Shown here: piece after piece, positions 1 through 49,951 of the stretch
Layout: every line of letters begins with the position of its first letter
Numbering within the stretch: position 1 is the stretch's first letter
NCBI GenBank assembly: GCA_945919295.1
Contig: CAMEJC010000003.1
Coordinates: forward strand, 1 to 49,951
Length of the DNA: 49,951 bases
Reading direction: 5' to 3'
Origin: an uncultured Mycoplasmatota bacterium
GTDB taxonomy: Bacteria > Bacillota_I > Bacilli_A > RF39 > UBA660
Program-made: the position numbers and the translations under genes
Notes under the pieces: model-generated
What the model saw: the letters and a program-made list of their open reading frames with translations, nothing else
Told to the model about the DNA's origin: nothing
The model's database searches: none

Positions 1-312
<312 letters not shown>

Positions 313-385
313 TCCCTAAATTATTTAATTTGATTAACCGCATTATCATGTTTTCAGAGAACTATTAATATATTTTTGTAAAATT

Positions 386-495
386 ATATTGGTGATTATT
401 GCGAAGTGGTTCACCTGTTCCCATCCCGAACACAGAAGTTAAGCACTTCAGCGCCGACGATAGTGGATTCTGCTAAAATAGGACGTTGCCAATAT
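386..495 (+). rRNA. rrf: 5S ribosomal RNA
   Basis: This is a typical 5S rRNA with the conserved core CCCATCCCGAACACAGAAGTTAAGC at about 420-444. The terminal helix forms between ATATTGG (386-392) and CCAATAT (489-495), which sets the ends. It lies about 75 bases after 23S, the usual end of a 16S-23S-5S operon. Confidence 0.95.
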
Positions 496-514
496 TTTTT
501 TTATTTTATAATCT

Positions 515-539
515 AGAAAAGCAAAACTTTTCTTTTTTT
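515..539 (+). terminator. Terminator of the rRNA operon
   Basis: A perfect 7-bp stem, AGAAAAG (515-521) with CTTTTCT (527-533), has a 5-base loop and runs into a T-tract. It lies directly after 5S rRNA and before the promoter at 593. Confidence 0.75.
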
Positions 540-592
540 ATTTTAATATTTGTATATATTTGACATAAATATAATTTTTTCCGAAATAAGTC

Positions 593-621
593 TTGTAACT
601 ATAAAAAAAATATGTTATACT
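593..621 (+). promoter_or_regulatory. Sigma-A-like promoter with hairpin leader
   Basis: TTGTAA (593-598), a 17-base spacer and TATACT (616-621) form a good housekeeping promoter for the gene at 670. The leader contains an inverted repeat, ATGATAG (635-641) with CTATCAT (647-653), just upstream of the SD AAGGAGG. It could tune translation; that role is inference. Confidence 0.65.
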
Positions 622-669
622 TACCACAGAATAGATGATAGTCTCTCTATCATGTAAGGAGGAACTCAT

Positions 670-1725
670 ATGAATAAAAATTTTATAGTACAAGATAAAA
701 ACAACAATATACAAAAAAATGCCAATGCTATTATAAAATTTAATTTTGAAAATAAAGATTATTTAATTTATAGTATTGAAGAAAATGAAGAAAATAGACA
801 AATTTTTGTTTCAAAATTAATTTTAAATTCAGAAGGAAAATATTTTATTGATAATATTTTACCTGAAGAAAAGGGAAAATTAAATAATATTGTATACAAC
901 ATTGTAATATTAACACCAACTGAAGCCAAGAAAGGTACAGATGCTTTATCATTAATTAATGGATTATCAGATAAATTCTCTGTTAAATTATCTAATGAAA
1001 TACCAGATTTAGGAGAGCAGGAGTATTTTAGTAATTGTTCTATTGCAATTACAAGTAAAATACTTGTTGAAGATGCTATTAAATTTTATGAGGAAAATTT
1101 AGCTAGTAAAAATATAACCAATCAAGAAGAAGTATCAAATCCAACTTGGACTTTACCGATTGAAAATACTAATCCAGAACCAGTTGTAACTGAATCAGCA
1201 TCAATTGAAAGTAGTCCTATAACTCCAAATATTGAACCAGTTGTTCAAAATATTCCTGTTAATACATTAACAATTAATGATTCCTTAACACCACACGTTC
1301 CAGAAACACAAAACAATACTTTAGAAGGAGTAATTCCTAATTTAAATGAAACTCCAAATATTATTCCTACTGAATTAAATTCAAATAACGTTGTACCTCA
1401 AAGTACAACTATAGAACAACAAGTATCACCACAACTGGCACCAAGTAGCTCTAATCAAGAACCTCAAGTAATTCAATCTAATAATCAACTTGTAGATAAT
1501 TTACCAAATCCACAAATTGATAAACTTGGTGGTAATGTTGCAATTGTTTCAGACCCAAGTCTTGAAAATGTCGGTGTAGCAGTACAACCTAATGTTGGCA
1601 AAATGAAAAAAGCAGGTTTCGCTATTAACAAATATATTATAATAGGTACTGTTTGCTTATTGTTAGCAGTAGCAGTTGTAGTAGTAACTTATATATTAAT
1701 ACAAAAGAAAACTACTGGGGTTTAG
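670..1725 (+). CDS. C-terminally membrane-anchored protein of unknown function
   Basis: This 351-residue protein starts at ATG 670 after a strong SD (AAGGAGG). Residues 1-150 form a mixed alpha/beta region that loosely resembles small DUF1292-type domains, but I do not assign it. Residues 150-310 are a low-complexity linker rich in Asn, Pro, Glu, Gln, Val and Thr. One hydrophobic helix at about 320-344 is followed by KK and a short tail, so it looks like a tail-anchored protein with a long flexible stalk. No signal peptide is seen. It has its own promoter, and its 3' end overlaps the convergent queH gene by 14 bases. Function is unknown. Confidence 0.85.
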   Translation: MNKNFIVQDKNNNIQKNANAIIKFNFENKDYLIYSIEENEENRQIFVSKLILNSEGKYFIDNILPEEKGKLNNIVYNIVILTPTEAKKGTDALSLINGLSDKFSVKLSNEIPDLGEQEYFSNCSIAITSKILVEDAIKFYEENLASKNITNQEEVSNPTWTLPIENTNPEPVVTESASIESSPITPNIEPVVQNIPVNTLTINDSLTPHVPETQNNTLEGVIPNLNETPNIIPTELNSNNVVPQSTTIEQQVSPQLAPSSSNQEPQVIQSNNQLVDNLPNPQIDKLGGNVAIVSDPSLENVGVAVQPNVGKMKKAGFAINKYIIIGTVCLLLAVAVVVVTYILIQKKTTGV

Positions 1726-2317
1726 AATAAATACAACCACAGTAATTTTGCCTATAAAGATTATATTTTTGAGATAATAAGATGGATTGTTTATATCCAT
1801 CTTTCTTTTTAAAATCTGAATATAACCAACCAATAGAATATTTATTTTCTAATTCCTTGCCAATTTCATTTATCCATTGAGAATTTTTATATGGACTAAC
1901 AGATAAAGTAGTACAAAAATAATCATAATTATTTTCTTTAGCTATAATAGCTGTCTTCTCCATTCTCATTCGGTAGCAGACTTTACATCTATTTCCTCTT
2001 TCAGGTTCATTTTCAAGTCCTTTAACAAGATCATTATAAATATCATTATCATAATCACAATCCATTATATCTATATTATTTTTAATATTAGATTTAATAT
2101 CATTAATAAGTCTTATCTGTTCATCCTTTCTTTTTAAATATTCATCATAGGGAAAAATATTAGGATTATAGTAGAGTATAGTAATATCAAAATAATCAGT
2201 TAAATAACTAATTACATAACTACTACAAGGTCCACAACAACTGTGGAGTAGTAGTTTTTTCTTTCCACCTAAATTGTTTAAAATATTTTCACACATTTGA
2301 CTATAATTTTCTTTCAT
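1712..2317 (-). CDS. queH: Epoxyqueuosine reductase QueH
   Basis: QueH catalyses the last step of queuosine synthesis, reducing epoxyqueuosine to queuosine in the wobble base of tRNAs for Asn, Asp, His and Tyr. The protein (201 aa) shows the family hallmarks: the N-terminal HSCCGPCSS di-cysteine motif, the YYNPNIFPYDEY segment, the ERGNRCKVCYRMRM cysteine pair, and the CTTLSVSPYKNS motif. Paired cysteines support the iron-sulfur/iron site known for the family. The start at 2317 has an upstream GGGGTGA SD, and an extended -10 (TGATATAAT) lies about 30 bases upstream on the minus strand. It converges on and overlaps the gene at 670. Other queuosine genes are not in the window. Confidence 0.93.
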   Translation of the reverse strand: MKENYSQMCENILNNLGGKKKLLLHSCCGPCSSYVISYLTDYFDITILYYNPNIFPYDEYLKRKDEQIRLINDIKSNIKNNIDIMDCDYDNDIYNDLVKGLENEPERGNRCKVCYRMRMEKTAIIAKENNYDYFCTTLSVSPYKNSQWINEIGKELENKYSIGWLYSDFKKKDGYKQSILLSQKYNLYRQNYCGCIYSKPQ

Positions 2318-2382
2318 AGATACTCACCCCAAATAAGTATCTATATTATATCATAATAAAATATTTTTTTCATATAATTTTC

Positions 2383-2411
2383 TTGAAAAATACATTTCAA
2401 ACTGTTACAAT
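2383..2411 (+). promoter_or_regulatory. Sigma-A-like promoter
   Basis: TTGAAA (2383-2388), a 17-base spacer and TACAAT (2406-2411) precede the thioredoxin-like gene, back to back with the queH promoter region. Confidence 0.6.
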
Positions 2412-2432
2412 ATTAATGGAGGCTATATTACT

Positions 2433-2948
2433 ATGAAAAAAGAAAAAAACATTCCCTTAAAAAACTATATCATACTAGCGGTGGTTCTAATATTATCGAT
2501 TATTTTAGTTATTTATTTTTATATGTGGTATAACGCATATGAAGAAAGTAAATTAAATACCATGATTATGGATAAATACCTTCAAGTAATAAATTATAAC
2601 GAGTTAAATAATTATTTAGTTGAGAACAAAGATGCAGTTATATATTCATCTGTCCTAGAAGATCAAAAGATAAGAGATTTTGAAAAAAAATTTAAAAATA
2701 TAATTATTAAAAATTCATTAAATAATGATATTTTATATTTAGATTTAACAGAAGAACTAAAAGATAAAAATATAACTAAAGATATAAAAGAAACATATAA
2801 TATAAATAATCAAGATATTACTAACACACCATCAATAATGATCTTTAAAGATGGAAATCTATATAGTATTTATAACATTAAAAATAATAATTATAATATT
2901 AATAATTTAGTAGATTATTTAGAGGAAGAAGATATAATAAATGATTAA
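2433..2948 (+). CDS. Membrane-anchored thioredoxin-fold-like protein without CxxC
   Basis: This 171-residue protein has an N-terminal anchor (about residues 11-32). The extracytoplasmic part resembles a thioredoxin fold: an early strand followed by a helix, then a TPSIMIFKDG stretch matching the cis-proline loop and following strand. The redox CxxC is absent; the expected position reads YSSVLED. It may be a structural or binding homologue of redox proteins, comparable to the CxxC-bearing protein at 4964-5404. SD GGAGG precedes ATG 2433. It overlaps trmL by 8 bases, suggesting translational coupling. The fold is inferred from pattern only. Confidence 0.75.
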   Translation: MKKEKNIPLKNYIILAVVLILSIILVIYFYMWYNAYEESKLNTMIMDKYLQVINYNELNNYLVENKDAVIYSSVLEDQKIRDFEKKFKNIIIKNSLNNDILYLDLTEELKDKNITKDIKETYNINNQDITNTPSIMIFKDGNLYSIYNIKNNNYNINNLVDYLEEEDIIND

Positions 2949-3444
2949 TATTGTTTTATATGAGCCAGAAATACCAGAAAATACTGGTAATATAATGAGA
3001 ACTTGTGCTGGTACCAATAGTAGACTTCATTTAATCGAACCACTTGGTTTTGCCTTAGACGAAAAAAAAATAAAAAGAAGTGGTGTAAATTATATTGACA
3101 AAGTAAATTATCAAAGATATTTAGATTTTGAAGATTTCCAAAATAGCAATCAAGGAGAATATTATTATTTTACAAGGTATGGAACAAAACCATATAGTGA
3201 AATAGACTTTTCTGATTCAACTAAAAATATTTATTTAATATTTGGTAAAGAAAGTACAGGAATTCCAAAGGAAATACTCCATGATAACTTAGATAAATGT
3301 TACCGAATTCCAACAAGCGAAAATGTAAGAGCATTAAATTTATCTAACTGTGTAGCACTAGTAACTTACGAAGCGTTAAGGCAGCAAAATTTCAATAATT
3401 TGCTTACATATGATCCTTTTAAAGGAAAAGAATATCTAAAATAA
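2941..3444 (+). CDS. trmL: tRNA (cytidine/uridine-34 2'-O)-methyltransferase TrmL
   Basis: This is a SPOUT-class methyltransferase of 167 aa, the usual size. Motifs are the N-terminal NIVLYEPEIPENTGNIMRT, the FGKESTGIP glycine loop (motif 2) and the knot region IPTSENVRALNLSNCVAL (motif 3), which bind S-adenosylmethionine. It methylates the ribose of the wobble nucleotide in leucine tRNAs. The start overlaps the end of the preceding gene, and the operon ends at the terminator at 3460-3494. Confidence 0.94.
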   Translation: MINIVLYEPEIPENTGNIMRTCAGTNSRLHLIEPLGFALDEKKIKRSGVNYIDKVNYQRYLDFEDFQNSNQGEYYYFTRYGTKPYSEIDFSDSTKNIYLIFGKESTGIPKEILHDNLDKCYRIPTSENVRALNLSNCVALVTYEALRQQNFNNLLTYDPFKGKEYLK

Positions 3445-3459
3445 AAAATCAAATTACAT

Positions 3460-3494
3460 AAACCCTCATTTCCTAGATATTGAAATGAGGGTTT
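3460..3494. terminator. Bidirectional terminator between convergent genes
   Basis: A 13-bp perfect stem, AAACCCTCATTTC (3460-3472) with GAAATGAGGGTTT (3482-3494), has a T-rich flank on each strand. It sits between trmL (+) and the lipoprotein gene (-). Confidence 0.85.
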
Positions 3495-3498
3495 ATTA

Positions 3499-4155
3499 TT
3501 AATAATCAGTATTATTTATTTTTTTAAACATTACATATGAAACTATAGATAAAATAATTAATATAACAAAAGAAATAATTTTAAAAGTACTAAGACCATT
3601 TTTCTTATTATTTACCTTATCAGATTTTGAAACTATCATATTTATATTAGGATTATTACCTTCCTTCATAACCCAAGTATAAGAATTACCATTAACTTTA
3701 TCAGCATTATTAAGAGTAACTTTATTATCAGTAGTTATATTGACAAATATTTCATCAGTATAATTACAATAAAAATCACCAATAGTCATTAAATAATGAT
3801 AATCATCGTTAATTTCAAATTTAAAATCTTGAAAACACTCAGACAAAATTCTAGAATTATTAATAGTTTGCTCATTATAAGTAAAAGTATAATTATAATC
3901 AATAGAATTCTCATTTTCATTCAATGTCTTATCATATAACAAATTATCATTATCAATAGTAGAAGCTTGGTCAAATTTTATTAACTGATATGCTAGACTA
4001 ATATCCGTTTGATTATCAGTAATTTCAATTTCATTATTTAAAACATTACCAGTGATAGTTTCACGAAAAGAATTATTTTCAATTTTTAAATTATAATTAA
4101 CACTACAACCGGTTAAAAATAAACAGGGCAAAATAAACAATAATATTTTTTTCAT
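3499..4155 (-). CDS. Lipoprotein with C-terminal membrane segment, unknown function
   Basis: The protein (218 aa) begins with a lipoprotein signal peptide ending in the lipobox LTGC (Cys about residue 17). About 170 extracellular residues are rich in Asn, Asp and beta-type patterns. A C-terminal hydrophobic helix (about 188-210) is followed by KK, so it is tethered at both ends. It is the last gene of a minus-strand cluster behind the pilin/CHAP genes, 18 bases after the CHAP stop, which suggests a role in the same envelope process. I do not recognise the family. Confidence 0.82.
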   Translation of the reverse strand: MKKILLFILPCLFLTGCSVNYNLKIENNSFRETITGNVLNNEIEITDNQTDISLAYQLIKFDQASTIDNDNLLYDKTLNENENSIDYNYTFTYNEQTINNSRILSECFQDFKFEINDDYHYLMTIGDFYCNYTDEIFVNITTDNKVTLNNADKVNGNSYTWVMKEGNNPNINMIVSKSDKVNNKKNGLSTFKIISFVILIILSIVSYVMFKKINNTDY

Positions 4156-4173
4156 ATGTCATCTTCTTATTAA

Positions 4174-4692
4174 CTAATACCAAGAACCATATCCTAATAT
4201 ACTTTTTGAATTTAAAGGATATTCATTTTTACTTACCTTATGTGAACTATTTCCTTCAATAGTATATACTCTTTGATTACTAGCTTTTTCCACCATTCCA
4301 GTGTGTTCAGCAGCGGAATAAATAGAATTAAAATCCATTTTTTTATTCCAAGTATTATCCCAATCAAAAAATATATAATCACCTTTTTTAGGAGTATAAT
4401 TACCACCGTATTGTTCTGCAGGATGAAACTCCAAATGACTTTGATTTACAAAAAACATTATATTACCCGTTGTTGAAGCATAAGAAGTAAAGCTTCCATT
4501 TTGCGTTATAATATCATCAAAAAGATTGATATTATTAACAGTAGTATGTTTCGATACCCATGTTACAAAAATCGCACACCACCGTACATTATTCATATTT
4601 AAATCTTTACCATATTTATTATTATCATTATCACCTTCAGTAGTACCTACTTCTTTAGTAGCCACACTAACCATCTCATCTGCTAACTTCAC
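4174..4692 (-). CDS. CHAP-type peptidoglycan hydrolase domain
   Basis: The 172 residues match a CHAP (NlpC/P60-like) amidase/endopeptidase. The candidate catalytic Cys is in VRWCAIFV, the His in AEHTGMV and the polar third residue in TIEGNSS, with an EVGTTEGDNDNNKYG-type N-terminal helix. No signal peptide is present if it starts at GTG 4692, which has a possible SD (AGGAAG) and overlaps the stop of the upstream pilin-like ORF (ATGTGA). Read without a start, the frame continues back through an Asn/Ser-rich linker to the A-run at about 4727-4736, where a one-base change would fuse it to the pilin-like segment. Such hydrolases open the wall for secretion machines (VirB1 role). Confidence 0.8.
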   Translation of the reverse strand: MKLADEMVSVATKEVGTTEGDNDNNKYGKDLNMNNVRWCAIFVTWVSKHTTVNNINLFDDIITQNGSFTSYASTTGNIMFFVNQSHLEFHPAEQYGGNYTPKKGDYIFFDWDNTWNKKMDFNSIYSAAEHTGMVEKASNQRVYTIEGNSSHKVSKNEYPLNSKSILGYGSWY

Positions 4693-4904
4693 ATAAATAC
4701 TTCCTGAAGGACTATTATTATTTGAATTTTTCTTTTGTTCTTATTTTCACTATCTCCAGATATAACCGCTTTGCTAAAATCTATAAGTAGTAAAATAATA
4801 AGAATAATAGGAACTATCATAAATACAATATTGATAAGAAGACTAATAAAATATATTACTTTAAGTACTCCTGGATGTTGACATGTCTCTAATAAAAAAT
4901 ACAC
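4689..4904 (-). CDS. Truncated VirB2/TrbC-like pilin segment upstream of CHAP
   Basis: This 71-residue ORF has a GTG start at 4904 and an upstream AGGTGAT SD. Residues 12-50 align by eye with the first helix and cytoplasmic loop of the VirB2-like pilin at 15098: Cys, PGVLKVIY, then VPIILIIL, then IDFSKAVIS with an acidic/basic loop. The second membrane helix of the family is missing. The frame instead ends in a Gln/Ile-rich tail that looks non-native. It is followed, in another frame, by the CHAP domain. Either the gene is frameshifted or two cistrons are coupled; the truncated end favours a frameshift. Confidence 0.65.
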   Translation of the reverse strand: MYFLLETCQHPGVLKVIYFISLLINIVFMIVPIILIILLLIDFSKAVISGDSENKNKRKIQIIIVLQEVFM

Positions 4905-4933
4905 TTTATATCACCTATATTAATTTTACAATA

Positions 4934-4966
4934 AAAAACAGAATCAAATTTCAAATTCTGTTTTTA
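4934..4966. terminator. Terminator downstream of the thiol oxidoreductase gene
   Basis: AAAACAGAAT (4935-4944) pairs with ATTCTGTTTT (4955-4964) with T-tracts on both strands. On the minus strand it overlaps the stop of the gene at 4964-5404 and separates it from the pilin/CHAP genes. Confidence 0.7.
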
Positions 4967-5404
4967 TTTAATAAAACCATTCTTTTTTAATTTATTAATA
5001 ATTTTTTCTGTCGATACATCTCCCTCAATTCTAGTAGCGGTAGTTTTTTCCTCTCCGTCGTTAAAGAATATAGTAGTAGGAGTGCTTCCATCAAAACTAA
5101 ATTCTGTTTTAAATCTTTCGTAATTCTCTTCACTAAAAGTATCAACATCAGTATAAAAAATATCTATATTATACTTATTTGCAATAGTTTTCAATTTAGG
5201 TTTATAGTCTTGACAATGTATACAATCACTCGCAGACACACATAAAACAAAACTCTCATTATTATTAACCTTATTAATTACTTCCTCGTAACTTAACGAA
5301 ATAAATTTATCTTTTTCAAAAAATAATTTATAACCAAAAAATAAAATAACCAACAAAACTATTATTCCAAAAATTATATAGTATATCAACTTTTTATTTT
5401 TCAT
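4964..5404 (-). CDS. Membrane-anchored thioredoxin-like protein with CxxC
   Basis: This 146-residue protein has one N-terminal membrane helix (about 7-26) and an extracytoplasmic thioredoxin domain. The redox site is CIHC in the context SASDCIHCQDYKP. The cis-proline loop is STPTTIFF, and a conserved Asp-rich strand (FYTDVDTF) lies between. It is likely a thiol-disulfide oxidoreductase acting on exported proteins. It lies between the pilin/CHAP cluster and the Tad operon, which encode several Cys-rich exported proteins, so oxidation of those is a plausible job (inference). It is transcribed divergently from 5512. Confidence 0.85.
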   Translation of the reverse strand: MKNKKLIYYIIFGIIVLLVILFFGYKLFFEKDKFISLSYEEVINKVNNNESFVLCVSASDCIHCQDYKPKLKTIANKYNIDIFYTDVDTFSEENYERFKTEFSFDGSTPTTIFFNDGEEKTTATRIEGDVSTEKIINKLKKNGFIK

Positions 5405-5420
5405 AATTAATCACCAATAT

Positions 5421-5449
5421 AATAATAGCATTTTTTTAACAAAAATGCA
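5421..5449 (-). promoter_or_regulatory. Minus-strand promoter with overlapping inverted repeat
   Basis: On the minus strand TTGCAT (5444-5449), a 17-base spacer and TATTAT (5421-5426) precede the thioredoxin-like gene. The spacer and -35 overlap the inverted repeat GCATTTTT (5427-5434) with AAAAATGC (5440-5447), a possible operator in this divergent intergenic region. Confidence 0.5.
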
Positions 5450-5477
5450 AAAATATCTTCCAAAAGTAGAAAAAAAA

Positions 5478-5486
5478 TGATATAAT
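5478..5486 (+). promoter_or_regulatory. Extended -10 promoter of the Tad operon
   Basis: TGATATAAT at 5478-5486 is a perfect extended -10. No strong -35 is seen 17-18 bases upstream. It lies 25 bases before the SD GGAGG and ATG 5512, the first gene of the long operon. Confidence 0.5.
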
Positions 5487-5511
5487 TACCTTATGATAGA
5501 GGAGGCTACAT

Positions 5512-6192
5512 ATGAAAAAAAATAAATATCTATTATTTACCATAATGATTTTATTTTTAAACATTTCATATGTAAATGCTGAATGCAGTGATGAAGAACT
5601 TAATCAAATAACAAAAGAAATAGACAAAATAGAAATAACATATAAACATCTAGGAGAAGTAACAAAAGAAGATGGTAGCAAAGTTTATAATGAATTCTTA
5701 GTCACCGCTAAAAATATACCAGAAAACGTATATGTTCATCTAAGTCCTATGACTGAAGAAAATTTTGATGAAACAACAGAAGATTTAAAAATAAAACTAA
5801 CAACTGGTACTTGGTATTACAATATGTATTCATCAAAGTGTGAAACAGTAGTAGATACTATAACCGTCAAATTACCGACTTTTAATATTTATTCTCTAGA
5901 TCCATTATGTGAAGGAATAGATGGTGAAGATTTTAAATATTGTGGCAAATATTATGAATATCAAATAGATAGAGAAACATTTGAAAGAAAAGTAAAAGCC
6001 TATCGAATAGAACATAAAATTGGACAAGAAGATACTACCAAAGTAGAAAAAGAAAATAATTTCTTTCCAAAAATATTAGATATACTTAAAGATAATTATC
6101 TATATATACTAGGTGTACTTGGAGTATTACTTATAATAACAATTATAATAATAATCATATCAAAAAAGAAAAAAAGAAAAATATTACAATAA
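5512..6192 (+). CDS. Exported, C-terminally anchored protein, first gene of Tad operon
   Basis: This 226-residue protein has a cleavable-looking signal peptide (about 1-24, ending VNAEC). A roughly 165-residue extracellular domain carries several Cys. A C-terminal helix (about 195-217) is followed by KKKKRK, giving type I topology. It sits 21 bases before the next exported protein and heads an operon encoding a Tad-type pilus, so it is likely an accessory or surface component. No sortase motif is visible. I do not recognise the family. Confidence 0.82.
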   Translation: MKKNKYLLFTIMILFLNISYVNAECSDEELNQITKEIDKIEITYKHLGEVTKEDGSKVYNEFLVTAKNIPENVYVHLSPMTEENFDETTEDLKIKLTTGTWYYNMYSSKCETVVDTITVKLPTFNIYSLDPLCEGIDGEDFKYCGKYYEYQIDRETFERKVKAYRIEHKIGQEDTTKVEKENNFFPKILDILKDNYLYILGVLGVLLIITIIIIIISKKKKRKILQ

Positions 6193-6213
6193 AACTAAAT
6201 AGGAGGAATTAAA

Positions 6214-8154
6214 ATGAAAAAGATAACTATATTATCAATAAAAACAATCTCAATATTCATTATCTCTCTTTTTATCTTAATTCCTAATATTAAAGCTAAA
6301 GAAGTTTGCAGTTCTAAAGGTAATTATCAAGAATGCACAGAATCTATAGATAGCTATTTCTTTATGTTAGAATCAAACAACTGTAGTAATGGTAAATGTA
6401 ATGTTCCTTCAACTACAAATTATACTGCTTATTATATAAATCCAAGAAGTGATGAGATAAAAAAAGGAGAAAAACTTGAATACACAAATATAACACTTCA
6501 AAGTGATCGTTGTTCTAATAATGACTGTATGACGTACTATGATTTTTATACCAATTATTTAAAACTAGATTTAATAACTAATTATACATCTTTAGAAGGA
6601 TTAAAAACAACATTGTCCCCATATCCATCTAAAGAAGGGGCGTCTAAAGTTATAAATTATAAAAAAACTGAATTAGAATGTTCTACTAAAGCATACATAA
6701 ACAACTCTACTACCGAAGAATATTATTTACGAGGTTGCTATTCTGAAAATGAACTAAAACTTAAATCAAATAAATCAGATAATGACGGCATAAGTGAAAG
6801 TAGTAATAACCTGAATAATACAAACTATGACATATATAAACTTTGTGGTCAATCAATTGAAATCCCTTATAATAATGATATTAATAACAAAATTAGCACA
6901 TGTGCAAATAAACTAATAAAAGCAACTGTTCCGGATTTGAGTGCTAACGAAAAAAAGAGCGAAATGACTATAGAAGATAATACTATCTTAACAACAATTG
7001 TAAGAAATGGCCAAAACAATATTATAATTACCCCAAGCAATACTGACGGAAATGAAGTAATAAAACCAAAAACAGGTCTTACAGAAACAAACCAAGTATT
7101 ATCACCTGCTTTATTCAAAACACCATATCATCTAACTACTAACAAATGCCTTCCAGATAAAGGAAATAATATTGAAGAGGCAAGTTGTAATTCTGGAAAT
7201 GATGAAATTATAACAAGTAATTGTGATAAAAAAACAATTTTAATAAATAACGGCGAAAATTCAGCTGATGTTTCAATAAATCAAACTGCCAGTGTTGCCA
7301 ATATATTAACACCTACATCCATCTATCAAGGTGGTGGTTTCCATTATGGATTTATCTATTATAATACAATCAAGTGGGACTATGCTGATACTAACCAAAA
7401 AAATCATCTTACCAATGATGAAAAAGAAGAATTGAAAACAATAATGAAAAACAAATTATTAAGTATTGAAGCTTTTACTGATAAATTAGATGTTCAAGAT
7501 GTCACATTTGGCGGACAAAATCCTAATATAACATTTGTAAAAAAGTGCCAACGTTTTGGAGAGTTTACAGCAGGCAATGAAGTAACAACAATTTGTACAA
7601 TATTCCTTCCTAATTCAACAATTGAAGACTACACAGGAAAAGTTACTTATAATAGTGATATATCCAATAATAATGGAATTAGTAATAAATACTATACGCC
7701 GCTTACTTATAGTGGAACTTATTCTGTATACGCAACTTTAAAGAATTTAAATGTTCTAAATACTACTAATGATAGCCAATTTAAAGATTTTGATTTAACA
7801 TTTGATGATCCAGAATCATGTACAGTAGATGTTTACAATAGATTATATGAAAAAGATTCAACTAATTATAAATTTATCTATAGACCAATAGATCTAAACA
7901 ATCCATTCCCAGATAGAAATGCTGGAGTCAATTGGTATGAATGGTATAGTGAACCTAGTAACAAGAAAAGATTACAAGAAAGTTATTCAAAATTACAATA
8001 TCAAGTTACACTAGATAATCAAACAGTAGCCAAAATTAAAGATTATAATACTAATCATAATTACCTAGAATGGGATAACATAGAAAATGGTGAAAGCAAA
8101 TTTATTGATACATACTTTTCTACTAAAAGAGAGAATCTAGGTGATGGTTCATGA
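6214..8154 (+). CDS. Large Cys-rich secreted protein in Tad operon
   Basis: This 646-residue protein has a signal peptide (about 1-28, ending IKAKE) and no further clear membrane helix, so it is predicted to be secreted. It carries about 16 cysteines, including close pairs such as NNCSNGKCN and SDRCSNNDC, and long Asn/Thr/Ser-rich beta-type regions. SD AGGAGG precedes ATG 6214. Its end overlaps the next gene by four bases (ATGA), giving tight translational coupling to a pseudopilin-like protein. It may be a tip adhesin or pilus-associated surface protein (inference). No known family was recognised. Confidence 0.85.
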   Translation: MKKITILSIKTISIFIISLFILIPNIKAKEVCSSKGNYQECTESIDSYFFMLESNNCSNGKCNVPSTTNYTAYYINPRSDEIKKGEKLEYTNITLQSDRCSNNDCMTYYDFYTNYLKLDLITNYTSLEGLKTTLSPYPSKEGASKVINYKKTELECSTKAYINNSTTEEYYLRGCYSENELKLKSNKSDNDGISESSNNLNNTNYDIYKLCGQSIEIPYNNDINNKISTCANKLIKATVPDLSANEKKSEMTIEDNTILTTIVRNGQNNIIITPSNTDGNEVIKPKTGLTETNQVLSPALFKTPYHLTTNKCLPDKGNNIEEASCNSGNDEIITSNCDKKTILINNGENSADVSINQTASVANILTPTSIYQGGGFHYGFIYYNTIKWDYADTNQKNHLTNDEKEELKTIMKNKLLSIEAFTDKLDVQDVTFGGQNPNITFVKKCQRFGEFTAGNEVTTICTIFLPNSTIEDYTGKVTYNSDISNNNGISNKYYTPLTYSGTYSVYATLKNLNVLNTTNDSQFKDFDLTFDDPESCTVDVYNRLYEKDSTNYKFIYRPIDLNNPFPDRNAGVNWYEWYSEPSNKKRLQESYSKLQYQVTLDNQTVAKIKDYNTNHNYLEWDNIENGESKFIDTYFSTKRENLGDGS

Positions 8155-9065
8155 AATGGTCATTTACAGGAGTAGGATTAATTGTCTTTGGTTTAATTGG
8201 ATTAACCATTATCATGCTCTTTGAACAAATAACTACTAGTAATGAAAATGATTATTACTTACTAAAAGAAATAACAAATGCTGCGATGGTTGATTCAATA
8301 GATATTGCTTATTATCGTGAAACTGGTGATTTAAAGATAGTAAGAGAAAAATTCGTTGAAAATTTCACAAGAAGATATTCTGAATCAACATTATTTATTG
8401 GAACAAGTTATGTAATTTCCTTTTATGATATTATGGAAGTTCCACCAAAAGTTACAGTATTAATAGATACCGGTCTTGGACAATATCGTATTTTTAATGA
8501 TGTTGATAATTACAATGTTCAAAATACCTTAACAGGAATTTTAGAGTATGTTGGAGAAAAAACCAAAACTACTATCAGTAATATAGAAAATAATGATAAT
8601 GTATATACTACTAAAGAACTCAAAAAAATTTATTATTCAATGCCAAAAGTGAATAATAAAGGTGTAGTAACAGTTAACCAGCCAATAAATCTTCCAAAAG
8701 AATTAGAACAAAGTAATATCAAAATTACTAAATTAGAAATAGAATCAGAAGGAGCTACAAATAAATTAGAAGATATATTAATGGCAAGATTGTTACGCGA
8801 TATTGATTGGGCTAAAGCGTCAAGTGGTGAAATTCCAACTAATTATTATACTGAAATTGATACAAGTGAATATGCAAACCAATGTACCGTGAAGAATATA
8901 GCATACTATGATTGTAATACTGGAAAAGGAACGAAAAAAGATGGCATGTGTACTGAAAAATATAAAGATAAAATTTGGATATATTGGGATGGAACAAGCC
9001 AAATTGACAAAAATCTAGTATTAAAATTAAAGGTAACATTCGCATATGATGAATATGAATATTAA
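8151..9065 (+). CDS. Pseudopilin-like protein (TadE/TadG-like topology)
   Basis: The 304-residue protein has a very short N-terminal leader (MKWSFTG) followed by one long hydrophobic helix (about 8-26) and an extracellular domain. This is the layout of type IV/Tad pseudopilins, and Gly7 before the helix could be a prepilin peptidase site. The body contains a repeated strand-helix region and a C-terminal Cys cluster (QCTVKN, YDCNTG, GMC). It is coupled by ATGA to the 646-residue gene and followed by cpaB. Likely a minor pilin or initiator subunit; the exact class is uncertain. Confidence 0.78.
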   Translation: MKWSFTGVGLIVFGLIGLTIIMLFEQITTSNENDYYLLKEITNAAMVDSIDIAYYRETGDLKIVREKFVENFTRRYSESTLFIGTSYVISFYDIMEVPPKVTVLIDTGLGQYRIFNDVDNYNVQNTLTGILEYVGEKTKTTISNIENNDNVYTTKELKKIYYSMPKVNNKGVVTVNQPINLPKELEQSNIKITKLEIESEGATNKLEDILMARLLRDIDWAKASSGEIPTNYYTEIDTSEYANQCTVKNIAYYDCNTGKGTKKDGMCTEKYKDKIWIYWDGTSQIDKNLVLKLKVTFAYDEYEY

Positions 9066-9100
9066 ATTAAGAAGAGTTTAAATAAAAAGGAGGAAAAAAT

Positions 9101-9946
9101 ATGAATAATTTAAAAGCTTCTATGAAGAAATTTCTTGGTAACAAAAATACAGTTACCATATTAGGGGTAATATTATGTTTAGTAATATTATATATTGGTT
9201 ATAATTATCGTATCAACTCTAAAGTTGAATTAGTTCAAGTACCTTATGCTAAAGAGACAATCCAACCAAGGACTTATATCACTCAAAGTATGATTGGTAC
9301 TATGAATGTTCCAAAATCATTTTTGGTAGGTAAATATTATACAAGAACTGAAAATATTGTTGGTAAATATTCAAATTACAATACAATAATTGCAGAAGGT
9401 AGTCTTTTCTACACTGATCTTGTTGTTTCTAAAGAAGATTTACCAGATTCAGCATTTCAAGATGTACCAGAAGGATACACTGTTATTAACTATCCTGTTA
9501 CTTTAGCAAGTACTTATGCTAATTCAATGGCACCAGGTAGTTATATTAATATTTATTATAAATCATTAAATGATAATGGTGAAATAATGTTTGGTAAATT
9601 TATTAGTAATATAAAGGTATTAGATGTAAAAGATTCATCAGGTCAACATGTTTTTGAAAATAGTGAAGAAACAAGAACGCCTGCTTATATGTTATTTGCA
9701 GTTCCTGAAGAAACCCATTTACTTCTTAGAAAAGCTTTATATCTAGATGAATACGATGTTGAATTAATATTAATACCAAATACTGCCACTTTAACAGATG
9801 AAGATAAAAATACTGTTAGAGTAAGTAGTGATGATATTGAAAACTTCATTAATTCAAAAACAGTATTTGTTTCAGTAAATGATTTACCTGAAGTTGAAGA
9901 TAAAGTAAAAGAACAAAATGAAGACAATACTACCAATAATCAATAA
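9101..9946 (+). CDS. cpaB: CpaB/RcpC-like Flp pilus assembly protein (SAF domain)
   Basis: The 281-residue protein has an N-terminal helix (about 18-36) followed by a SAF-type domain. The motif run VPYAKETIQPRTYITQSMI, then VGKYSNYNTIIAEGSLF, is typical of CpaB. The second half is a beta-rich domain (YTVINYPVTLA... GSYINIYY) as in Firmicute CpaB proteins. It is an envelope component of Tad pilus machines, though its role in Gram-positives is less clear. The C-terminal tail is acidic/Asn-rich. Strong SD AAGGAGG; next gene cpaF begins 25 bases later. Confidence 0.88.
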   Translation: MNNLKASMKKFLGNKNTVTILGVILCLVILYIGYNYRINSKVELVQVPYAKETIQPRTYITQSMIGTMNVPKSFLVGKYYTRTENIVGKYSNYNTIIAEGSLFYTDLVVSKEDLPDSAFQDVPEGYTVINYPVTLASTYANSMAPGSYINIYYKSLNDNGEIMFGKFISNIKVLDVKDSSGQHVFENSEETRTPAYMLFAVPEETHLLLRKALYLDEYDVELILIPNTATLTDEDKNTVRVSSDDIENFINSKTVFVSVNDLPEVEDKVKEQNEDNTTNNQ

Positions 9947-9971
9947 AGAATAAAATAAGGAGGGGAAAAGT

Positions 9972-11294
9972 ATGGATGAAATGTTTACACAAATTGATTT
10001 TGGTCCATTAAAACCATTCCTTGAGAATGATGACGTAACTGATATATCATACAGTAATGGTGGACAAGTTTGGTTAAAGACATTATCACAAGGTGTATAT
10101 CGAGTTGAAAATACTGGAATAGATAATCCTTTAATGGAAAAAATAGCCTTTCAATGTGCCAATTCAATGGGTAAATCATTCAATATGGCCAATCCATTCC
10201 TCGATGCAGAATCTGCTGAACTTCGTATGAACTTTGTGCATGATTCTATTGCTAAAAATGGAATAGCTTGTCTAATAAGAAAAACACCAGCTAAAATAAG
10301 ATTAGAAAAAGAAAAAATAATTGCGGAAGATTATATTAGACTAAATATTCATGATTTTCTACTTAAGTGTGTTGAAGGACACTGTAATATTATAGTAAGT
10401 GGAGAAACAGGTTCAGGAAAAACAGAGTTTGTTAAGTATTTAGCGGCTCATACAAAAGAAAATGAAAAACTAATAACCATTGAAGATACTCTTGAATTAC
10501 ACTTAGATCGAATCTTTCCCCATCGTGATATTGTTGCTATGAAAACCAATAATATTGCCTCATATTCTGATGTATTAGTAACATGTATGAGACAAAATCC
10601 AAGATGGATCCTACTTTCCGAAGTAAGATCAGCTGAAGCTGTTATGGCAGTTCGTAACTCGATATCATCAGGACATAATATTTTATCGACAATTCATGCT
10701 GATAAAGCCGAATCAATACCAAGTAGAATGTATAGCTTACTTGAAACAAATCAAGATGTAGGTCAATTTCTAGCTACCATTCATAGATATGTTCAATTAG
10801 GTGTACATATCAAAGGATATTATAGTCAAAAATATAAAAGATTTCATAGAGAAGTATCTGAAGTAGTAGAGTTTTATGTTACTGAAGATAATAAAGCCGA
10901 ATATAAAATTCTTTATAAAAAGACTCCTGATGGACATGAAACAATTGCTAATCCAACTAAGTATCTAATTGGATATTTAGAAAGTCAGGGTGTTATCATG
11001 CCAAATGATATTCTTGTAAAAGAACAGTTTCATGAACAAACTACTAATAATAACTTAAGAGAAAACAACTTTGTAGTAGACAATAGTGGTCAAAGTATTA
11101 TGTCTAATGTTCGAAGTAACATTACACCTAATAATATTGAAAGACAAAATATAAATCAAAGTACTTTGATTAATAATCAGAATCTTGTTAATAATCAAAG
11201 TCAAATAAATAATAATATACCAAATATTTATGCTAACAATCCAAATATACCTAAAGAAGTAAATATGACTAGCATAAATAATGGATTGCAGTAA
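9972..11294 (+). CDS. cpaF: CpaF/TadA secretion ATPase
   Basis: This is the hexameric VirB11-family ATPase that powers Tad pilus assembly (440 aa). The Walker A GETGSGKT lies at about residues 143-150. It is followed by the Asp-box region ITIEDTLEL, Walker B-like ILLSEVRS and the His box STIHAD. The N-terminal domain (residues 1-120) has the usual sensor fold (NPFLDAESAELRMNFV). Unusually, the last roughly 95 residues are an Asn/Gln-rich low-complexity tail beyond the normal ATPase end. It is the only VirB11-type ATPase in the window, next to both the Tad and T4SS operons. Confidence 0.95.
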   Translation: MDEMFTQIDFGPLKPFLENDDVTDISYSNGGQVWLKTLSQGVYRVENTGIDNPLMEKIAFQCANSMGKSFNMANPFLDAESAELRMNFVHDSIAKNGIACLIRKTPAKIRLEKEKIIAEDYIRLNIHDFLLKCVEGHCNIIVSGETGSGKTEFVKYLAAHTKENEKLITIEDTLELHLDRIFPHRDIVAMKTNNIASYSDVLVTCMRQNPRWILLSEVRSAEAVMAVRNSISSGHNILSTIHADKAESIPSRMYSLLETNQDVGQFLATIHRYVQLGVHIKGYYSQKYKRFHREVSEVVEFYVTEDNKAEYKILYKKTPDGHETIANPTKYLIGYLESQGVIMPNDILVKEQFHEQTTNNNLRENNFVVDNSGQSIMSNVRSNITPNNIERQNINQSTLINNQNLVNNQSQINNNIPNIYANNPNIPKEVNMTSINNGLQ

Positions 11295-11309
11295 AAGGTA
11301 GGTGAAATA

Positions 11310-12203
11310 ATGGAAATAATTTTAATAGGACTAATTATTGTATTTATAGTTTCTTATCGAACAAAAAAAGGTGAATCAGTATATAAATTTATTTCTGAAC
11401 AAGCTGTAAATACTTATAAAAAAATAGAACCATATTCTTTTAAAATAATGCGAGAAAAAGTAAAAGAATTAGGATTAGAATATACTCCTAGACAATATTT
11501 ATTTCAAATCGTAGCATTTGCTGGATTAGCGGGAGGAATTAGTTATCTATATTTTTATAATTTACTTATATCAATAGTCTATGCCATAATCGCAGTATCA
11601 TTTATTCCATATATAACTTATCTAAGATGTAAAAGACAATATAGTGAATATATATTTGAACAAGTACAAGTATATTGTACTAATACCATAATGGAATTTG
11701 CTACAACTCAAGCATTTGTAAAATCACTTGAAGGAGTAGTTGCCTCTGGTATCTTAGAAGAACCACTTTTATCAGATGTAAAAACAATGATAGCCTTATC
11801 ATATGAAAAAGGAGATGTCTATGATTCCATAAAATATATGGATACCAAATATCCTTACTATATGGTAAAAAATATGCATCAATTATTCTTACAAGTAACA
11901 AAAGAAGGTGCTAAAGATACTCAAGAAACATTTGAAAATATGCTATCAGATATTGATATATTAGTCGAAGGAGTATATCGTGATAGAACAGATAGAGCAA
12001 ATTTCCATAAACAATTTTTAACTTTCGGTGTAGCTTTATATGGATTAATAGCATTAATTCAGATATTAATAAGTCAAGAAACATACATTGCTATGTTAGA
12101 TAATATAATAGTTAGATTACTAGTACATGGAATAGTAATAATAAATAGTTGTTTTCTTCTTGCTGGAGAAAAATATTACAACGAGAATGTAGGTGCTGAA
12201 TAA
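11310..12203 (+). CDS. tadB: TadB-like inner membrane platform protein
   Basis: This 297-residue protein has the type II secretion F-domain layout. An N-terminal helix and a membrane pair (about 65-105) precede a cytoplasmic helical domain (VQVYCTNTIMEFATTQAFVKSLEGV, MHQLFLQVTKEGAKDTQETFENM). Two C-terminal helices span about 230-290. TadB with TadC forms the platform through which pilin is assembled. It lies directly after cpaF, and its stop overlaps the tadC start (TAATG). Confidence 0.86.
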   Translation: MEIILIGLIIVFIVSYRTKKGESVYKFISEQAVNTYKKIEPYSFKIMREKVKELGLEYTPRQYLFQIVAFAGLAGGISYLYFYNLLISIVYAIIAVSFIPYITYLRCKRQYSEYIFEQVQVYCTNTIMEFATTQAFVKSLEGVVASGILEEPLLSDVKTMIALSYEKGDVYDSIKYMDTKYPYYMVKNMHQLFLQVTKEGAKDTQETFENMLSDIDILVEGVYRDRTDRANFHKQFLTFGVALYGLIALIQILISQETYIAMLDNIIVRLLVHGIVIINSCFLLAGEKYYNENVGAE

Positions 12204-13000
12204 TGTTTATAGAAATGTTAATTATAGCCATAATAGTAATATACATCTTCGTTGTAAATGGTAAAATAAACACTAATGGTATACTAAATAATAATAGTAA
12301 ATTATGTAATTTACTAAAAGAAAAAGATTACGATTTTCTACTTATTGCTAAATATGGTGATCGAGTATATGATCCTAATGAAGTATTTATGAAAAGAGTA
12401 AGAAATGGCATTTTAACATTCGCAGCTTTAGTATTTCTTTTCATAACAAAAATGAGTTACTTAGGATTAATAATAGCCCTAGTAATAGCCTTTTTAGTAT
12501 ATAAAAATCAGTATTTAAGTTTAAAAAAATGGTATAGACAGCATTTAAATTACATTGATTCATTATTACCATATTATCTTAAAACATTAGAAGTTTTAAT
12601 TCATCACTATACAGTACCAGTAGCAATAGCAAAAAGTATAGATGATGCTCCTGAAGTATTTAAACCAGGGTTAAAGCGTATGATTGAAAAAATAGAATCA
12701 GGAGATTCTTCAATAGATCCATATATGGATTTTGCCAATGAATATCCTGTAAGAGATTCAATGCGTATGATGAGATTATTATATCGATTAGGACTTGGAG
12801 AGCAAGAAAAGAAACATCAGCAATTAGTTTCATTTTCAAAATCAGTATCATCTCTTCAAGCAAAAGCAAGAGAACAAAAATATCAAGCTAGATTAAATGC
12901 AATGGAAAGAAGAACAATGATTATGATGTGTGTAACAGGATTTGGTTCTCTTGGATTACTATTGATTTCAATATTTATGTTAATGGGAAATATGATGTAA
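12203..13000 (+). CDS. tadC: TadC-like inner membrane platform protein
   Basis: This 265-residue partner of TadB has an N-terminal helix and a central membrane pair (about 70-105). The cytoplasmic F-domain includes YIDSLLPYYLKTLEVL, YPVRDSMRMMRLLYRLGLG and the Lys/Arg-rich QAKAREQKYQARLNAMERR. A final helix spans about 238-260. The arrangement cpaF-tadB-tadC-pilin matches Tad loci. It overlaps the previous stop by one base. Confidence 0.86.
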   Translation: MFIEMLIIAIIVIYIFVVNGKINTNGILNNNSKLCNLLKEKDYDFLLIAKYGDRVYDPNEVFMKRVRNGILTFAALVFLFITKMSYLGLIIALVIAFLVYKNQYLSLKKWYRQHLNYIDSLLPYYLKTLEVLIHHYTVPVAIAKSIDDAPEVFKPGLKRMIEKIESGDSSIDPYMDFANEYPVRDSMRMMRLLYRLGLGEQEKKHQQLVSFSKSVSSLQAKAREQKYQARLNAMERRTMIMMCVTGFGSLGLLLISIFMLMGNMM

Positions 13001-13058
13001 ATATTTGAAATATATAAAAAAGAATAAAAAAATAATATATGAAAGAAGGTGAAAAGTA

Positions 13059-13247
13059 ATGAAAGAAGCAACAGGTGAAGTATCAATGACTGTAATTGTT
13101 ATTGTAGCAGTAGCAGTAATTGGAGGTATCTTAGCAGCATTATGGCCAAAAATAACTACTTGGATAAATAATGCTTGGGGAGGTAATGCAGATAATTACT
13201 GTCCAGCAGGACAAACTTGGGATGAAACAGCCGGAGCATGTAAATAA
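13059..13247 (+). CDS. Small Flp-type pilin
   Basis: The 62-residue product fits the major Flp/Tad pilin. It has a short charged leader MKEATG, then a hydrophobic helix (about 9-30, VIVIVAVAVIGGILAALW), then a small extracellular tail with two cysteines in CPAGQTWDETAGACK that could close a loop. The leader resembles that of the next gene (MREAFGG), pointing to a shared prepilin peptidase site after Gly6. It has a good SD (GAAGGTG) and lies just after tadC, the classic position. No prepilin peptidase gene is in this window. Confidence 0.85.
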   Translation: MKEATGEVSMTVIVIVAVAVIGGILAALWPKITTWINNAWGGNADNYCPAGQTWDETAGACK

Positions 13248-13271
13248 TTAAAACAAAGTAGGTGATAAATA

Positions 13272-13721
13272 ATGAGAGAAGCATTTGGTGGAACTTTTAC
13301 AATTCAATTAATATTAGTATTCTTAGCTATTTATATAGCTTTTATAGCGGTAGCTTTAAACTATGCTAAAGCATTTAGAGTAAAGAATCAAATAATCAAT
13401 TTAATAGAACAAAATGAAGGAATAGAAGACACAGAATGGACAGATCAAAGTGGAGTAATAGGTAAAATAAATACCTATTTAGGACAAATGAGTTATTATG
13501 TTGATTTAAATAAAATATCAAATAATAATAATAATAATAATTTACATTGCTATGAAAAGGGATATTGTATTGAAGAATATAGTTTAAACAGTACTGATGG
13601 AATAGATAGCGTATATTACAAAGTAACAACATATGTAAAGATAGATTTACAAGTATTTCGTCTAAACTTTACTATTCCAATAACAGGAGAAACACGTAAA
13701 ATAGAAAGGATTACTAATTAA
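13272..13721 (+). CDS. TadE-like pseudopilin
   Basis: The 149-residue protein has a short leader MREAFGG followed by a long hydrophobic helix (about 8-28). A polar extracellular domain follows with a poly-Asn stretch and two Cys (HCYEKGYCIEEY). This is the architecture of TadE/TadF pseudopilins, minor pilus subunits. The AAT-repeat encoding the Asn run (about 13516-13540) is a simple repeat that could vary in length. SD AGGTG; the next gene starts 2 bases after the stop. Confidence 0.82.
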   Translation: MREAFGGTFTIQLILVFLAIYIAFIAVALNYAKAFRVKNQIINLIEQNEGIEDTEWTDQSGVIGKINTYLGQMSYYVDLNKISNNNNNNNLHCYEKGYCIEEYSLNSTDGIDSVYYKVTTYVKIDLQVFRLNFTIPITGETRKIERITN

Positions 13722-13723
13722 TA

Positions 13724-14722
13724 ATGGATACAGTCATATCAAATAAATATAGTAGTATACTTGGTTCTTTAGATATTGAAGTATCAAAAAGATTAGAAGG
13801 AGAATACGAAGTAGATGAAATAATATCTACCTTTGGTAATTATTTCTTTAACAAAATGTTTTTAGATATAACTGCTATTAAAGATTATAAAGATTTAACT
13901 AATTTACAAAAATTATCAATGAGTATCAATATGGATAAAGTAATATTACTTTTAGATAAAGATGATGCCATAAGTGATTCAAAAATATTTTTATCAAAAT
14001 TAGTTAATATGGGTATATATAATTTTACTAAAGATCCTAAAGATTTAATGTATTTATATACCAATCCTAATATTTATCGTGATGTAGCATATCTTCAAAA
14101 TATCGAAGATGATCAAAGTTCTAATAATACCAGTGCTATCTCTCAAGTATCTCCTAATAAAAAAGTATTAGGAGTAAAAAATATCACTGATTCTGCTGGT
14201 TCAACAACTCTAATATATATGCTAAAAAAAGTATTAAGTGATTATTATAGTGTTATGGCATTAGAAATAAATAAAAGAGATTTAACTTATTTCAAAGATA
14301 AAGATACTCTTACTGTTAAAGAAGATGAAATCGATACTGTTATATCAAAATATAGTAGTGTAGATATATTTTTATTAGATCTAAATAAATATAATAAAGA
14401 ATATATATGTACCGATGTATTATATTTAATAGAACCAACTACTTTAAAATTAAATAAACTATCTTTAATTAATCCTAAAGTATTTGGAGAATTAAAAGGA
14501 AAAAAAGTAGTACTTAATAAAAGTCTATTAAATGAAGATGAAATAGCAGATTTTGAGGTTGAATCTGATTTAAAAGTTTATTATAACATGCCACCATTAA
14601 ATGATAAAAAAGATAATAGTAATATCATTTTACCATTACTAGAGAAATTAGGCTATGTTAAAGCTGTTGAAACAGAAGAAGAGAAAACTAAAAAAAACAG
14701 ATTATTTGATTGGTTCAAATAA
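13724..14722 (+). CDS. TadZ/CpaE-like protein with degenerate P-loop
   Basis: This is the last gene of the Tad operon (332 aa). Residues 1-125 resemble the atypical receiver domain of CpaE/TadZ. From about 147 a MinD/ParA-like domain begins (KVLGVKNITDSAGSTTLIYML), but the deviant Walker A lysines are absent: TDSAGSTT stands where GGVGKTT-type sequence is expected. TadZ normally places the pilus machine in the cell, and inactive ATPase domains are known in the family. Assignment rests on position, size and this degenerate motif, so it is moderate. Confidence 0.72.
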   Translation: MDTVISNKYSSILGSLDIEVSKRLEGEYEVDEIISTFGNYFFNKMFLDITAIKDYKDLTNLQKLSMSINMDKVILLLDKDDAISDSKIFLSKLVNMGIYNFTKDPKDLMYLYTNPNIYRDVAYLQNIEDDQSSNNTSAISQVSPNKKVLGVKNITDSAGSTTLIYMLKKVLSDYYSVMALEINKRDLTYFKDKDTLTVKEDEIDTVISKYSSVDIFLLDLNKYNKEYICTDVLYLIEPTTLKLNKLSLINPKVFGELKGKKVVLNKSLLNEDEIADFEVESDLKVYYNMPPLNDKKDNSNIILPLLEKLGYVKAVETEEEKTKKNRLFDWFK

Positions 14723-14736
14723 TCTATTTTTATATT

Positions 14737-14770
14737 AAAGTCCGGTTTTGATTTCAAAAAGTCCGGTTTT
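14737..14770 (+). repeat. Duplicated AAAGTCCGGTTTT element, possible terminator
   Basis: Two copies of AAGTCCGGTTTT (14738-14749 and 14759-14770) follow the last Tad gene. The CCGG cores can pair with each other in an imperfect hairpin that runs into TTTT, so this may end the Tad operon transcript. The stem is weak, and a simple duplication is equally possible. Confidence 0.4.
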
Positions 14771-14847
14771 CTATAAAAATTGAAATAAAGTGACAAAAAT
14801 CTTGTTAATATAGTGTATAATGTAATAAGTAATGGAGGCTATATAAT

Positions 14848-14992
14848 ATGAAACTAAAAGATTATGATAAGGTAGAAAATACAAATATAGATTTTAAAGA
14901 AAAAATCGAGAGCCTCAGAAATAATTGCAAAATTATTAAATACAGGATTAATAGAAGAATCAACTTCAACTAGATATAAATTTAAAAAATAA
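14848..14992 (+). pseudogene. Relic of an AlbA_2/RecG-like DNA-binding regulator
   Basis: A TATAAT (14816-14821) and SD GGAGG precede ATG 14848. The first frame gives about 20 residues, ending in NTNIDFKEKIES, like the start of an AlbA_2 (Schlafen-like) domain. It then runs out of frame to a stop at 14971. In the next frame 14915-14992 encodes a winged-helix end (ASEIIAKLLNTGLIEES, then RYKFKK, stop). So an N-terminus and a C-terminus remain, with the middle deleted and the frame lost. This decayed gene fills the 375-base gap between the Tad and T4SS operons. Confidence 0.6.
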
Positions 14993-15042
14993 TGTTTTAA
15001 TGTAAGATAATGTAAATATTTTTGTCTTTATATCCTAAACAA

Positions 15043-15071
15043 TTGACTTTTTATCATATTTAGTGTAATAT
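15043..15071 (+). promoter_or_regulatory. Promoter of the T4SS operon
   Basis: TTGACT (15043-15048), a 17-base spacer and TAATAT (15066-15071) lie just before the SD AAGGAGG of the pilin gene at 15098. Confidence 0.6.
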
Positions 15072-15097
15072 ATAATTATAGTTTAAGGAGGAAAAAT

Positions 15098-15427
15098 ATG
15101 ACAAGTGAGATATGTGGAAGTTTAGGTCCAGTTCTAAGAATAGTAAATATAATTATCAATATAATATGGATTGGTATACCTATAATATTAATAATTTTAG
15201 GATCTATTGATTTAGGAAAGGCTGTTATATCAAGTAAAGAAGATGAGGTGAAAAAAGCTAAAAAAGCATTCATTAATAGATTAATATATGCTATTTTAGT
15301 ATTCGCAGTAGTGTGGATAGTAACATTTATTTTTGATCAAGTAGCAAAATTAGGATTAGATGATGCAGATACTGCTTCATGGAAAAGCTGCTGGAGTGAA
15401 ATTAGAAATATAAAGCCAGCATCTTAA
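15098..15427 (+). CDS. VirB2/TrbC-like pilin
   Basis: This 109-residue protein has two membrane helices (about 12-38 and 60-80) joined by a charged cytoplasmic loop (SSKEDEVKKAKK). This is the hairpin topology of VirB2/TrbC conjugal pilins. The IDLGKAVISSKED signature recurs in the truncated copy at 4689-4904 and, diverged, at the end of the protein at 15533. No long signal peptide is seen; the N-terminus carries one Cys (EICGS). It heads the T4SS operon with its own promoter and is followed by a strong terminator, which would make it more abundant than downstream gene products, as expected for a pilus subunit. Confidence 0.82.
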   Translation: MTSEICGSLGPVLRIVNIIINIIWIGIPIILIILGSIDLGKAVISSKEDEVKKAKKAFINRLIYAILVFAVVWIVTFIFDQVAKLGLDDADTASWKSCWSEIRNIKPAS

Positions 15428-15445
15428 AACAAAAAGTTTATTATT

Positions 15446-15474
15446 AAGAAATCAAAAAATGATTTCTTTTTTTG
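15446..15474 (+). terminator. Intra-operon terminator after the pilin gene
   Basis: AAGAAATCA (15446-15454) pairs perfectly with TGATTTCTT (15460-15468), with a 5-base loop and a T-tract. Leaky read-through could set pilin in excess over the downstream machine genes. Confidence 0.8.
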
Positions 15475-15532
15475 ATTTTATATGCTATAATTAAATTATA
15501 ATAAATTCTTATGCAGAATTGGAGTGAAAACC

Positions 15533-16918
15533 ATGAAGAAAAAACTATTTTTATTAACTACTTTTTTAATATCTTTTGTTATGTTTAGTAGTAGTGTTAG
15601 AGCAGATGAATATCCAGAACTTAGTTGTCTTTATAATGGTAATGAAGATTGTTCACATTGGTGGACTCTTGGAATAAATTTTTGTGTGCAAGGAATGACA
15701 TTAATAACTCAATCAGCATCAGGAGATATAAATATATATTATACTAAAGATCCTATTACTAATAGAAGCGATTTATATAATTACCCAATTAAAAATGCAA
15801 AACTTTATAAGTACGATAAATATGAAGATAAAAATAAGTTGTATTCGAGTTCTCAAACAGATCATAAAAATCAATTTAAAAATAATGGATGTCCTAAATA
15901 TGTGAATTATGATAATGGTAGAGTTGAATACACATATGATGAACCTGAAGAAGGCAAAAATTTCAGTAGTTATTATCCACTATTATCAACCGAACCAATA
16001 CCTAAATCGACTACTAATAATTCAAGCAAGGAATTAACATGTAATTATCCCGCCCTTAGTTATCAAAAAAAATTAGAAATAGAGCAATCATCAAATGGCG
16101 AGATAACTACTATTTATGATGGCGATGAAAAAAAACTCAATTTACACAATGACAATTCCGAAGAAGATACGGGATATAATGTAAAAACAGGAAATTTTGA
16201 TTTCTGCCCAATATGTGCTAATAAAAGCGGTGATGATGTATATTTTTATAATGGTGAAGAAGATGGTAGTTGTAAAACCAGTTATGCTGGATTTAAAAAT
16301 ACTGACAATAGTGAATGGATATATACATGTAATTATGCAATGGTTGACGATGCTAAATCCACTGTAACACTCTATTATAATGAAGAAAACTTTAAAATAG
16401 AATTAACTTACACTGATCAATATAAACATATTGTATCATATGGATTTACTGCTTCAGAACTATGGAATAGTAATAGCAATTCCTGTCCTTCTTTTATTTA
16501 TTCAAATTTTCAAGCACAATATAGCGATTTAGATACATTTTATTTAAAAGAAAAAGGGCATAAATATCTTCTAATATCAAGTAGTGGTGGAGAAGAAAAG
16601 AAAGAAATTTCAGGAGGAAAGGAACCAGAAAACTGCAAAGAATTAATTGGCGAAGATGTAATAGAAATAATTAATGAAGTAATGAAAGTAATTAGAATTG
16701 TTGTTCCAATATTATTACTTATATTTGGAATAATAGATTTCTTTAGAGCAACATTTGCTAATGGAGAAGATGATATGAAAAAATCGAGAGATAGATTCTT
16801 TAAAAGAATAATCGCGGCAATTATTGTATTTCTTGTTCCAATATTTGTTAATTTGGTTTTGAAAATTTCTAATACTGTGTGGTCCGATATTAATCAAGAA
16901 ACATGCATAGAAGAATAG
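15533..16918 (+). CDS. Cys-rich exported protein with C-terminal VirB2-like module
   Basis: The start is placed at ATG 15533 because GGAG at 15521-15524 is correctly spaced; GTG 15524 lies on the SD itself. An extended -10 (TGCTATAAT, 15483-15491) precedes it. The 461 residues comprise a signal peptide (1-25), an ectodomain of about 340 residues with about 13 Cys (including FCPICANK), and from about 368 a VirB2-like hairpin. The hairpin has helix VIRIVVPILLLIFGIIDFF, loop ANGEDDMKKSRDRF and helix RIIAAIIVFLVPIFVNLVL. It is thus a pilin-type membrane module carrying a large exposed head: a possible tip or adhesin subunit (inference). Confidence 0.82.
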   Translation: MKKKLFLLTTFLISFVMFSSSVRADEYPELSCLYNGNEDCSHWWTLGINFCVQGMTLITQSASGDINIYYTKDPITNRSDLYNYPIKNAKLYKYDKYEDKNKLYSSSQTDHKNQFKNNGCPKYVNYDNGRVEYTYDEPEEGKNFSSYYPLLSTEPIPKSTTNNSSKELTCNYPALSYQKKLEIEQSSNGEITTIYDGDEKKLNLHNDNSEEDTGYNVKTGNFDFCPICANKSGDDVYFYNGEEDGSCKTSYAGFKNTDNSEWIYTCNYAMVDDAKSTVTLYYNEENFKIELTYTDQYKHIVSYGFTASELWNSNSNSCPSFIYSNFQAQYSDLDTFYLKEKGHKYLLISSSGGEEKKEISGGKEPENCKELIGEDVIEIINEVMKVIRIVVPILLLIFGIIDFFRATFANGEDDMKKSRDRFFKRIIAAIIVFLVPIFVNLVLKISNTVWSDINQETCIEE

Positions 16919-16935
16919 TAAATAAGGAGGTAAAT

Positions 16936-18837
16936 ATGATAAATATATTAGTGGATTGGCAAGATGTCAGTAGCGGAATTATTGCCGCACTTCGAATGCT
17001 TTTATTAAAAATTTGTGATCCTATTTACAGCTTGATTACTTTTTGCTTTGATATATTTGAAGATTTTGGTAAAGTAAGATTATTTGAAAATAGTGATACC
17101 ATTTCACTTATATATACAAGAGTAGGATTAATATTAGGATTATTTATGATATTTAGACTTACATTTGCCGCTATTGAATATTTAATTAATCCTGATAAAA
17201 TGACAGATTCAAAAGCTGGCATTGGAAACATCATAAAAAAAGTTTTAATTGTAGTAATTTTGTTAGGAAGTACAAGATTTTTGTTTAATTTTGTTTATAA
17301 TCTTCAAAATAAATTAATTGACAGCAACATCGTGGGAAATATTATTTTGGGGCCTTCATACTCTTCAAATGAAAAAGTAAGTGCTGGAACAAACATAGCG
17401 TGGTATACATTTTCACAATTTTATCGACTCAATGATGAAATTGAAACAGTTGGAGCAGCAAATGAAGAAAATTATACTATATGTCAAATTTTGCTTAAAA
17501 CTGCAACAGAAAACGATTCTACAGAAGGAACTATAATACAAGATTTTAAAAGTAACCATTCTCTAGAAGCTACAGAATATTGTGTAAATTTACAAACTGA
17601 TGGTAAATATACGCCTACTTATTTAAGAGAGACTACTGATAAAGTAAAACTAAATATTATTGATTTTAATGGTTTTATTTGTTTGGCGGTCGGTATAATT
17701 TTATTATGGATAATAGTAACTTATACAGTTCAAGTTGGCGTAAGGGTATTTCAACTTGCATATTTAGAGTTAATAGCTCCTATACCAATAATGATGTATT
17801 TAATGCCAAATGGAGAAGAAAAACTAAAAAAGTGGGGGCAGCAATGTTTAACAACATTTTTAGATTTCTTTATCAGATTAGCAATTATGGATTTTATAAT
17901 ATTAATATCAAATTCTTTAATTGAATTAACAGATCAAAGTTTTCTCGGTAATTTTAGTACTGATGGCGTATGGAGTGATGGCTATATTATAGTAATACTT
18001 ATTGTGGCTTTATTTATATTTGCTAAAAAAGTACCAAACTTATTAAAAGAAATATTCCCTTCAACAGGAAGTGCCGCCGGTTTCGACTTTGGATTAAAAA
18101 TGCCAAAAGAAGCCAAACAAGTTGGCTTATTTGGTGCAGGTGCTGTACTTGGCGGAGCAGGAGCAGCAGCATCCAACCTTCTTCATAGCACGGCAACCGG
18201 TATCAAAGGTATTAAAGATGCACAGGGAACTGGAAATAAATGGAAAGCTGGTCTAAAAGGATTTGGTAAAGGATTTTTATCAGTTGCCGGAGGAGCAGCT
18301 AGCGGAATGACCCATGGTGCTAGAATTAAAAATATGCGTGGAGTTGGTGAAACTATTAAGACTACTAATCAAAATAGAGATAAGAGAGATTTGAAACAGG
18401 CGGCAGGATACAAACCATGGCATGCTGCAGGCGACAAAGTATTAGGATTTGCTGGACTTGATACTAAAGCAGATACCATGATTAAAGAAGCACAATGGCA
18501 ACAGCAAGCAGCTGAAGCAAGTAGAAGTGCTATTTGGAAAAATGCTGAAGATTTAGTTAAAAATGGAACTTTGAGTTATGAAGATTATTCATTTGCTAGA
18601 AGCTTAAGACAAGATAAGGATAAATCGGGAAATACTATTTGGAGAGGATTAGATAAATCTGGAAAAGAAATTACTATTAAAGATGTTGATTTGCAAGCAG
18701 AACTTGCTCGCAGAACTACAAGTGGTATTGATTTATCACAAGAGGTTAGAGATAATGCTAGTGTTGATGAACGTATAAAAAAAGAAGGAAAGAAAATTAA
18801 AGGTTTAGAAGCAGCGAACGATGCCGCTAAAAAATAA
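16936..18837 (+). CDS. VirB6/TrbL-like polytopic T4SS channel protein
   Basis: The start is at ATG 16936 after AAGGAGG; an upstream in-frame ATG at 16903 lies inside the previous gene and lacks an SD. The 633-residue protein has hydrophobic segments near 17-40, 58-84, 100-124, 235-290, 305-330 and 350-370, with an extracellular stretch around 130-230. This is the VirB6/TrbL layout of the inner-membrane channel. The last roughly 260 residues form a cytoplasmic Gly/Ala-rich then charged tail, as in Gram-positive VirB6-like proteins. It lies between the pilins and the VirB3/VirB4 genes. Confidence 0.84.
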   Translation: MINILVDWQDVSSGIIAALRMLLLKICDPIYSLITFCFDIFEDFGKVRLFENSDTISLIYTRVGLILGLFMIFRLTFAAIEYLINPDKMTDSKAGIGNIIKKVLIVVILLGSTRFLFNFVYNLQNKLIDSNIVGNIILGPSYSSNEKVSAGTNIAWYTFSQFYRLNDEIETVGAANEENYTICQILLKTATENDSTEGTIIQDFKSNHSLEATEYCVNLQTDGKYTPTYLRETTDKVKLNIIDFNGFICLAVGIILLWIIVTYTVQVGVRVFQLAYLELIAPIPIMMYLMPNGEEKLKKWGQQCLTTFLDFFIRLAIMDFIILISNSLIELTDQSFLGNFSTDGVWSDGYIIVILIVALFIFAKKVPNLLKEIFPSTGSAAGFDFGLKMPKEAKQVGLFGAGAVLGGAGAAASNLLHSTATGIKGIKDAQGTGNKWKAGLKGFGKGFLSVAGGAASGMTHGARIKNMRGVGETIKTTNQNRDKRDLKQAAGYKPWHAAGDKVLGFAGLDTKADTMIKEAQWQQQAAEASRSAIWKNAEDLVKNGTLSYEDYSFARSLRQDKDKSGNTIWRGLDKSGKEITIKDVDLQAELARRTTSGIDLSQEVRDNASVDERIKKEGKKIKGLEAANDAAKK

Positions 18838-18859
18838 ATAGAAAGGAAGTGTGATAATA

Positions 18860-19189
18860 GTGAATGGTTATTTAGTACCTGCTAATGCTAAAAGGGGTAC
18901 ACTAATACTTAATATATTTAGACCATTTGATTTAATTATGTTTGGAACGGGAGTAATAGTATCATTATTAATGTTAGCTATTGTTCATTCAGATAGTACT
19001 TTAATGATACTAATATCTTGCCTACCAGCAGGTATAACAGGATTATTAGTTGTTCCAATACCTAATTATCACAATGTTCTATGTGCAATACAAAGTATAT
19101 TTAGATTTTATTCAGAAAGAAGAAATTATATATGGAGAGGTTGGTGTTTTTATGAAAAATTCGCAGTCGATGACAAGTCAAAAAAGTAG
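18860..19189 (+). CDS. VirB3/PrgI-like small membrane protein
   Basis: Directly before the VirB4-like genes lies a small protein with two close membrane helices (about 24-62), preceded by VPANAKRGTLILNIFRPFDL and followed by a basic segment. This is the pattern of PrgI/VirB3-type proteins, which dock the VirB4 ATPase. Start choice is uncertain: GTG 18860 (109 aa) sits 10-11 bases after AGGAAG, while GTG 18851 (112 aa) would almost touch the SD. The 3' end overlaps the next gene by 38 bases. Confidence 0.8.
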   Translation: MNGYLVPANAKRGTLILNIFRPFDLIMFGTGVIVSLLMLAIVHSDSTLMILISCLPAGITGLLVVPIPNYHNVLCAIQSIFRFYSERRNYIWRGWCFYEKFAVDDKSKK

Positions 19190-19718
19190 TTCAAAATATA
19201 CAGAAGATTGGTTACCAATAAAATCAATAGCTAATGGATATATTCTATTAGATAATAAATTAAAAGTAACTGGAGTTAAAATAAGACCAAGAAATATCTT
19301 TATTCTTGATCAAGGAGTTCAAGATAATACTTTGATAGCTTTAAAGAATTTCTATAATACTATAGATTTTGAATTTTGGCTTATTTCAGCGGATCGTCCT
19401 GTTGATTTAAATAATTATTTAGCTAGATTACAATTACTATATAATCAAACACCTAATCCTGCAGTTAGAAAATTAATAAATCAAGATATTGATAAAGCCA
19501 ATACTTTTATGAATAATAATATTACAGATACTGAGTATTACATTCTATTTAAAGAAAAAAATGATGATTTAATTCAAAAGAGACTTAGAACCTTGATAAC
19601 TGGACTTGCTAATTCAGGATTAGAAGCTAAACAAGTATCTAATGATGATTTAAGAATAATAATAGATAATTTTCTTAATAGCGGTATGACAACTAATTTT
19701 GGGACGGTGATTTCATAA
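19152..19718 (+). CDS. VirB4 N-terminal domain encoded as a separate protein
   Basis: Start at ATG 19152 (SD GGAGAGG), inside the end of the VirB3-like gene. The 188 residues (DWLPIKSIANGYILLD, VKIRPRNIFILDQ, then FEFWLISADRPVDL) look like the N-terminal domain of VirB4/TraC family ATPases. It has no Walker motifs and no membrane helix. The next gene supplies the remainder, and their sum, about 780 residues, equals a normal VirB4. The stop overlaps the next start by one base (TAATG), so equimolar synthesis by coupling is likely. Confidence 0.75.
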   Translation: MKNSQSMTSQKSSSKYTEDWLPIKSIANGYILLDNKLKVTGVKIRPRNIFILDQGVQDNTLIALKNFYNTIDFEFWLISADRPVDLNNYLARLQLLYNQTPNPAVRKLINQDIDKANTFMNNNITDTEYYILFKEKNDDLIQKRLRTLITGLANSGLEAKQVSNDDLRIIIDNFLNSGMTTNFGTVIS

Positions 19719-21502
19719 TGAATTTAAAAAGTGAATTAGCTCCTAAAGGGATGCAATTTAATCCTTCAGATTTTGTTATAAGTGATAAATATGCTACAAT
19801 TCTTACTGTAATTTCTTATCCAAGATTTATTGGACCAGGATATTTATCTAACTTAACTAATATGTCTGGTGTTAAATTAGTAATTAAACATATACCAGTA
19901 CCTTTTTCTGTTTTAGCTAAAATGTTAAATAAAGAAATATCTGATTTAAAAAGTAGATATCAAGAAGAAAAAGACAGAACTATTCAAGAAAGAATAAGAC
20001 AAGATGTTGAATCATTAGAATACTTTATTCAGCAGTTTACTGCTTCTCAAGCTAAAACATTTGATTTTCAAATGCATATTATGGTAACTGCTAATACTAG
20101 AGAAGAACTCGAAATGAAAAAAGTAAATCTTAAAAATTATATGGATGCTATGGAATTAAGAGCAATTCCTTTAAGGTTTGAACAAGAAAGAGTATTAAAA
20201 TCAATTCTTCCTATTTTTGATAAACAACCGATTGAAGATCGAATAGGAACTCCAATGCCATCACCTACAATGGCTGCGATGTATCCATTTATCTTTGATA
20301 GTATTAAAGATGATGGTTTATCGACACTACTTGGTGTTGATTTCTCAGGTGGTGTTGTATTATTTAATCAATTCTTATATCAAGTAAGAAAAGAGAGCAA
20401 TCGAAATAATGCTAATATGATTATTTTAGGTACATCAGGTAGTGGTAAATCAACCGCAGCAAAATTAATCCTTCGAAGTCATATTAGAAATGGGTACCAG
20501 ATAGTAGCGGTCGATCCTGAAGGTGAAATCAGTGAGATGACCAGAATGTATGGCGGTGACGTTGTCGATTTAGGTAAAGGTGGAGAATATGGTATGGTAA
20601 ATCCACTTGAAGTTATTATGGATGCTGATGAGACAGAAATAAAAAATGGACTTGGTTATACAGTATTAAATAAAACACTTCAATCACTAAAAGCTTTTAT
20701 GAAATATTATTCTCCTGATATAGAAGAAGATGTCTTAGCCTTATTCAGTGAAGTAGTTCAAGATACATATGCTAGATTTGGTATCACATTTAATTCAGAT
20801 TTTTCTAAATTTACATCTAAAGATTATCCTACTTTCAGTGATGTTTATATAACAGTAACTAGTAAATTAACATCTATGACTGAAAAAACTCATGAGAGAG
20901 ATGTTATGGAAAGACTTGAATTAAAATTAAGACCATTAGTTAGAGAATTACAGTATTACTTTAATGGTCATACTTCAATAAATACTGAAAGTGACTTCTT
21001 AGTATTCAATATCAAAGAACTTATGAATTCTGATGTTAATATTAGAAATGCATTACTATTTAATGTTCTTAAATTTGCTTGGGGATTATGTCTAAATCCT
21101 AATGTTAATACTGTTTTATCAGTAGATGAAGCGCATGTCTTATTAGGAGCAAAAAATGAATTAGGAGCAGAATTTTTAGCTCAAGTACAAAGAAGAGCTA
21201 GAAAATATAATACAGGTACCATAATAATAACGCAGCAACCTTCAGATTTTGTAGCAGATGGTATATTAATGCATGGTAAAGCAATATTTGATAATTCTTC
21301 GTATTATTTAGTTATGGGATTAAAGAAACAATCAGTTGAAGACTTATCAATGTTAATAGATTTAAATGATAATGAAAAAGAGGCAATTAAAAGATTTAGC
21401 CAAGGTGAAGCTTTATTTGTATGTGGAAACAGAAGAATGCAAATAAATGTTATAGTAACTGAAGATGAATTAGAGTCATTTGGCTCAGGTGGTGGATTAT
21501 AA
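19718..21502 (+). CDS. virB4: VirB4-like T4SS ATPase (catalytic part)
   Basis: This 594-residue ATPase contains Walker A GTSGSGKST at about 238-246 (before it, the typical GVDFSGGVVLFN), then VDPEGEIS, Walker B VLSVDEAHVL at about 465-474, and the glutamine switch IIITQQPSDF. These define the VirB4/TraE superfamily, which energises T4SS assembly and transport. The usual N-terminal part is encoded by the preceding ORF. The context of VirB3-like before and wall hydrolase after is the standard Gram-positive T4SS order. Confidence 0.93.
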   Translation: MNLKSELAPKGMQFNPSDFVISDKYATILTVISYPRFIGPGYLSNLTNMSGVKLVIKHIPVPFSVLAKMLNKEISDLKSRYQEEKDRTIQERIRQDVESLEYFIQQFTASQAKTFDFQMHIMVTANTREELEMKKVNLKNYMDAMELRAIPLRFEQERVLKSILPIFDKQPIEDRIGTPMPSPTMAAMYPFIFDSIKDDGLSTLLGVDFSGGVVLFNQFLYQVRKESNRNNANMIILGTSGSGKSTAAKLILRSHIRNGYQIVAVDPEGEISEMTRMYGGDVVDLGKGGEYGMVNPLEVIMDADETEIKNGLGYTVLNKTLQSLKAFMKYYSPDIEEDVLALFSEVVQDTYARFGITFNSDFSKFTSKDYPTFSDVYITVTSKLTSMTEKTHERDVMERLELKLRPLVRELQYYFNGHTSINTESDFLVFNIKELMNSDVNIRNALLFNVLKFAWGLCLNPNVNTVLSVDEAHVLLGAKNELGAEFLAQVQRRARKYNTGTIIITQQPSDFVADGILMHGKAIFDNSSYYLVMGLKKQSVEDLSMLIDLNDNEKEAIKRFSQGEALFVCGNRRMQINVIVTEDELESFGSGGGL

Positions 21503-21525
21503 GCCATTGTTAGGTGGTGAGTATT

Positions 21526-22878
21526 ATGGAGGAAAACAGGAAGCAATCCTTTTGGAGTAAATTACCTTTAAAAACAAAAGCAATCATTATAAGTGTAGCT
21601 ATAGGATTCATTTCAATCATGCTCTTCCTAATAGTAATAATCACACCTCTAATGGTTTTAGGAATAATAGATGTTGAAGGAATAGGTAGTAGTAATGTAG
21701 GATTGTCATATTCAAATATATCTTCTGCGAATTCCTTTTGGTGGCCAATCGGTAGTAATGAAACTGAAGAAATTGATGGAGTAACTTTTGCCAGTGGAAA
21801 TCCTGAATATATCAATATATCTTCCGAATTTGGATATCGTGAAACACCATATCCAGGAGAACACCAAGGAATTGACATAGCATCAGGTCAAAATTGGGGT
21901 GAAGGAAATATAATAGCGGCAAAAGATGGAAAAGTCATATACCCAACCGAAAATGATCCATTAAGTTGTGTTTCGAATACTGATGTAAGTGATAGATGTG
22001 GTGGTGGATATGGTAACTATGTTATGATTGAACATAGCGATGGAACTGTAACATTATATGCCCATATGTATGAAAATTCTATTACTGTAAGAGCAGGAGA
22101 TACCGTAAAACAAGGCCAAGTTATCGGCCTAATGGGTAGTAGTGGTCAATCAGAAGGAACACACTTACATTTCGAAGTAAGAGTAAATGGTACTCAAGTT
22201 GATCCACTAAACTACGTATCTTCAGAAGATCCAAGACCTAAAGGAATGTTTAACCTAATTTCAATTGAAGGTGGTTATGGCAGTGCTGAAGAAAATAAAA
22301 GTGTTATGTGTAAAACATTAATAAATGCTGGATACTCTAATAACGCAGTAGCAGGAATATTAGTTAATGTTAGTCACGAAGGTGGTTTCCAAACTAATAA
22401 CATGGAGAATTGTTATGAATTTAATCAGTGCTGCCGAATAAATGGCAAGAATTATGGCATGTGTACAAAGTCAAGTAATGATCCACTAAGAAATTATGCT
22501 AATGATGAATTATATACAGCTGCTGTTGATAGTGGTGATTATAGTAAAGAAAGTTTTTCAAGTGATAGTGTAGGGTATGGATTAATTCAATGGACGTCAG
22601 AGGGAAGAAAACAAGGACTATATGAATTATCAAAGAGTGAAGGAAAATCCATTGCTGACTTAAATATTCAGATAAACTATTTGTTCAAGGAAATTATGGG
22701 TGGTTCATATCCAGTTACTTGGGAAGCACTTACTGATGAAACTGCCAGTGCCACTGAAATAGCAACAAAATTTTGCCTTGATTTTGAAAGGCCAAGTTCA
22801 AAAGAAACCGAGTGTCCAGCGAGAGCAGCATCAAAATCAGCAGCCTTCGTACAATATGTAGAAAATGGTTGTCAATAA
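21526..22878 (+). CDS. VirB1-like wall hydrolase: M23 peptidase plus phage-type lysozyme
   Basis: The start is ATG 21526 (SD AGGTGG); GTG 21514 overlaps the SD. Domains of the 450-residue protein are a cytoplasmic tail and anchor (about 20-48) and an M23/LytM endopeptidase at about 100-235. The zinc ligands are in HQGID (about 113-117) and THLHFEV (about 212). From about 265 to 445 follows a phage-tail-lysozyme-like muramidase (VAGILVNVSHEGGF with catalytic Glu, VGYGLIQWTSEGR). Such two-enzyme proteins locally open peptidoglycan for Gram-positive T4SSs. It begins 23 bases after virB4. Confidence 0.9.
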   Translation: MEENRKQSFWSKLPLKTKAIIISVAIGFISIMLFLIVIITPLMVLGIIDVEGIGSSNVGLSYSNISSANSFWWPIGSNETEEIDGVTFASGNPEYINISSEFGYRETPYPGEHQGIDIASGQNWGEGNIIAAKDGKVIYPTENDPLSCVSNTDVSDRCGGGYGNYVMIEHSDGTVTLYAHMYENSITVRAGDTVKQGQVIGLMGSSGQSEGTHLHFEVRVNGTQVDPLNYVSSEDPRPKGMFNLISIEGGYGSAEENKSVMCKTLINAGYSNNAVAGILVNVSHEGGFQTNNMENCYEFNQCCRINGKNYGMCTKSSNDPLRNYANDELYTAAVDSGDYSKESFSSDSVGYGLIQWTSEGRKQGLYELSKSEGKSIADLNIQINYLFKEIMGGSYPVTWEALTDETASATEIATKFCLDFERPSSKETECPARAASKSAAFVQYVENGCQ

Positions 22879-22888
22879 AGGAGATAAT

Positions 22889-23761
22889 ATGAAAAAAGAT
22901 GATATTAAAACAATGATCGTAGTACTAGTAATATGTATAATATGTATGATAATTATTTTTATTTTCAATAGACAATCAAAAAATGAATCTAACAATCAAT
23001 TAGAGACTGTAAGCAATAGTAATATGTATTTTATGGCAATAAATTATGTTAATTACTACGTAAATAATATATCGATGCAAAATGAAAAAGTTATCTATGA
23101 TATTTTAGATAAAACATTTATCGAAAAAAATGGGATAACTCCAAATAATGTATTTAAAAAAGTTAGTAGTTATCCTCAAAATTCATCTGTTAAAGTAAAA
23201 AAAATGGATTATTTAAATATTGAAAACGATTATATATTTCATATTGAAGGAATAGTTTATCAAGATAATATTGATGGTAGAACAATCATTGATAATAATT
23301 TTTCAATAATTATAACAGTCAGTAATAGTGTTTCCGCATTTTCAATATATCCTATAACTAATGATAAATTAGAAAAAATAATTAATGATATTAAAAAAAT
23401 TAATATCACAAAAAATGACAATAATGGCCTAATTCCTGCAGAATTAGTAAATAAAGAAAAAATGTGCATATTATACATGACCGATTTTATAGATAATATA
23501 TATAATTCAAACGATAATGGTTATAGTCTATTAAGTAATAGTATGAAACAAAAATACGAAACATTAGAAAATTATCAAAATATCATAAATTCTAATTTAG
23601 ATAAAATAAGTACAGTAGCGGATAAATGTAATGTTAGAAAGAAAAATGATAATAATAAAATTTATACCGTTATTGATAAGAATAACAATACCTTTACATT
23701 TACAGAAAATGCTATAATGAATTATGTAGTTGACTTTGAATTAAATAGTTATGAAGGATAA
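22889..23761 (+). CDS. VirB8/TcpC-like membrane protein
   Basis: The start is ATG 22889 after AAAGGAG; ATG 22865 lies within the end of the previous gene. The 290 residues have one N-terminal helix (about 9-27). Two similar-sized extracellular alpha/beta halves follow (about 45-160 and 190-290). This resembles TcpC, in which two NTF2-like domains correspond to VirB8 of Gram-negative T4SSs. Sequence is diverged, so the call leans on topology, position after the hydrolase and size. A terminator follows at 23854. Confidence 0.7.
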   Translation: MKKDDIKTMIVVLVICIICMIIIFIFNRQSKNESNNQLETVSNSNMYFMAINYVNYYVNNISMQNEKVIYDILDKTFIEKNGITPNNVFKKVSSYPQNSSVKVKKMDYLNIENDYIFHIEGIVYQDNIDGRTIIDNNFSIIITVSNSVSAFSIYPITNDKLEKIINDIKKINITKNDNNGLIPAELVNKEKMCILYMTDFIDNIYNSNDNGYSLLSNSMKQKYETLENYQNIINSNLDKISTVADKCNVRKKNDNNKIYTVIDKNNNTFTFTENAIMNYVVDFELNSYEG

Positions 23762-23853
23762 TACATATATATTTAACACAAGTTCTGTTATGAATTACAA
23801 ATTATCATTTAGTTTTGACGAGATAGAAGATTAAAAATAAAGAAATAAATTAT

Positions 23854-23883
23854 ACATTCTCCTTAATAGAGAATGTTTTTTCT
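23854..23883 (+). terminator. Terminator of the T4SS operon
   Basis: ACATTCTC (23854-23861) pairs with GAGAATGT (23869-23876) and runs into a T-rich tail. It lies between the VirB8-like and VirD4 genes. Confidence 0.8.
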
Positions 23884-23919
23884 TTAAAATATAGACACTT
23901 TATTTTTTACTAATTTTGG

Positions 23920-23948
23920 TTTACAATTTCAACTATTAATGCTATAAT
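23920..23948 (+). promoter_or_regulatory. Promoter of virD4
   Basis: TTTACA (23920-23925), a 17-base spacer and a consensus TATAAT (23943-23948) lie 32 bases before ATG 23980, so the coupling protein is transcribed separately from the T4SS operon. Confidence 0.75.
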
Positions 23949-23979
23949 AATGTTAGTAATTTTGGAGGAAGAGTAATAT

Positions 23980-26100
23980 ATGAAAATTAAAGTAGAAAAA
24001 AAAGATTTAATAATATTTTGTGCTTTCTGTGTATTCTTATTATATCTTTGTGCTATTGGAGTATTAAATGCCTCTAGTATAGCAACAGAAGGGAAATTTT
24101 ATGGTTTTTTGCCATTTAAAGCTTTTACCTCAAGATATATTGGCATGACATTATTTTTGTTTTTAGCTACAATAGTTGGTCTATTTTTTGCAGTTAAATC
24201 TTATATTTTTGATCGTGATAAAGGTTTTGGATTCTCTGTGGGGTCAAAAAAAGAAAAAGGATATTCTAGATGGGCTACTGATAGTGAATTTAAAAAAGGT
24301 TTAGATGTAGTCAATATAAAAGATCAAAAAATAAATGCCGCTGGTATAGCCCTTCACAGTAAAAAAGGACAAATGTGGGTAGATAATGGTGAGTCCCATT
24401 ATTTAGTTATGGGTGCTACTGGTTCTGGTAAATCAGAAATCGTCGCTAAACCAATGATAAAATTACTTGCTAAACATGATGAATCTATGATTCTAACCGA
24501 TCCTAAGGGTGAATTATATGAAGAAACAGCTGAATTATTAAAAGCCGCAGGATATAATATTATCACTTTGAATTTTAGAGATCCTCAGCACGGTAATGCT
24601 TGGAATCCAATGAGCCTACCATATCAATTATATAAAGAAGGAAATCAAGATAAGGCCATAGAACTATTAGACGATTTAGCTTTAAATATTTTATATGAAG
24701 AAAAATCAAGTGGGGATCCATTTTGGGAAAAGACTGCTGCCGATTACTTTACTGGATTAGCCTTAGGACTTTTCGAGGATGGAACAGAAGAACAAATAAA
24801 CTTAAACAGTTTAAACTTAATGTCTAGTTTAGGAGAAGAAAGATTTGGAGGACCTAATAATAATTACATTAAAGAATATTTTAATGGAAAAGATCCATCA
24901 AAACCAGCCTATATTAATGCTTCCGGAACTGTCTTCACTGCCGATGAGACCAAGCAAGGAATTATAGCCACATTTAAACAAAAAGTAAAACTGTTTTCAT
25001 CGAGAGAAAATTTATCCGAAATGCTTTCTTATAGTGATTTCGATATGCGTGAGATTGGAAGAAAAAAAACAGCGGTCTTTCTAATAGTGCAAGATGAAAA
25101 GAAAACATTACATCCACTTGCTACCATTTTTATCAAGCAATGTTATGAAACACTTATCGATGTAGCTCAAGAAAGTGGTGGAAAACTTCCCTTTAGAACA
25201 AACTTTATTCTAGATGAATTTGCCAATATGCCTCCATTAAAAGATGTAACAACCATGGTTACCGCCGCTAGAAGTAGATTAATAAGATTTACATTCATTA
25301 TCCAGAACTTTGCACAATTAACTCAAGTTTATGGCAGGGAAAATGGCGATACTATTCGAGGTAACTGTAATTTAGTATATTTAATAAGTAGTGAAATTGC
25401 TGCTCTTGAAGAAATAAGTAAGATGTGTGGAGAAGTAAAATCAAAAGAAAAAGAAAAAACAGCTTCGACACCACTCGTTACTGTAAGTGATCTTCAGCGA
25501 TTAAATAAATTTGAAATAATCGTTTTACGAAGTAGAATGTTTCCATATAAAACAAGATTTCAGACTAATTTTGAAGTTGATTGGGGAAGAACATATCCTA
25601 AAGGCGTGCTTCCAGTTAGAGAGAAAAGACCAGTGGAACTATTTGATATCAGAGAATTTGTTAAAGCCAAGAAAAAAGAAAAAATGGAAGCAATGGGAAG
25701 TTTTGAACCTTCCGCTAATCCATTTATGGGACCAAATCCATTCGGTGGAAATCCATTTATGGGTTCAAGTCCATTTGGTTCATTACCAAAATTCCTAGAT
25801 GATGAAAAAGAAGATGTAATTTCTAAAGGTAATGATAGTTTTAACATTGATGATCTAGTTAAGAAGATCGATGCCAAAATAGCAGAAATTGAAAAAGAAG
25901 AAGAAGAAACTAAAAATAAAAATGATGATATTTCAATTAAAGATTTAATTCCAAATAAACCTATTGAAAATAATAATAGGGAAGAATCTTTAAATAATGT
26001 CATTGAAGCAGACAGTAAAGAAAACAAAGAAATTCAAACCATGTATGAAGATAATACTGCAGATGATGATTTCTTTGATGATTTCTTCTCAGACGATTAA
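23980..26100 (+). CDS. virD4: VirD4/TraG-type coupling protein
   Basis: The 706-residue coupling ATPase selects substrates for the T4SS. Two N-terminal membrane helices (about 9-30 and 52-76) are followed by Walker A GATGSGKS (145-152), the LTDPKGELYEET motif, Walker B ILDEFANMPPLKD (about 408-420) and a C-terminal TraD/TraG domain. The tail is unusual: after about residue 565 comes a Pro/Phe/Gly repeat (NPFMGPNPFGGNPF) and then a long Glu/Asp/Lys-rich segment ending in an Asp/Phe cluster, possibly a substrate or partner docking tail. No relaxase gene accompanies it here, so the cargo may be protein or an unlinked DNA element. Confidence 0.94.
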   Translation: MKIKVEKKDLIIFCAFCVFLLYLCAIGVLNASSIATEGKFYGFLPFKAFTSRYIGMTLFLFLATIVGLFFAVKSYIFDRDKGFGFSVGSKKEKGYSRWATDSEFKKGLDVVNIKDQKINAAGIALHSKKGQMWVDNGESHYLVMGATGSGKSEIVAKPMIKLLAKHDESMILTDPKGELYEETAELLKAAGYNIITLNFRDPQHGNAWNPMSLPYQLYKEGNQDKAIELLDDLALNILYEEKSSGDPFWEKTAADYFTGLALGLFEDGTEEQINLNSLNLMSSLGEERFGGPNNNYIKEYFNGKDPSKPAYINASGTVFTADETKQGIIATFKQKVKLFSSRENLSEMLSYSDFDMREIGRKKTAVFLIVQDEKKTLHPLATIFIKQCYETLIDVAQESGGKLPFRTNFILDEFANMPPLKDVTTMVTAARSRLIRFTFIIQNFAQLTQVYGRENGDTIRGNCNLVYLISSEIAALEEISKMCGEVKSKEKEKTASTPLVTVSDLQRLNKFEIIVLRSRMFPYKTRFQTNFEVDWGRTYPKGVLPVREKRPVELFDIREFVKAKKKEKMEAMGSFEPSANPFMGPNPFGGNPFMGSSPFGSLPKFLDDEKEDVISKGNDSFNIDDLVKKIDAKIAEIEKEEEETKNKNDDISIKDLIPNKPIENNNREESLNNVIEADSKENKEIQTMYEDNTADDDFFDDFFSDD

Positions 26101-26134
26101 AATTAGATATTAGACAAAAAATGAATATATAGAG

Positions 26135-26162
26135 TTGTTGATAGAATAAAAAGCGGTAAAAT
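26135..26162 (+). promoter_or_regulatory. Possible promoter of fbp
   Basis: TTGTTG (26135-26140), a 16-base spacer and TAAAAT (26157-26162) precede the SD and ATG of fbp. No clear terminator separates fbp from virD4. Confidence 0.4.
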
Positions 26163-26182
26163 ACTTACAAAAAGGAGAAAAA

Positions 26183-28189
26183 ATGTATAATAATCAAGAC
26201 TTTTTACAAAAATATCTAGAAGAACTATCAGAAAAATTTCCTACGAAAGAATCAGCAGTCAATGAAATAATTAATTTAAGTTCCATTTTAGCCCTTCCCA
26301 GAAGTGTTGAGCATTTTATGAGTGATCTTCATGGGCAAGCTGATGCATTTGAACATATTTTAAACAATGCTTCTGGTGGTATTCGCTTTCGAATAGGACA
26401 ACTTTTTAATAATACACTAACTAAAGAAGAACAAGACGAATTAGCCACTATAATTTATTATCCAAAAGAAAAAATGTCTCAAATTTTACCCCAGGTAAAA
26501 GACATTAATACCTGGTATACATCTAATATTTTAAGAATTATTGAAGTTACCAAAAAGTTTTCTTCACGTTACACAAGAAGTAAAGTTAGAAAATTATATA
26601 ATGAAAATTGGGGCTATATTTTAGATGAATTACTAAATAACAAAATAGATGAAGAAAATAAAGAACAATATTATCAAGCAATTATATCCTCTATTATTGA
26701 GTTGGGTTATGCAGAACAACTAATTATTGAATTATCATCATTAATAAAAAAATTAGCCGTCGATGAATTACATATTGTCGGAGATATTTACGATCGTGGT
26801 CCAGAACCACACAAAATAATGGATTTATTAGAAAAATATCATTCTGTTGATATTGAATGGGGAAACCATGATATTTTATGGCTAGGTTCATCCCTTGGTA
26901 GTAATATCTGTATTGCGGGTGTTATTACTAATAGTGTAAGACACAATAATTTAGAAATCCTTGAAGATGTTTATGGAATTAATTTAAGACCACTCGCCAA
27001 CTTTGCTGAAACAACATATGATGATGCCCTTATTTGGCGTCCTCGAAAAACCGCCGAAGAAGATTATTATAACTTAAAACATGTAAGGCAAGCAGCAAAA
27101 ATTCATAAAGCTATATCAATTATTATGTATAAATTAGAAGGTAATTTTGCTTTTCTTCATCCTGAATATCTTATGAGCCATCGCCGTCTTTTAGATAAAA
27201 TAAACTATCAAGATAACACTATTAATATTGATGGTTACATCTATCACCTAGAAGATACAACATTTCCCACTATTGATAAGAAAAACCCCTATAAATTAAC
27301 AGAAGAAGAAGAGATAATTATAAATGATTTAGTAAAATCTTTTCTAAATAGTGAAGCTCTTCAAAGACATATGAAAATCTTTATAGAGAAGGGTTCTATG
27401 TATAAAATAGAAAATAATAATCTTATGTACCATGCTTTAGTACCATTAAATGCTGACGGATCACTAAAAGAAGTTTCATTTGAAGATGGTTCCTTTAAAG
27501 GAAAAGAACTATTTGATTATTTAGATACTAAAATTAGGAAATTATATTATAATAAAGGCAATAGTAGTCAATATGAACTAGATTTAATGTGGTATTTATG
27601 GTGTGGACCTGATTCTCCTTTCTTCGGTAAAGATAAAATGACTACTTTGGAAAGAGTTTTAATTAAAGATAAATCATCCCATAAAGAAAAAAGAAATTAT
27701 TATTACCAATATCAAGAAGATATTCAAGTAATAGAACATATCATGAATAATTTTGGACTTATTAATACTCAAAATGCCCATATCATCAATGGTCATATTC
27801 CTGTTGAAAAAATTAATGGTGAAACTCCTTTGAAAGCTAACAATAGGGTAATTGTTATCGATGGTGGCTTTTCAAAAGCTTATCAAAAAACAACAGGTAT
27901 AGCGGGTTATACCTTAGTATCGGGTTCTACTGGGATGCGAATTATTGCTCATGAACCATTTACATCTACTGAAGATGCTATTATTAATAATCAAGACATT
28001 AATTATTCTATTGATATAGAAAGTAACTCAGCTAAAAGATTGACTATTGCTGATGTTGATAAAGGTCTTGAAATTCAAAAACAAATTAATGATTTAAAAT
28101 TACTAATTTCATATTATGAATCAGGCTTTATTAAAGAAAACCATACTTATAAATATGTTAAAGTACTTAATAAAAAACCATTCAAATAA
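26183..28189 (+). CDS. fbp: Fructose-1,6-bisphosphatase class III
   Basis: This is the Firmicute-type class III FBPase of gluconeogenesis, hydrolysing fructose-1,6-bisphosphate to fructose-6-phosphate. At 668 aa it is near the family's usual length. Metallophosphoesterase motifs are SDLHG (about 46-50), GDIYDRG (about 198-204), GNHD (about 226-229) and a late NGHIPV with INGETPLKANNRVIVIDGGFSKAY. These supply the metal ligands. Start ATG 26183 follows AAAGGAG. The gene ends in a strong terminator. It marks the return to housekeeping genes after the secretion region. Confidence 0.95.
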   Translation: MYNNQDFLQKYLEELSEKFPTKESAVNEIINLSSILALPRSVEHFMSDLHGQADAFEHILNNASGGIRFRIGQLFNNTLTKEEQDELATIIYYPKEKMSQILPQVKDINTWYTSNILRIIEVTKKFSSRYTRSKVRKLYNENWGYILDELLNNKIDEENKEQYYQAIISSIIELGYAEQLIIELSSLIKKLAVDELHIVGDIYDRGPEPHKIMDLLEKYHSVDIEWGNHDILWLGSSLGSNICIAGVITNSVRHNNLEILEDVYGINLRPLANFAETTYDDALIWRPRKTAEEDYYNLKHVRQAAKIHKAISIIMYKLEGNFAFLHPEYLMSHRRLLDKINYQDNTINIDGYIYHLEDTTFPTIDKKNPYKLTEEEEIIINDLVKSFLNSEALQRHMKIFIEKGSMYKIENNNLMYHALVPLNADGSLKEVSFEDGSFKGKELFDYLDTKIRKLYYNKGNSSQYELDLMWYLWCGPDSPFFGKDKMTTLERVLIKDKSSHKEKRNYYYQYQEDIQVIEHIMNNFGLINTQNAHIINGHIPVEKINGETPLKANNRVIVIDGGFSKAYQKTTGIAGYTLVSGSTGMRIIAHEPFTSTEDAIINNQDINYSIDIESNSAKRLTIADVDKGLEIQKQINDLKLLISYYESGFIKENHTYKYVKVLNKKPFK

Positions 28190-28224
28190 ACAAAAGAAGT
28201 TCTTAATTACAGAACTTCTTTTGT
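28190..28224 (+). terminator. Strong terminator of fbp
   Basis: A perfect 14-bp stem, ACAAAAGAAGTTCT (28190-28203) with AGAACTTCTTTTGT (28211-28224), begins right at the fbp stop. The following stretch to 28379 holds only an inverted repeat (TAAGTATTA 28284-28292 with TAATACTTA 28302-28310) and no gene I can support. Confidence 0.85.
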
Positions 28225-28379
28225 TATATAAGTAAATTACCTTTTAGTCGATGAAAAATTTACCAGACAAGTTATAAACATTATAAGTATTAACTACTAA
28301 ATAATACTTAACATTTTATTAAAGATCTAAATGATATAAATCCAAGTAAAATTTAATTGATTTTTGTGTTTATTAACTT

Positions 28380-28408
28380 TTCACATCTTTATAAAAAGTA
28401 TATATTAT
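28380..28408 (+). promoter_or_regulatory. Promoter of the rhodanese gene
   Basis: TTCACA (28380-28385), a 17-base spacer and TATTAT (28403-28408) precede the GAGGTG SD and ATG 28423. Confidence 0.55.
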
Positions 28409-28422
28409 AGTGAGGTGTAAGT

Positions 28423-28698
28423 ATGAATACAATTTCAGTTGAAACATTAAAAAAATTAAATAATCCCATTATAATAGATATAAGAGATAATTATTCATAT
28501 AATATTTCACACATAAAAAATTCAATAAATATACCTTATTATAATCTTTTAAACAATTATTCTCATTATTTAAATAAAAACAATACCTATTACCTCTACT
28601 GTGAAGAAGGTAAACAAAGTTATGAAATAAGCAAAAGATTAAATTCATTTGGATATAAGACAAAATCTATTGAAGGTGGTTTTTTATCTTTTAAATAA
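28423..28698 (+). CDS. Single-domain rhodanese-like protein
   Basis: The 91-residue protein is a compact rhodanese domain. It shows the IIDIRDNYSYNISHIKNSINIP entry motif, the active-site loop CEEGKQS with the catalytic Cys, and the closing GYKTKSIEGGF. Such proteins carry sulfane sulfur as a persulfide, feeding thiolation or detoxification. It is cytoplasmic, with no signal or membrane segment. It is followed by yunB, and sufB is close by, but a functional link is only a guess. Confidence 0.9.
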   Translation: MNTISVETLKKLNNPIIIDIRDNYSYNISHIKNSINIPYYNLLNNYSHYLNKNNTYYLYCEEGKQSYEISKRLNSFGYKTKSIEGGFLSFK

Positions 28699-28733
28699 CC
28701 AAATTATTTTACAATAAAAACATATATATTAGT

Positions 28734-29480
28734 ATGAGAATGATTTTGAAGAAAACTAAAAAAAAGAAAAATGGATTATTAATAACTATAGCAATACTTA
28801 TATCTGTAATGACGATGACATTTCTTTTTATAAATTATTATTCAAAAAAAGCCCTCCCTCTTATTCTGTCTTATGCTGAAGCTGAGACAAAAAAATTAAC
28901 TATATTAGTTATCAACAAAGCTGTTACTAAGCAAATAAATGATATGGATACTGATGAACTATTTGATATAGCCTATAATAAAGATGGAGAAATAACATTA
29001 ATTGATTTTAATTCTAAAAAAACATCTAAAATATTAAGTACCATGACTAGTCTAGTAGAATTAAATTTACGAGCAGTAGAAGAAGGAAAAATCGATATGT
29101 TAGAACTGCCAGATAACAGCTTAAGCGATTACAACATGAATTTATTAGAAAAAGGAATAATCGTCGAAGTGCCTCTCGGAATAATTACAAATTCTAGTCT
29201 ATTATACAATATCGGACCCAAAATACCCGTCAAATTATCTTTAGTTGGAGATGTAGTTACAGGTTTTAGTTCCGAAGTAGTAGAATATGGGATAAATAAT
29301 GCTCTATTAAAATTGATGATTGATATCAAAGTTGATACAAAGATAATCCTCCCAATTGTCAGTGATCAAATAACCATTGATTGTAGTATTCCCATAGCCA
29401 TGAAAGTGATTCAAGGCAAAATTCCGAGTTACTATATAGATGGATTTACTACAAAATCAAACATAGTCGAAGGAAACTAA
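28734..29480 (+). CDS. yunB: YunB-like sporulation-associated membrane protein
   Basis: The 248 residues contain an N-terminal basic stretch and one membrane helix (about 16-36). The body is typical of YunB: KALPLILSYAEAETKKLTILVINKAV, VEVPLGIITNSSLLYNIGPKIPVKL, and a late VPI-type strand region. In Bacillus, yunB is a mother-cell sporulation gene of unclear biochemical role. No good SD is visible before ATG 28734 (ATG 28740 is an alternative). Presence suggests a spore-forming ancestry. A terminator begins at the stop codon. Confidence 0.82.
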   Translation: MRMILKKTKKKKNGLLITIAILISVMTMTFLFINYYSKKALPLILSYAEAETKKLTILVINKAVTKQINDMDTDELFDIAYNKDGEITLIDFNSKKTSKILSTMTSLVELNLRAVEEGKIDMLELPDNSLSDYNMNLLEKGIIVEVPLGIITNSSLLYNIGPKIPVKLSLVGDVVTGFSSEVVEYGINNALLKLMIDIKVDTKIILPIVSDQITIDCSIPIAMKVIQGKIPSYYIDGFTTKSNIVEGN

Positions 29481-29513
29481 ACTGTCTATCGTTGTAAATA
29501 GACAGTTTTTTTC
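29480..29513 (+). terminator. Terminator after yunB
   Basis: AACTGTCTAT (29480-29489) pairs perfectly with ATAGACAGTT (29498-29507) followed by T7. Confidence 0.9.
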
Positions 29514-29514
29514 C

Positions 29515-29543
29515 TTTACATATCTACTTTTTTCATATATAAT
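29515..29543 (+). promoter_or_regulatory. Promoter of sufB
   Basis: TTTACA (29515-29520), a 17-base spacer and a consensus TATAAT (29538-29543) lie just upstream of the SD AAGGTG and ATG 29566. Confidence 0.7.
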
Positions 29544-29565
29544 AAGGGTATAACAAGGTGATAAA

Positions 29566-30876
29566 ATGAAATTAACTACTGACGTTGTAAAAAAAATATC
29601 AAAAATAAAAAACGAACCCGAATGGATGTTAAATTTTAGACTTACAGCTTTAGATGCTTTTAATAAAAGTAATAATCCATCATTTGGACCCAAACTAGAT
29701 ATCGATTATGAAAGTATAAATTATTATAAAGAAAGAGAGAATAATCTAACTGATAATTGGAATAATATATCATGTGAAGTTAGAAATCTCTTTGATAATT
29801 TGGGAGTAATATCCGCTGAAAAAAAATTTATGGGTGGAGTAGGAGCTCAGTATGATAGTGAAGTAATTTATCATAATATGAATAAAGAATTAAAAGAAAA
29901 AAATATAATCTTTTTAGATACCGATACTGCTCTAAAACAGCATCCAGAAATATTCAAAAAATATTTTAATAAACTAGTTAAATATAACGAAAATAAATTT
30001 ACTGCCTTAAATGGAGCAGTATGGTCAGGTGGAACTTTTATTTATATTCCCCCAAATACTCATTTAGATAGACCACTTCAAAGTTATTTTCGCATAAACA
30101 GCAAAAATATGGGACAATTTGAAAGAACTCTTATAATTGTTGATGACAATAGTTCTCTTCATTATATAGAGGGCTGCACCGCTCCAACATATACAGAAGA
30201 TTCTCTTCATGCTGCAGTAGTAGAAATATTTGTCGGTAAAAATTCCACTTGTAGGTATACTACTATACAAAACTGGTCGACTGATGTTTATAACTTAGTT
30301 ACCAAAAGAGCAATAGTTGAAGAAAATGGATTAATGGAATGGATTGATGGTAATATTGGATCAAAAACCAATATGAAATATCCATGTTGCATATTAAAAG
30401 GAAATAATTCCCGTGGTAGTTGTATAACAGTAGCAGCAGCAGGATCAGGTCAAATACAAGATAGTGGTGCCAAGATGATTCACTTGGGACAAAATACAAA
30501 AAGTAACATTGTATCTAAATCTATAGCTTCAGGTGGTGGCTTAGCAACATATCGTGGTGAAGTAAAAATATCCAAGAATGCTATCAATTCCAAAGCAGCA
30601 GTGAAATGTGATACTTTGATACTAGATGATATTTCAAAAAGTGATACCATTCCCACTAATATTGTAAATAACAATTCATCATTCCTAGAACATGAAGCAA
30701 CAGTATCAAAAATATCGGAAGACAAATTATTTTATTTAATGTCAAAAGGAATCAGCGAAGAAGCTGCCAAAGAACTAATAATAATGGGATTTATTGGAGT
30801 CTTTAGAGAAGAATTACCAATGGAATATGCCGTTGAGTTAAATAGACTTTTAGCACTTAATATAGGAGATAAATAA
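29566..30876 (+). CDS. sufB: SufB-family Fe-S cluster scaffold protein
   Basis: This 436-residue protein matches SufB of the SUF iron-sulfur assembly complex (SufBCD). It has the N-terminal EPEWMLNFRLTAL helix, the GGVGAQYDSEVIYHN segment, the beta-helix core with YIEGCTAP, SRGSCITVAAAGSGQ and VSKSIASGGGLATYRGEV, and the C-terminal ISEEAAKELIIMGF motif. It is slightly shorter than typical SufB. No sufC, sufD, sufS or sufU lies beside it, which is unusual because these genes normally form one operon. It has its own promoter and directly abuts the following amidase gene. Confidence 0.93.
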   Translation: MKLTTDVVKKISKIKNEPEWMLNFRLTALDAFNKSNNPSFGPKLDIDYESINYYKERENNLTDNWNNISCEVRNLFDNLGVISAEKKFMGGVGAQYDSEVIYHNMNKELKEKNIIFLDTDTALKQHPEIFKKYFNKLVKYNENKFTALNGAVWSGGTFIYIPPNTHLDRPLQSYFRINSKNMGQFERTLIIVDDNSSLHYIEGCTAPTYTEDSLHAAVVEIFVGKNSTCRYTTIQNWSTDVYNLVTKRAIVEENGLMEWIDGNIGSKTNMKYPCCILKGNNSRGSCITVAAAGSGQIQDSGAKMIHLGQNTKSNIVSKSIASGGGLATYRGEVKISKNAINSKAAVKCDTLILDDISKSDTIPTNIVNNNSSFLEHEATVSKISEDKLFYLMSKGISEEAAKELIIMGFIGVFREELPMEYAVELNRLLALNIGDK

Positions 30877-32160
30877 ATGAAGAAATTAATTAAAGTAATA
30901 TTTATATTATTAATATTAGTTCTTTTAGGATATTTCATATATGTAAACTATATAAAAGAAGAAATACCCAAAAAAGAAACTGAAGAAGAATTAGCGTCAA
31001 TATCTGAATATTTTATATATGGAAATCACTTAAATATTAAAGGGAGTTTAGAAATTACTGATAAAAATTATCAAAGTATAGTCTTAACATTGTATAATGG
31101 TAAAGATAAAGATATCAAAGTGAATACCGAAATTGAAGATAATAAAATAAATTTTAATACATCCAAATATATAAATGAGGGAATATATTTAGATGATTTA
31201 GAAAGAGGTACATATTACTTATTTTTAAAATTGACTTATGAAAACCCTGAAGAGCAAGAAAGACCAATTGAAAAGTACTACATTTTAAAAAATGAAACCA
31301 ATTATAAAGAAACTACATATTATACTTTATCAAAATACAATAATATAGTATTAATAAATTCACAAAATGACTATGGTACTATATCTTTCAATATAGAAGA
31401 AAATAAAACAAATGATGACATATATGATATAACAATTGATCCAGGACATGGTGGCATGGATGGTGGTGGATCATCAGGAGATTATAAAGAAACAGATTTT
31501 ACTATGGATATCAGCAAAAAAATAAAAAGCAATCTAGAAGAGGCAGGTTTAAAAGTAAAACTAACTCATGAAGAAGATGAATTAACAAAAAATGATATCT
31601 TAGATGAATATAATGAACATGGAAGGGCAGTAATACCCAATGAAGTAAAATCAAAATATACTTTTTCTATCCATATCAATAAAAATACTTCATCACAAGT
31701 AAGAGGTATTGAAGTTTATACCGCTGATAATATAAATTATGATTTAGCAAAATCACTTGCTGAAAATATAACAACAGAAACAGAACTTGATTATTCATCA
31801 AACAAACTATACAAAGTATACAATAGTGTTTATACACATAATTTTACTGAACAAGAAATTTCATCTTCATTAAAAGGATATGAAGAAAAAAATCGTGTTC
31901 CTTATAATGTAACAACTAATTCTAATTATCTATATATGATAAGAGAAACAGGAGGATACATGACTGGTGCTTATGTCGATGATAGTAACCCGGATTCAGT
32001 AGGAGTAAATCCATATTATAATAGTAATATTGGTAATGAATCTTATTTATTAGAACTAGGATATATTTCGAATTCAAAAGATTTAGAGATACTATTAAAG
32101 AGTAAAGAAAAAGTGGCTGATGCCATTTCCGAAGCTATCAAAGCAGAATTAGGTTTATAA
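30877..32160 (+). CDS. N-acetylmuramoyl-L-alanine amidase (Amidase_3), membrane anchored
   Basis: The 427-residue protein has an N-terminal membrane anchor (about 5-25), then an extracellular beta-type region. A zinc-dependent Amidase_3 domain spans about 185-425. Metal and catalytic residues are visible in DPGHGGMDGG (His), the KETDF Glu, FSIHIN (His) and LLELGYISN (Glu). It cleaves the amide bond between muramic acid and the stem peptide during wall turnover or cell separation. ATG 30877 follows the sufB stop with no gap; AGGAG in the end of sufB serves as SD. Confidence 0.9.
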   Translation: MKKLIKVIFILLILVLLGYFIYVNYIKEEIPKKETEEELASISEYFIYGNHLNIKGSLEITDKNYQSIVLTLYNGKDKDIKVNTEIEDNKINFNTSKYINEGIYLDDLERGTYYLFLKLTYENPEEQERPIEKYYILKNETNYKETTYYTLSKYNNIVLINSQNDYGTISFNIEENKTNDDIYDITIDPGHGGMDGGGSSGDYKETDFTMDISKKIKSNLEEAGLKVKLTHEEDELTKNDILDEYNEHGRAVIPNEVKSKYTFSIHINKNTSSQVRGIEVYTADNINYDLAKSLAENITTETELDYSSNKLYKVYNSVYTHNFTEQEISSSLKGYEEKNRVPYNVTTNSNYLYMIRETGGYMTGAYVDDSNPDSVGVNPYYNSNIGNESYLLELGYISNSKDLEILLKSKEKVADAISEAIKAELGL

Positions 32161-32238
32161 AGTGTCAAATTTGTGTCAAATGAACAATTTAAGTAAAAAA
32201 ACTTTTTACCCCCCTAAAAAGCAACCAAAAAAATTTTC

Positions 32239-32261
32239 AAAGACTTAAAAAGTCTTTTTTT
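32239..32261 (+). terminator. Terminator after the amidase gene
   Basis: AAAGACTT (32239-32246) pairs with AAGTCTTT (32250-32257) and continues as T-tract. A direct repeat of TGTCAAAT lies upstream (about 32162-32181). Confidence 0.65.
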
Positions 32262-32296
32262 AAAGAAAAAAAAGTTCAAAAAAGTCTTTTAAGAAT

Positions 32297-32325
32297 TTGT
32301 ATTGAATTTCAGTATATGCTATATT
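32297..32325 (+). promoter_or_regulatory. Promoter of ssb
   Basis: TTGTAT (32297-32302), a 17-base spacer and TATATT (32320-32325), with an extended TGC before the -10, precede the strong SD AAAGGAGG of ssb. Confidence 0.6.
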
Positions 32326-32344
32326 TCCTTCGAAAGGAGGTATT

Positions 32345-32713
32345 ATGGTTAATCAAATTGTTTTAGTAGGAAGAATCGCTCGAGCACCAGAAACAAAAAC
32401 AACAGAAACTGGTAAAAAAGTGGCAACTTTAACTCTTGCTGTTCCAAGAAATTATAAAAATGCTAATGGCGAATATGATACTGATTTCTTGGATTGCACA
32501 TTGTGGTCAGCAGTAGCAGAATCAACAAGCGAATATTGTAAAACGGGCGATATGATTGGTGTAAAAGGCCGTCTTCAATCAAGAATTATTGATACGCCTG
32601 AAGGAGTAAAAAAAAGAAAAACAGAGATAATAGCAGAAAAAGTAACATTTCTAACATCAAATCCTTCGCGTAAAAAAAATGAAGAAATAGATGAAGAACA
32701 AAAAGCAGATTAA
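32345..32713 (+). CDS. ssb: Short single-stranded DNA-binding protein
   Basis: The 122 residues form an OB-fold SSB: MVNQIVLVGRIARAPETK, VATLTLAVPRNYKN, DFLDCTLWSAVAEST, then KGRLQSRII. SSBs coat single-stranded DNA in replication, repair and recombination. It lacks the long Gly-rich linker and the acidic DDDIPF-type tip that recruits partner proteins; the tail is just EEIDEEQKAD. The size resembles B. subtilis SsbB, which acts in transformation, so this may be a secondary SSB. It is monocistronic with its own promoter and terminator. Confidence 0.9.
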   Translation: MVNQIVLVGRIARAPETKTTETGKKVATLTLAVPRNYKNANGEYDTDFLDCTLWSAVAESTSEYCKTGDMIGVKGRLQSRIIDTPEGVKKRKTEIIAEKVTFLTSNPSRKKNEEIDEEQKAD

Positions 32714-32725
32714 ATTCTGCTTTTT
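32701..32725 (+). terminator. Terminator overlapping the ssb stop codon
   Basis: AAAAGCAGA (32701-32709) pairs with TCTGCTTTT (32716-32724) before T. The stem includes the last codons of ssb. Confidence 0.8.
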
Positions 32726-32778
32726 ACTTTTAAATATTAACTTATCAGTCAACCATTACTTTTAAATCAATAAAAAAA

Positions 32779-32795
32779 GTTAACATATTGTTAAT
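32779..32795 (+). promoter_or_regulatory. Possible operator of the XRE regulator
   Basis: The near-perfect inverted repeat GTTAACA-TAT-TGTTAAT lies about 80 bases before the regulator gene. A further half-site ATTAACA occurs at 32832-32838, next to TATAAA (32821-32826). Autoregulation is inferred. Confidence 0.4.
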
Positions 32796-32875
32796 TATAT
32801 ATACATTTCAATTATTTTGTTATAAAATAATATTAACAAGCAGATAACTAATTAATAAGGAAGGAACAAAATAAA

Positions 32876-33229
32876 ATGATTGGTAAAAGAGTAAGAGAAT
32901 TAAGAATGGAAAAAGGGTTATCGCAACAAGAATTAGGAATAGCAATTGGAGTTACCAAGGTATCAATTTGCGGATATGAAAACGGTACTAGACTTCCCAA
33001 TTTGGAAAAATTAATAAAACTAGCAGACATATTAGAAACCACTACTGATTATCTATTAGGAAGAGAAGTTATCGTAATGAATGAAGAGAATAAAACTTAC
33101 ATTGGTTCTATTTGTTATGAAGATGTATGTTTTATACAAGAACTTAGACATTATCCTAATTTATATAATAAATTACTCAAAGATGCTAAAAGATCTGCAA
33201 GTATCATAAACAAAAGATTAATAAAGTGA
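32876..33229 (+). CDS. XRE-family transcriptional regulator
   Basis: The 117-residue protein begins with a lambda-Cro-type helix-turn-helix: MIGKRVRELRMEKGLSQQELGIAIGV, then KVSICGYENGTRLPNLEKLIKLA and TTDYLLGR, spanning about residues 1-63. The C-terminal half (IGSICYEDVCFIQELRHYP onward) is helical and probably mediates dimerisation. SD AAGGAAGG precedes ATG 32876. It lies 13 bases before asnS and may be co-transcribed. Inverted GTTAACA repeats upstream are candidate binding sites. Its targets cannot be told from the sequence. Confidence 0.9.
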   Translation: MIGKRVRELRMEKGLSQQELGIAIGVTKVSICGYENGTRLPNLEKLIKLADILETTTDYLLGREVIVMNEENKTYIGSICYEDVCFIQELRHYPNLYNKLLKDAKRSASIINKRLIK

Positions 33230-33242
33230 AAGAAGGAAAATT

Positions 33243-34616
33243 ATGTTAGATATTAGAGATTTGTATGAAAAAGATTTTATTGATAAAGAAGTAACAATAA
33301 GCGGATGGATAAGAAATCACCGAAAACAAGCTCATTTTGGTTTTATTGATCTATCAGATGGAACTTATTTTAAAAATTTACAAGTTGTATATGATGATGG
33401 TCAAAACGACTTTGAAGAAATAACAAAACTAAAATTAGGTGCTGCTATTACCGTAACAGGAAAATTGGTTAAATCACCCAAAGAAGGACAAGAATTTGAA
33501 TTAAATCTAACTTCGTATGTTCTCGAAGGAGAGTGCTCAGATGATTATCCATTGCAGGCTAAAGGAAGACCAACAAGAGAATTTTTAAGAGAAATAGCTT
33601 ATTTAAGACCAAGAACAAATTTATATAATGCAACATTTAGAGTTAGAAGTGTAGCAGCTTATGCAATACATAAATACTTTCAAGAAAATAACTATGTATA
33701 TTTCCATGCTCCTTTAATAACATCATCTGATTGTGAGGGAGCAGGTCAAATGTTTGAAGTAACAACTTTAGATTTAGATAGAGTTGCTAATACCGGTAAA
33801 GTTGATTATACTAAAGATTTCTTTGGAAAAAAAGCATCTCTTACAGTATCAGGACAATTAGAAGCAGAAACATTTGCCATGGCTTATAAAAAGGTATATA
33901 CTTTTGGTCCAACTTTTAGAGCTGAGAATTCAAACACTAAAACACATGCTTCCGAGTTTTGGATGATTGAACCAGAAGTAGCATTTTGTGACCTTGAAGG
34001 TGACATGGATATAATGGAAGATATGCTTAAATACGTTGTTAAATACGTTTTAGATAATTGTTCAAATGAAATGGAATTTTTTGATAAATTTGTTGAGAAA
34101 GGATTAATCGAAAAATTAACTAAATTAGTAAACAGTAAATTTGTTCGAGTAGATCATGAAGAAGTAATAAATATTTTAAAAAAAGCAAAAGTAAAATGGG
34201 AATTTGAACCAGAATATGGTGAAGATATTGCTAGAGAACACGAAAAATATATTACTGAATATTTTGGTGGACCAGTCTTTATTAAAAATTGGCCAAAAGA
34301 TATAAAAGCCTTTTATATGAAACAAAATCCAGATGGCAAAACAGTAGCAGCAGTTGACCTAGAAGTTCCAGGAGCAGGAGAATTAATGGGTGGAAGCCAA
34401 AGAGAAGAAGATTATGATAAATTACTAGATAGAATGAAAGAGTTAGGTATTGAAGAATCATCAATGGAATGGTATTTAAATTTAAGACGTTTCGGAGGTT
34501 GTGTTCATTCAGGATTTGGTATGGGATTTGAAAGATTATTAATCTATTTAACAGGAGTAGATAATATCAGAGATGTAATACCATACCCAAGAACTCCAGG
34601 TAATTGTGATTACTAA
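33243..34616 (+). CDS. asnS: Asparaginyl-tRNA synthetase
   Basis: A class IIb aminoacyl-tRNA synthetase of 457 aa that charges tRNA-Asn. The N-terminal OB-fold anticodon-binding domain (about 1-110) includes VTISGWIRNHRKQAHFGFIDLSDGT. The catalytic domain carries motif 2 (TFRAENSNTKTHASEFWMIEPE region), the GSQREEDYD segment and motif 3 (GFGMGFERLLIYLTG). The asparagine-type signature is seen in WPKDIKAFYMK. SD GAAGGA; a terminator follows. Confidence 0.96.
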   Translation: MLDIRDLYEKDFIDKEVTISGWIRNHRKQAHFGFIDLSDGTYFKNLQVVYDDGQNDFEEITKLKLGAAITVTGKLVKSPKEGQEFELNLTSYVLEGECSDDYPLQAKGRPTREFLREIAYLRPRTNLYNATFRVRSVAAYAIHKYFQENNYVYFHAPLITSSDCEGAGQMFEVTTLDLDRVANTGKVDYTKDFFGKKASLTVSGQLEAETFAMAYKKVYTFGPTFRAENSNTKTHASEFWMIEPEVAFCDLEGDMDIMEDMLKYVVKYVLDNCSNEMEFFDKFVEKGLIEKLTKLVNSKFVRVDHEEVINILKKAKVKWEFEPEYGEDIAREHEKYITEYFGGPVFIKNWPKDIKAFYMKQNPDGKTVAAVDLEVPGAGELMGGSQREEDYDKLLDRMKELGIEESSMEWYLNLRRFGGCVHSGFGMGFERLLIYLTGVDNIRDVIPYPRTPGNCDY

Positions 34617-34618
34617 AA

Positions 34619-34645
34619 AAATAGTTAGAAATAACTGTTTTTTTT
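34619..34645 (+). terminator. Terminator of asnS
   Basis: AATAGTTA (34620-34627) pairs with TAACTGTT (34632-34639, one G-U pair), with a GAAA loop and T8. Confidence 0.85.
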
Positions 34646-34711
34646 GTTAAAAATTACCATTATATATTGCATATATTTGTTAATACTATAATTAGAAAGG
34701 AGTAATTTTTT

Positions 34712-35251
34712 ATGAAGAAAGCTTTATTAATAATTGCAGTAATCGCAGTATTATCAGGTTGTGGAACTACAGAAACATTAACTTGTACGACCAACAACAC
34801 TGTAGGTACTTTAACTTCAAAATCAACATATAAAATTGACTATATGAATAACGAAGTAAAAAAATTAACTGTCACTTATGAATATAATGATAATCATACA
34901 GATGGCGTTGGAACAGGAACAGATGGTACAACTGATGATACGGACACTGACAATGATGGAATTATTGATGGTGTCGTAGGAGAAGCACTAGATGATGTCG
35001 TAACCGGAGTTTCTGATGGTATTTTAGATATAGCAGGTATTAAATCAAGACATAATGCAAGATTTGGAACATATACTAATACTGAAGGATTTATGACTAA
35101 AATTGATAATGATAACGATAAAGATTATAAAGTAACTTATACTTACGATTTGTCAAAGTTATCTGATACAGATTTAGCAGCATTTGGTATAGATAGAGAT
35201 TTTAATACTCAAAAGACTACTTATACTAATCGTGGTCTAACTTGTAAATAA
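34712..35251 (+). CDS. Lipoprotein with acidic Asp-rich repeat region
   Basis: This 179-residue protein has a lipoprotein signal peptide with lipobox LSGC (Cys17). It has a small extracellular beta domain reminiscent of YehR/DUF1307-type lipoproteins (TLTCTTNNTVGTLTSKSTYKI... VTYEY). Residues about 65-100 form an Asp/Gly/Thr-rich insert with a calcium-loop-like run, DTDTDNDGIIDG. The domain then resumes and ends in RGLTCK, so Cys25 and the final Cys may form a disulfide. Function is unknown. It has a terminator directly after. Confidence 0.85.
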   Translation: MKKALLIIAVIAVLSGCGTTETLTCTTNNTVGTLTSKSTYKIDYMNNEVKKLTVTYEYNDNHTDGVGTGTDGTTDDTDTDNDGIIDGVVGEALDDVVTGVSDGILDIAGIKSRHNARFGTYTNTEGFMTKIDNDNDKDYKVTYTYDLSKLSDTDLAAFGIDRDFNTQKTTYTNRGLTCK

Positions 35252-35265
35252 AAATATAAGATATT

Positions 35266-35295
35266 AAGTGTAACCAAAAAAGTTACACTTTTTAA
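35266..35295 (+). terminator. Terminator after the lipoprotein gene
   Basis: AAGTGTAAC (35266-35274) pairs with GTTACACTT (35282-35290) before TTT. Confidence 0.85.
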
Positions 35296-35308
35296 TTTTT
35301 AAATAGAG

Positions 35309-35337
35309 TTGTCATTTTGAGACATTTATGATAAAAT
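35309..35337 (+). promoter_or_regulatory. Promoter of nifJ (extended -10)
   Basis: TTGTCA (35309-35314), a 17-base spacer and TAAAAT (35332-35337) are preceded by TGA and followed by TATAT. The 14-base block TGATAAAATTATAT also occurs in the promoters at 40425 and 47118. Confidence 0.7.
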
Positions 35338-35373
35338 TATATCGTATGATAAATAATAGAAAGAGGGATATAA

Positions 35374-38300
35374 ATGACAAAGTATAAAACAATGGATGCT
35401 AACGAAGCGGTCGCTAGAGTAGCTTATAAATTTACCGAAGTAGCAGGCATTTATCCAATAACACCAGCTTCTCCAATGGCTGAAAAAATAGATGTTTTAA
35501 GTAGCGGTAGCGAAATAAATTTTTGGGGTAATCCTGTTAAAGTGGTCGAGATGCAATCCGAAGCAGGAGCAATAGCTTTAGTCCATGGAAGTCTTCAAAG
35601 TGGTATATTATCAAGTACATTTACAGCAAGTCAAGGACTACTTTTGATGATACCAACCCTATATAAATTAGCAGGTGAAATGTTACCAGGAGTTATTCAT
35701 GTTGCTGCAAGAAGTTTGTCTACCCATGCCCTTAGCATTTTTGGCGATCATCAAGACATTTATAGTGTAAGACAAACTGGAGTATGTATGTTATCATCAT
35801 CATCTCCTGAAGAAGCATACCATATGGCAATGATTGCTCATCTATCAAGTATTAAATCATCTCTTCCATTTATCAACTTTTTTGACGGATTTAGAACAAG
35901 CCATGAAATAGATAAAATAAAGGAAGTCGATTTAGCAAAGATAGAATCCTTAATTGATAAAAAAGCTCTCAATTCATTTCGTGAAAGAGCTATTAGCAAT
36001 TCTAAATTTAATACTAGGGGAACTGCTCAAAATGATGATATTTATTTTCAAAATACCGAAGCAAGAAATAAGGCATATGAAGAAGTAGTAGAAATAGTAG
36101 AAAACTACATGTCAAAAATCAATAAAATTACTAAAAAGAATTACAAATTATTCAATTATTATGGCGATCCTAATGCAACTTCTATAATTATAGCCATGGG
36201 ATCAGTATGTGAATGTATTGAAGAAACCATTGATAAATTAAATACTCAAGGATATAAAGTTGGTTTAGTTAAAGTTCATTTATATCGCCCATTTAGCATC
36301 AAACATTTATTAGAAGTCATTCCCAAAACAGTTCAAGAAGTAGCAGTATTAGATAGGACTAAAGAAGCAGGATCATCTGGTGAACCATTATATTTAGATG
36401 TAGTTAATGCTTTAAAAGACACTAGTATCAAAGTAATTGGTGGAAGATATGGCTTATCATCAAAGAATACAACACCTGCAATGATAAAAGCTGTATATGA
36501 TAATTTAAAAAAAGAAAAGAAAAATAATTTCACTATTGGTATAAGTGACGATGTAACAAATTTAAGTTTAGACTATGATATTAATTTTAAATTAAATAAT
36601 AATAATTATCAAATGTTAATCTATGGCTATGGATCAGATGGAATGGTTTCAACCTCTAAAGATATATTAAAAATAATTGGAGATAATACGAGTAAATTTG
36701 TTCAAGGATACTTTCAATATGATTCAAAAAAATCTGGTGGTGTAACTAGAAGTCATATCAGAATATCTGAAAAAGAAATAAAAAGCACCTATTATATAGA
36801 TAATCCTGATTTTATAATTGTATCTAAAGATACCTATATGTATAAATATGATATTTTAGATAATTTAAAAGAAAACGGAATTTTGCTTTTAAATACAAGT
36901 CTTAAAGAAGAAGGTTTAATAAAATCACTTCCTAATAAAGTAAAATATTTACTCTCTACAAAAAATATCAAATTTTATACAATAGATGCTTATAAATTAG
37001 TAGGAGAATTAGGATTAAAAAATAAAATAAATACCTGCATGGAAATATGTATCTTTAAGATAATGAATTTATATGATATAAATAAAGTAATAACCATTAT
37101 GAAAAAAAATAATAAAACAAGATTTATTTCCAAAGGTCAAAATATTATTGATATTAATAATCAAGTTATCGATAATTCCCTAAAATATTTAAAAGAAATA
37201 CCAGTAGAAGAATCTTGGAAAAATCTCGGATTTAAAGAAAATAAAAAATTAAGTTTCAATGAAACAATAAATTTACTTAAAGGAGATACACTTCCAGTAA
37301 GTAGTTTCTTAGACAAAAAAAATGGTGTTTTTGAAGGTGGAACAACCAAAGATGAAAAAAGAAATATAGCGGAGAATATTCCATGCTGGATACCAGAAAA
37401 TTGTATTCAGTGTAATCAGTGTGTCTTCTCATGTCCACATGGAGTAATAAGACCATTTTTATTAGATAAAAAAGATGAAAAAATAACAACAATACCTTCA
37501 ATAATGCCTAAGGATAAAGAATTTACCATCGGTATCAATTATGAAGAGTGCACTGGCTGTGGCGTTTGTGCAGTTACATGTCCAGGAAAATTAGGGCAAA
37601 AAGCTCTTACTATGGTGTCAAACACGAAACACGATGAAGACTTTGACTATTTATTAAAAAACAATGTCAATGATAAATATAAAAGCCAATTATTAACAGT
37701 AAAAAATGTTAGCTTCAACATGCCAAAATTCGAATATTCTGGAGCTTGTGCCGGCTGTGGAGAAACACCATATATAACCAATTTAACACGAGTCTTTCAA
37801 GATAATTTAGTAATTTCTAATGCTACAGGGTGCTCATCAATTTATGGAGGAAGTACTCCAAGTATGCCATATAGTGTTCCATGGGCTAGTTCATTATTTG
37901 AAGATAATTCCGAATATGGTTATGGCATTCTAACAGGTATCAATTTAAAAAGAAACAAAATAAAAAAATATATGAAAGAATATCCTCGTAACAAAACATT
38001 TAAAAAGTGGATTGACAACATGGATAATTATGAAATTTGCAAGGAAGTCAAAGATCATATTGATTATAAAAAACATCCATTCCTAAAAAATATGCAAGAT
38101 TATATTGTACCAAAATCACTATGGATAATAGGAGGTGATGGTTTTGCCTATGATATCGGTTATGGAGGTTTAGATCACATCCTATCTAAAAATGAAAATA
38201 TTAATATTTTAGTTTTAGATACCGAGGTATATTCCAATACTGGTGGTCAATCATCAAAGTCGTCTAATATTGGATCTATTGCCTCTTTCACTTCAAAAGG

Positions 38301-38748
38301 AAAAGAAAATTATAAAAAAGATTTAGCCCGTATTGCTATGTGTTATCCACATGTTTATGTTGCCTCTACTAATATAGGATATAATAAAGAGCAGTATCTG
38401 AAAGTTTTAAAAGAAGCTTCAGAACATAATGGACCATCACTTGTAATTGCCTATAGCCCATGTATTGAACATGGCATTAAGACAGGTATGGAACATTCTC
38501 AATCAAATGCCTATTTAGCAACAAATTGCGGTTATTTCTTAACTTTTAGATATAATCCAAACAACAAAAAACTAATTCTTGATTCTAAAAATCCAGATTT
38601 CACAAAATATGAAGATTATCTAATGACCGAAAATAGATTTGCTAACTTAAAGAGAGTAAATAAAGAAGAAGCAGAAGAAATACTAAATAGACAGAAAGAA
38701 TGGGCTATAAATAGATACAATTACTATAAGAAAATAAGTGAGGAATAA
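35374..38748 (+). CDS. nifJ: Pyruvate:ferredoxin (flavodoxin) oxidoreductase
   Basis: A single-chain PFOR of 1124 aa that converts pyruvate and CoA to acetyl-CoA and CO2 with reduced ferredoxin, a marker of anaerobic metabolism. Domain order is standard. Pyrimidine-binding domain I (NEAVARVAYKFTEVAGIYPITPASPMAE) comes first. Domain II holds KVHLYRPFS and LDRTKEAG. Two [4Fe-4S] motifs follow (CIQCNQCVFSC about 676, CTGCGVCAVTC about 725), then CAGCGE about 792 and the TPP site GGDGFAYDIGYGG about 920. The conserved NTGGQSSKS follows. Slightly shorter than the usual roughly 1170-1200. It has its own promoter. Confidence 0.97.
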   Translation: MTKYKTMDANEAVARVAYKFTEVAGIYPITPASPMAEKIDVLSSGSEINFWGNPVKVVEMQSEAGAIALVHGSLQSGILSSTFTASQGLLLMIPTLYKLAGEMLPGVIHVAARSLSTHALSIFGDHQDIYSVRQTGVCMLSSSSPEEAYHMAMIAHLSSIKSSLPFINFFDGFRTSHEIDKIKEVDLAKIESLIDKKALNSFRERAISNSKFNTRGTAQNDDIYFQNTEARNKAYEEVVEIVENYMSKINKITKKNYKLFNYYGDPNATSIIIAMGSVCECIEETIDKLNTQGYKVGLVKVHLYRPFSIKHLLEVIPKTVQEVAVLDRTKEAGSSGEPLYLDVVNALKDTSIKVIGGRYGLSSKNTTPAMIKAVYDNLKKEKKNNFTIGISDDVTNLSLDYDINFKLNNNNYQMLIYGYGSDGMVSTSKDILKIIGDNTSKFVQGYFQYDSKKSGGVTRSHIRISEKEIKSTYYIDNPDFIIVSKDTYMYKYDILDNLKENGILLLNTSLKEEGLIKSLPNKVKYLLSTKNIKFYTIDAYKLVGELGLKNKINTCMEICIFKIMNLYDINKVITIMKKNNKTRFISKGQNIIDINNQVIDNSLKYLKEIPVEESWKNLGFKENKKLSFNETINLLKGDTLPVSSFLDKKNGVFEGGTTKDEKRNIAENIPCWIPENCIQCNQCVFSCPHGVIRPFLLDKKDEKITTIPSIMPKDKEFTIGINYEECTGCGVCAVTCPGKLGQKALTMVSNTKHDEDFDYLLKNNVNDKYKSQLLTVKNVSFNMPKFEYSGACAGCGETPYITNLTRVFQDNLVISNATGCSSIYGGSTPSMPYSVPWASSLFEDNSEYGYGILTGINLKRNKIKKYMKEYPRNKTFKKWIDNMDNYEICKEVKDHIDYKKHPFLKNMQDYIVPKSLWIIGGDGFAYDIGYGGLDHILSKNENINILVLDTEVYSNTGGQSSKSSNIGSIASFTSKGKENYKKDLARIAMCYPHVYVASTNIGYNKEQYLKVLKEASEHNGPSLVIAYSPCIEHGIKTGMEHSQSNAYLATNCGYFLTFRYNPNNKKLILDSKNPDFTKYEDYLMTENRFANLKRVNKEEAEEILNRQKEWAINRYNYYKKISEE

Positions 38749-38749
38749 A

Positions 38750-38890
38750 ATGGAAGAAAAAGAGTTTGAAACAGTTATACCGAAGGATATTAAGCCAATT
38801 GAATATGAAAAGGTTATTGAATTATCATTTGAAGATACTCTTAATTTAAAAGACGTAATTAAAGAAATTGAGGAAAAAGAAAATGAGTAA
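38750..38890 (+). CDS. Small acidic protein, unknown
   Basis: This 46-residue ORF has a good SD (GAGGAA), starts one base after the nifJ stop and overlaps the next gene by 8 bases. It is strongly acidic (many Glu, ending IKEIEEKENE), with a VIPKDIKPIEYEKVIELSFED core. Size, charge and tight coupling to a large unknown protein resemble an antitoxin, chaperone or accessory peptide, but no family was recognised. The coupled layout and codon pattern support it as a real gene. Confidence 0.6.
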   Translation: MEEKEFETVIPKDIKPIEYEKVIELSFEDTLNLKDVIKEIEEKENE

Positions 38891-40313
38891 AAAAATAGAT
38901 CAATATTTGAAATATATTTATTATTCAAGTCATGATTTAAATAATATGTATACCATTCTTGCACGTCTAAATCAAAATAATAATAGTTATGAATGGCTAA
39001 ATAATAGTCTTATCAATGAACAAATATCTATTAAAAATAATTATGTTCCTAATACAAGAGGATATGTATTTCCTTATGAAAGTTGGATAGGTTTAAACGT
39101 GAAAAGTGGTAAATCTTTTGAAGAATTTATAAATGATGTGAAAAAAAAATCAATTAAAATATATGTTTCTTTAGATAGAACAAAAGTTAAAGAAACAACT
39201 GATAAAATATTTAAATTTTTATCTGATAATAATATTGAATGTCAGAGTGAAATAGGAAAAAATCTTAGAGTAGATACTTTGACCATTAGAGTTTGTAATA
39301 AAGAAGACGTTAACAAAGTAATTAACTTCATAAATGATATGGATTATACTCCTAATGTATTTCCTAATCCTTTTCTAATGAATATGGGAAAAGTAAGTAT
39401 AGCAAGAGATGGCGGTATATTATCTTATAATCAAGTGTTATCTAATTATATAAGTGATTATTTCTATTATAATACGAGTTATAATGAAAATCATAATGAT
39501 TGGAAGGATGTAAATTGTGCTGATTTCATTAAATTTCTTGAAAAAAAATTATTAGATATAAATAAAGAAAAAGAACCTGATTTATACATGATAACAGATA
39601 TAATTTGTCGAAATGCAAGTGGTACTTTAACATTAGAAGATATACTTAATTATGGTGAAATTAAAGAAAAAACTACCACATATAGTTATAATAAAGAATT
39701 TAGTAGTAATATAGATAAAAGCGAAGAATATAAAATTTTAATTACAAAATTATCTGATTATTATGATAGCCATAGAGAATATATGATTAATGAAAGAAAA
39801 GAAATCTATGATAATGGTATTGATTATGCACATGCTGTGATAGAAAACTATTTGAGAACAGGTAATATTGGTTTTTTTACTAGAAAGCATGGAAATATTA
39901 GAGATTTTGTTCAAAAAAATTTTGATGTTTATACAATGAGAACAACTGTTAATAATATAGGATGGAATAGTATAATAGAAGCTTCAAAACAAACTATTCT
40001 AAAATATAATAGTACAACAAATATTACCGGAAAATCTAATGAAAAAGGTATTATTGAAAGGATATTTAGAGGGGAATATAAGTTAGAAAACGGTCAAGGT
40101 ATTTTCAATTTATTTACTAATAATAATAATGCCAGAAGCCGTTTAGGATATTTAATTTCACCAAGCATGGCTAGGAATATATTAATTAGCAGATTAAATA
40201 TTGATCCATATAACTATAATCCCACTTATAATGAATTGGAAAATAATATATCAGAGATTATAAATGTAATTTTAGAAGAACTTTCCTTATCAAGAAATAG
40301 CAAGATAATTTGA
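38883..40313 (+). CDS. Unknown 476-residue soluble protein
   Basis: Start at ATG 38883 (SD GAGGAA); the in-frame TTG at 38868 has no SD. The protein has no signal peptide or membrane helix. The N-terminal half contains a possible alpha/beta domain (SIKIYVSLDRTKVKETTDKI, RVDTLTIRVCNKEDV, then PFLMNMGKVSIARDGG). This faintly recalls phosphothreonine-lyase/HopA1-type folds, but I do not assert this. The C-terminal half is helical with YDNGIDYAHAVIENYLRTGNIGFF and TRKHGNIRDFVQKNF. It is co-encoded with the 46-residue acidic protein, and ends at a strong terminator. Function unknown. Confidence 0.8.
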   Translation: MSKKIDQYLKYIYYSSHDLNNMYTILARLNQNNNSYEWLNNSLINEQISIKNNYVPNTRGYVFPYESWIGLNVKSGKSFEEFINDVKKKSIKIYVSLDRTKVKETTDKIFKFLSDNNIECQSEIGKNLRVDTLTIRVCNKEDVNKVINFINDMDYTPNVFPNPFLMNMGKVSIARDGGILSYNQVLSNYISDYFYYNTSYNENHNDWKDVNCADFIKFLEKKLLDINKEKEPDLYMITDIICRNASGTLTLEDILNYGEIKEKTTTYSYNKEFSSNIDKSEEYKILITKLSDYYDSHREYMINERKEIYDNGIDYAHAVIENYLRTGNIGFFTRKHGNIRDFVQKNFDVYTMRTTVNNIGWNSIIEASKQTILKYNSTTNITGKSNEKGIIERIFRGEYKLENGQGIFNLFTNNNNARSRLGYLISPSMARNILISRLNIDPYNYNPTYNELENNISEIINVILEELSLSRNSKII

Positions 40314-40382
40314 TAAAAAACATCAAGTCAAATAAAAAAATATTTTTGTCTGATAATGTAGAAGTTAATAGAGCTAATTTTA

Positions 40383-40426
40383 AAAAGATGGTATAAATTA
40401 ACAATATTTTTATGCCATCTTTTTTT
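40383..40426 (+). terminator. Terminator after the unknown gene pair
   Basis: AAAGATGGTATA (40384-40395) pairs with TATGCCATCTTT (40411-40422, one G-T pair) followed by T's. The T-tract merges into the next -35 (TTGACA). Confidence 0.8.
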
Positions 40427-40453
40427 GACAAAATTCACTATTTATGATAAAAT
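40425..40453 (+). promoter_or_regulatory. Upstream promoter of gpsB region
   Basis: A consensus TTGACA (40425-40430), a 17-base spacer and TAAAAT (40448-40453) with an extended TGA. It shares TGATAAAATTATAT with the nifJ and ssrA promoters. A short A/T hairpin (about 40464-40480) follows. Confidence 0.75.
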
Positions 40454-40483
40454 TATATTTACAAAAAAAGAAGTTCTTTTTAA

Positions 40484-40512
40484 TTGACAAAATATTTATT
40501 TTTTGAGATAAT
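40484..40512 (+). promoter_or_regulatory. Proximal promoter of gpsB
   Basis: TTGACA (40484-40489), a 17-base spacer and GATAAT (40507-40512) lie 20 bases before ATG 40533, giving tandem promoters 59 bases apart. Confidence 0.65.
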
Positions 40513-40532
40513 TTTAATATAGAGGTGATTGT

Positions 40533-40859
40533 ATGTACAAGGATAAAATTACTTTGACAATGCAAGATATTTTGGAAAAAGAATTCAAAATAGATGCCCG
40601 TGGTTACAGACTTCAAGAAGTAGATAAATTTTTAGATATTATCATAAAAGATTATAACGAATATAATAATATAATAAGAAATTTAGAAAAAGATAAAAAA
40701 TTACTAATTGAAGAAAATAGTGCTCTTCGCAATGAAGTGAGAAATCTAAAATCAAGTATTGAAGCCGCTAAAATAGGTGAAAAAGAAATAACAAATGTCG
40801 ATTTATTAAGAAGAATATCACAACTAGAAAAAATAATTTTAGGAAAAGAGCAACAATAA
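40533..40859 (+). CDS. gpsB: Cell division protein GpsB (DivIVA-like)
   Basis: The 108-residue protein matches GpsB. The N-terminal membrane-binding DivIVA-type domain reads LTMQDILEKEFKIDARGYRLQEVDKFLDIIIKDY. A coiled coil (about 45-80) and the short C-terminal trimerisation segment NVDLLRRISQLEKIILG follow. GpsB coordinates penicillin-binding proteins between septum and side wall. It is followed immediately by rnpB, as in Bacillus. SD GAGGTG. Confidence 0.95.
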   Translation: MYKDKITLTMQDILEKEFKIDARGYRLQEVDKFLDIIIKDYNEYNNIIRNLEKDKKLLIEENSALRNEVRNLKSSIEAAKIGEKEITNVDLLRRISQLEKIILGKEQQ

Positions 40860-41209
40860 TTTATCTGGGTAAATGCTGCATATAAATATGTAGAGGAAAG
40901 TCCATGCTCGCACTATCTGCGATGATAGTAGTGTTTGTGCTTAGGGAAAAAATAACCTAAGGCAGGAAACTGACGGCTTTTATTTTATCTAAGGGAAACT
41001 ATGATAAAGTAGATATAAAAGTGCCACAGAAACGAGTCTATTAAGAAATTAGTAGAATGAAACGAGGTAAACCCCACAAGCGAGAAACCCAAATTATGGT
41101 AGGGGAATTCCCAATGAAGAAATGAATTCAAAGGGAAATGACAATAGTCATAGATAAATATTTACCGCCTAGCAATAGGTACAGAACATGGCTTATAAGA
41201 TTAATTATT
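40856..41209 (+). ncRNA. rnpB: RNase P RNA, bacterial class B
   Basis: This is the catalytic RNA of RNase P, which matures tRNA 5' ends. Conserved segments are GAGGAAAGTCCATGCTCGCAC (P4 5' strand, about 40894-40914), AGTGCCACAG with GAAACGAGGTAAACCCC, GCGAGAAACCCAAATTATGGTAGGGGAA (type-B features), and ACAGAACATGGCTTATA (P4 3' strand, about 41181-41197). The end helix AATAATT (40855-40861) with AATTATT (41203-41209) sets the boundaries, so the gene begins within or right after the gpsB stop. Confidence 0.96.
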
Positions 41210-41222
41210 AATAAGGAGAATT

Positions 41223-41693
41223 ATGAAAAATATTGGACTTAAGTTAAAAGAAAAAAGAGAACAAAATGGGTTATCTATTGAAGAAGTAGCAGAAGATTTA
41301 AAAATGAGACCTACGCAAATATCAAGTATTGAAGAAGGAAAAACAGAGGATTTTAAAGACGTTTTTTATCTAAAATACTTTATTAGAGATTATGCAAAAT
41401 ATCTAGGACTAGATAGTGAAAAAATACTTGACGAATTTAATGAATATCTATTTGATGTAACATCAAAGATACCCGTTGATGTAATAAATCAAGCAAAAAA
41501 AGAAAGAAAAGAAGATAATAATAAACAATCTTCACCATATACCAAAGAAGTAAAGAAAAAATTAAAAATTTCTAAAATAATTATTGGATTAATAATAGTA
41601 ATTATCATAATAATAGTAGGTTATATAATATTAAGTAATCATAAAGGAAATGATTTTAGTGACAACAATATAACATATAGTATAAGGAGATAA
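41223..41693 (+). CDS. RodZ-like HTH membrane protein
   Basis: The 156-residue protein has an N-terminal helix-turn-helix of the HTH_25/RodZ type (LKLKEKREQNGLSIEEVAEDLKMRPTQISSIEEG, about 6-40, then FYLKYFIRDYAKYLGLD). A charged linker and one membrane helix (about 118-139) with a very short outer tail follow. RodZ links MreB filaments to the membrane in rod-shape control. It lacks the large periplasmic domain of E. coli RodZ. Its place before pgsA and recA matches the Bacillus ymfM-pgsA order. SD AAGGAG. Confidence 0.87.
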   Translation: MKNIGLKLKEKREQNGLSIEEVAEDLKMRPTQISSIEEGKTEDFKDVFYLKYFIRDYAKYLGLDSEKILDEFNEYLFDVTSKIPVDVINQAKKERKEDNNKQSSPYTKEVKKKLKISKIIIGLIIVIIIIIVGYIILSNHKGNDFSDNNITYSIRR

Positions 41694-41698
41694 TAGGA

Positions 41699-42292
41699 AT
41701 GAATAAAGCAAACAAAATAACAATTTCAAGAATAATATTATCATTGATAATAATTACAATATTACTATTTCCCTTCGATGAAGTAGGATTAGAATTTCCA
41801 ACATACATATTAAATGGAAATATAGTGATTGATTTAAAATATATAATAGTAGGAATTTTATTTATAATAGCATCACTTACTGATTTCTTTGATGGATATA
41901 TAGCAAGAAAGTATAATATGGTAACTGATTTTGGTAAAATGGTAGATGCCATATCAGATAAATTACTTACTAATTCAGTATTAATAATATTAGCTTGTGA
42001 TGGAAAAATTTCCACTATTGTAACAGTCATAATTGTTATGCGTGACATCATTGTCGATTCTATTAAAATGGTAGTAGGAAATAAAGGTGCTGCAGTTGCA
42101 GCTATAAAAATAGCCAAAGTAAAGACCGCCACTCTTATGACAGGTATTGTCTTAACTTTATTCTATAATCTACCATTTGAATTGATTCCATTAAGAGTAT
42201 CTGATTTCTTACTAGCATTAGCAGCAGTCCTATCCATAATATCAGGAATTAAATACTATATGATGGCAAAGCCATATTTACAAGATAAATAA
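41699..42292 (+). CDS. pgsA: CDP-diacylglycerol--glycerol-3-phosphate phosphatidyltransferase
   Basis: PgsA (197 aa) makes phosphatidylglycerol-phosphate, the first step to phosphatidylglycerol. The CDP-alcohol phosphotransferase signature DGx2ARx8Gx3Dx3D is complete in DGYIARKYNMVTDFGKMVDAISD (residues about 65-87). Several membrane helices surround it. It starts 5 bases after the RodZ-like gene, so they are co-transcribed. A short terminator overlaps its end. Confidence 0.95.
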   Translation: MNKANKITISRIILSLIIITILLFPFDEVGLEFPTYILNGNIVIDLKYIIVGILFIIASLTDFFDGYIARKYNMVTDFGKMVDAISDKLLTNSVLIILACDGKISTIVTVIIVMRDIIVDSIKMVVGNKGAAVAAIKIAKVKTATLMTGIVLTLFYNLPFELIPLRVSDFLLALAAVLSIISGIKYYMMAKPYLQDK

Positions 42293-42317
42293 TACTTTAA
42301 CAGTATTATTTATTTTT
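42288..42317 (+). terminator. Terminator after pgsA
   Basis: AATAATACT (42288-42296) pairs with AGTATTATT (42302-42310) before TATTTTTT. Confidence 0.75.
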
Positions 42318-42327
42318 TACAAAAAAG

Positions 42328-42341
42328 CGAACAAATGTATC
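42328..42341 (+). promoter_or_regulatory. LexA (SOS) box upstream of recA
   Basis: CGAACAAATGTATC matches the Gram-positive LexA consensus CGAACRNRYGTTYC at 13 of 14 positions. It ends 8 bases before the recA -35, a suitable place for repression. This predicts SOS control of recA. Confidence 0.65.
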
Positions 42342-42349
42342 AAAAGGTA

Positions 42350-42378
42350 TTGACAACAAAAAAAAATTATTGTACAAT
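42350..42378 (+). promoter_or_regulatory. Promoter of recA
   Basis: A consensus TTGACA (42350-42355), a 17-base spacer and TACAAT (42373-42378), 40 bases before the start codon. Confidence 0.8.
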
Positions 42379-42418
42379 TATAATGTAATTAAGGAAAGCG
42401 TAAGAAAGAGAGGAAAGC

Positions 42419-43459
42419 ATGGCAAAAAATACAGAAAAAGACACTGCACTAGCTCAAGTTTTAGCAGACATTGAAAAACAATTTGGTAAAGGTGCAATAA
42501 TGAAATTAGGAGAACAAGAACATAAAGAAGTAGAAGTATCTCCTAGTGGATCATTAAGTTTAGATATAGCGTTAGGAGTAGGTGGATATCCAAAAGGAAG
42601 AATAATTGAAATATATGGACCAGAATCTTCTGGTAAAACAACATTTGCTCTTCATGCTATTGCAGAAGTTCAAAAGACAGGAGGAAGAGCAGCATTTATT
42701 GATGCAGAACATTCATTAGATCCTGTTTATGCTCATAATTTAGGAGTTAATACTGATGAATTACTATTATCACAACCAGATACTGGTGAACAAGCCTTAG
42801 AAATATGTGATGCTTTAGTTAAAAGTGAAGCAGTATCTATAATTGTAATAGATTCAGTAGCAGCCTTGGTACCACAAGCTGAAATTGATGGTGAAATGGG
42901 AGATTCTCATGTTGGTCTTCAAGCTAGACTAATGAGTCAAGCATTAAGAAAATTATCAGGTTCTATTAACAAAACTAAGACAATAGTTATTTTTATTAAT
43001 CAATTAAGAGAAAAAGTTGGTATAATGTTCGGAAATCCAGAAACAACTCCTGGTGGTAAAGCACTTAAATACTATTCATCGGTTAGGTTAGATATCAGAA
43101 GAGGAGAACAGTTAAAACAAGGATCTGACGTTATAGGAAATAAAACAACAGTCAAAGTTGTAAAAAATAAAGTAGCACCACCATTTAAAACAGCTATTGT
43201 TGATATCATGTATGGAGAAGGAGTATCAAAAGAAGGAGAAATTCTTGATTTGGCTTCTGAAGTTGGTATTGTTGAAAAAAGTGGTGCATGGTATGCATAT
43301 AAAGGAAATAAAATAGGTCAAGGAAAAGAAAATGCTAAAATCTATTTAAAAGAAAATATCAAGATAAGAGATGAAATAGAGAAGTTAGTAAGAGAACACT
43401 ACGACATCTCTAACGATAAAAAAGATGCAAAAAAAGTAAAAAAAGAAGTTGAGGAATAA
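42419..43459 (+). CDS. recA: Recombinase RecA
   Basis: RecA (346 aa, normal length) forms filaments on single-stranded DNA for recombination and for LexA cleavage. It shows the N-terminal [14 protein letters not shown], Walker A GPESSGKT (about 67-74), Walker [11 protein letters not shown], loop L1 [27 protein letters not shown] sequence, [23 protein letters not shown] (L2) and a Lys/Glu-rich tail. SD GAGAGGAA. It has its own promoter with an SOS box and follows pgsA as in Bacilli. Confidence 0.98.
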
Positions 43460-43478
43460 TAAAATATTCCTTTTTTCT
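43452..43478 (+). terminator. Terminator of recA
   Basis: AGGAATA (43452-43458) pairs with TATTCCT (43465-43471) followed by a T-tract. The stem begins in the last codons of recA. Confidence 0.75.
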
Positions 43479-43512
43479 TCTGCATATGTTAAAATATAGG
43501 TAGGTGATCAAT

Positions 43513-44436
43513 TTGAAAAAATGTTTAGTAGTATACAATCCTAATTCGGGTAAATATAATAAAGAAGAAACATTACCTAAAATAAAAAAAATATTAGAAG
43601 AATATAACTACGATGTTGAAATTAAAGAAACAGAATATAAAGGACATGCCACTTCTATCGCGGAAAATACTCCTCATTGTGAGTTACTTATATCAATTGG
43701 AGGAGATGGTACATTTAATGAAGTGATGACCGGTAATTTTAAAAGAAAAGATCGAATAACCTTATGTCACTTACCATCAGGTACTACCAATGATATTGGT
43801 GCCATGTGGGGTTATGGTAAAAATATTCTAAATAACTTAAAATTAGCTCTAAATGGTGAAGTAAAAAGAATAGATATATGTACTATTAATAATAGACCTT
43901 TTGTTTATTCAGCAGGTTTTGGTAAATTTATGAATATTCCTTATGAAACACCAAGAGAATTAAAAAAAAGATTAGGACATCTAGCTTATATAAAAGAAGG
44001 AATAAAAGATTTCTTTAGAAAAGTTAAATTATATGATATTAGTTATGAAATAAATGGTGAAAAATATCGTGGACTTTTTTCCTTTGCCCTTATAACTAAT
44101 GCTAATAGAGTAGCGGGTATAAATAATTTCTATAAAGACATAAAATTAAATGATAACAAATTTGAAATATTAATGTGTAATATAACCAAATTTAAAGATA
44201 TAGTTAAAACATTATATTTCTTTGCTATTTACGATGCAAGTAAAATACCAGGATTTTACTTCTATAAAACAGATAATCTAAAAATAAAATTCAATAGTCC
44301 AGTAAAAAAACCACTTTGTATTGATGGCGAATCACTAGATGATTTAAGTGGCGATTATAATATAAAAATAGATCATGATGTTTATGTTTTAATGCCATCA
44401 AAAAATATCAATAGTCTATTCATAAAAGAAAAATAG
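43513..44436 (+). CDS. dagK: Diacylglycerol kinase (DagK/YegS family lipid kinase)
   Basis: The protein (307 aa from TTG 43513; SD AGGTG with 6-base spacing) is a DagK-type lipid kinase that recycles diacylglycerol to phosphatidic acid. It shows CLVVYNPNSGK, the nucleotide-binding ISIGGDGTFNEVMTG, LPSGTTNDIG, and the late CIDGESLDD region with the conserved Asp/Glu. GTG 43504 (310 aa) is an alternative start, but it lies inside the SD-like repeat. No membrane helix is seen. It follows recA after a terminator. Confidence 0.92.
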   Translation: MKKCLVVYNPNSGKYNKEETLPKIKKILEEYNYDVEIKETEYKGHATSIAENTPHCELLISIGGDGTFNEVMTGNFKRKDRITLCHLPSGTTNDIGAMWGYGKNILNNLKLALNGEVKRIDICTINNRPFVYSAGFGKFMNIPYETPRELKKRLGHLAYIKEGIKDFFRKVKLYDISYEINGEKYRGLFSFALITNANRVAGINNFYKDIKLNDNKFEILMCNITKFKDIVKTLYFFAIYDASKIPGFYFYKTDNLKIKFNSPVKKPLCIDGESLDDLSGDYNIKIDHDVYVLMPSKNINSLFIKEK

Positions 44437-44440
44437 TATT

Positions 44441-44825
44441 TTAGTTAAAGGCTATTTCTACATCGATATTTTCATCTAAAACTACTATTGATAAAAATAT
44501 AATTCCACTTATTAATACTAACAATGTCCCTATAAAAGAGTCATAAGTTAGTATTTTTTTCTTTTCACTATCAGTAATATTTAAATTTTTAAAATTATTA
44601 TAACTTTGCTTAGTGAAATGATAATAGATAATAACTAATATAGTAAATATTAATATCATAATATTTTGATAATCTTGTCTACTTTTTTCATCATTAAATA
44701 ATAAATAATAAATAATTTACTTCTTTAAAATTAGCATAATAACTTAATATTATTATCCCAATATAAATTATCCATATAAAATTTTCTTCTTTTATTTCAT
44801 TTAATTTTTCTAATCTATCTTCCAT
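44441..44825 (-). pseudogene. Small membrane protein gene broken by a 7-bp tandem repeat
   Basis: The first part, from ATG 44825 (MEDRLEKLNEIKEENFIWIIYIG, one helix, then NYLLF), stops at a TAA created by the repeat at 44696-44716. The second part (NDEKSRQDYQN, then MILIFTILVIIYYHF, an ITDSEKKK loop and a last helix) continues in another frame to 44441. Removing one repeat unit of 7 bases rejoins both parts into a protein of about 125 residues with about three helices. There is no good SD. It lies downstream of the Abi_2 gene and the hairpin RNA on the same strand, so it may belong to that island. Confidence 0.6.
44696..44716. repeat. Three tandem copies of AAATAAT
   Basis: Positions 44696-44716 are exactly (AAATAAT)x3 on the plus strand. 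The unit length of 7 is not a multiple of 3, so copy-number change would switch the reading frame of the surrounding membrane protein gene. Confidence 0.9.
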
Positions 44826-44880
44826 AATATATATTATTAAATAATAATTAGTTTTATAAGTTTTTATATTACAGTTACTC

Positions 44881-44947
44881 AAATAAAAGCAAGTTAGACG
44901 CATCCAACTTGCTCAGGTGTAGTCCGAAGACATTCACCGCCATTCAC
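44881..44947 (-). ncRNA. Candidate structured small RNA downstream of the Abi_2 gene
   Basis: On the minus strand a promoter at 44954-44982 would start a transcript near 44947. It contains a hairpin (44916-44938) with GGTG/CACC at its base and a cTTCGg tetraloop. A terminator-like hairpin follows, AGCAAGTT with AACTTGCT (stem 44888-44895/44106-equivalent arm 44906-44913), then TTTTATTT. The result would be a compact two-hairpin RNA of about 67 bases. It starts just after the abi stop. A structured RNA class named abiF has been described beside Abi_2-type genes; membership here is untested. It could also act as an attenuator leader for the broken gene below it. Confidence 0.6.
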
Positions 44948-44953
44948 ATTTAT

Positions 44954-44982
44954 AATATACCATAATTAGTAAAATTATGCAA
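44954..44982 (-). promoter_or_regulatory. Promoter of the candidate small RNA
   Basis: On the minus strand TTGCAT (44977-44982), a 17-base spacer and TATATT (44954-44959). It lies directly after the Abi_2 stop codon (44991), so the RNA can be made independently of that gene. Confidence 0.6.
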
Positions 44983-44990
44983 TATATATG

Positions 44991-45965
44991 CTATTTTTTT
45001 ATATAATTTCGTAAAGAGTTTAATTTTATCTTATTATTTGTATAAATAACTTGATTATAAATGTTTATTGAAATCTTACTTCTAAATTCTTCTGCGAGTT
45101 TTTCAAAATCATTTATAAATCTATTGATTTCAGTTTTTGGAAGTCCATAACTTTTTAGCAAAAATGAAATCAAGATAATATAATCAGTTATAGTATTGAA
45201 ATCTATATTTTGACAACCAATTTCATTTTCTAAAAACTTGCATAATGAACTTGCAACTTTATTATCTTTAAATCTTACATCAAATACTACATCATTATGA
45301 GCAATAGAATTTCTTAACGCTTTTATTAAATACATTATTTTTTCTGGAAACAATGCGTTCGTATCATACGCTCTATTAATATTCATTTGTCTAGCTATTT
45401 TTAATCTTACACTTAATTCTAAACTTTTTATTAAATCAGCAAATACACCTAAAGTAATTATTTCAAAAATTCCCCACAATGGTACATAACGATCTTTTGA
45501 ATAAAAATGACTAACTATTTTATTTCCATTACTATAACATTTTGATAATGAAGAATATATATTATTTTGAACTTTAATGCGATGTTTCATTTTTTCTTTA
45601 TATTCATTATCATTTTTATAATTTCTATAATCAGTCATACCGTATTCATATACATCATTAAAGTTATCAGTTTTATATTCTTCAACTAAAGTTTGTAAAA
45701 CGCAATTTTTAGAAATAGTTTCTATTTGCATTATTTGTGAATATAATAAACTTTTTAATTTAGTATCAAAATCAATAATAGAAACTATTTCATCAAAACT
45801 AGTTAATGTTATTCTGTTTTTAGGATTTTTAATATATCTATAACCTTTGTATCCGTGATAATATCCAATATTCCTTAAATTCTTTTTATCTTTTGAACCA
45901 TCAATAGAAATATTATGTTGCTCTCTTAAATATTTCATTAATGCATTAGTTGTTTTTACTTTCAT
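44991..45965 (-). CDS. Abi_2 family (AbiD/AbiF-like) HEPN protein, abortive infection
   Basis: The 324-residue protein matches the Abi_2 family of phage abortive-infection proteins. The N-terminus reads NALMKYLREQHNISI, then NIGYYHGYKGYRYI. A middle PLWGIFEIITLGVFADLI segment is characteristic. The HEPN RNase-type motif Rx4H is RNSIAH (Arg218 to His223) in LRNSIAHNDVVF. HEPN proteins of this kind are typically RNA-cutting toxins. SD GAAGGAGG precedes ATG 45965. Upstream is a frameshifted gene 28 bases away; downstream is the candidate hairpin RNA. It appears intact. Confidence 0.88.
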   Translation of the reverse strand: MKVKTTNALMKYLREQHNISIDGSKDKKNLRNIGYYHGYKGYRYIKNPKNRITLTSFDEIVSIIDFDTKLKSLLYSQIMQIETISKNCVLQTLVEEYKTDNFNDVYEYGMTDYRNYKNDNEYKEKMKHRIKVQNNIYSSLSKCYSNGNKIVSHFYSKDRYVPLWGIFEIITLGVFADLIKSLELSVRLKIARQMNINRAYDTNALFPEKIMYLIKALRNSIAHNDVVFDVRFKDNKVASSLCKFLENEIGCQNIDFNTITDYIILISFLLKSYGLPKTEINRFINDFEKLAEEFRSKISINIYNQVIYTNNKIKLNSLRNYIKK

Positions 45966-45993
45966 AGATATATTTCCTCCTTCTTTAAACCAT

Positions 45994-46449
45994 TTAATTT
46001 TTATCGTTAGTTTTAACTAAAATTTTCTTTTTTGGTACAAATTCTAATTCCCATTGTCCAGGTCTTAATTCATGCATTTGTTTGCAAAACTGAATTTCAT
46101 CCCATATTCTATCAGTAGTTACTTTATCTCCATAGAATTTTAATAACATCTCATAAGTATATTCATACAAGCCAATTTTTTTAAATAATGATACAGGGTT
46201 ATCTTTAAAGTTTGCTGAATCATTAACGATTCCCCACTCCCATCGCTCTAAATACTCATCATATGTTTCATCGTCACACCAAAAATCCATAATTAATTTT
46301 TGTTTTTCTTCTAAAAACCAATTTGGATTTCTTAAAATATGATATCTAATATCAAATTCTCCTGCTCCTGTGCTTGTGTTTGGCTTAATGTAGAAAACAT
46401 ATAGTTCATATATTGTGAATCTGATTTTTGACCAATTGGATTTATACAT
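45994..46449 (-). pseudogene. C-terminal part of a frameshifted gene upstream of Abi_2
   Basis: This frame encodes about 125 native-looking residues from EFDIRYHILRNPNWFLEEKQ onward, with DFWCDDETYDEYLERWEWGIV and a basic end. The nominal ATG 46449 lacks an SD and its first residues are out-of-frame sequence. The true N-terminus lies in the ORF 46332-46520, and the frames join near 46358-46371 in a GGAGCAGGAG repeat with one base missing. I do not recognise the family. It lies 28 bases before the Abi_2 gene on the same strand and was probably its operon partner. Confidence 0.65.
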
Positions 46450-46520
46450 CCATCAATATTAATAAAAGTAGTATTATCATTGCTTATACCCATATCATCT
46501 AATTTTTCTATATCAACCAT
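46332..46520 (-). pseudogene. N-terminal part of the frameshifted gene upstream of Abi_2
   Basis: Starts at ATG 46520 with a strong SD (GGGAGG). It encodes about 52 native residues (MVDIEKLDDMGISNDNTTFINIDG, then PIGQKSDSQYMNYMFSTLSQTQ) before the frame is lost near 46366. The last residues to the stop at 46332 are out-of-frame. Together with the following fragment it would form a protein of about 180 residues with no signal or membrane segment. A programmed frameshift cannot be excluded, but no canonical slippery site is seen. Confidence 0.6.
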
Positions 46521-46622
46521 ATTTATACCTCCCTTTATTAATTATTTATTATAACATACTTTTATTGAATATTTACATTTTATTATTAATATTTTTAGGA
46601 TTTAAAAGGTGGAAGTTCTTTT

Positions 46623-46658
46623 ACACACGCTAATTGATATGTCAATTTGCAAGTGTGT
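46623..46658. other. Imperfect hairpin between ssrA and the Abi island
   Basis: ACACACGCTAATTGA (46623-46637) faces TCAATTTGCAAGTGTGT (from about 46641) with one bulge. It lies between the island start and the terminator at 46671. It could be an old element end or an RNA structure; no function can be assigned. Confidence 0.45.
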
Positions 46659-46670
46659 TTCTAAAATGAC

Positions 46671-46704
46671 AAAAGATATCAGATTTTTATTTCTGATATC
46701 TTTT
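46671..46704. terminator. Bidirectional terminator downstream of ssrA
   Basis: A perfect 13-bp stem, AAAAGATATCAGA (46671-46683) with TCTGATATCTTTT (46692-46704). It follows the 3' end of the minus-strand tmRNA gene by 44 bases. Confidence 0.85.
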
Positions 46705-46747
46705 ATATTTTAATCTCAAACATAAAAGTTCGGGTTTCCTATCAATC

Positions 46748-47105
46748 TGGTGGAGCTGAGGGGATTCGAACCCCTGTCCGCAAATAAAGTTATTTAACCT
46801 TCTACAAGATTATTAAGCTATCAGTTTCGTAAAGTGAGTAGTCAGCTTACTAACATAATCACTTACTAGTTTATTGTTATTCATTATGAAGTCTAAACAA
46901 AAATCATAATATAGTCTGCTTTATAAGTCCTATCTAATTCTCACAGACAAAGAATTAGTAGAACCTGTTGCTACCTTAAAGATTAGGCATAAGCAACAGC
47001 GTTTTTATAGCTGTTTCCAGTTATGTTTAATTTATCTTCTTTACGCGAAGATTCACGTCTTGCTAGTTAAACACTAATATTTTCGTCGAAGCCAAAAACA
47101 GCCCC
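46748..47105 (-). ncRNA. ssrA: Transfer-messenger RNA
   Basis: tmRNA rescues stalled ribosomes. The 5' end GGGGCTG (47105 downwards) pairs with CAGCTCC before the encoded CCA (46748-46750). The T-arm GGTTCGAATCC and the start GGCTTCGACG are conserved, giving a length of 358 bases. The tag reading frame reads KEDKLNITGNSYKNAVAYA and a stop at 46983-46985; the exact resume codon is uncertain. The hydrophobic AVAYA end is a typical degradation signal. Its promoter is at 47118-47146. Confidence 0.95.
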
Positions 47106-47117
47106 ATTACACATATA

Positions 47118-47146
47118 ATTTTATCAAACAATTGTTCATTTGTCAA
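47118..47146 (-). promoter_or_regulatory. Promoter of ssrA
   Basis: On the minus strand a consensus TTGACA (47141-47146), a 17-base spacer and TAAAAT (47118-47123) with an extended TGA. The block TGATAAAATTATAT is shared with the promoters at 35309 and 40425. Confidence 0.75.
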
Positions 47147-47164
47147 TTTTTTATTTAAAAATCA

Positions 47165-47193
47165 TTGTAATATTTAAAAAATTAATGTATAAT
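47165..47193 (+). promoter_or_regulatory. Promoter of sipW
   Basis: TTGTAA (47165-47170), a 17-base spacer and a consensus TATAAT (47188-47193) precede the SD AGGAGC and ATG 47223. Confidence 0.7.
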
Positions 47194-47222
47194 TACATTA
47201 GAATAAAATAGGAGCGTTAATT

Positions 47223-47891
47223 ATGGATTCTAATATTGAAAATAAAAATTACTTTGGTGTTAGACATTACAAGGTAAAAGTAGTAAAAGAAAAAATAAGA
47301 CCATTACAATTTATTTCTAGTGTTATATCCTATGCATTATTTATCTGGTTATTACTAATTGGATTAACACTAGTAGTTTATATAGTAGATATAAAAGTAC
47401 GAGCTGCTAAAGGAGATAATACACCACCTGAATATAATGCCTATGTTGTATTAACAGGTTCAATGGTTCCCGAAATAATGCCTAAAGATGTTGTTATAAC
47501 CAAAAAAAGAGATCCAAAAGATCTCGAAGTAGGAGATATTATAACTTTCTTATCATCTGATAGTAGATTATCAAATATTATAGTTACCCATAGAATAAAA
47601 AATAAATATTATGATGCCACTACCGGTAGATATAGTTTTCAAACTCAAGGAGATGCCAATAATACAGAAGATTTCGCTCTAGCAGAAGATACTAATATCA
47701 TTGGGGAAGTAATCTTTAAAATACCAAAATTAGGTTATATCCAAGAAATATTAGCTACAAAAGGTGGATTAATAATTATTGTATTAATACCATGTTTAGC
47801 AATACTTTCTTATGATATTGTTAAATTAGGAAGAAATATTAAGAATAAATCAAAAAAAGAAAAGAGTAGATTAACCGTAGTAAGAAGGTGA
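47223..47891 (+). CDS. sipW: SipW-type (ER/archaeal-type) signal peptidase I
   Basis: The 222-residue protein is a signal peptidase of the ER-like class, which uses Ser and His instead of Ser and Lys. The Ser is in TGSMVPEI and the His in IVTHRIKN, with the later QTQGDANN and IIGEVIFKIPKLGY motifs. Membrane helices lie at about 29-55 and 180-200. In Bacillus SipW processes TasA and TapA, the biofilm fibre proteins. The downstream TasA-like gene at 49289 is the expected client. SD AGGAG. Confidence 0.93.
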   Translation: MDSNIENKNYFGVRHYKVKVVKEKIRPLQFISSVISYALFIWLLLIGLTLVVYIVDIKVRAAKGDNTPPEYNAYVVLTGSMVPEIMPKDVVITKKRDPKDLEVGDIITFLSSDSRLSNIIVTHRIKNKYYDATTGRYSFQTQGDANNTEDFALAEDTNIIGEVIFKIPKLGYIQEILATKGGLIIIVLIPCLAILSYDIVKLGRNIKNKSKKEKSRLTVVRR

Positions 47892-47895
47892 TAAA

Positions 47896-49227
47896 ATGTC
47901 AAAGACAAATAAATTTCGTGTCAAGCAATTTGAAAAAAATAAAATAACAGTCGAAGAAGAAAGAAAAAAACATTCACCATTTATTCTTTTCTTTATAAAT
48001 AATGGCAAACTAATATTTACTATCTCACTTCTTTTTTCTTTGACAGTATTCATAATTGCTATATCACTTACTTTATCCAATATCAAAGATTCATCCATCA
48101 TTATATATGAATCAAATGGAGTAGTAGTTTCCTTTGATGGAAATGATCAAAGTATTATAAATGGAACTCCTATAACTAAAGATTATGCTTCAAAAATATT
48201 TAATAGTAATATAGAAGATAAACAAGATATCGGAGTAGTTATAAAAATAAAAGAAAGAAATTTTAAAACAGGTACCATAATATTTTATTCTGACAAAACA
48301 GCCTTAGTAAAATATAATAATGGCGAATACTTAAGAGTATTTTCCATAAATAATAATTATGGAATAAGTGAAGATGGTATCATTAATCGAAGTGCCATTA
48401 CAAAAAAAGTAACCGGAGAAATAAAAACAAATAGCTCTTTAGGTATTACAATGTTATATTTATCTGATGGAAGTGTCGAAGTAACAAAAGAAAATGTAAC
48501 ATTCTTTGTTCGAAATAGTGATCTAACTTCTCTTGATAATAAATTCTATACCAATCTAAGTATCGTATCTCTACCAATCAAAAAAGAAGAAAATAAAATC
48601 TATTATTCCAATGGTACTATCAAAGAAAATAATTATCTACTAGTAGATAATACAAAATATAACAAAACTAATGAATTAACTATTCATGATAATATAAAAA
48701 TAATTTATTATGAAAATAATTTTGCCGAAGTAATAAAAGATAATTTAAGTATTATCGTTGAAAAATCAGAACATATAATTTATGATGATAATATCTTTGA
48801 AATAGTAGATAACTCTATTGGCGAAGAGAAAATAGATATAAAAGATATTATGGATATCAAAACCATAACATTAGAAAATACCAATCAAACAGCTTCTAAT
48901 TACATGATCGTTCTAGAAGAAACAAATAATTATCAAAAACATCATGTAACACGAAGATTGCCAAGTGAGTATATAAATTATAATGTCTATTTAAATAGAA
49001 ATAAAATAAATAATCAAGTATTAAATAATAACATAAAAGGAACCAGTAAAGCAAGTGGTTTATCACTAAAAAACAATACCTATCTAATATATGAAGGAAA
49101 ATTAGAAAAATTAAGTACAGTAACAGTAAAAATAGGTATGTGGATAAGTTATGAAACAATAACTAACGAATATATGAATTCAGCTTTTATTGGAACAATC
49201 AAAGTATATGTCGAATCATTAAGTTAG
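47896..49227 (+). CDS. Membrane-anchored extracellular protein linked to sipW, unknown
   Basis: The 443-residue protein starts 4 bases after the sipW stop (SD AAGGTG). It has an N-terminal cytoplasmic basic region and one membrane helix (about 35-60). A long extracellular beta-rich region follows with repeated DG/NG turns (YESNGVVVSFDGN, YLSDGSVEVTKEN, YYSNGTIKENN). Its end, KIGMWISYETITNEYMNSAFIGTIKVYVESL, resembles the C-terminal strands of TasA/camelysin-like proteins, so it may be a surface fibre partner or anchor (TapA-like role). That role is inference. Confidence 0.8.
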   Translation: MSKTNKFRVKQFEKNKITVEEERKKHSPFILFFINNGKLIFTISLLFSLTVFIIAISLTLSNIKDSSIIIYESNGVVVSFDGNDQSIINGTPITKDYASKIFNSNIEDKQDIGVVIKIKERNFKTGTIIFYSDKTALVKYNNGEYLRVFSINNNYGISEDGIINRSAITKKVTGEIKTNSSLGITMLYLSDGSVEVTKENVTFFVRNSDLTSLDNKFYTNLSIVSLPIKKEENKIYYSNGTIKENNYLLVDNTKYNKTNELTIHDNIKIIYYENNFAEVIKDNLSIIVEKSEHIIYDDNIFEIVDNSIGEEKIDIKDIMDIKTITLENTNQTASNYMIVLEETNNYQKHHVTRRLPSEYINYNVYLNRNKINNQVLNNNIKGTSKASGLSLKNNTYLIYEGKLEKLSTVTVKIGMWISYETITNEYMNSAFIGTIKVYVESLS

Positions 49228-49253
49228 ACACATCAATAAAAATATGTTATAAT
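49225..49253 (+). promoter_or_regulatory. Promoter of the TasA-like gene
   Basis: TAGACA (49225-49230), a 17-base spacer and a consensus TATAAT (49248-49253), 36 bases before ATG 49289. The -35 overlaps the end of the previous gene. Confidence 0.6.
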
Positions 49254-49288
49254 CGAATAAAGAATAAATAAAGTAAGTAGGTGATGAT

Positions 49289-49951
49289 ATGAAAAACAAA
49301 AAAAATATCAAAATAGCAGTAATCATTCTATCAATAGTTTTAGTAGTAATAGCTATAAGTACCGCTACTTACTCACTATTCTATAGTGAAAGTACCGCTG
49401 CTAATCCCGAAAGTTATTCTACAGGATTACTTTCCATAACAGCAACATCTAAATCAGATAACATATCACTTACCGATGCCCTACCAATGACCGATGAAGA
49501 TGGAATAAATAGTACCCCATATACATTTAGTATTAAAAATATAGGTAATTTAGATTATAAATTTAACATCAAATTACTATCGACAAGTAGTAATACCATA
49601 TCACCACAATATATAAAATTAAAAATAGATGATGGAGAAGTAACAACCCTATCATCTCTAACGAATAGTATAATTAAAAGTGATGTAACCCTAAAAGCAA
49701 AAGAAAGTATTGATATAACAATTAGAGCCTGGCTCAGTATCGATACACCAAACTCAGAAATAGGTAAAACTTTCAATTCCAAGTTAGTAGCAGACGGCCA
49801 AGCAGTATATACTACTACTAATTATGAATCCGGAACATTAGCAGATACTATAACAACCTTATATTCACCAAATACAACTGCCGTAAATAATAGAATAACT
49901 TATAATTATGATACAACAAATAATCTAATGGAAGATACTCAAGGTAATATA
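49289..49951 (+). CDS. TasA/camelysin-like SipW-dependent surface protein (3' truncated by window)
   Basis: An open frame of 221 codons runs from ATG 49289 (SD AGGTGATG) to the window edge without a stop. The N-terminus is a SipW-type signal: a basic start, a hydrophobic core IAVIILSIVLVVIAISTATYSLFYSES, then a TGLLSI strand. The mature part shows the camelysin/TasA pattern (YTFSIKNIGNLDYKFNIKLL, then ITIRAWLSIDTPNSEIG, FNSKLVADGQ). It likely forms extracellular fibres of the matrix. The C-terminus is outside the window, and the final length is unknown. Confidence 0.85.
   Translation, partial: MKNKKNIKIAVIILSIVLVVIAISTATYSLFYSESTAANPESYSTGLLSITATSKSDNISLTDALPMTDEDGINSTPYTFSIKNIGNLDYKFNIKLLSTSSNTISPQYIKLKIDDGEVTTLSSLTNSIIKSDVTLKAKESIDITIRAWLSIDTPNSEIGKTFNSKLVADGQAVYTTTNYESGTLADTITTLYSPNTTAVNNRITYNYDTTNNLMEDTQGNI

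Follow-up and report, generated by a model that had tools for sequence, protein, structure and literature searches.

The window, by which we mean the whole 49,951-nucleotide stretch analysed here, carries a T4SS locus on its forward strand. Its genes run in the order RcpC, TadA, TadB, TadC, Flp, TadE, small pilin, headed pilin, VirB6, VirB3 and VirB4 (two ORFs), with an M23/lysozyme protein and a VirD4-type coupling protein 3' of VirB4. The Tad pilus genes (9972-13721) encode a TadA/VirB11-type ATPase, TadB, TadC, a Flp-like pilin and a TadE-like protein; the ATPase was identified by profile, and the other Tad names rest on layout and position, in an order conserved in related loci. Wherever the contig extends far enough, the Tad/Flp cluster (9101-14722 in the window) mostly lies directly 5' of the T4SS genes, and no VirB11-type ATPase other than TadA was seen in the locus. 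A secreted Cys-rich protein of 646 residues without Pfam match (6214-8154) adjoins the Tad genes.

Downstream of the two pilin genes lie a VirB6-like polytopic protein (16903-18837; NF045848, E 2.6e-10, below the cut-off of that model) and a VirB3/TcpE-like protein (18851-19189), the latter assigned from its position, a weak TcpE match (E 0.085) and its retention in related loci. VirB4 consists of an N-terminal part in a separate ORF (19050-19718; NF045975 positions 92-277), whose true start is probably downstream of 19050, and of the ATPase C-terminal part (19718-21502; NF045975, E 4e-107). Both in the window (19050-21502) and in related loci these are two overlapping ORFs; in the Mycoplasma-type model VirB4 is one protein. 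Pfam identifies the next product as a VirB1-like M23 peptidase with a lysozyme-like domain (21514-22878), and the VirD4-type coupling protein (23980-26100) scores above the cut-off of NF045973. The genes flanking the locus look like housekeeping genes.

The gene directly before VirB6 (15533-16918, forward strand) encodes a headed VirB2-like pilin of 461 aa, recognized from its ORF, its PF18895 profile match and its recurrence in related loci. The start is an ATG at 15533 with a fitting RBS (GGAG), a GTG at 15524 overlapping the same RBS, and the stop is at 16918. A Sec signal peptide (residues 1-24, 15533-15604; MKKKLFLLTTFLISFVMFSSSVRA) was assigned by eye, and AF2 models a helix at residues 2-20. 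It is followed by an extracellular head without Pfam match (residues 26-365, 15608-16627), which contains three C-x-Y...C-P units (about residues 32-121, 170-226 and 266-319), and by the pilin domain (residues 368-461, 16634-16915), identified from PF18895, AF2 and its Cys pair and laid out as Cys368, TM helix, basic loop, TM helix and Cys458. A sequence-only reading of this DNA had described a signal peptide and a head of about 340 residues, as found here, with about 13 Cys in the head, a count that has to be corrected to 10 (residues 32, 40, 51, 120, 170, 225, 228, 247, 266 and 318), or 12 in the whole protein when Cys368 and Cys458, which frame the helix hairpin, are included.

The same reading had proposed a profile search of residues 368-461 against VirB2/TrbC. 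The domain matches T4SS_pilin PF18895 (29.2 bits, E 9.7e-7; Pfam cut-off 26.6 bits), which in a six-frame search of the genome scored 33.2 bits at 16661-16858; the TrbC/VirB2 family PF04956 gave no Pfam match to the headed pilin at E <= 1. The hairpin helices (374-408 and 412-452) are modelled by AF2 with a pLDDT of about 90, and the window head with a low-confidence pLDDT mostly below 50-60. A chance match of hydrophobic helices is ruled out by the conserved position, the Cys pair and the profile score. No profile in Pfam or NCBIfam pointed to an unrelated membrane anchor family for these helices, although an anchoring role stays as a rival and is weighed below. Because the protein, with 461 aa and a 340-aa head, exceeds the mature size of an ordinary VirB2 (about 70-120 aa), we class it as a variant carrying the PF18895 domain and not as an ordinary VirB2.

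The preceding gene (15098-15427, forward strand) encodes the small, probably major, VirB2-like pilin of 109 aa, which matches PF18895 at 18.4 bits, below the cut-off. It aligns to the headed pilin with 38% identity (E 4e-10), in agreement with the earlier proposal that the C-terminal helices are VirB2-like and share the layout of the preceding pilin. Between the two genes, a hairpin scan detected an AT-rich terminator-like hairpin followed by a T run (15447-15474, forward strand), which is missing from a stricter GC-based terminator scan.

With VirB4 as query, 80 related loci were collected from uncultured Bacilli and Candidatus Onthousia. Typically the small pilin is followed by the pilin with the N-terminal head and then by VirB6, VirB3 and the split VirB4; gene order was compared as far as each contig extends, and agrees there. 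The slot directly before VirB6 is conserved, with 68 "last" pilins, and 57 loci also have a small pilin upstream. Small copies measure 103-148 aa and VirB6-adjacent copies 108-708 aa. While 47 of 66 VirB6-adjacent copies reach at least 250 aa, 19 of 66 are short (<170 aa), and therefore the large head is optional and the machine need not always have one. A tree of 219 pilin domains, whose branch supports are moderate owing to the shortness of the domain, places 63 of 64 small copies in one half and 70 of 76 VirB6-adjacent copies in the opposite half; most pilin domains from scattered (orphan) genes form a further group. By their sequences, the small and headed pilins are distinct paralogues. 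Some of the "last" copies, e.g., those of L058 and L101, may instead represent the small pilin, the headed gene being absent or lost from these loci.

The hairpin between the two pilin genes is a recurrent feature. When gaps of 25-300 bases were scanned, 40 of 42 small-to-headed gaps contained a terminator-like hairpin followed by a T run, compared to 0-4 in 20 dinucleotide shuffles; of the gaps upstream of the small pilin, 0 of 42 contained one. Its location between the two genes suggests excess production of the small pilin, probably the major subunit. A role of the headed protein as minor subunit is supported by the conserved putative terminators together with its separate orthologous group.

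Across small, headed and orphan copies, one proline and one phenylalanine of the hairpin are at least 90% conserved, and a Cys before helix 1 and a Cys after helix 2 co-occur in 94-100% of relatives. The inter-helix loop contains 5-6 Lys/Arg versus 1-2 on the flanks in all groups, which argues that both ends of the hairpin should face outside and the loop should be cytoplasmic. A hydrophobic N-terminal segment is present in 65 of 69 N-headed proteins. Three VirB6-like proteins (L099:7055, L110:7067 and, weakly with 14.9 bits, L203:4155-6713) also match the pilin profile near their N-terminus, perhaps reflecting a shared hairpin origin.

Head sequences diverge much faster than the machinery next to them. 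Among members of the genus, identity is 93-96% for VirB4, 58-66% for the small pilin domain, 38-43% for the headed pilin domain and about 25% for the head, which equals the alignment background; the exception is G009, where residues 257-460 of the headed pilin match at 44%. At E 0.001, the window head alone had no match in 290 other genomes of the family. Such rapid divergence is as expected of a putative surface binder. What most heads do share is a motif: C-x-[YF] occurs in 54 of 59 heads, CP in 50 of 59 and the ordered C-x-Y...C-P in 37 of 59, against shuffled means of 32, 11 and 1.2. A profile of this unit made from two heads failed to reach other heads, and the shared motif is therefore given as a statistic. 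The head matched no Pfam family at E <= 0.1, VirB5 included, and nothing better than E 0.07 among PDB sequences. Foldseek searches with the window model and a better-sampled L065-type head, models that are partly of low confidence, gave no PDB fold match at E <= 0.001, and the L065-type head had none among viral models at E 0.001. AF2 models this L065-type head (8 sequences) as an N-terminal beta domain and a confident helical stalk leading to the hairpin. The VirB6 of the window (16903-18837) is 31-36% identical to those of the genus, diverging almost as fast as the heads.

These genomes also carry the PF18895-type pilin domain in orphan genes, where it is joined to peptidoglycan hydrolases and esterases. 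In most of them the pilin domain is N-terminal, without a separate signal peptide, and is followed by an extracellular domain; the predicted outside location of both ends of the VirB2-type hairpin would explain why cargo is able to occupy either end. Pfam matches among 64 orphan proteins, several of which overlap on one protein, comprised CHAP (10), C39-like (7), GDSL (5), NlpC/P60 (4) and VanY (3), as well as single matches to M23, YkuD, lysozyme, S11, S13, ELLD, amidase and others. The neighbor of the orphan gene encodes a lipoprotein or a protein with N-terminal TM segment downstream in 29 of 44 cases and upstream in 8 of 44. In 10 members of the genus a related lipoprotein comes after a pilin-cargo gene, and six of them share a further flanking gene; at this shared chromosomal site five genomes have CHAP as cargo and one has a C39-like domain, with pilin domain and lipoprotein constant. 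The window itself holds, on the reverse strand, a decayed pilin-CHAP gene (4174-4904), made up of a 71-aa pilin ORF (4689-4904; pilin match, E 4e-14) and a CHAP-like ORF (4174-4692) whose assignment rests on its likeness to the L114 product. A lipoprotein gene lies downstream of it (3499-4155, reverse strand). An intact relative of this pair is present in G000 C28 (L114:4921-6581), and a similar lipoprotein occurs inside a T4SS locus (L206:10748-11437).

Matches to the pilin protein were obtained in 37 of the 37 genomes of its own family first searched and in 0 of 23 outside the family. Of 198 genomes drawn from across the class, 23 had the domain, all 23 belonging to the same family and nearly all carrying the same T4SS. 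VirB4 of this type is present in 215 of 244 family genomes that are at least 90% complete. The pilin domain and the T4SS were not always found together, since 12 of 20 VirB4-negative drafts keep the domain. Six of these have TadA and likely a truncated locus; in the six others, which are incomplete assemblies, neither VirB4 nor TadA was detected.

According to a 2025 review, VirB2 and VirB5 are absent from Gram-positive T4SSs except those of Patescibacteria (PMC12857230). The occurrence across a whole, little-known family of uncultured gut Bacilli of a VirB2-like small pilin, with a usually headed paralogue, stands against this stated absence. Pilin arrays of PF18895 type have been described in Patescibacteria and resemble the present system in having two-helix PF18895 pilins, a monoderm T4SS and several divergent copies per locus (PMC12102498, PMC10633639). 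The Patescibacteria arrays comprise 2-11 VirB2-like pilins, whereas the loci studied here combine one to a few small pilins with a single, mostly headed paralogue fixed ahead of VirB6, and cargo fusions occur at other sites. The part of the Patescibacteria account considered makes no mention of large heads, a comparison by description and not by protein size (PMC12102498). The closest named machinery is that of the Mycoplasma ICE (VirB4 NF045975, E 4e-107; VirB6, E 3e-10). Its pilin-like model NF045849 matches only at E 0.05 and has 80 positions, hence no head. The Mycoplasma system is an ICE, whereas here the locus is chromosomal and lies among housekeeping genes in a genome without PF03432 relaxase, on which grounds a conjugative element was ruled out. 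One Mob_Pre protein is encoded on another contig of the same genome, and no plasmid relatives were found.

In Gram-negative T4SSs, VirB5 is exported as a minor component that docks on VirB6 and occupies the tip (PMC12857230). We put at about 0.5 the probability that the VirB6-adjacent copy is a minor pilin with a binding head, likely replacing VirB5. Sec would export the N-terminal head, while the C-terminal hairpin would stay in the membrane with both ends outside, presumably joined by a disulphide between the conserved Cys pair. The hairpin would dock, and possibly co-assemble, with the abundant small pilin and VirB6, and the head would be displayed outside the secretion channel or a putative pilus, probably at its tip or base, where it could bind the target surface. 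A head fused to a pilin might in this way do the job of VirB5 as a tip or assembly-start adhesin, and the earlier idea that the headed pilin caps the pilus or binds target cells is plausible. The likeness to VirB5 is one of proposed role only, adjacency to VirB6 being seen for the headed pilin as adjacency of genes. VirB5 is a separate protein, whereas the head of the headed pilin has no VirB5 match and carries its own pilin hairpin. What is established for the minor-pilin reading is the hairpin family, the gene order, the paralogy, the optional and fast-changing head, the terminator-like hairpin and the predicted topology. Counted against it are the short copies, the hairpins with cargo enzymes, the six drafts with neither VirB4 nor TadA detected, the low-confidence head model and the lack of a Foldseek match. 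If correct, this reading suggests how a monoderm T4SS that lacks VirB5 could locate its partners, and the heads would constitute a natural set of exchangeable parts.

Because the same hairpin carries enzyme cargoes in scattered genes, a plain membrane anchor also fits. The pilin domain would then be a general membrane hairpin, and the headed protein an anchored adhesin or sensor outside any pilus. We hold this to be unlikely but the main rival, since the orphans adjoin housekeeping genes far from the T4SS and carry typical surface enzymes attached to either hairpin end, and since some drafts (the six in which neither VirB4 nor TadA was detected) have orphans without a detected T4SS. It sits less well with the fixed position of the VirB6-adjacent copy and its own group in the tree, with the conserved Pro and Phe and near-universal Cys pair, which exceed the needs of an anchor, and with the class-wide draw, where the domain was confined to one family and nearly always accompanied by this T4SS. 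It is quite improbable that the VirB2-like proteins line or gate the channel in a machine without pilus, the head serving as lid or wall-contact domain. The slot next to VirB6 and the description of Gram-positive T4SSs as devoid of VirB2 pilins (PMC12857230) would agree with such a role, but the biased dosage suggested by the terminator-like hairpin fits a polymer better, and the rapid change of the head fits contact with varied partners.

The orphan genes raise a further possibility, which we consider improbable: the pilin domain could be a loading tag that incorporates head and cargo proteins into the pilus or channel of the T4SS for delivery or display to neighboring cells, the hydrolases being antibacterial effectors and the lipoproteins, judging from gene pairing, putative self-protection. 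The cargoes are indeed mostly cell-wall enzymes (10 CHAP, 7 C39-like, 4 NlpC/P60, 3 VanY, M23, YkuD, lysozyme and S11), the cargo differs between CHAP and C39-like domains at one shared site where pilin domain and downstream lipoprotein stay, and the lipoprotein or N-terminal-TM neighbor is biased to the downstream side. On the other hand, the hydrolases may merely make way for the machine through the wall of the producing cell, and the lipoprotein may be a machine part and not an immunity factor, given the similar one inside a T4SS locus. No account of headed VirB2 or of pilin-hydrolase fusions was found in the open-access literature searched, nor any of T4SS delivery by pilin fusion, and we know of no T4SS that delivers in this manner. 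The comparable fusion design is that of evolved T6SS VgrG/PAAR effectors, in which a structural tip protein is fused to exchangeable enzyme domains; that is a different machine, and delivery by the present fusions is a proposal. Reuse of the pilin anchor with heads and enzymes suggests a docking module for outer binding or cutting parts. The broader view, in which the VirB2-type pilin domain serves for loading in general, appears rather doubtful to us. On this view, these Bacilli would assemble a pilus or channel from a small pilin and adorn it with paralogues whose interchangeable heads attach to targets or cleave cell walls, and the T4SS would deliver or display enzymes by pilin fusion. Importantly, the scattered pilin-enzyme fusions make the question of whether a pilin can carry cargo directly testable.

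Two further arrangements of these genes were observed. In G024 (L208:466-2371), TadE, u13724 and the small pilin are kept and the usual following T4SS genes are replaced by others. In G108 C1 (L186:2255-7936), four pilin-domain genes with products of 383-554 aa lie in tandem, in a genome with 16 pilin-domain matches.
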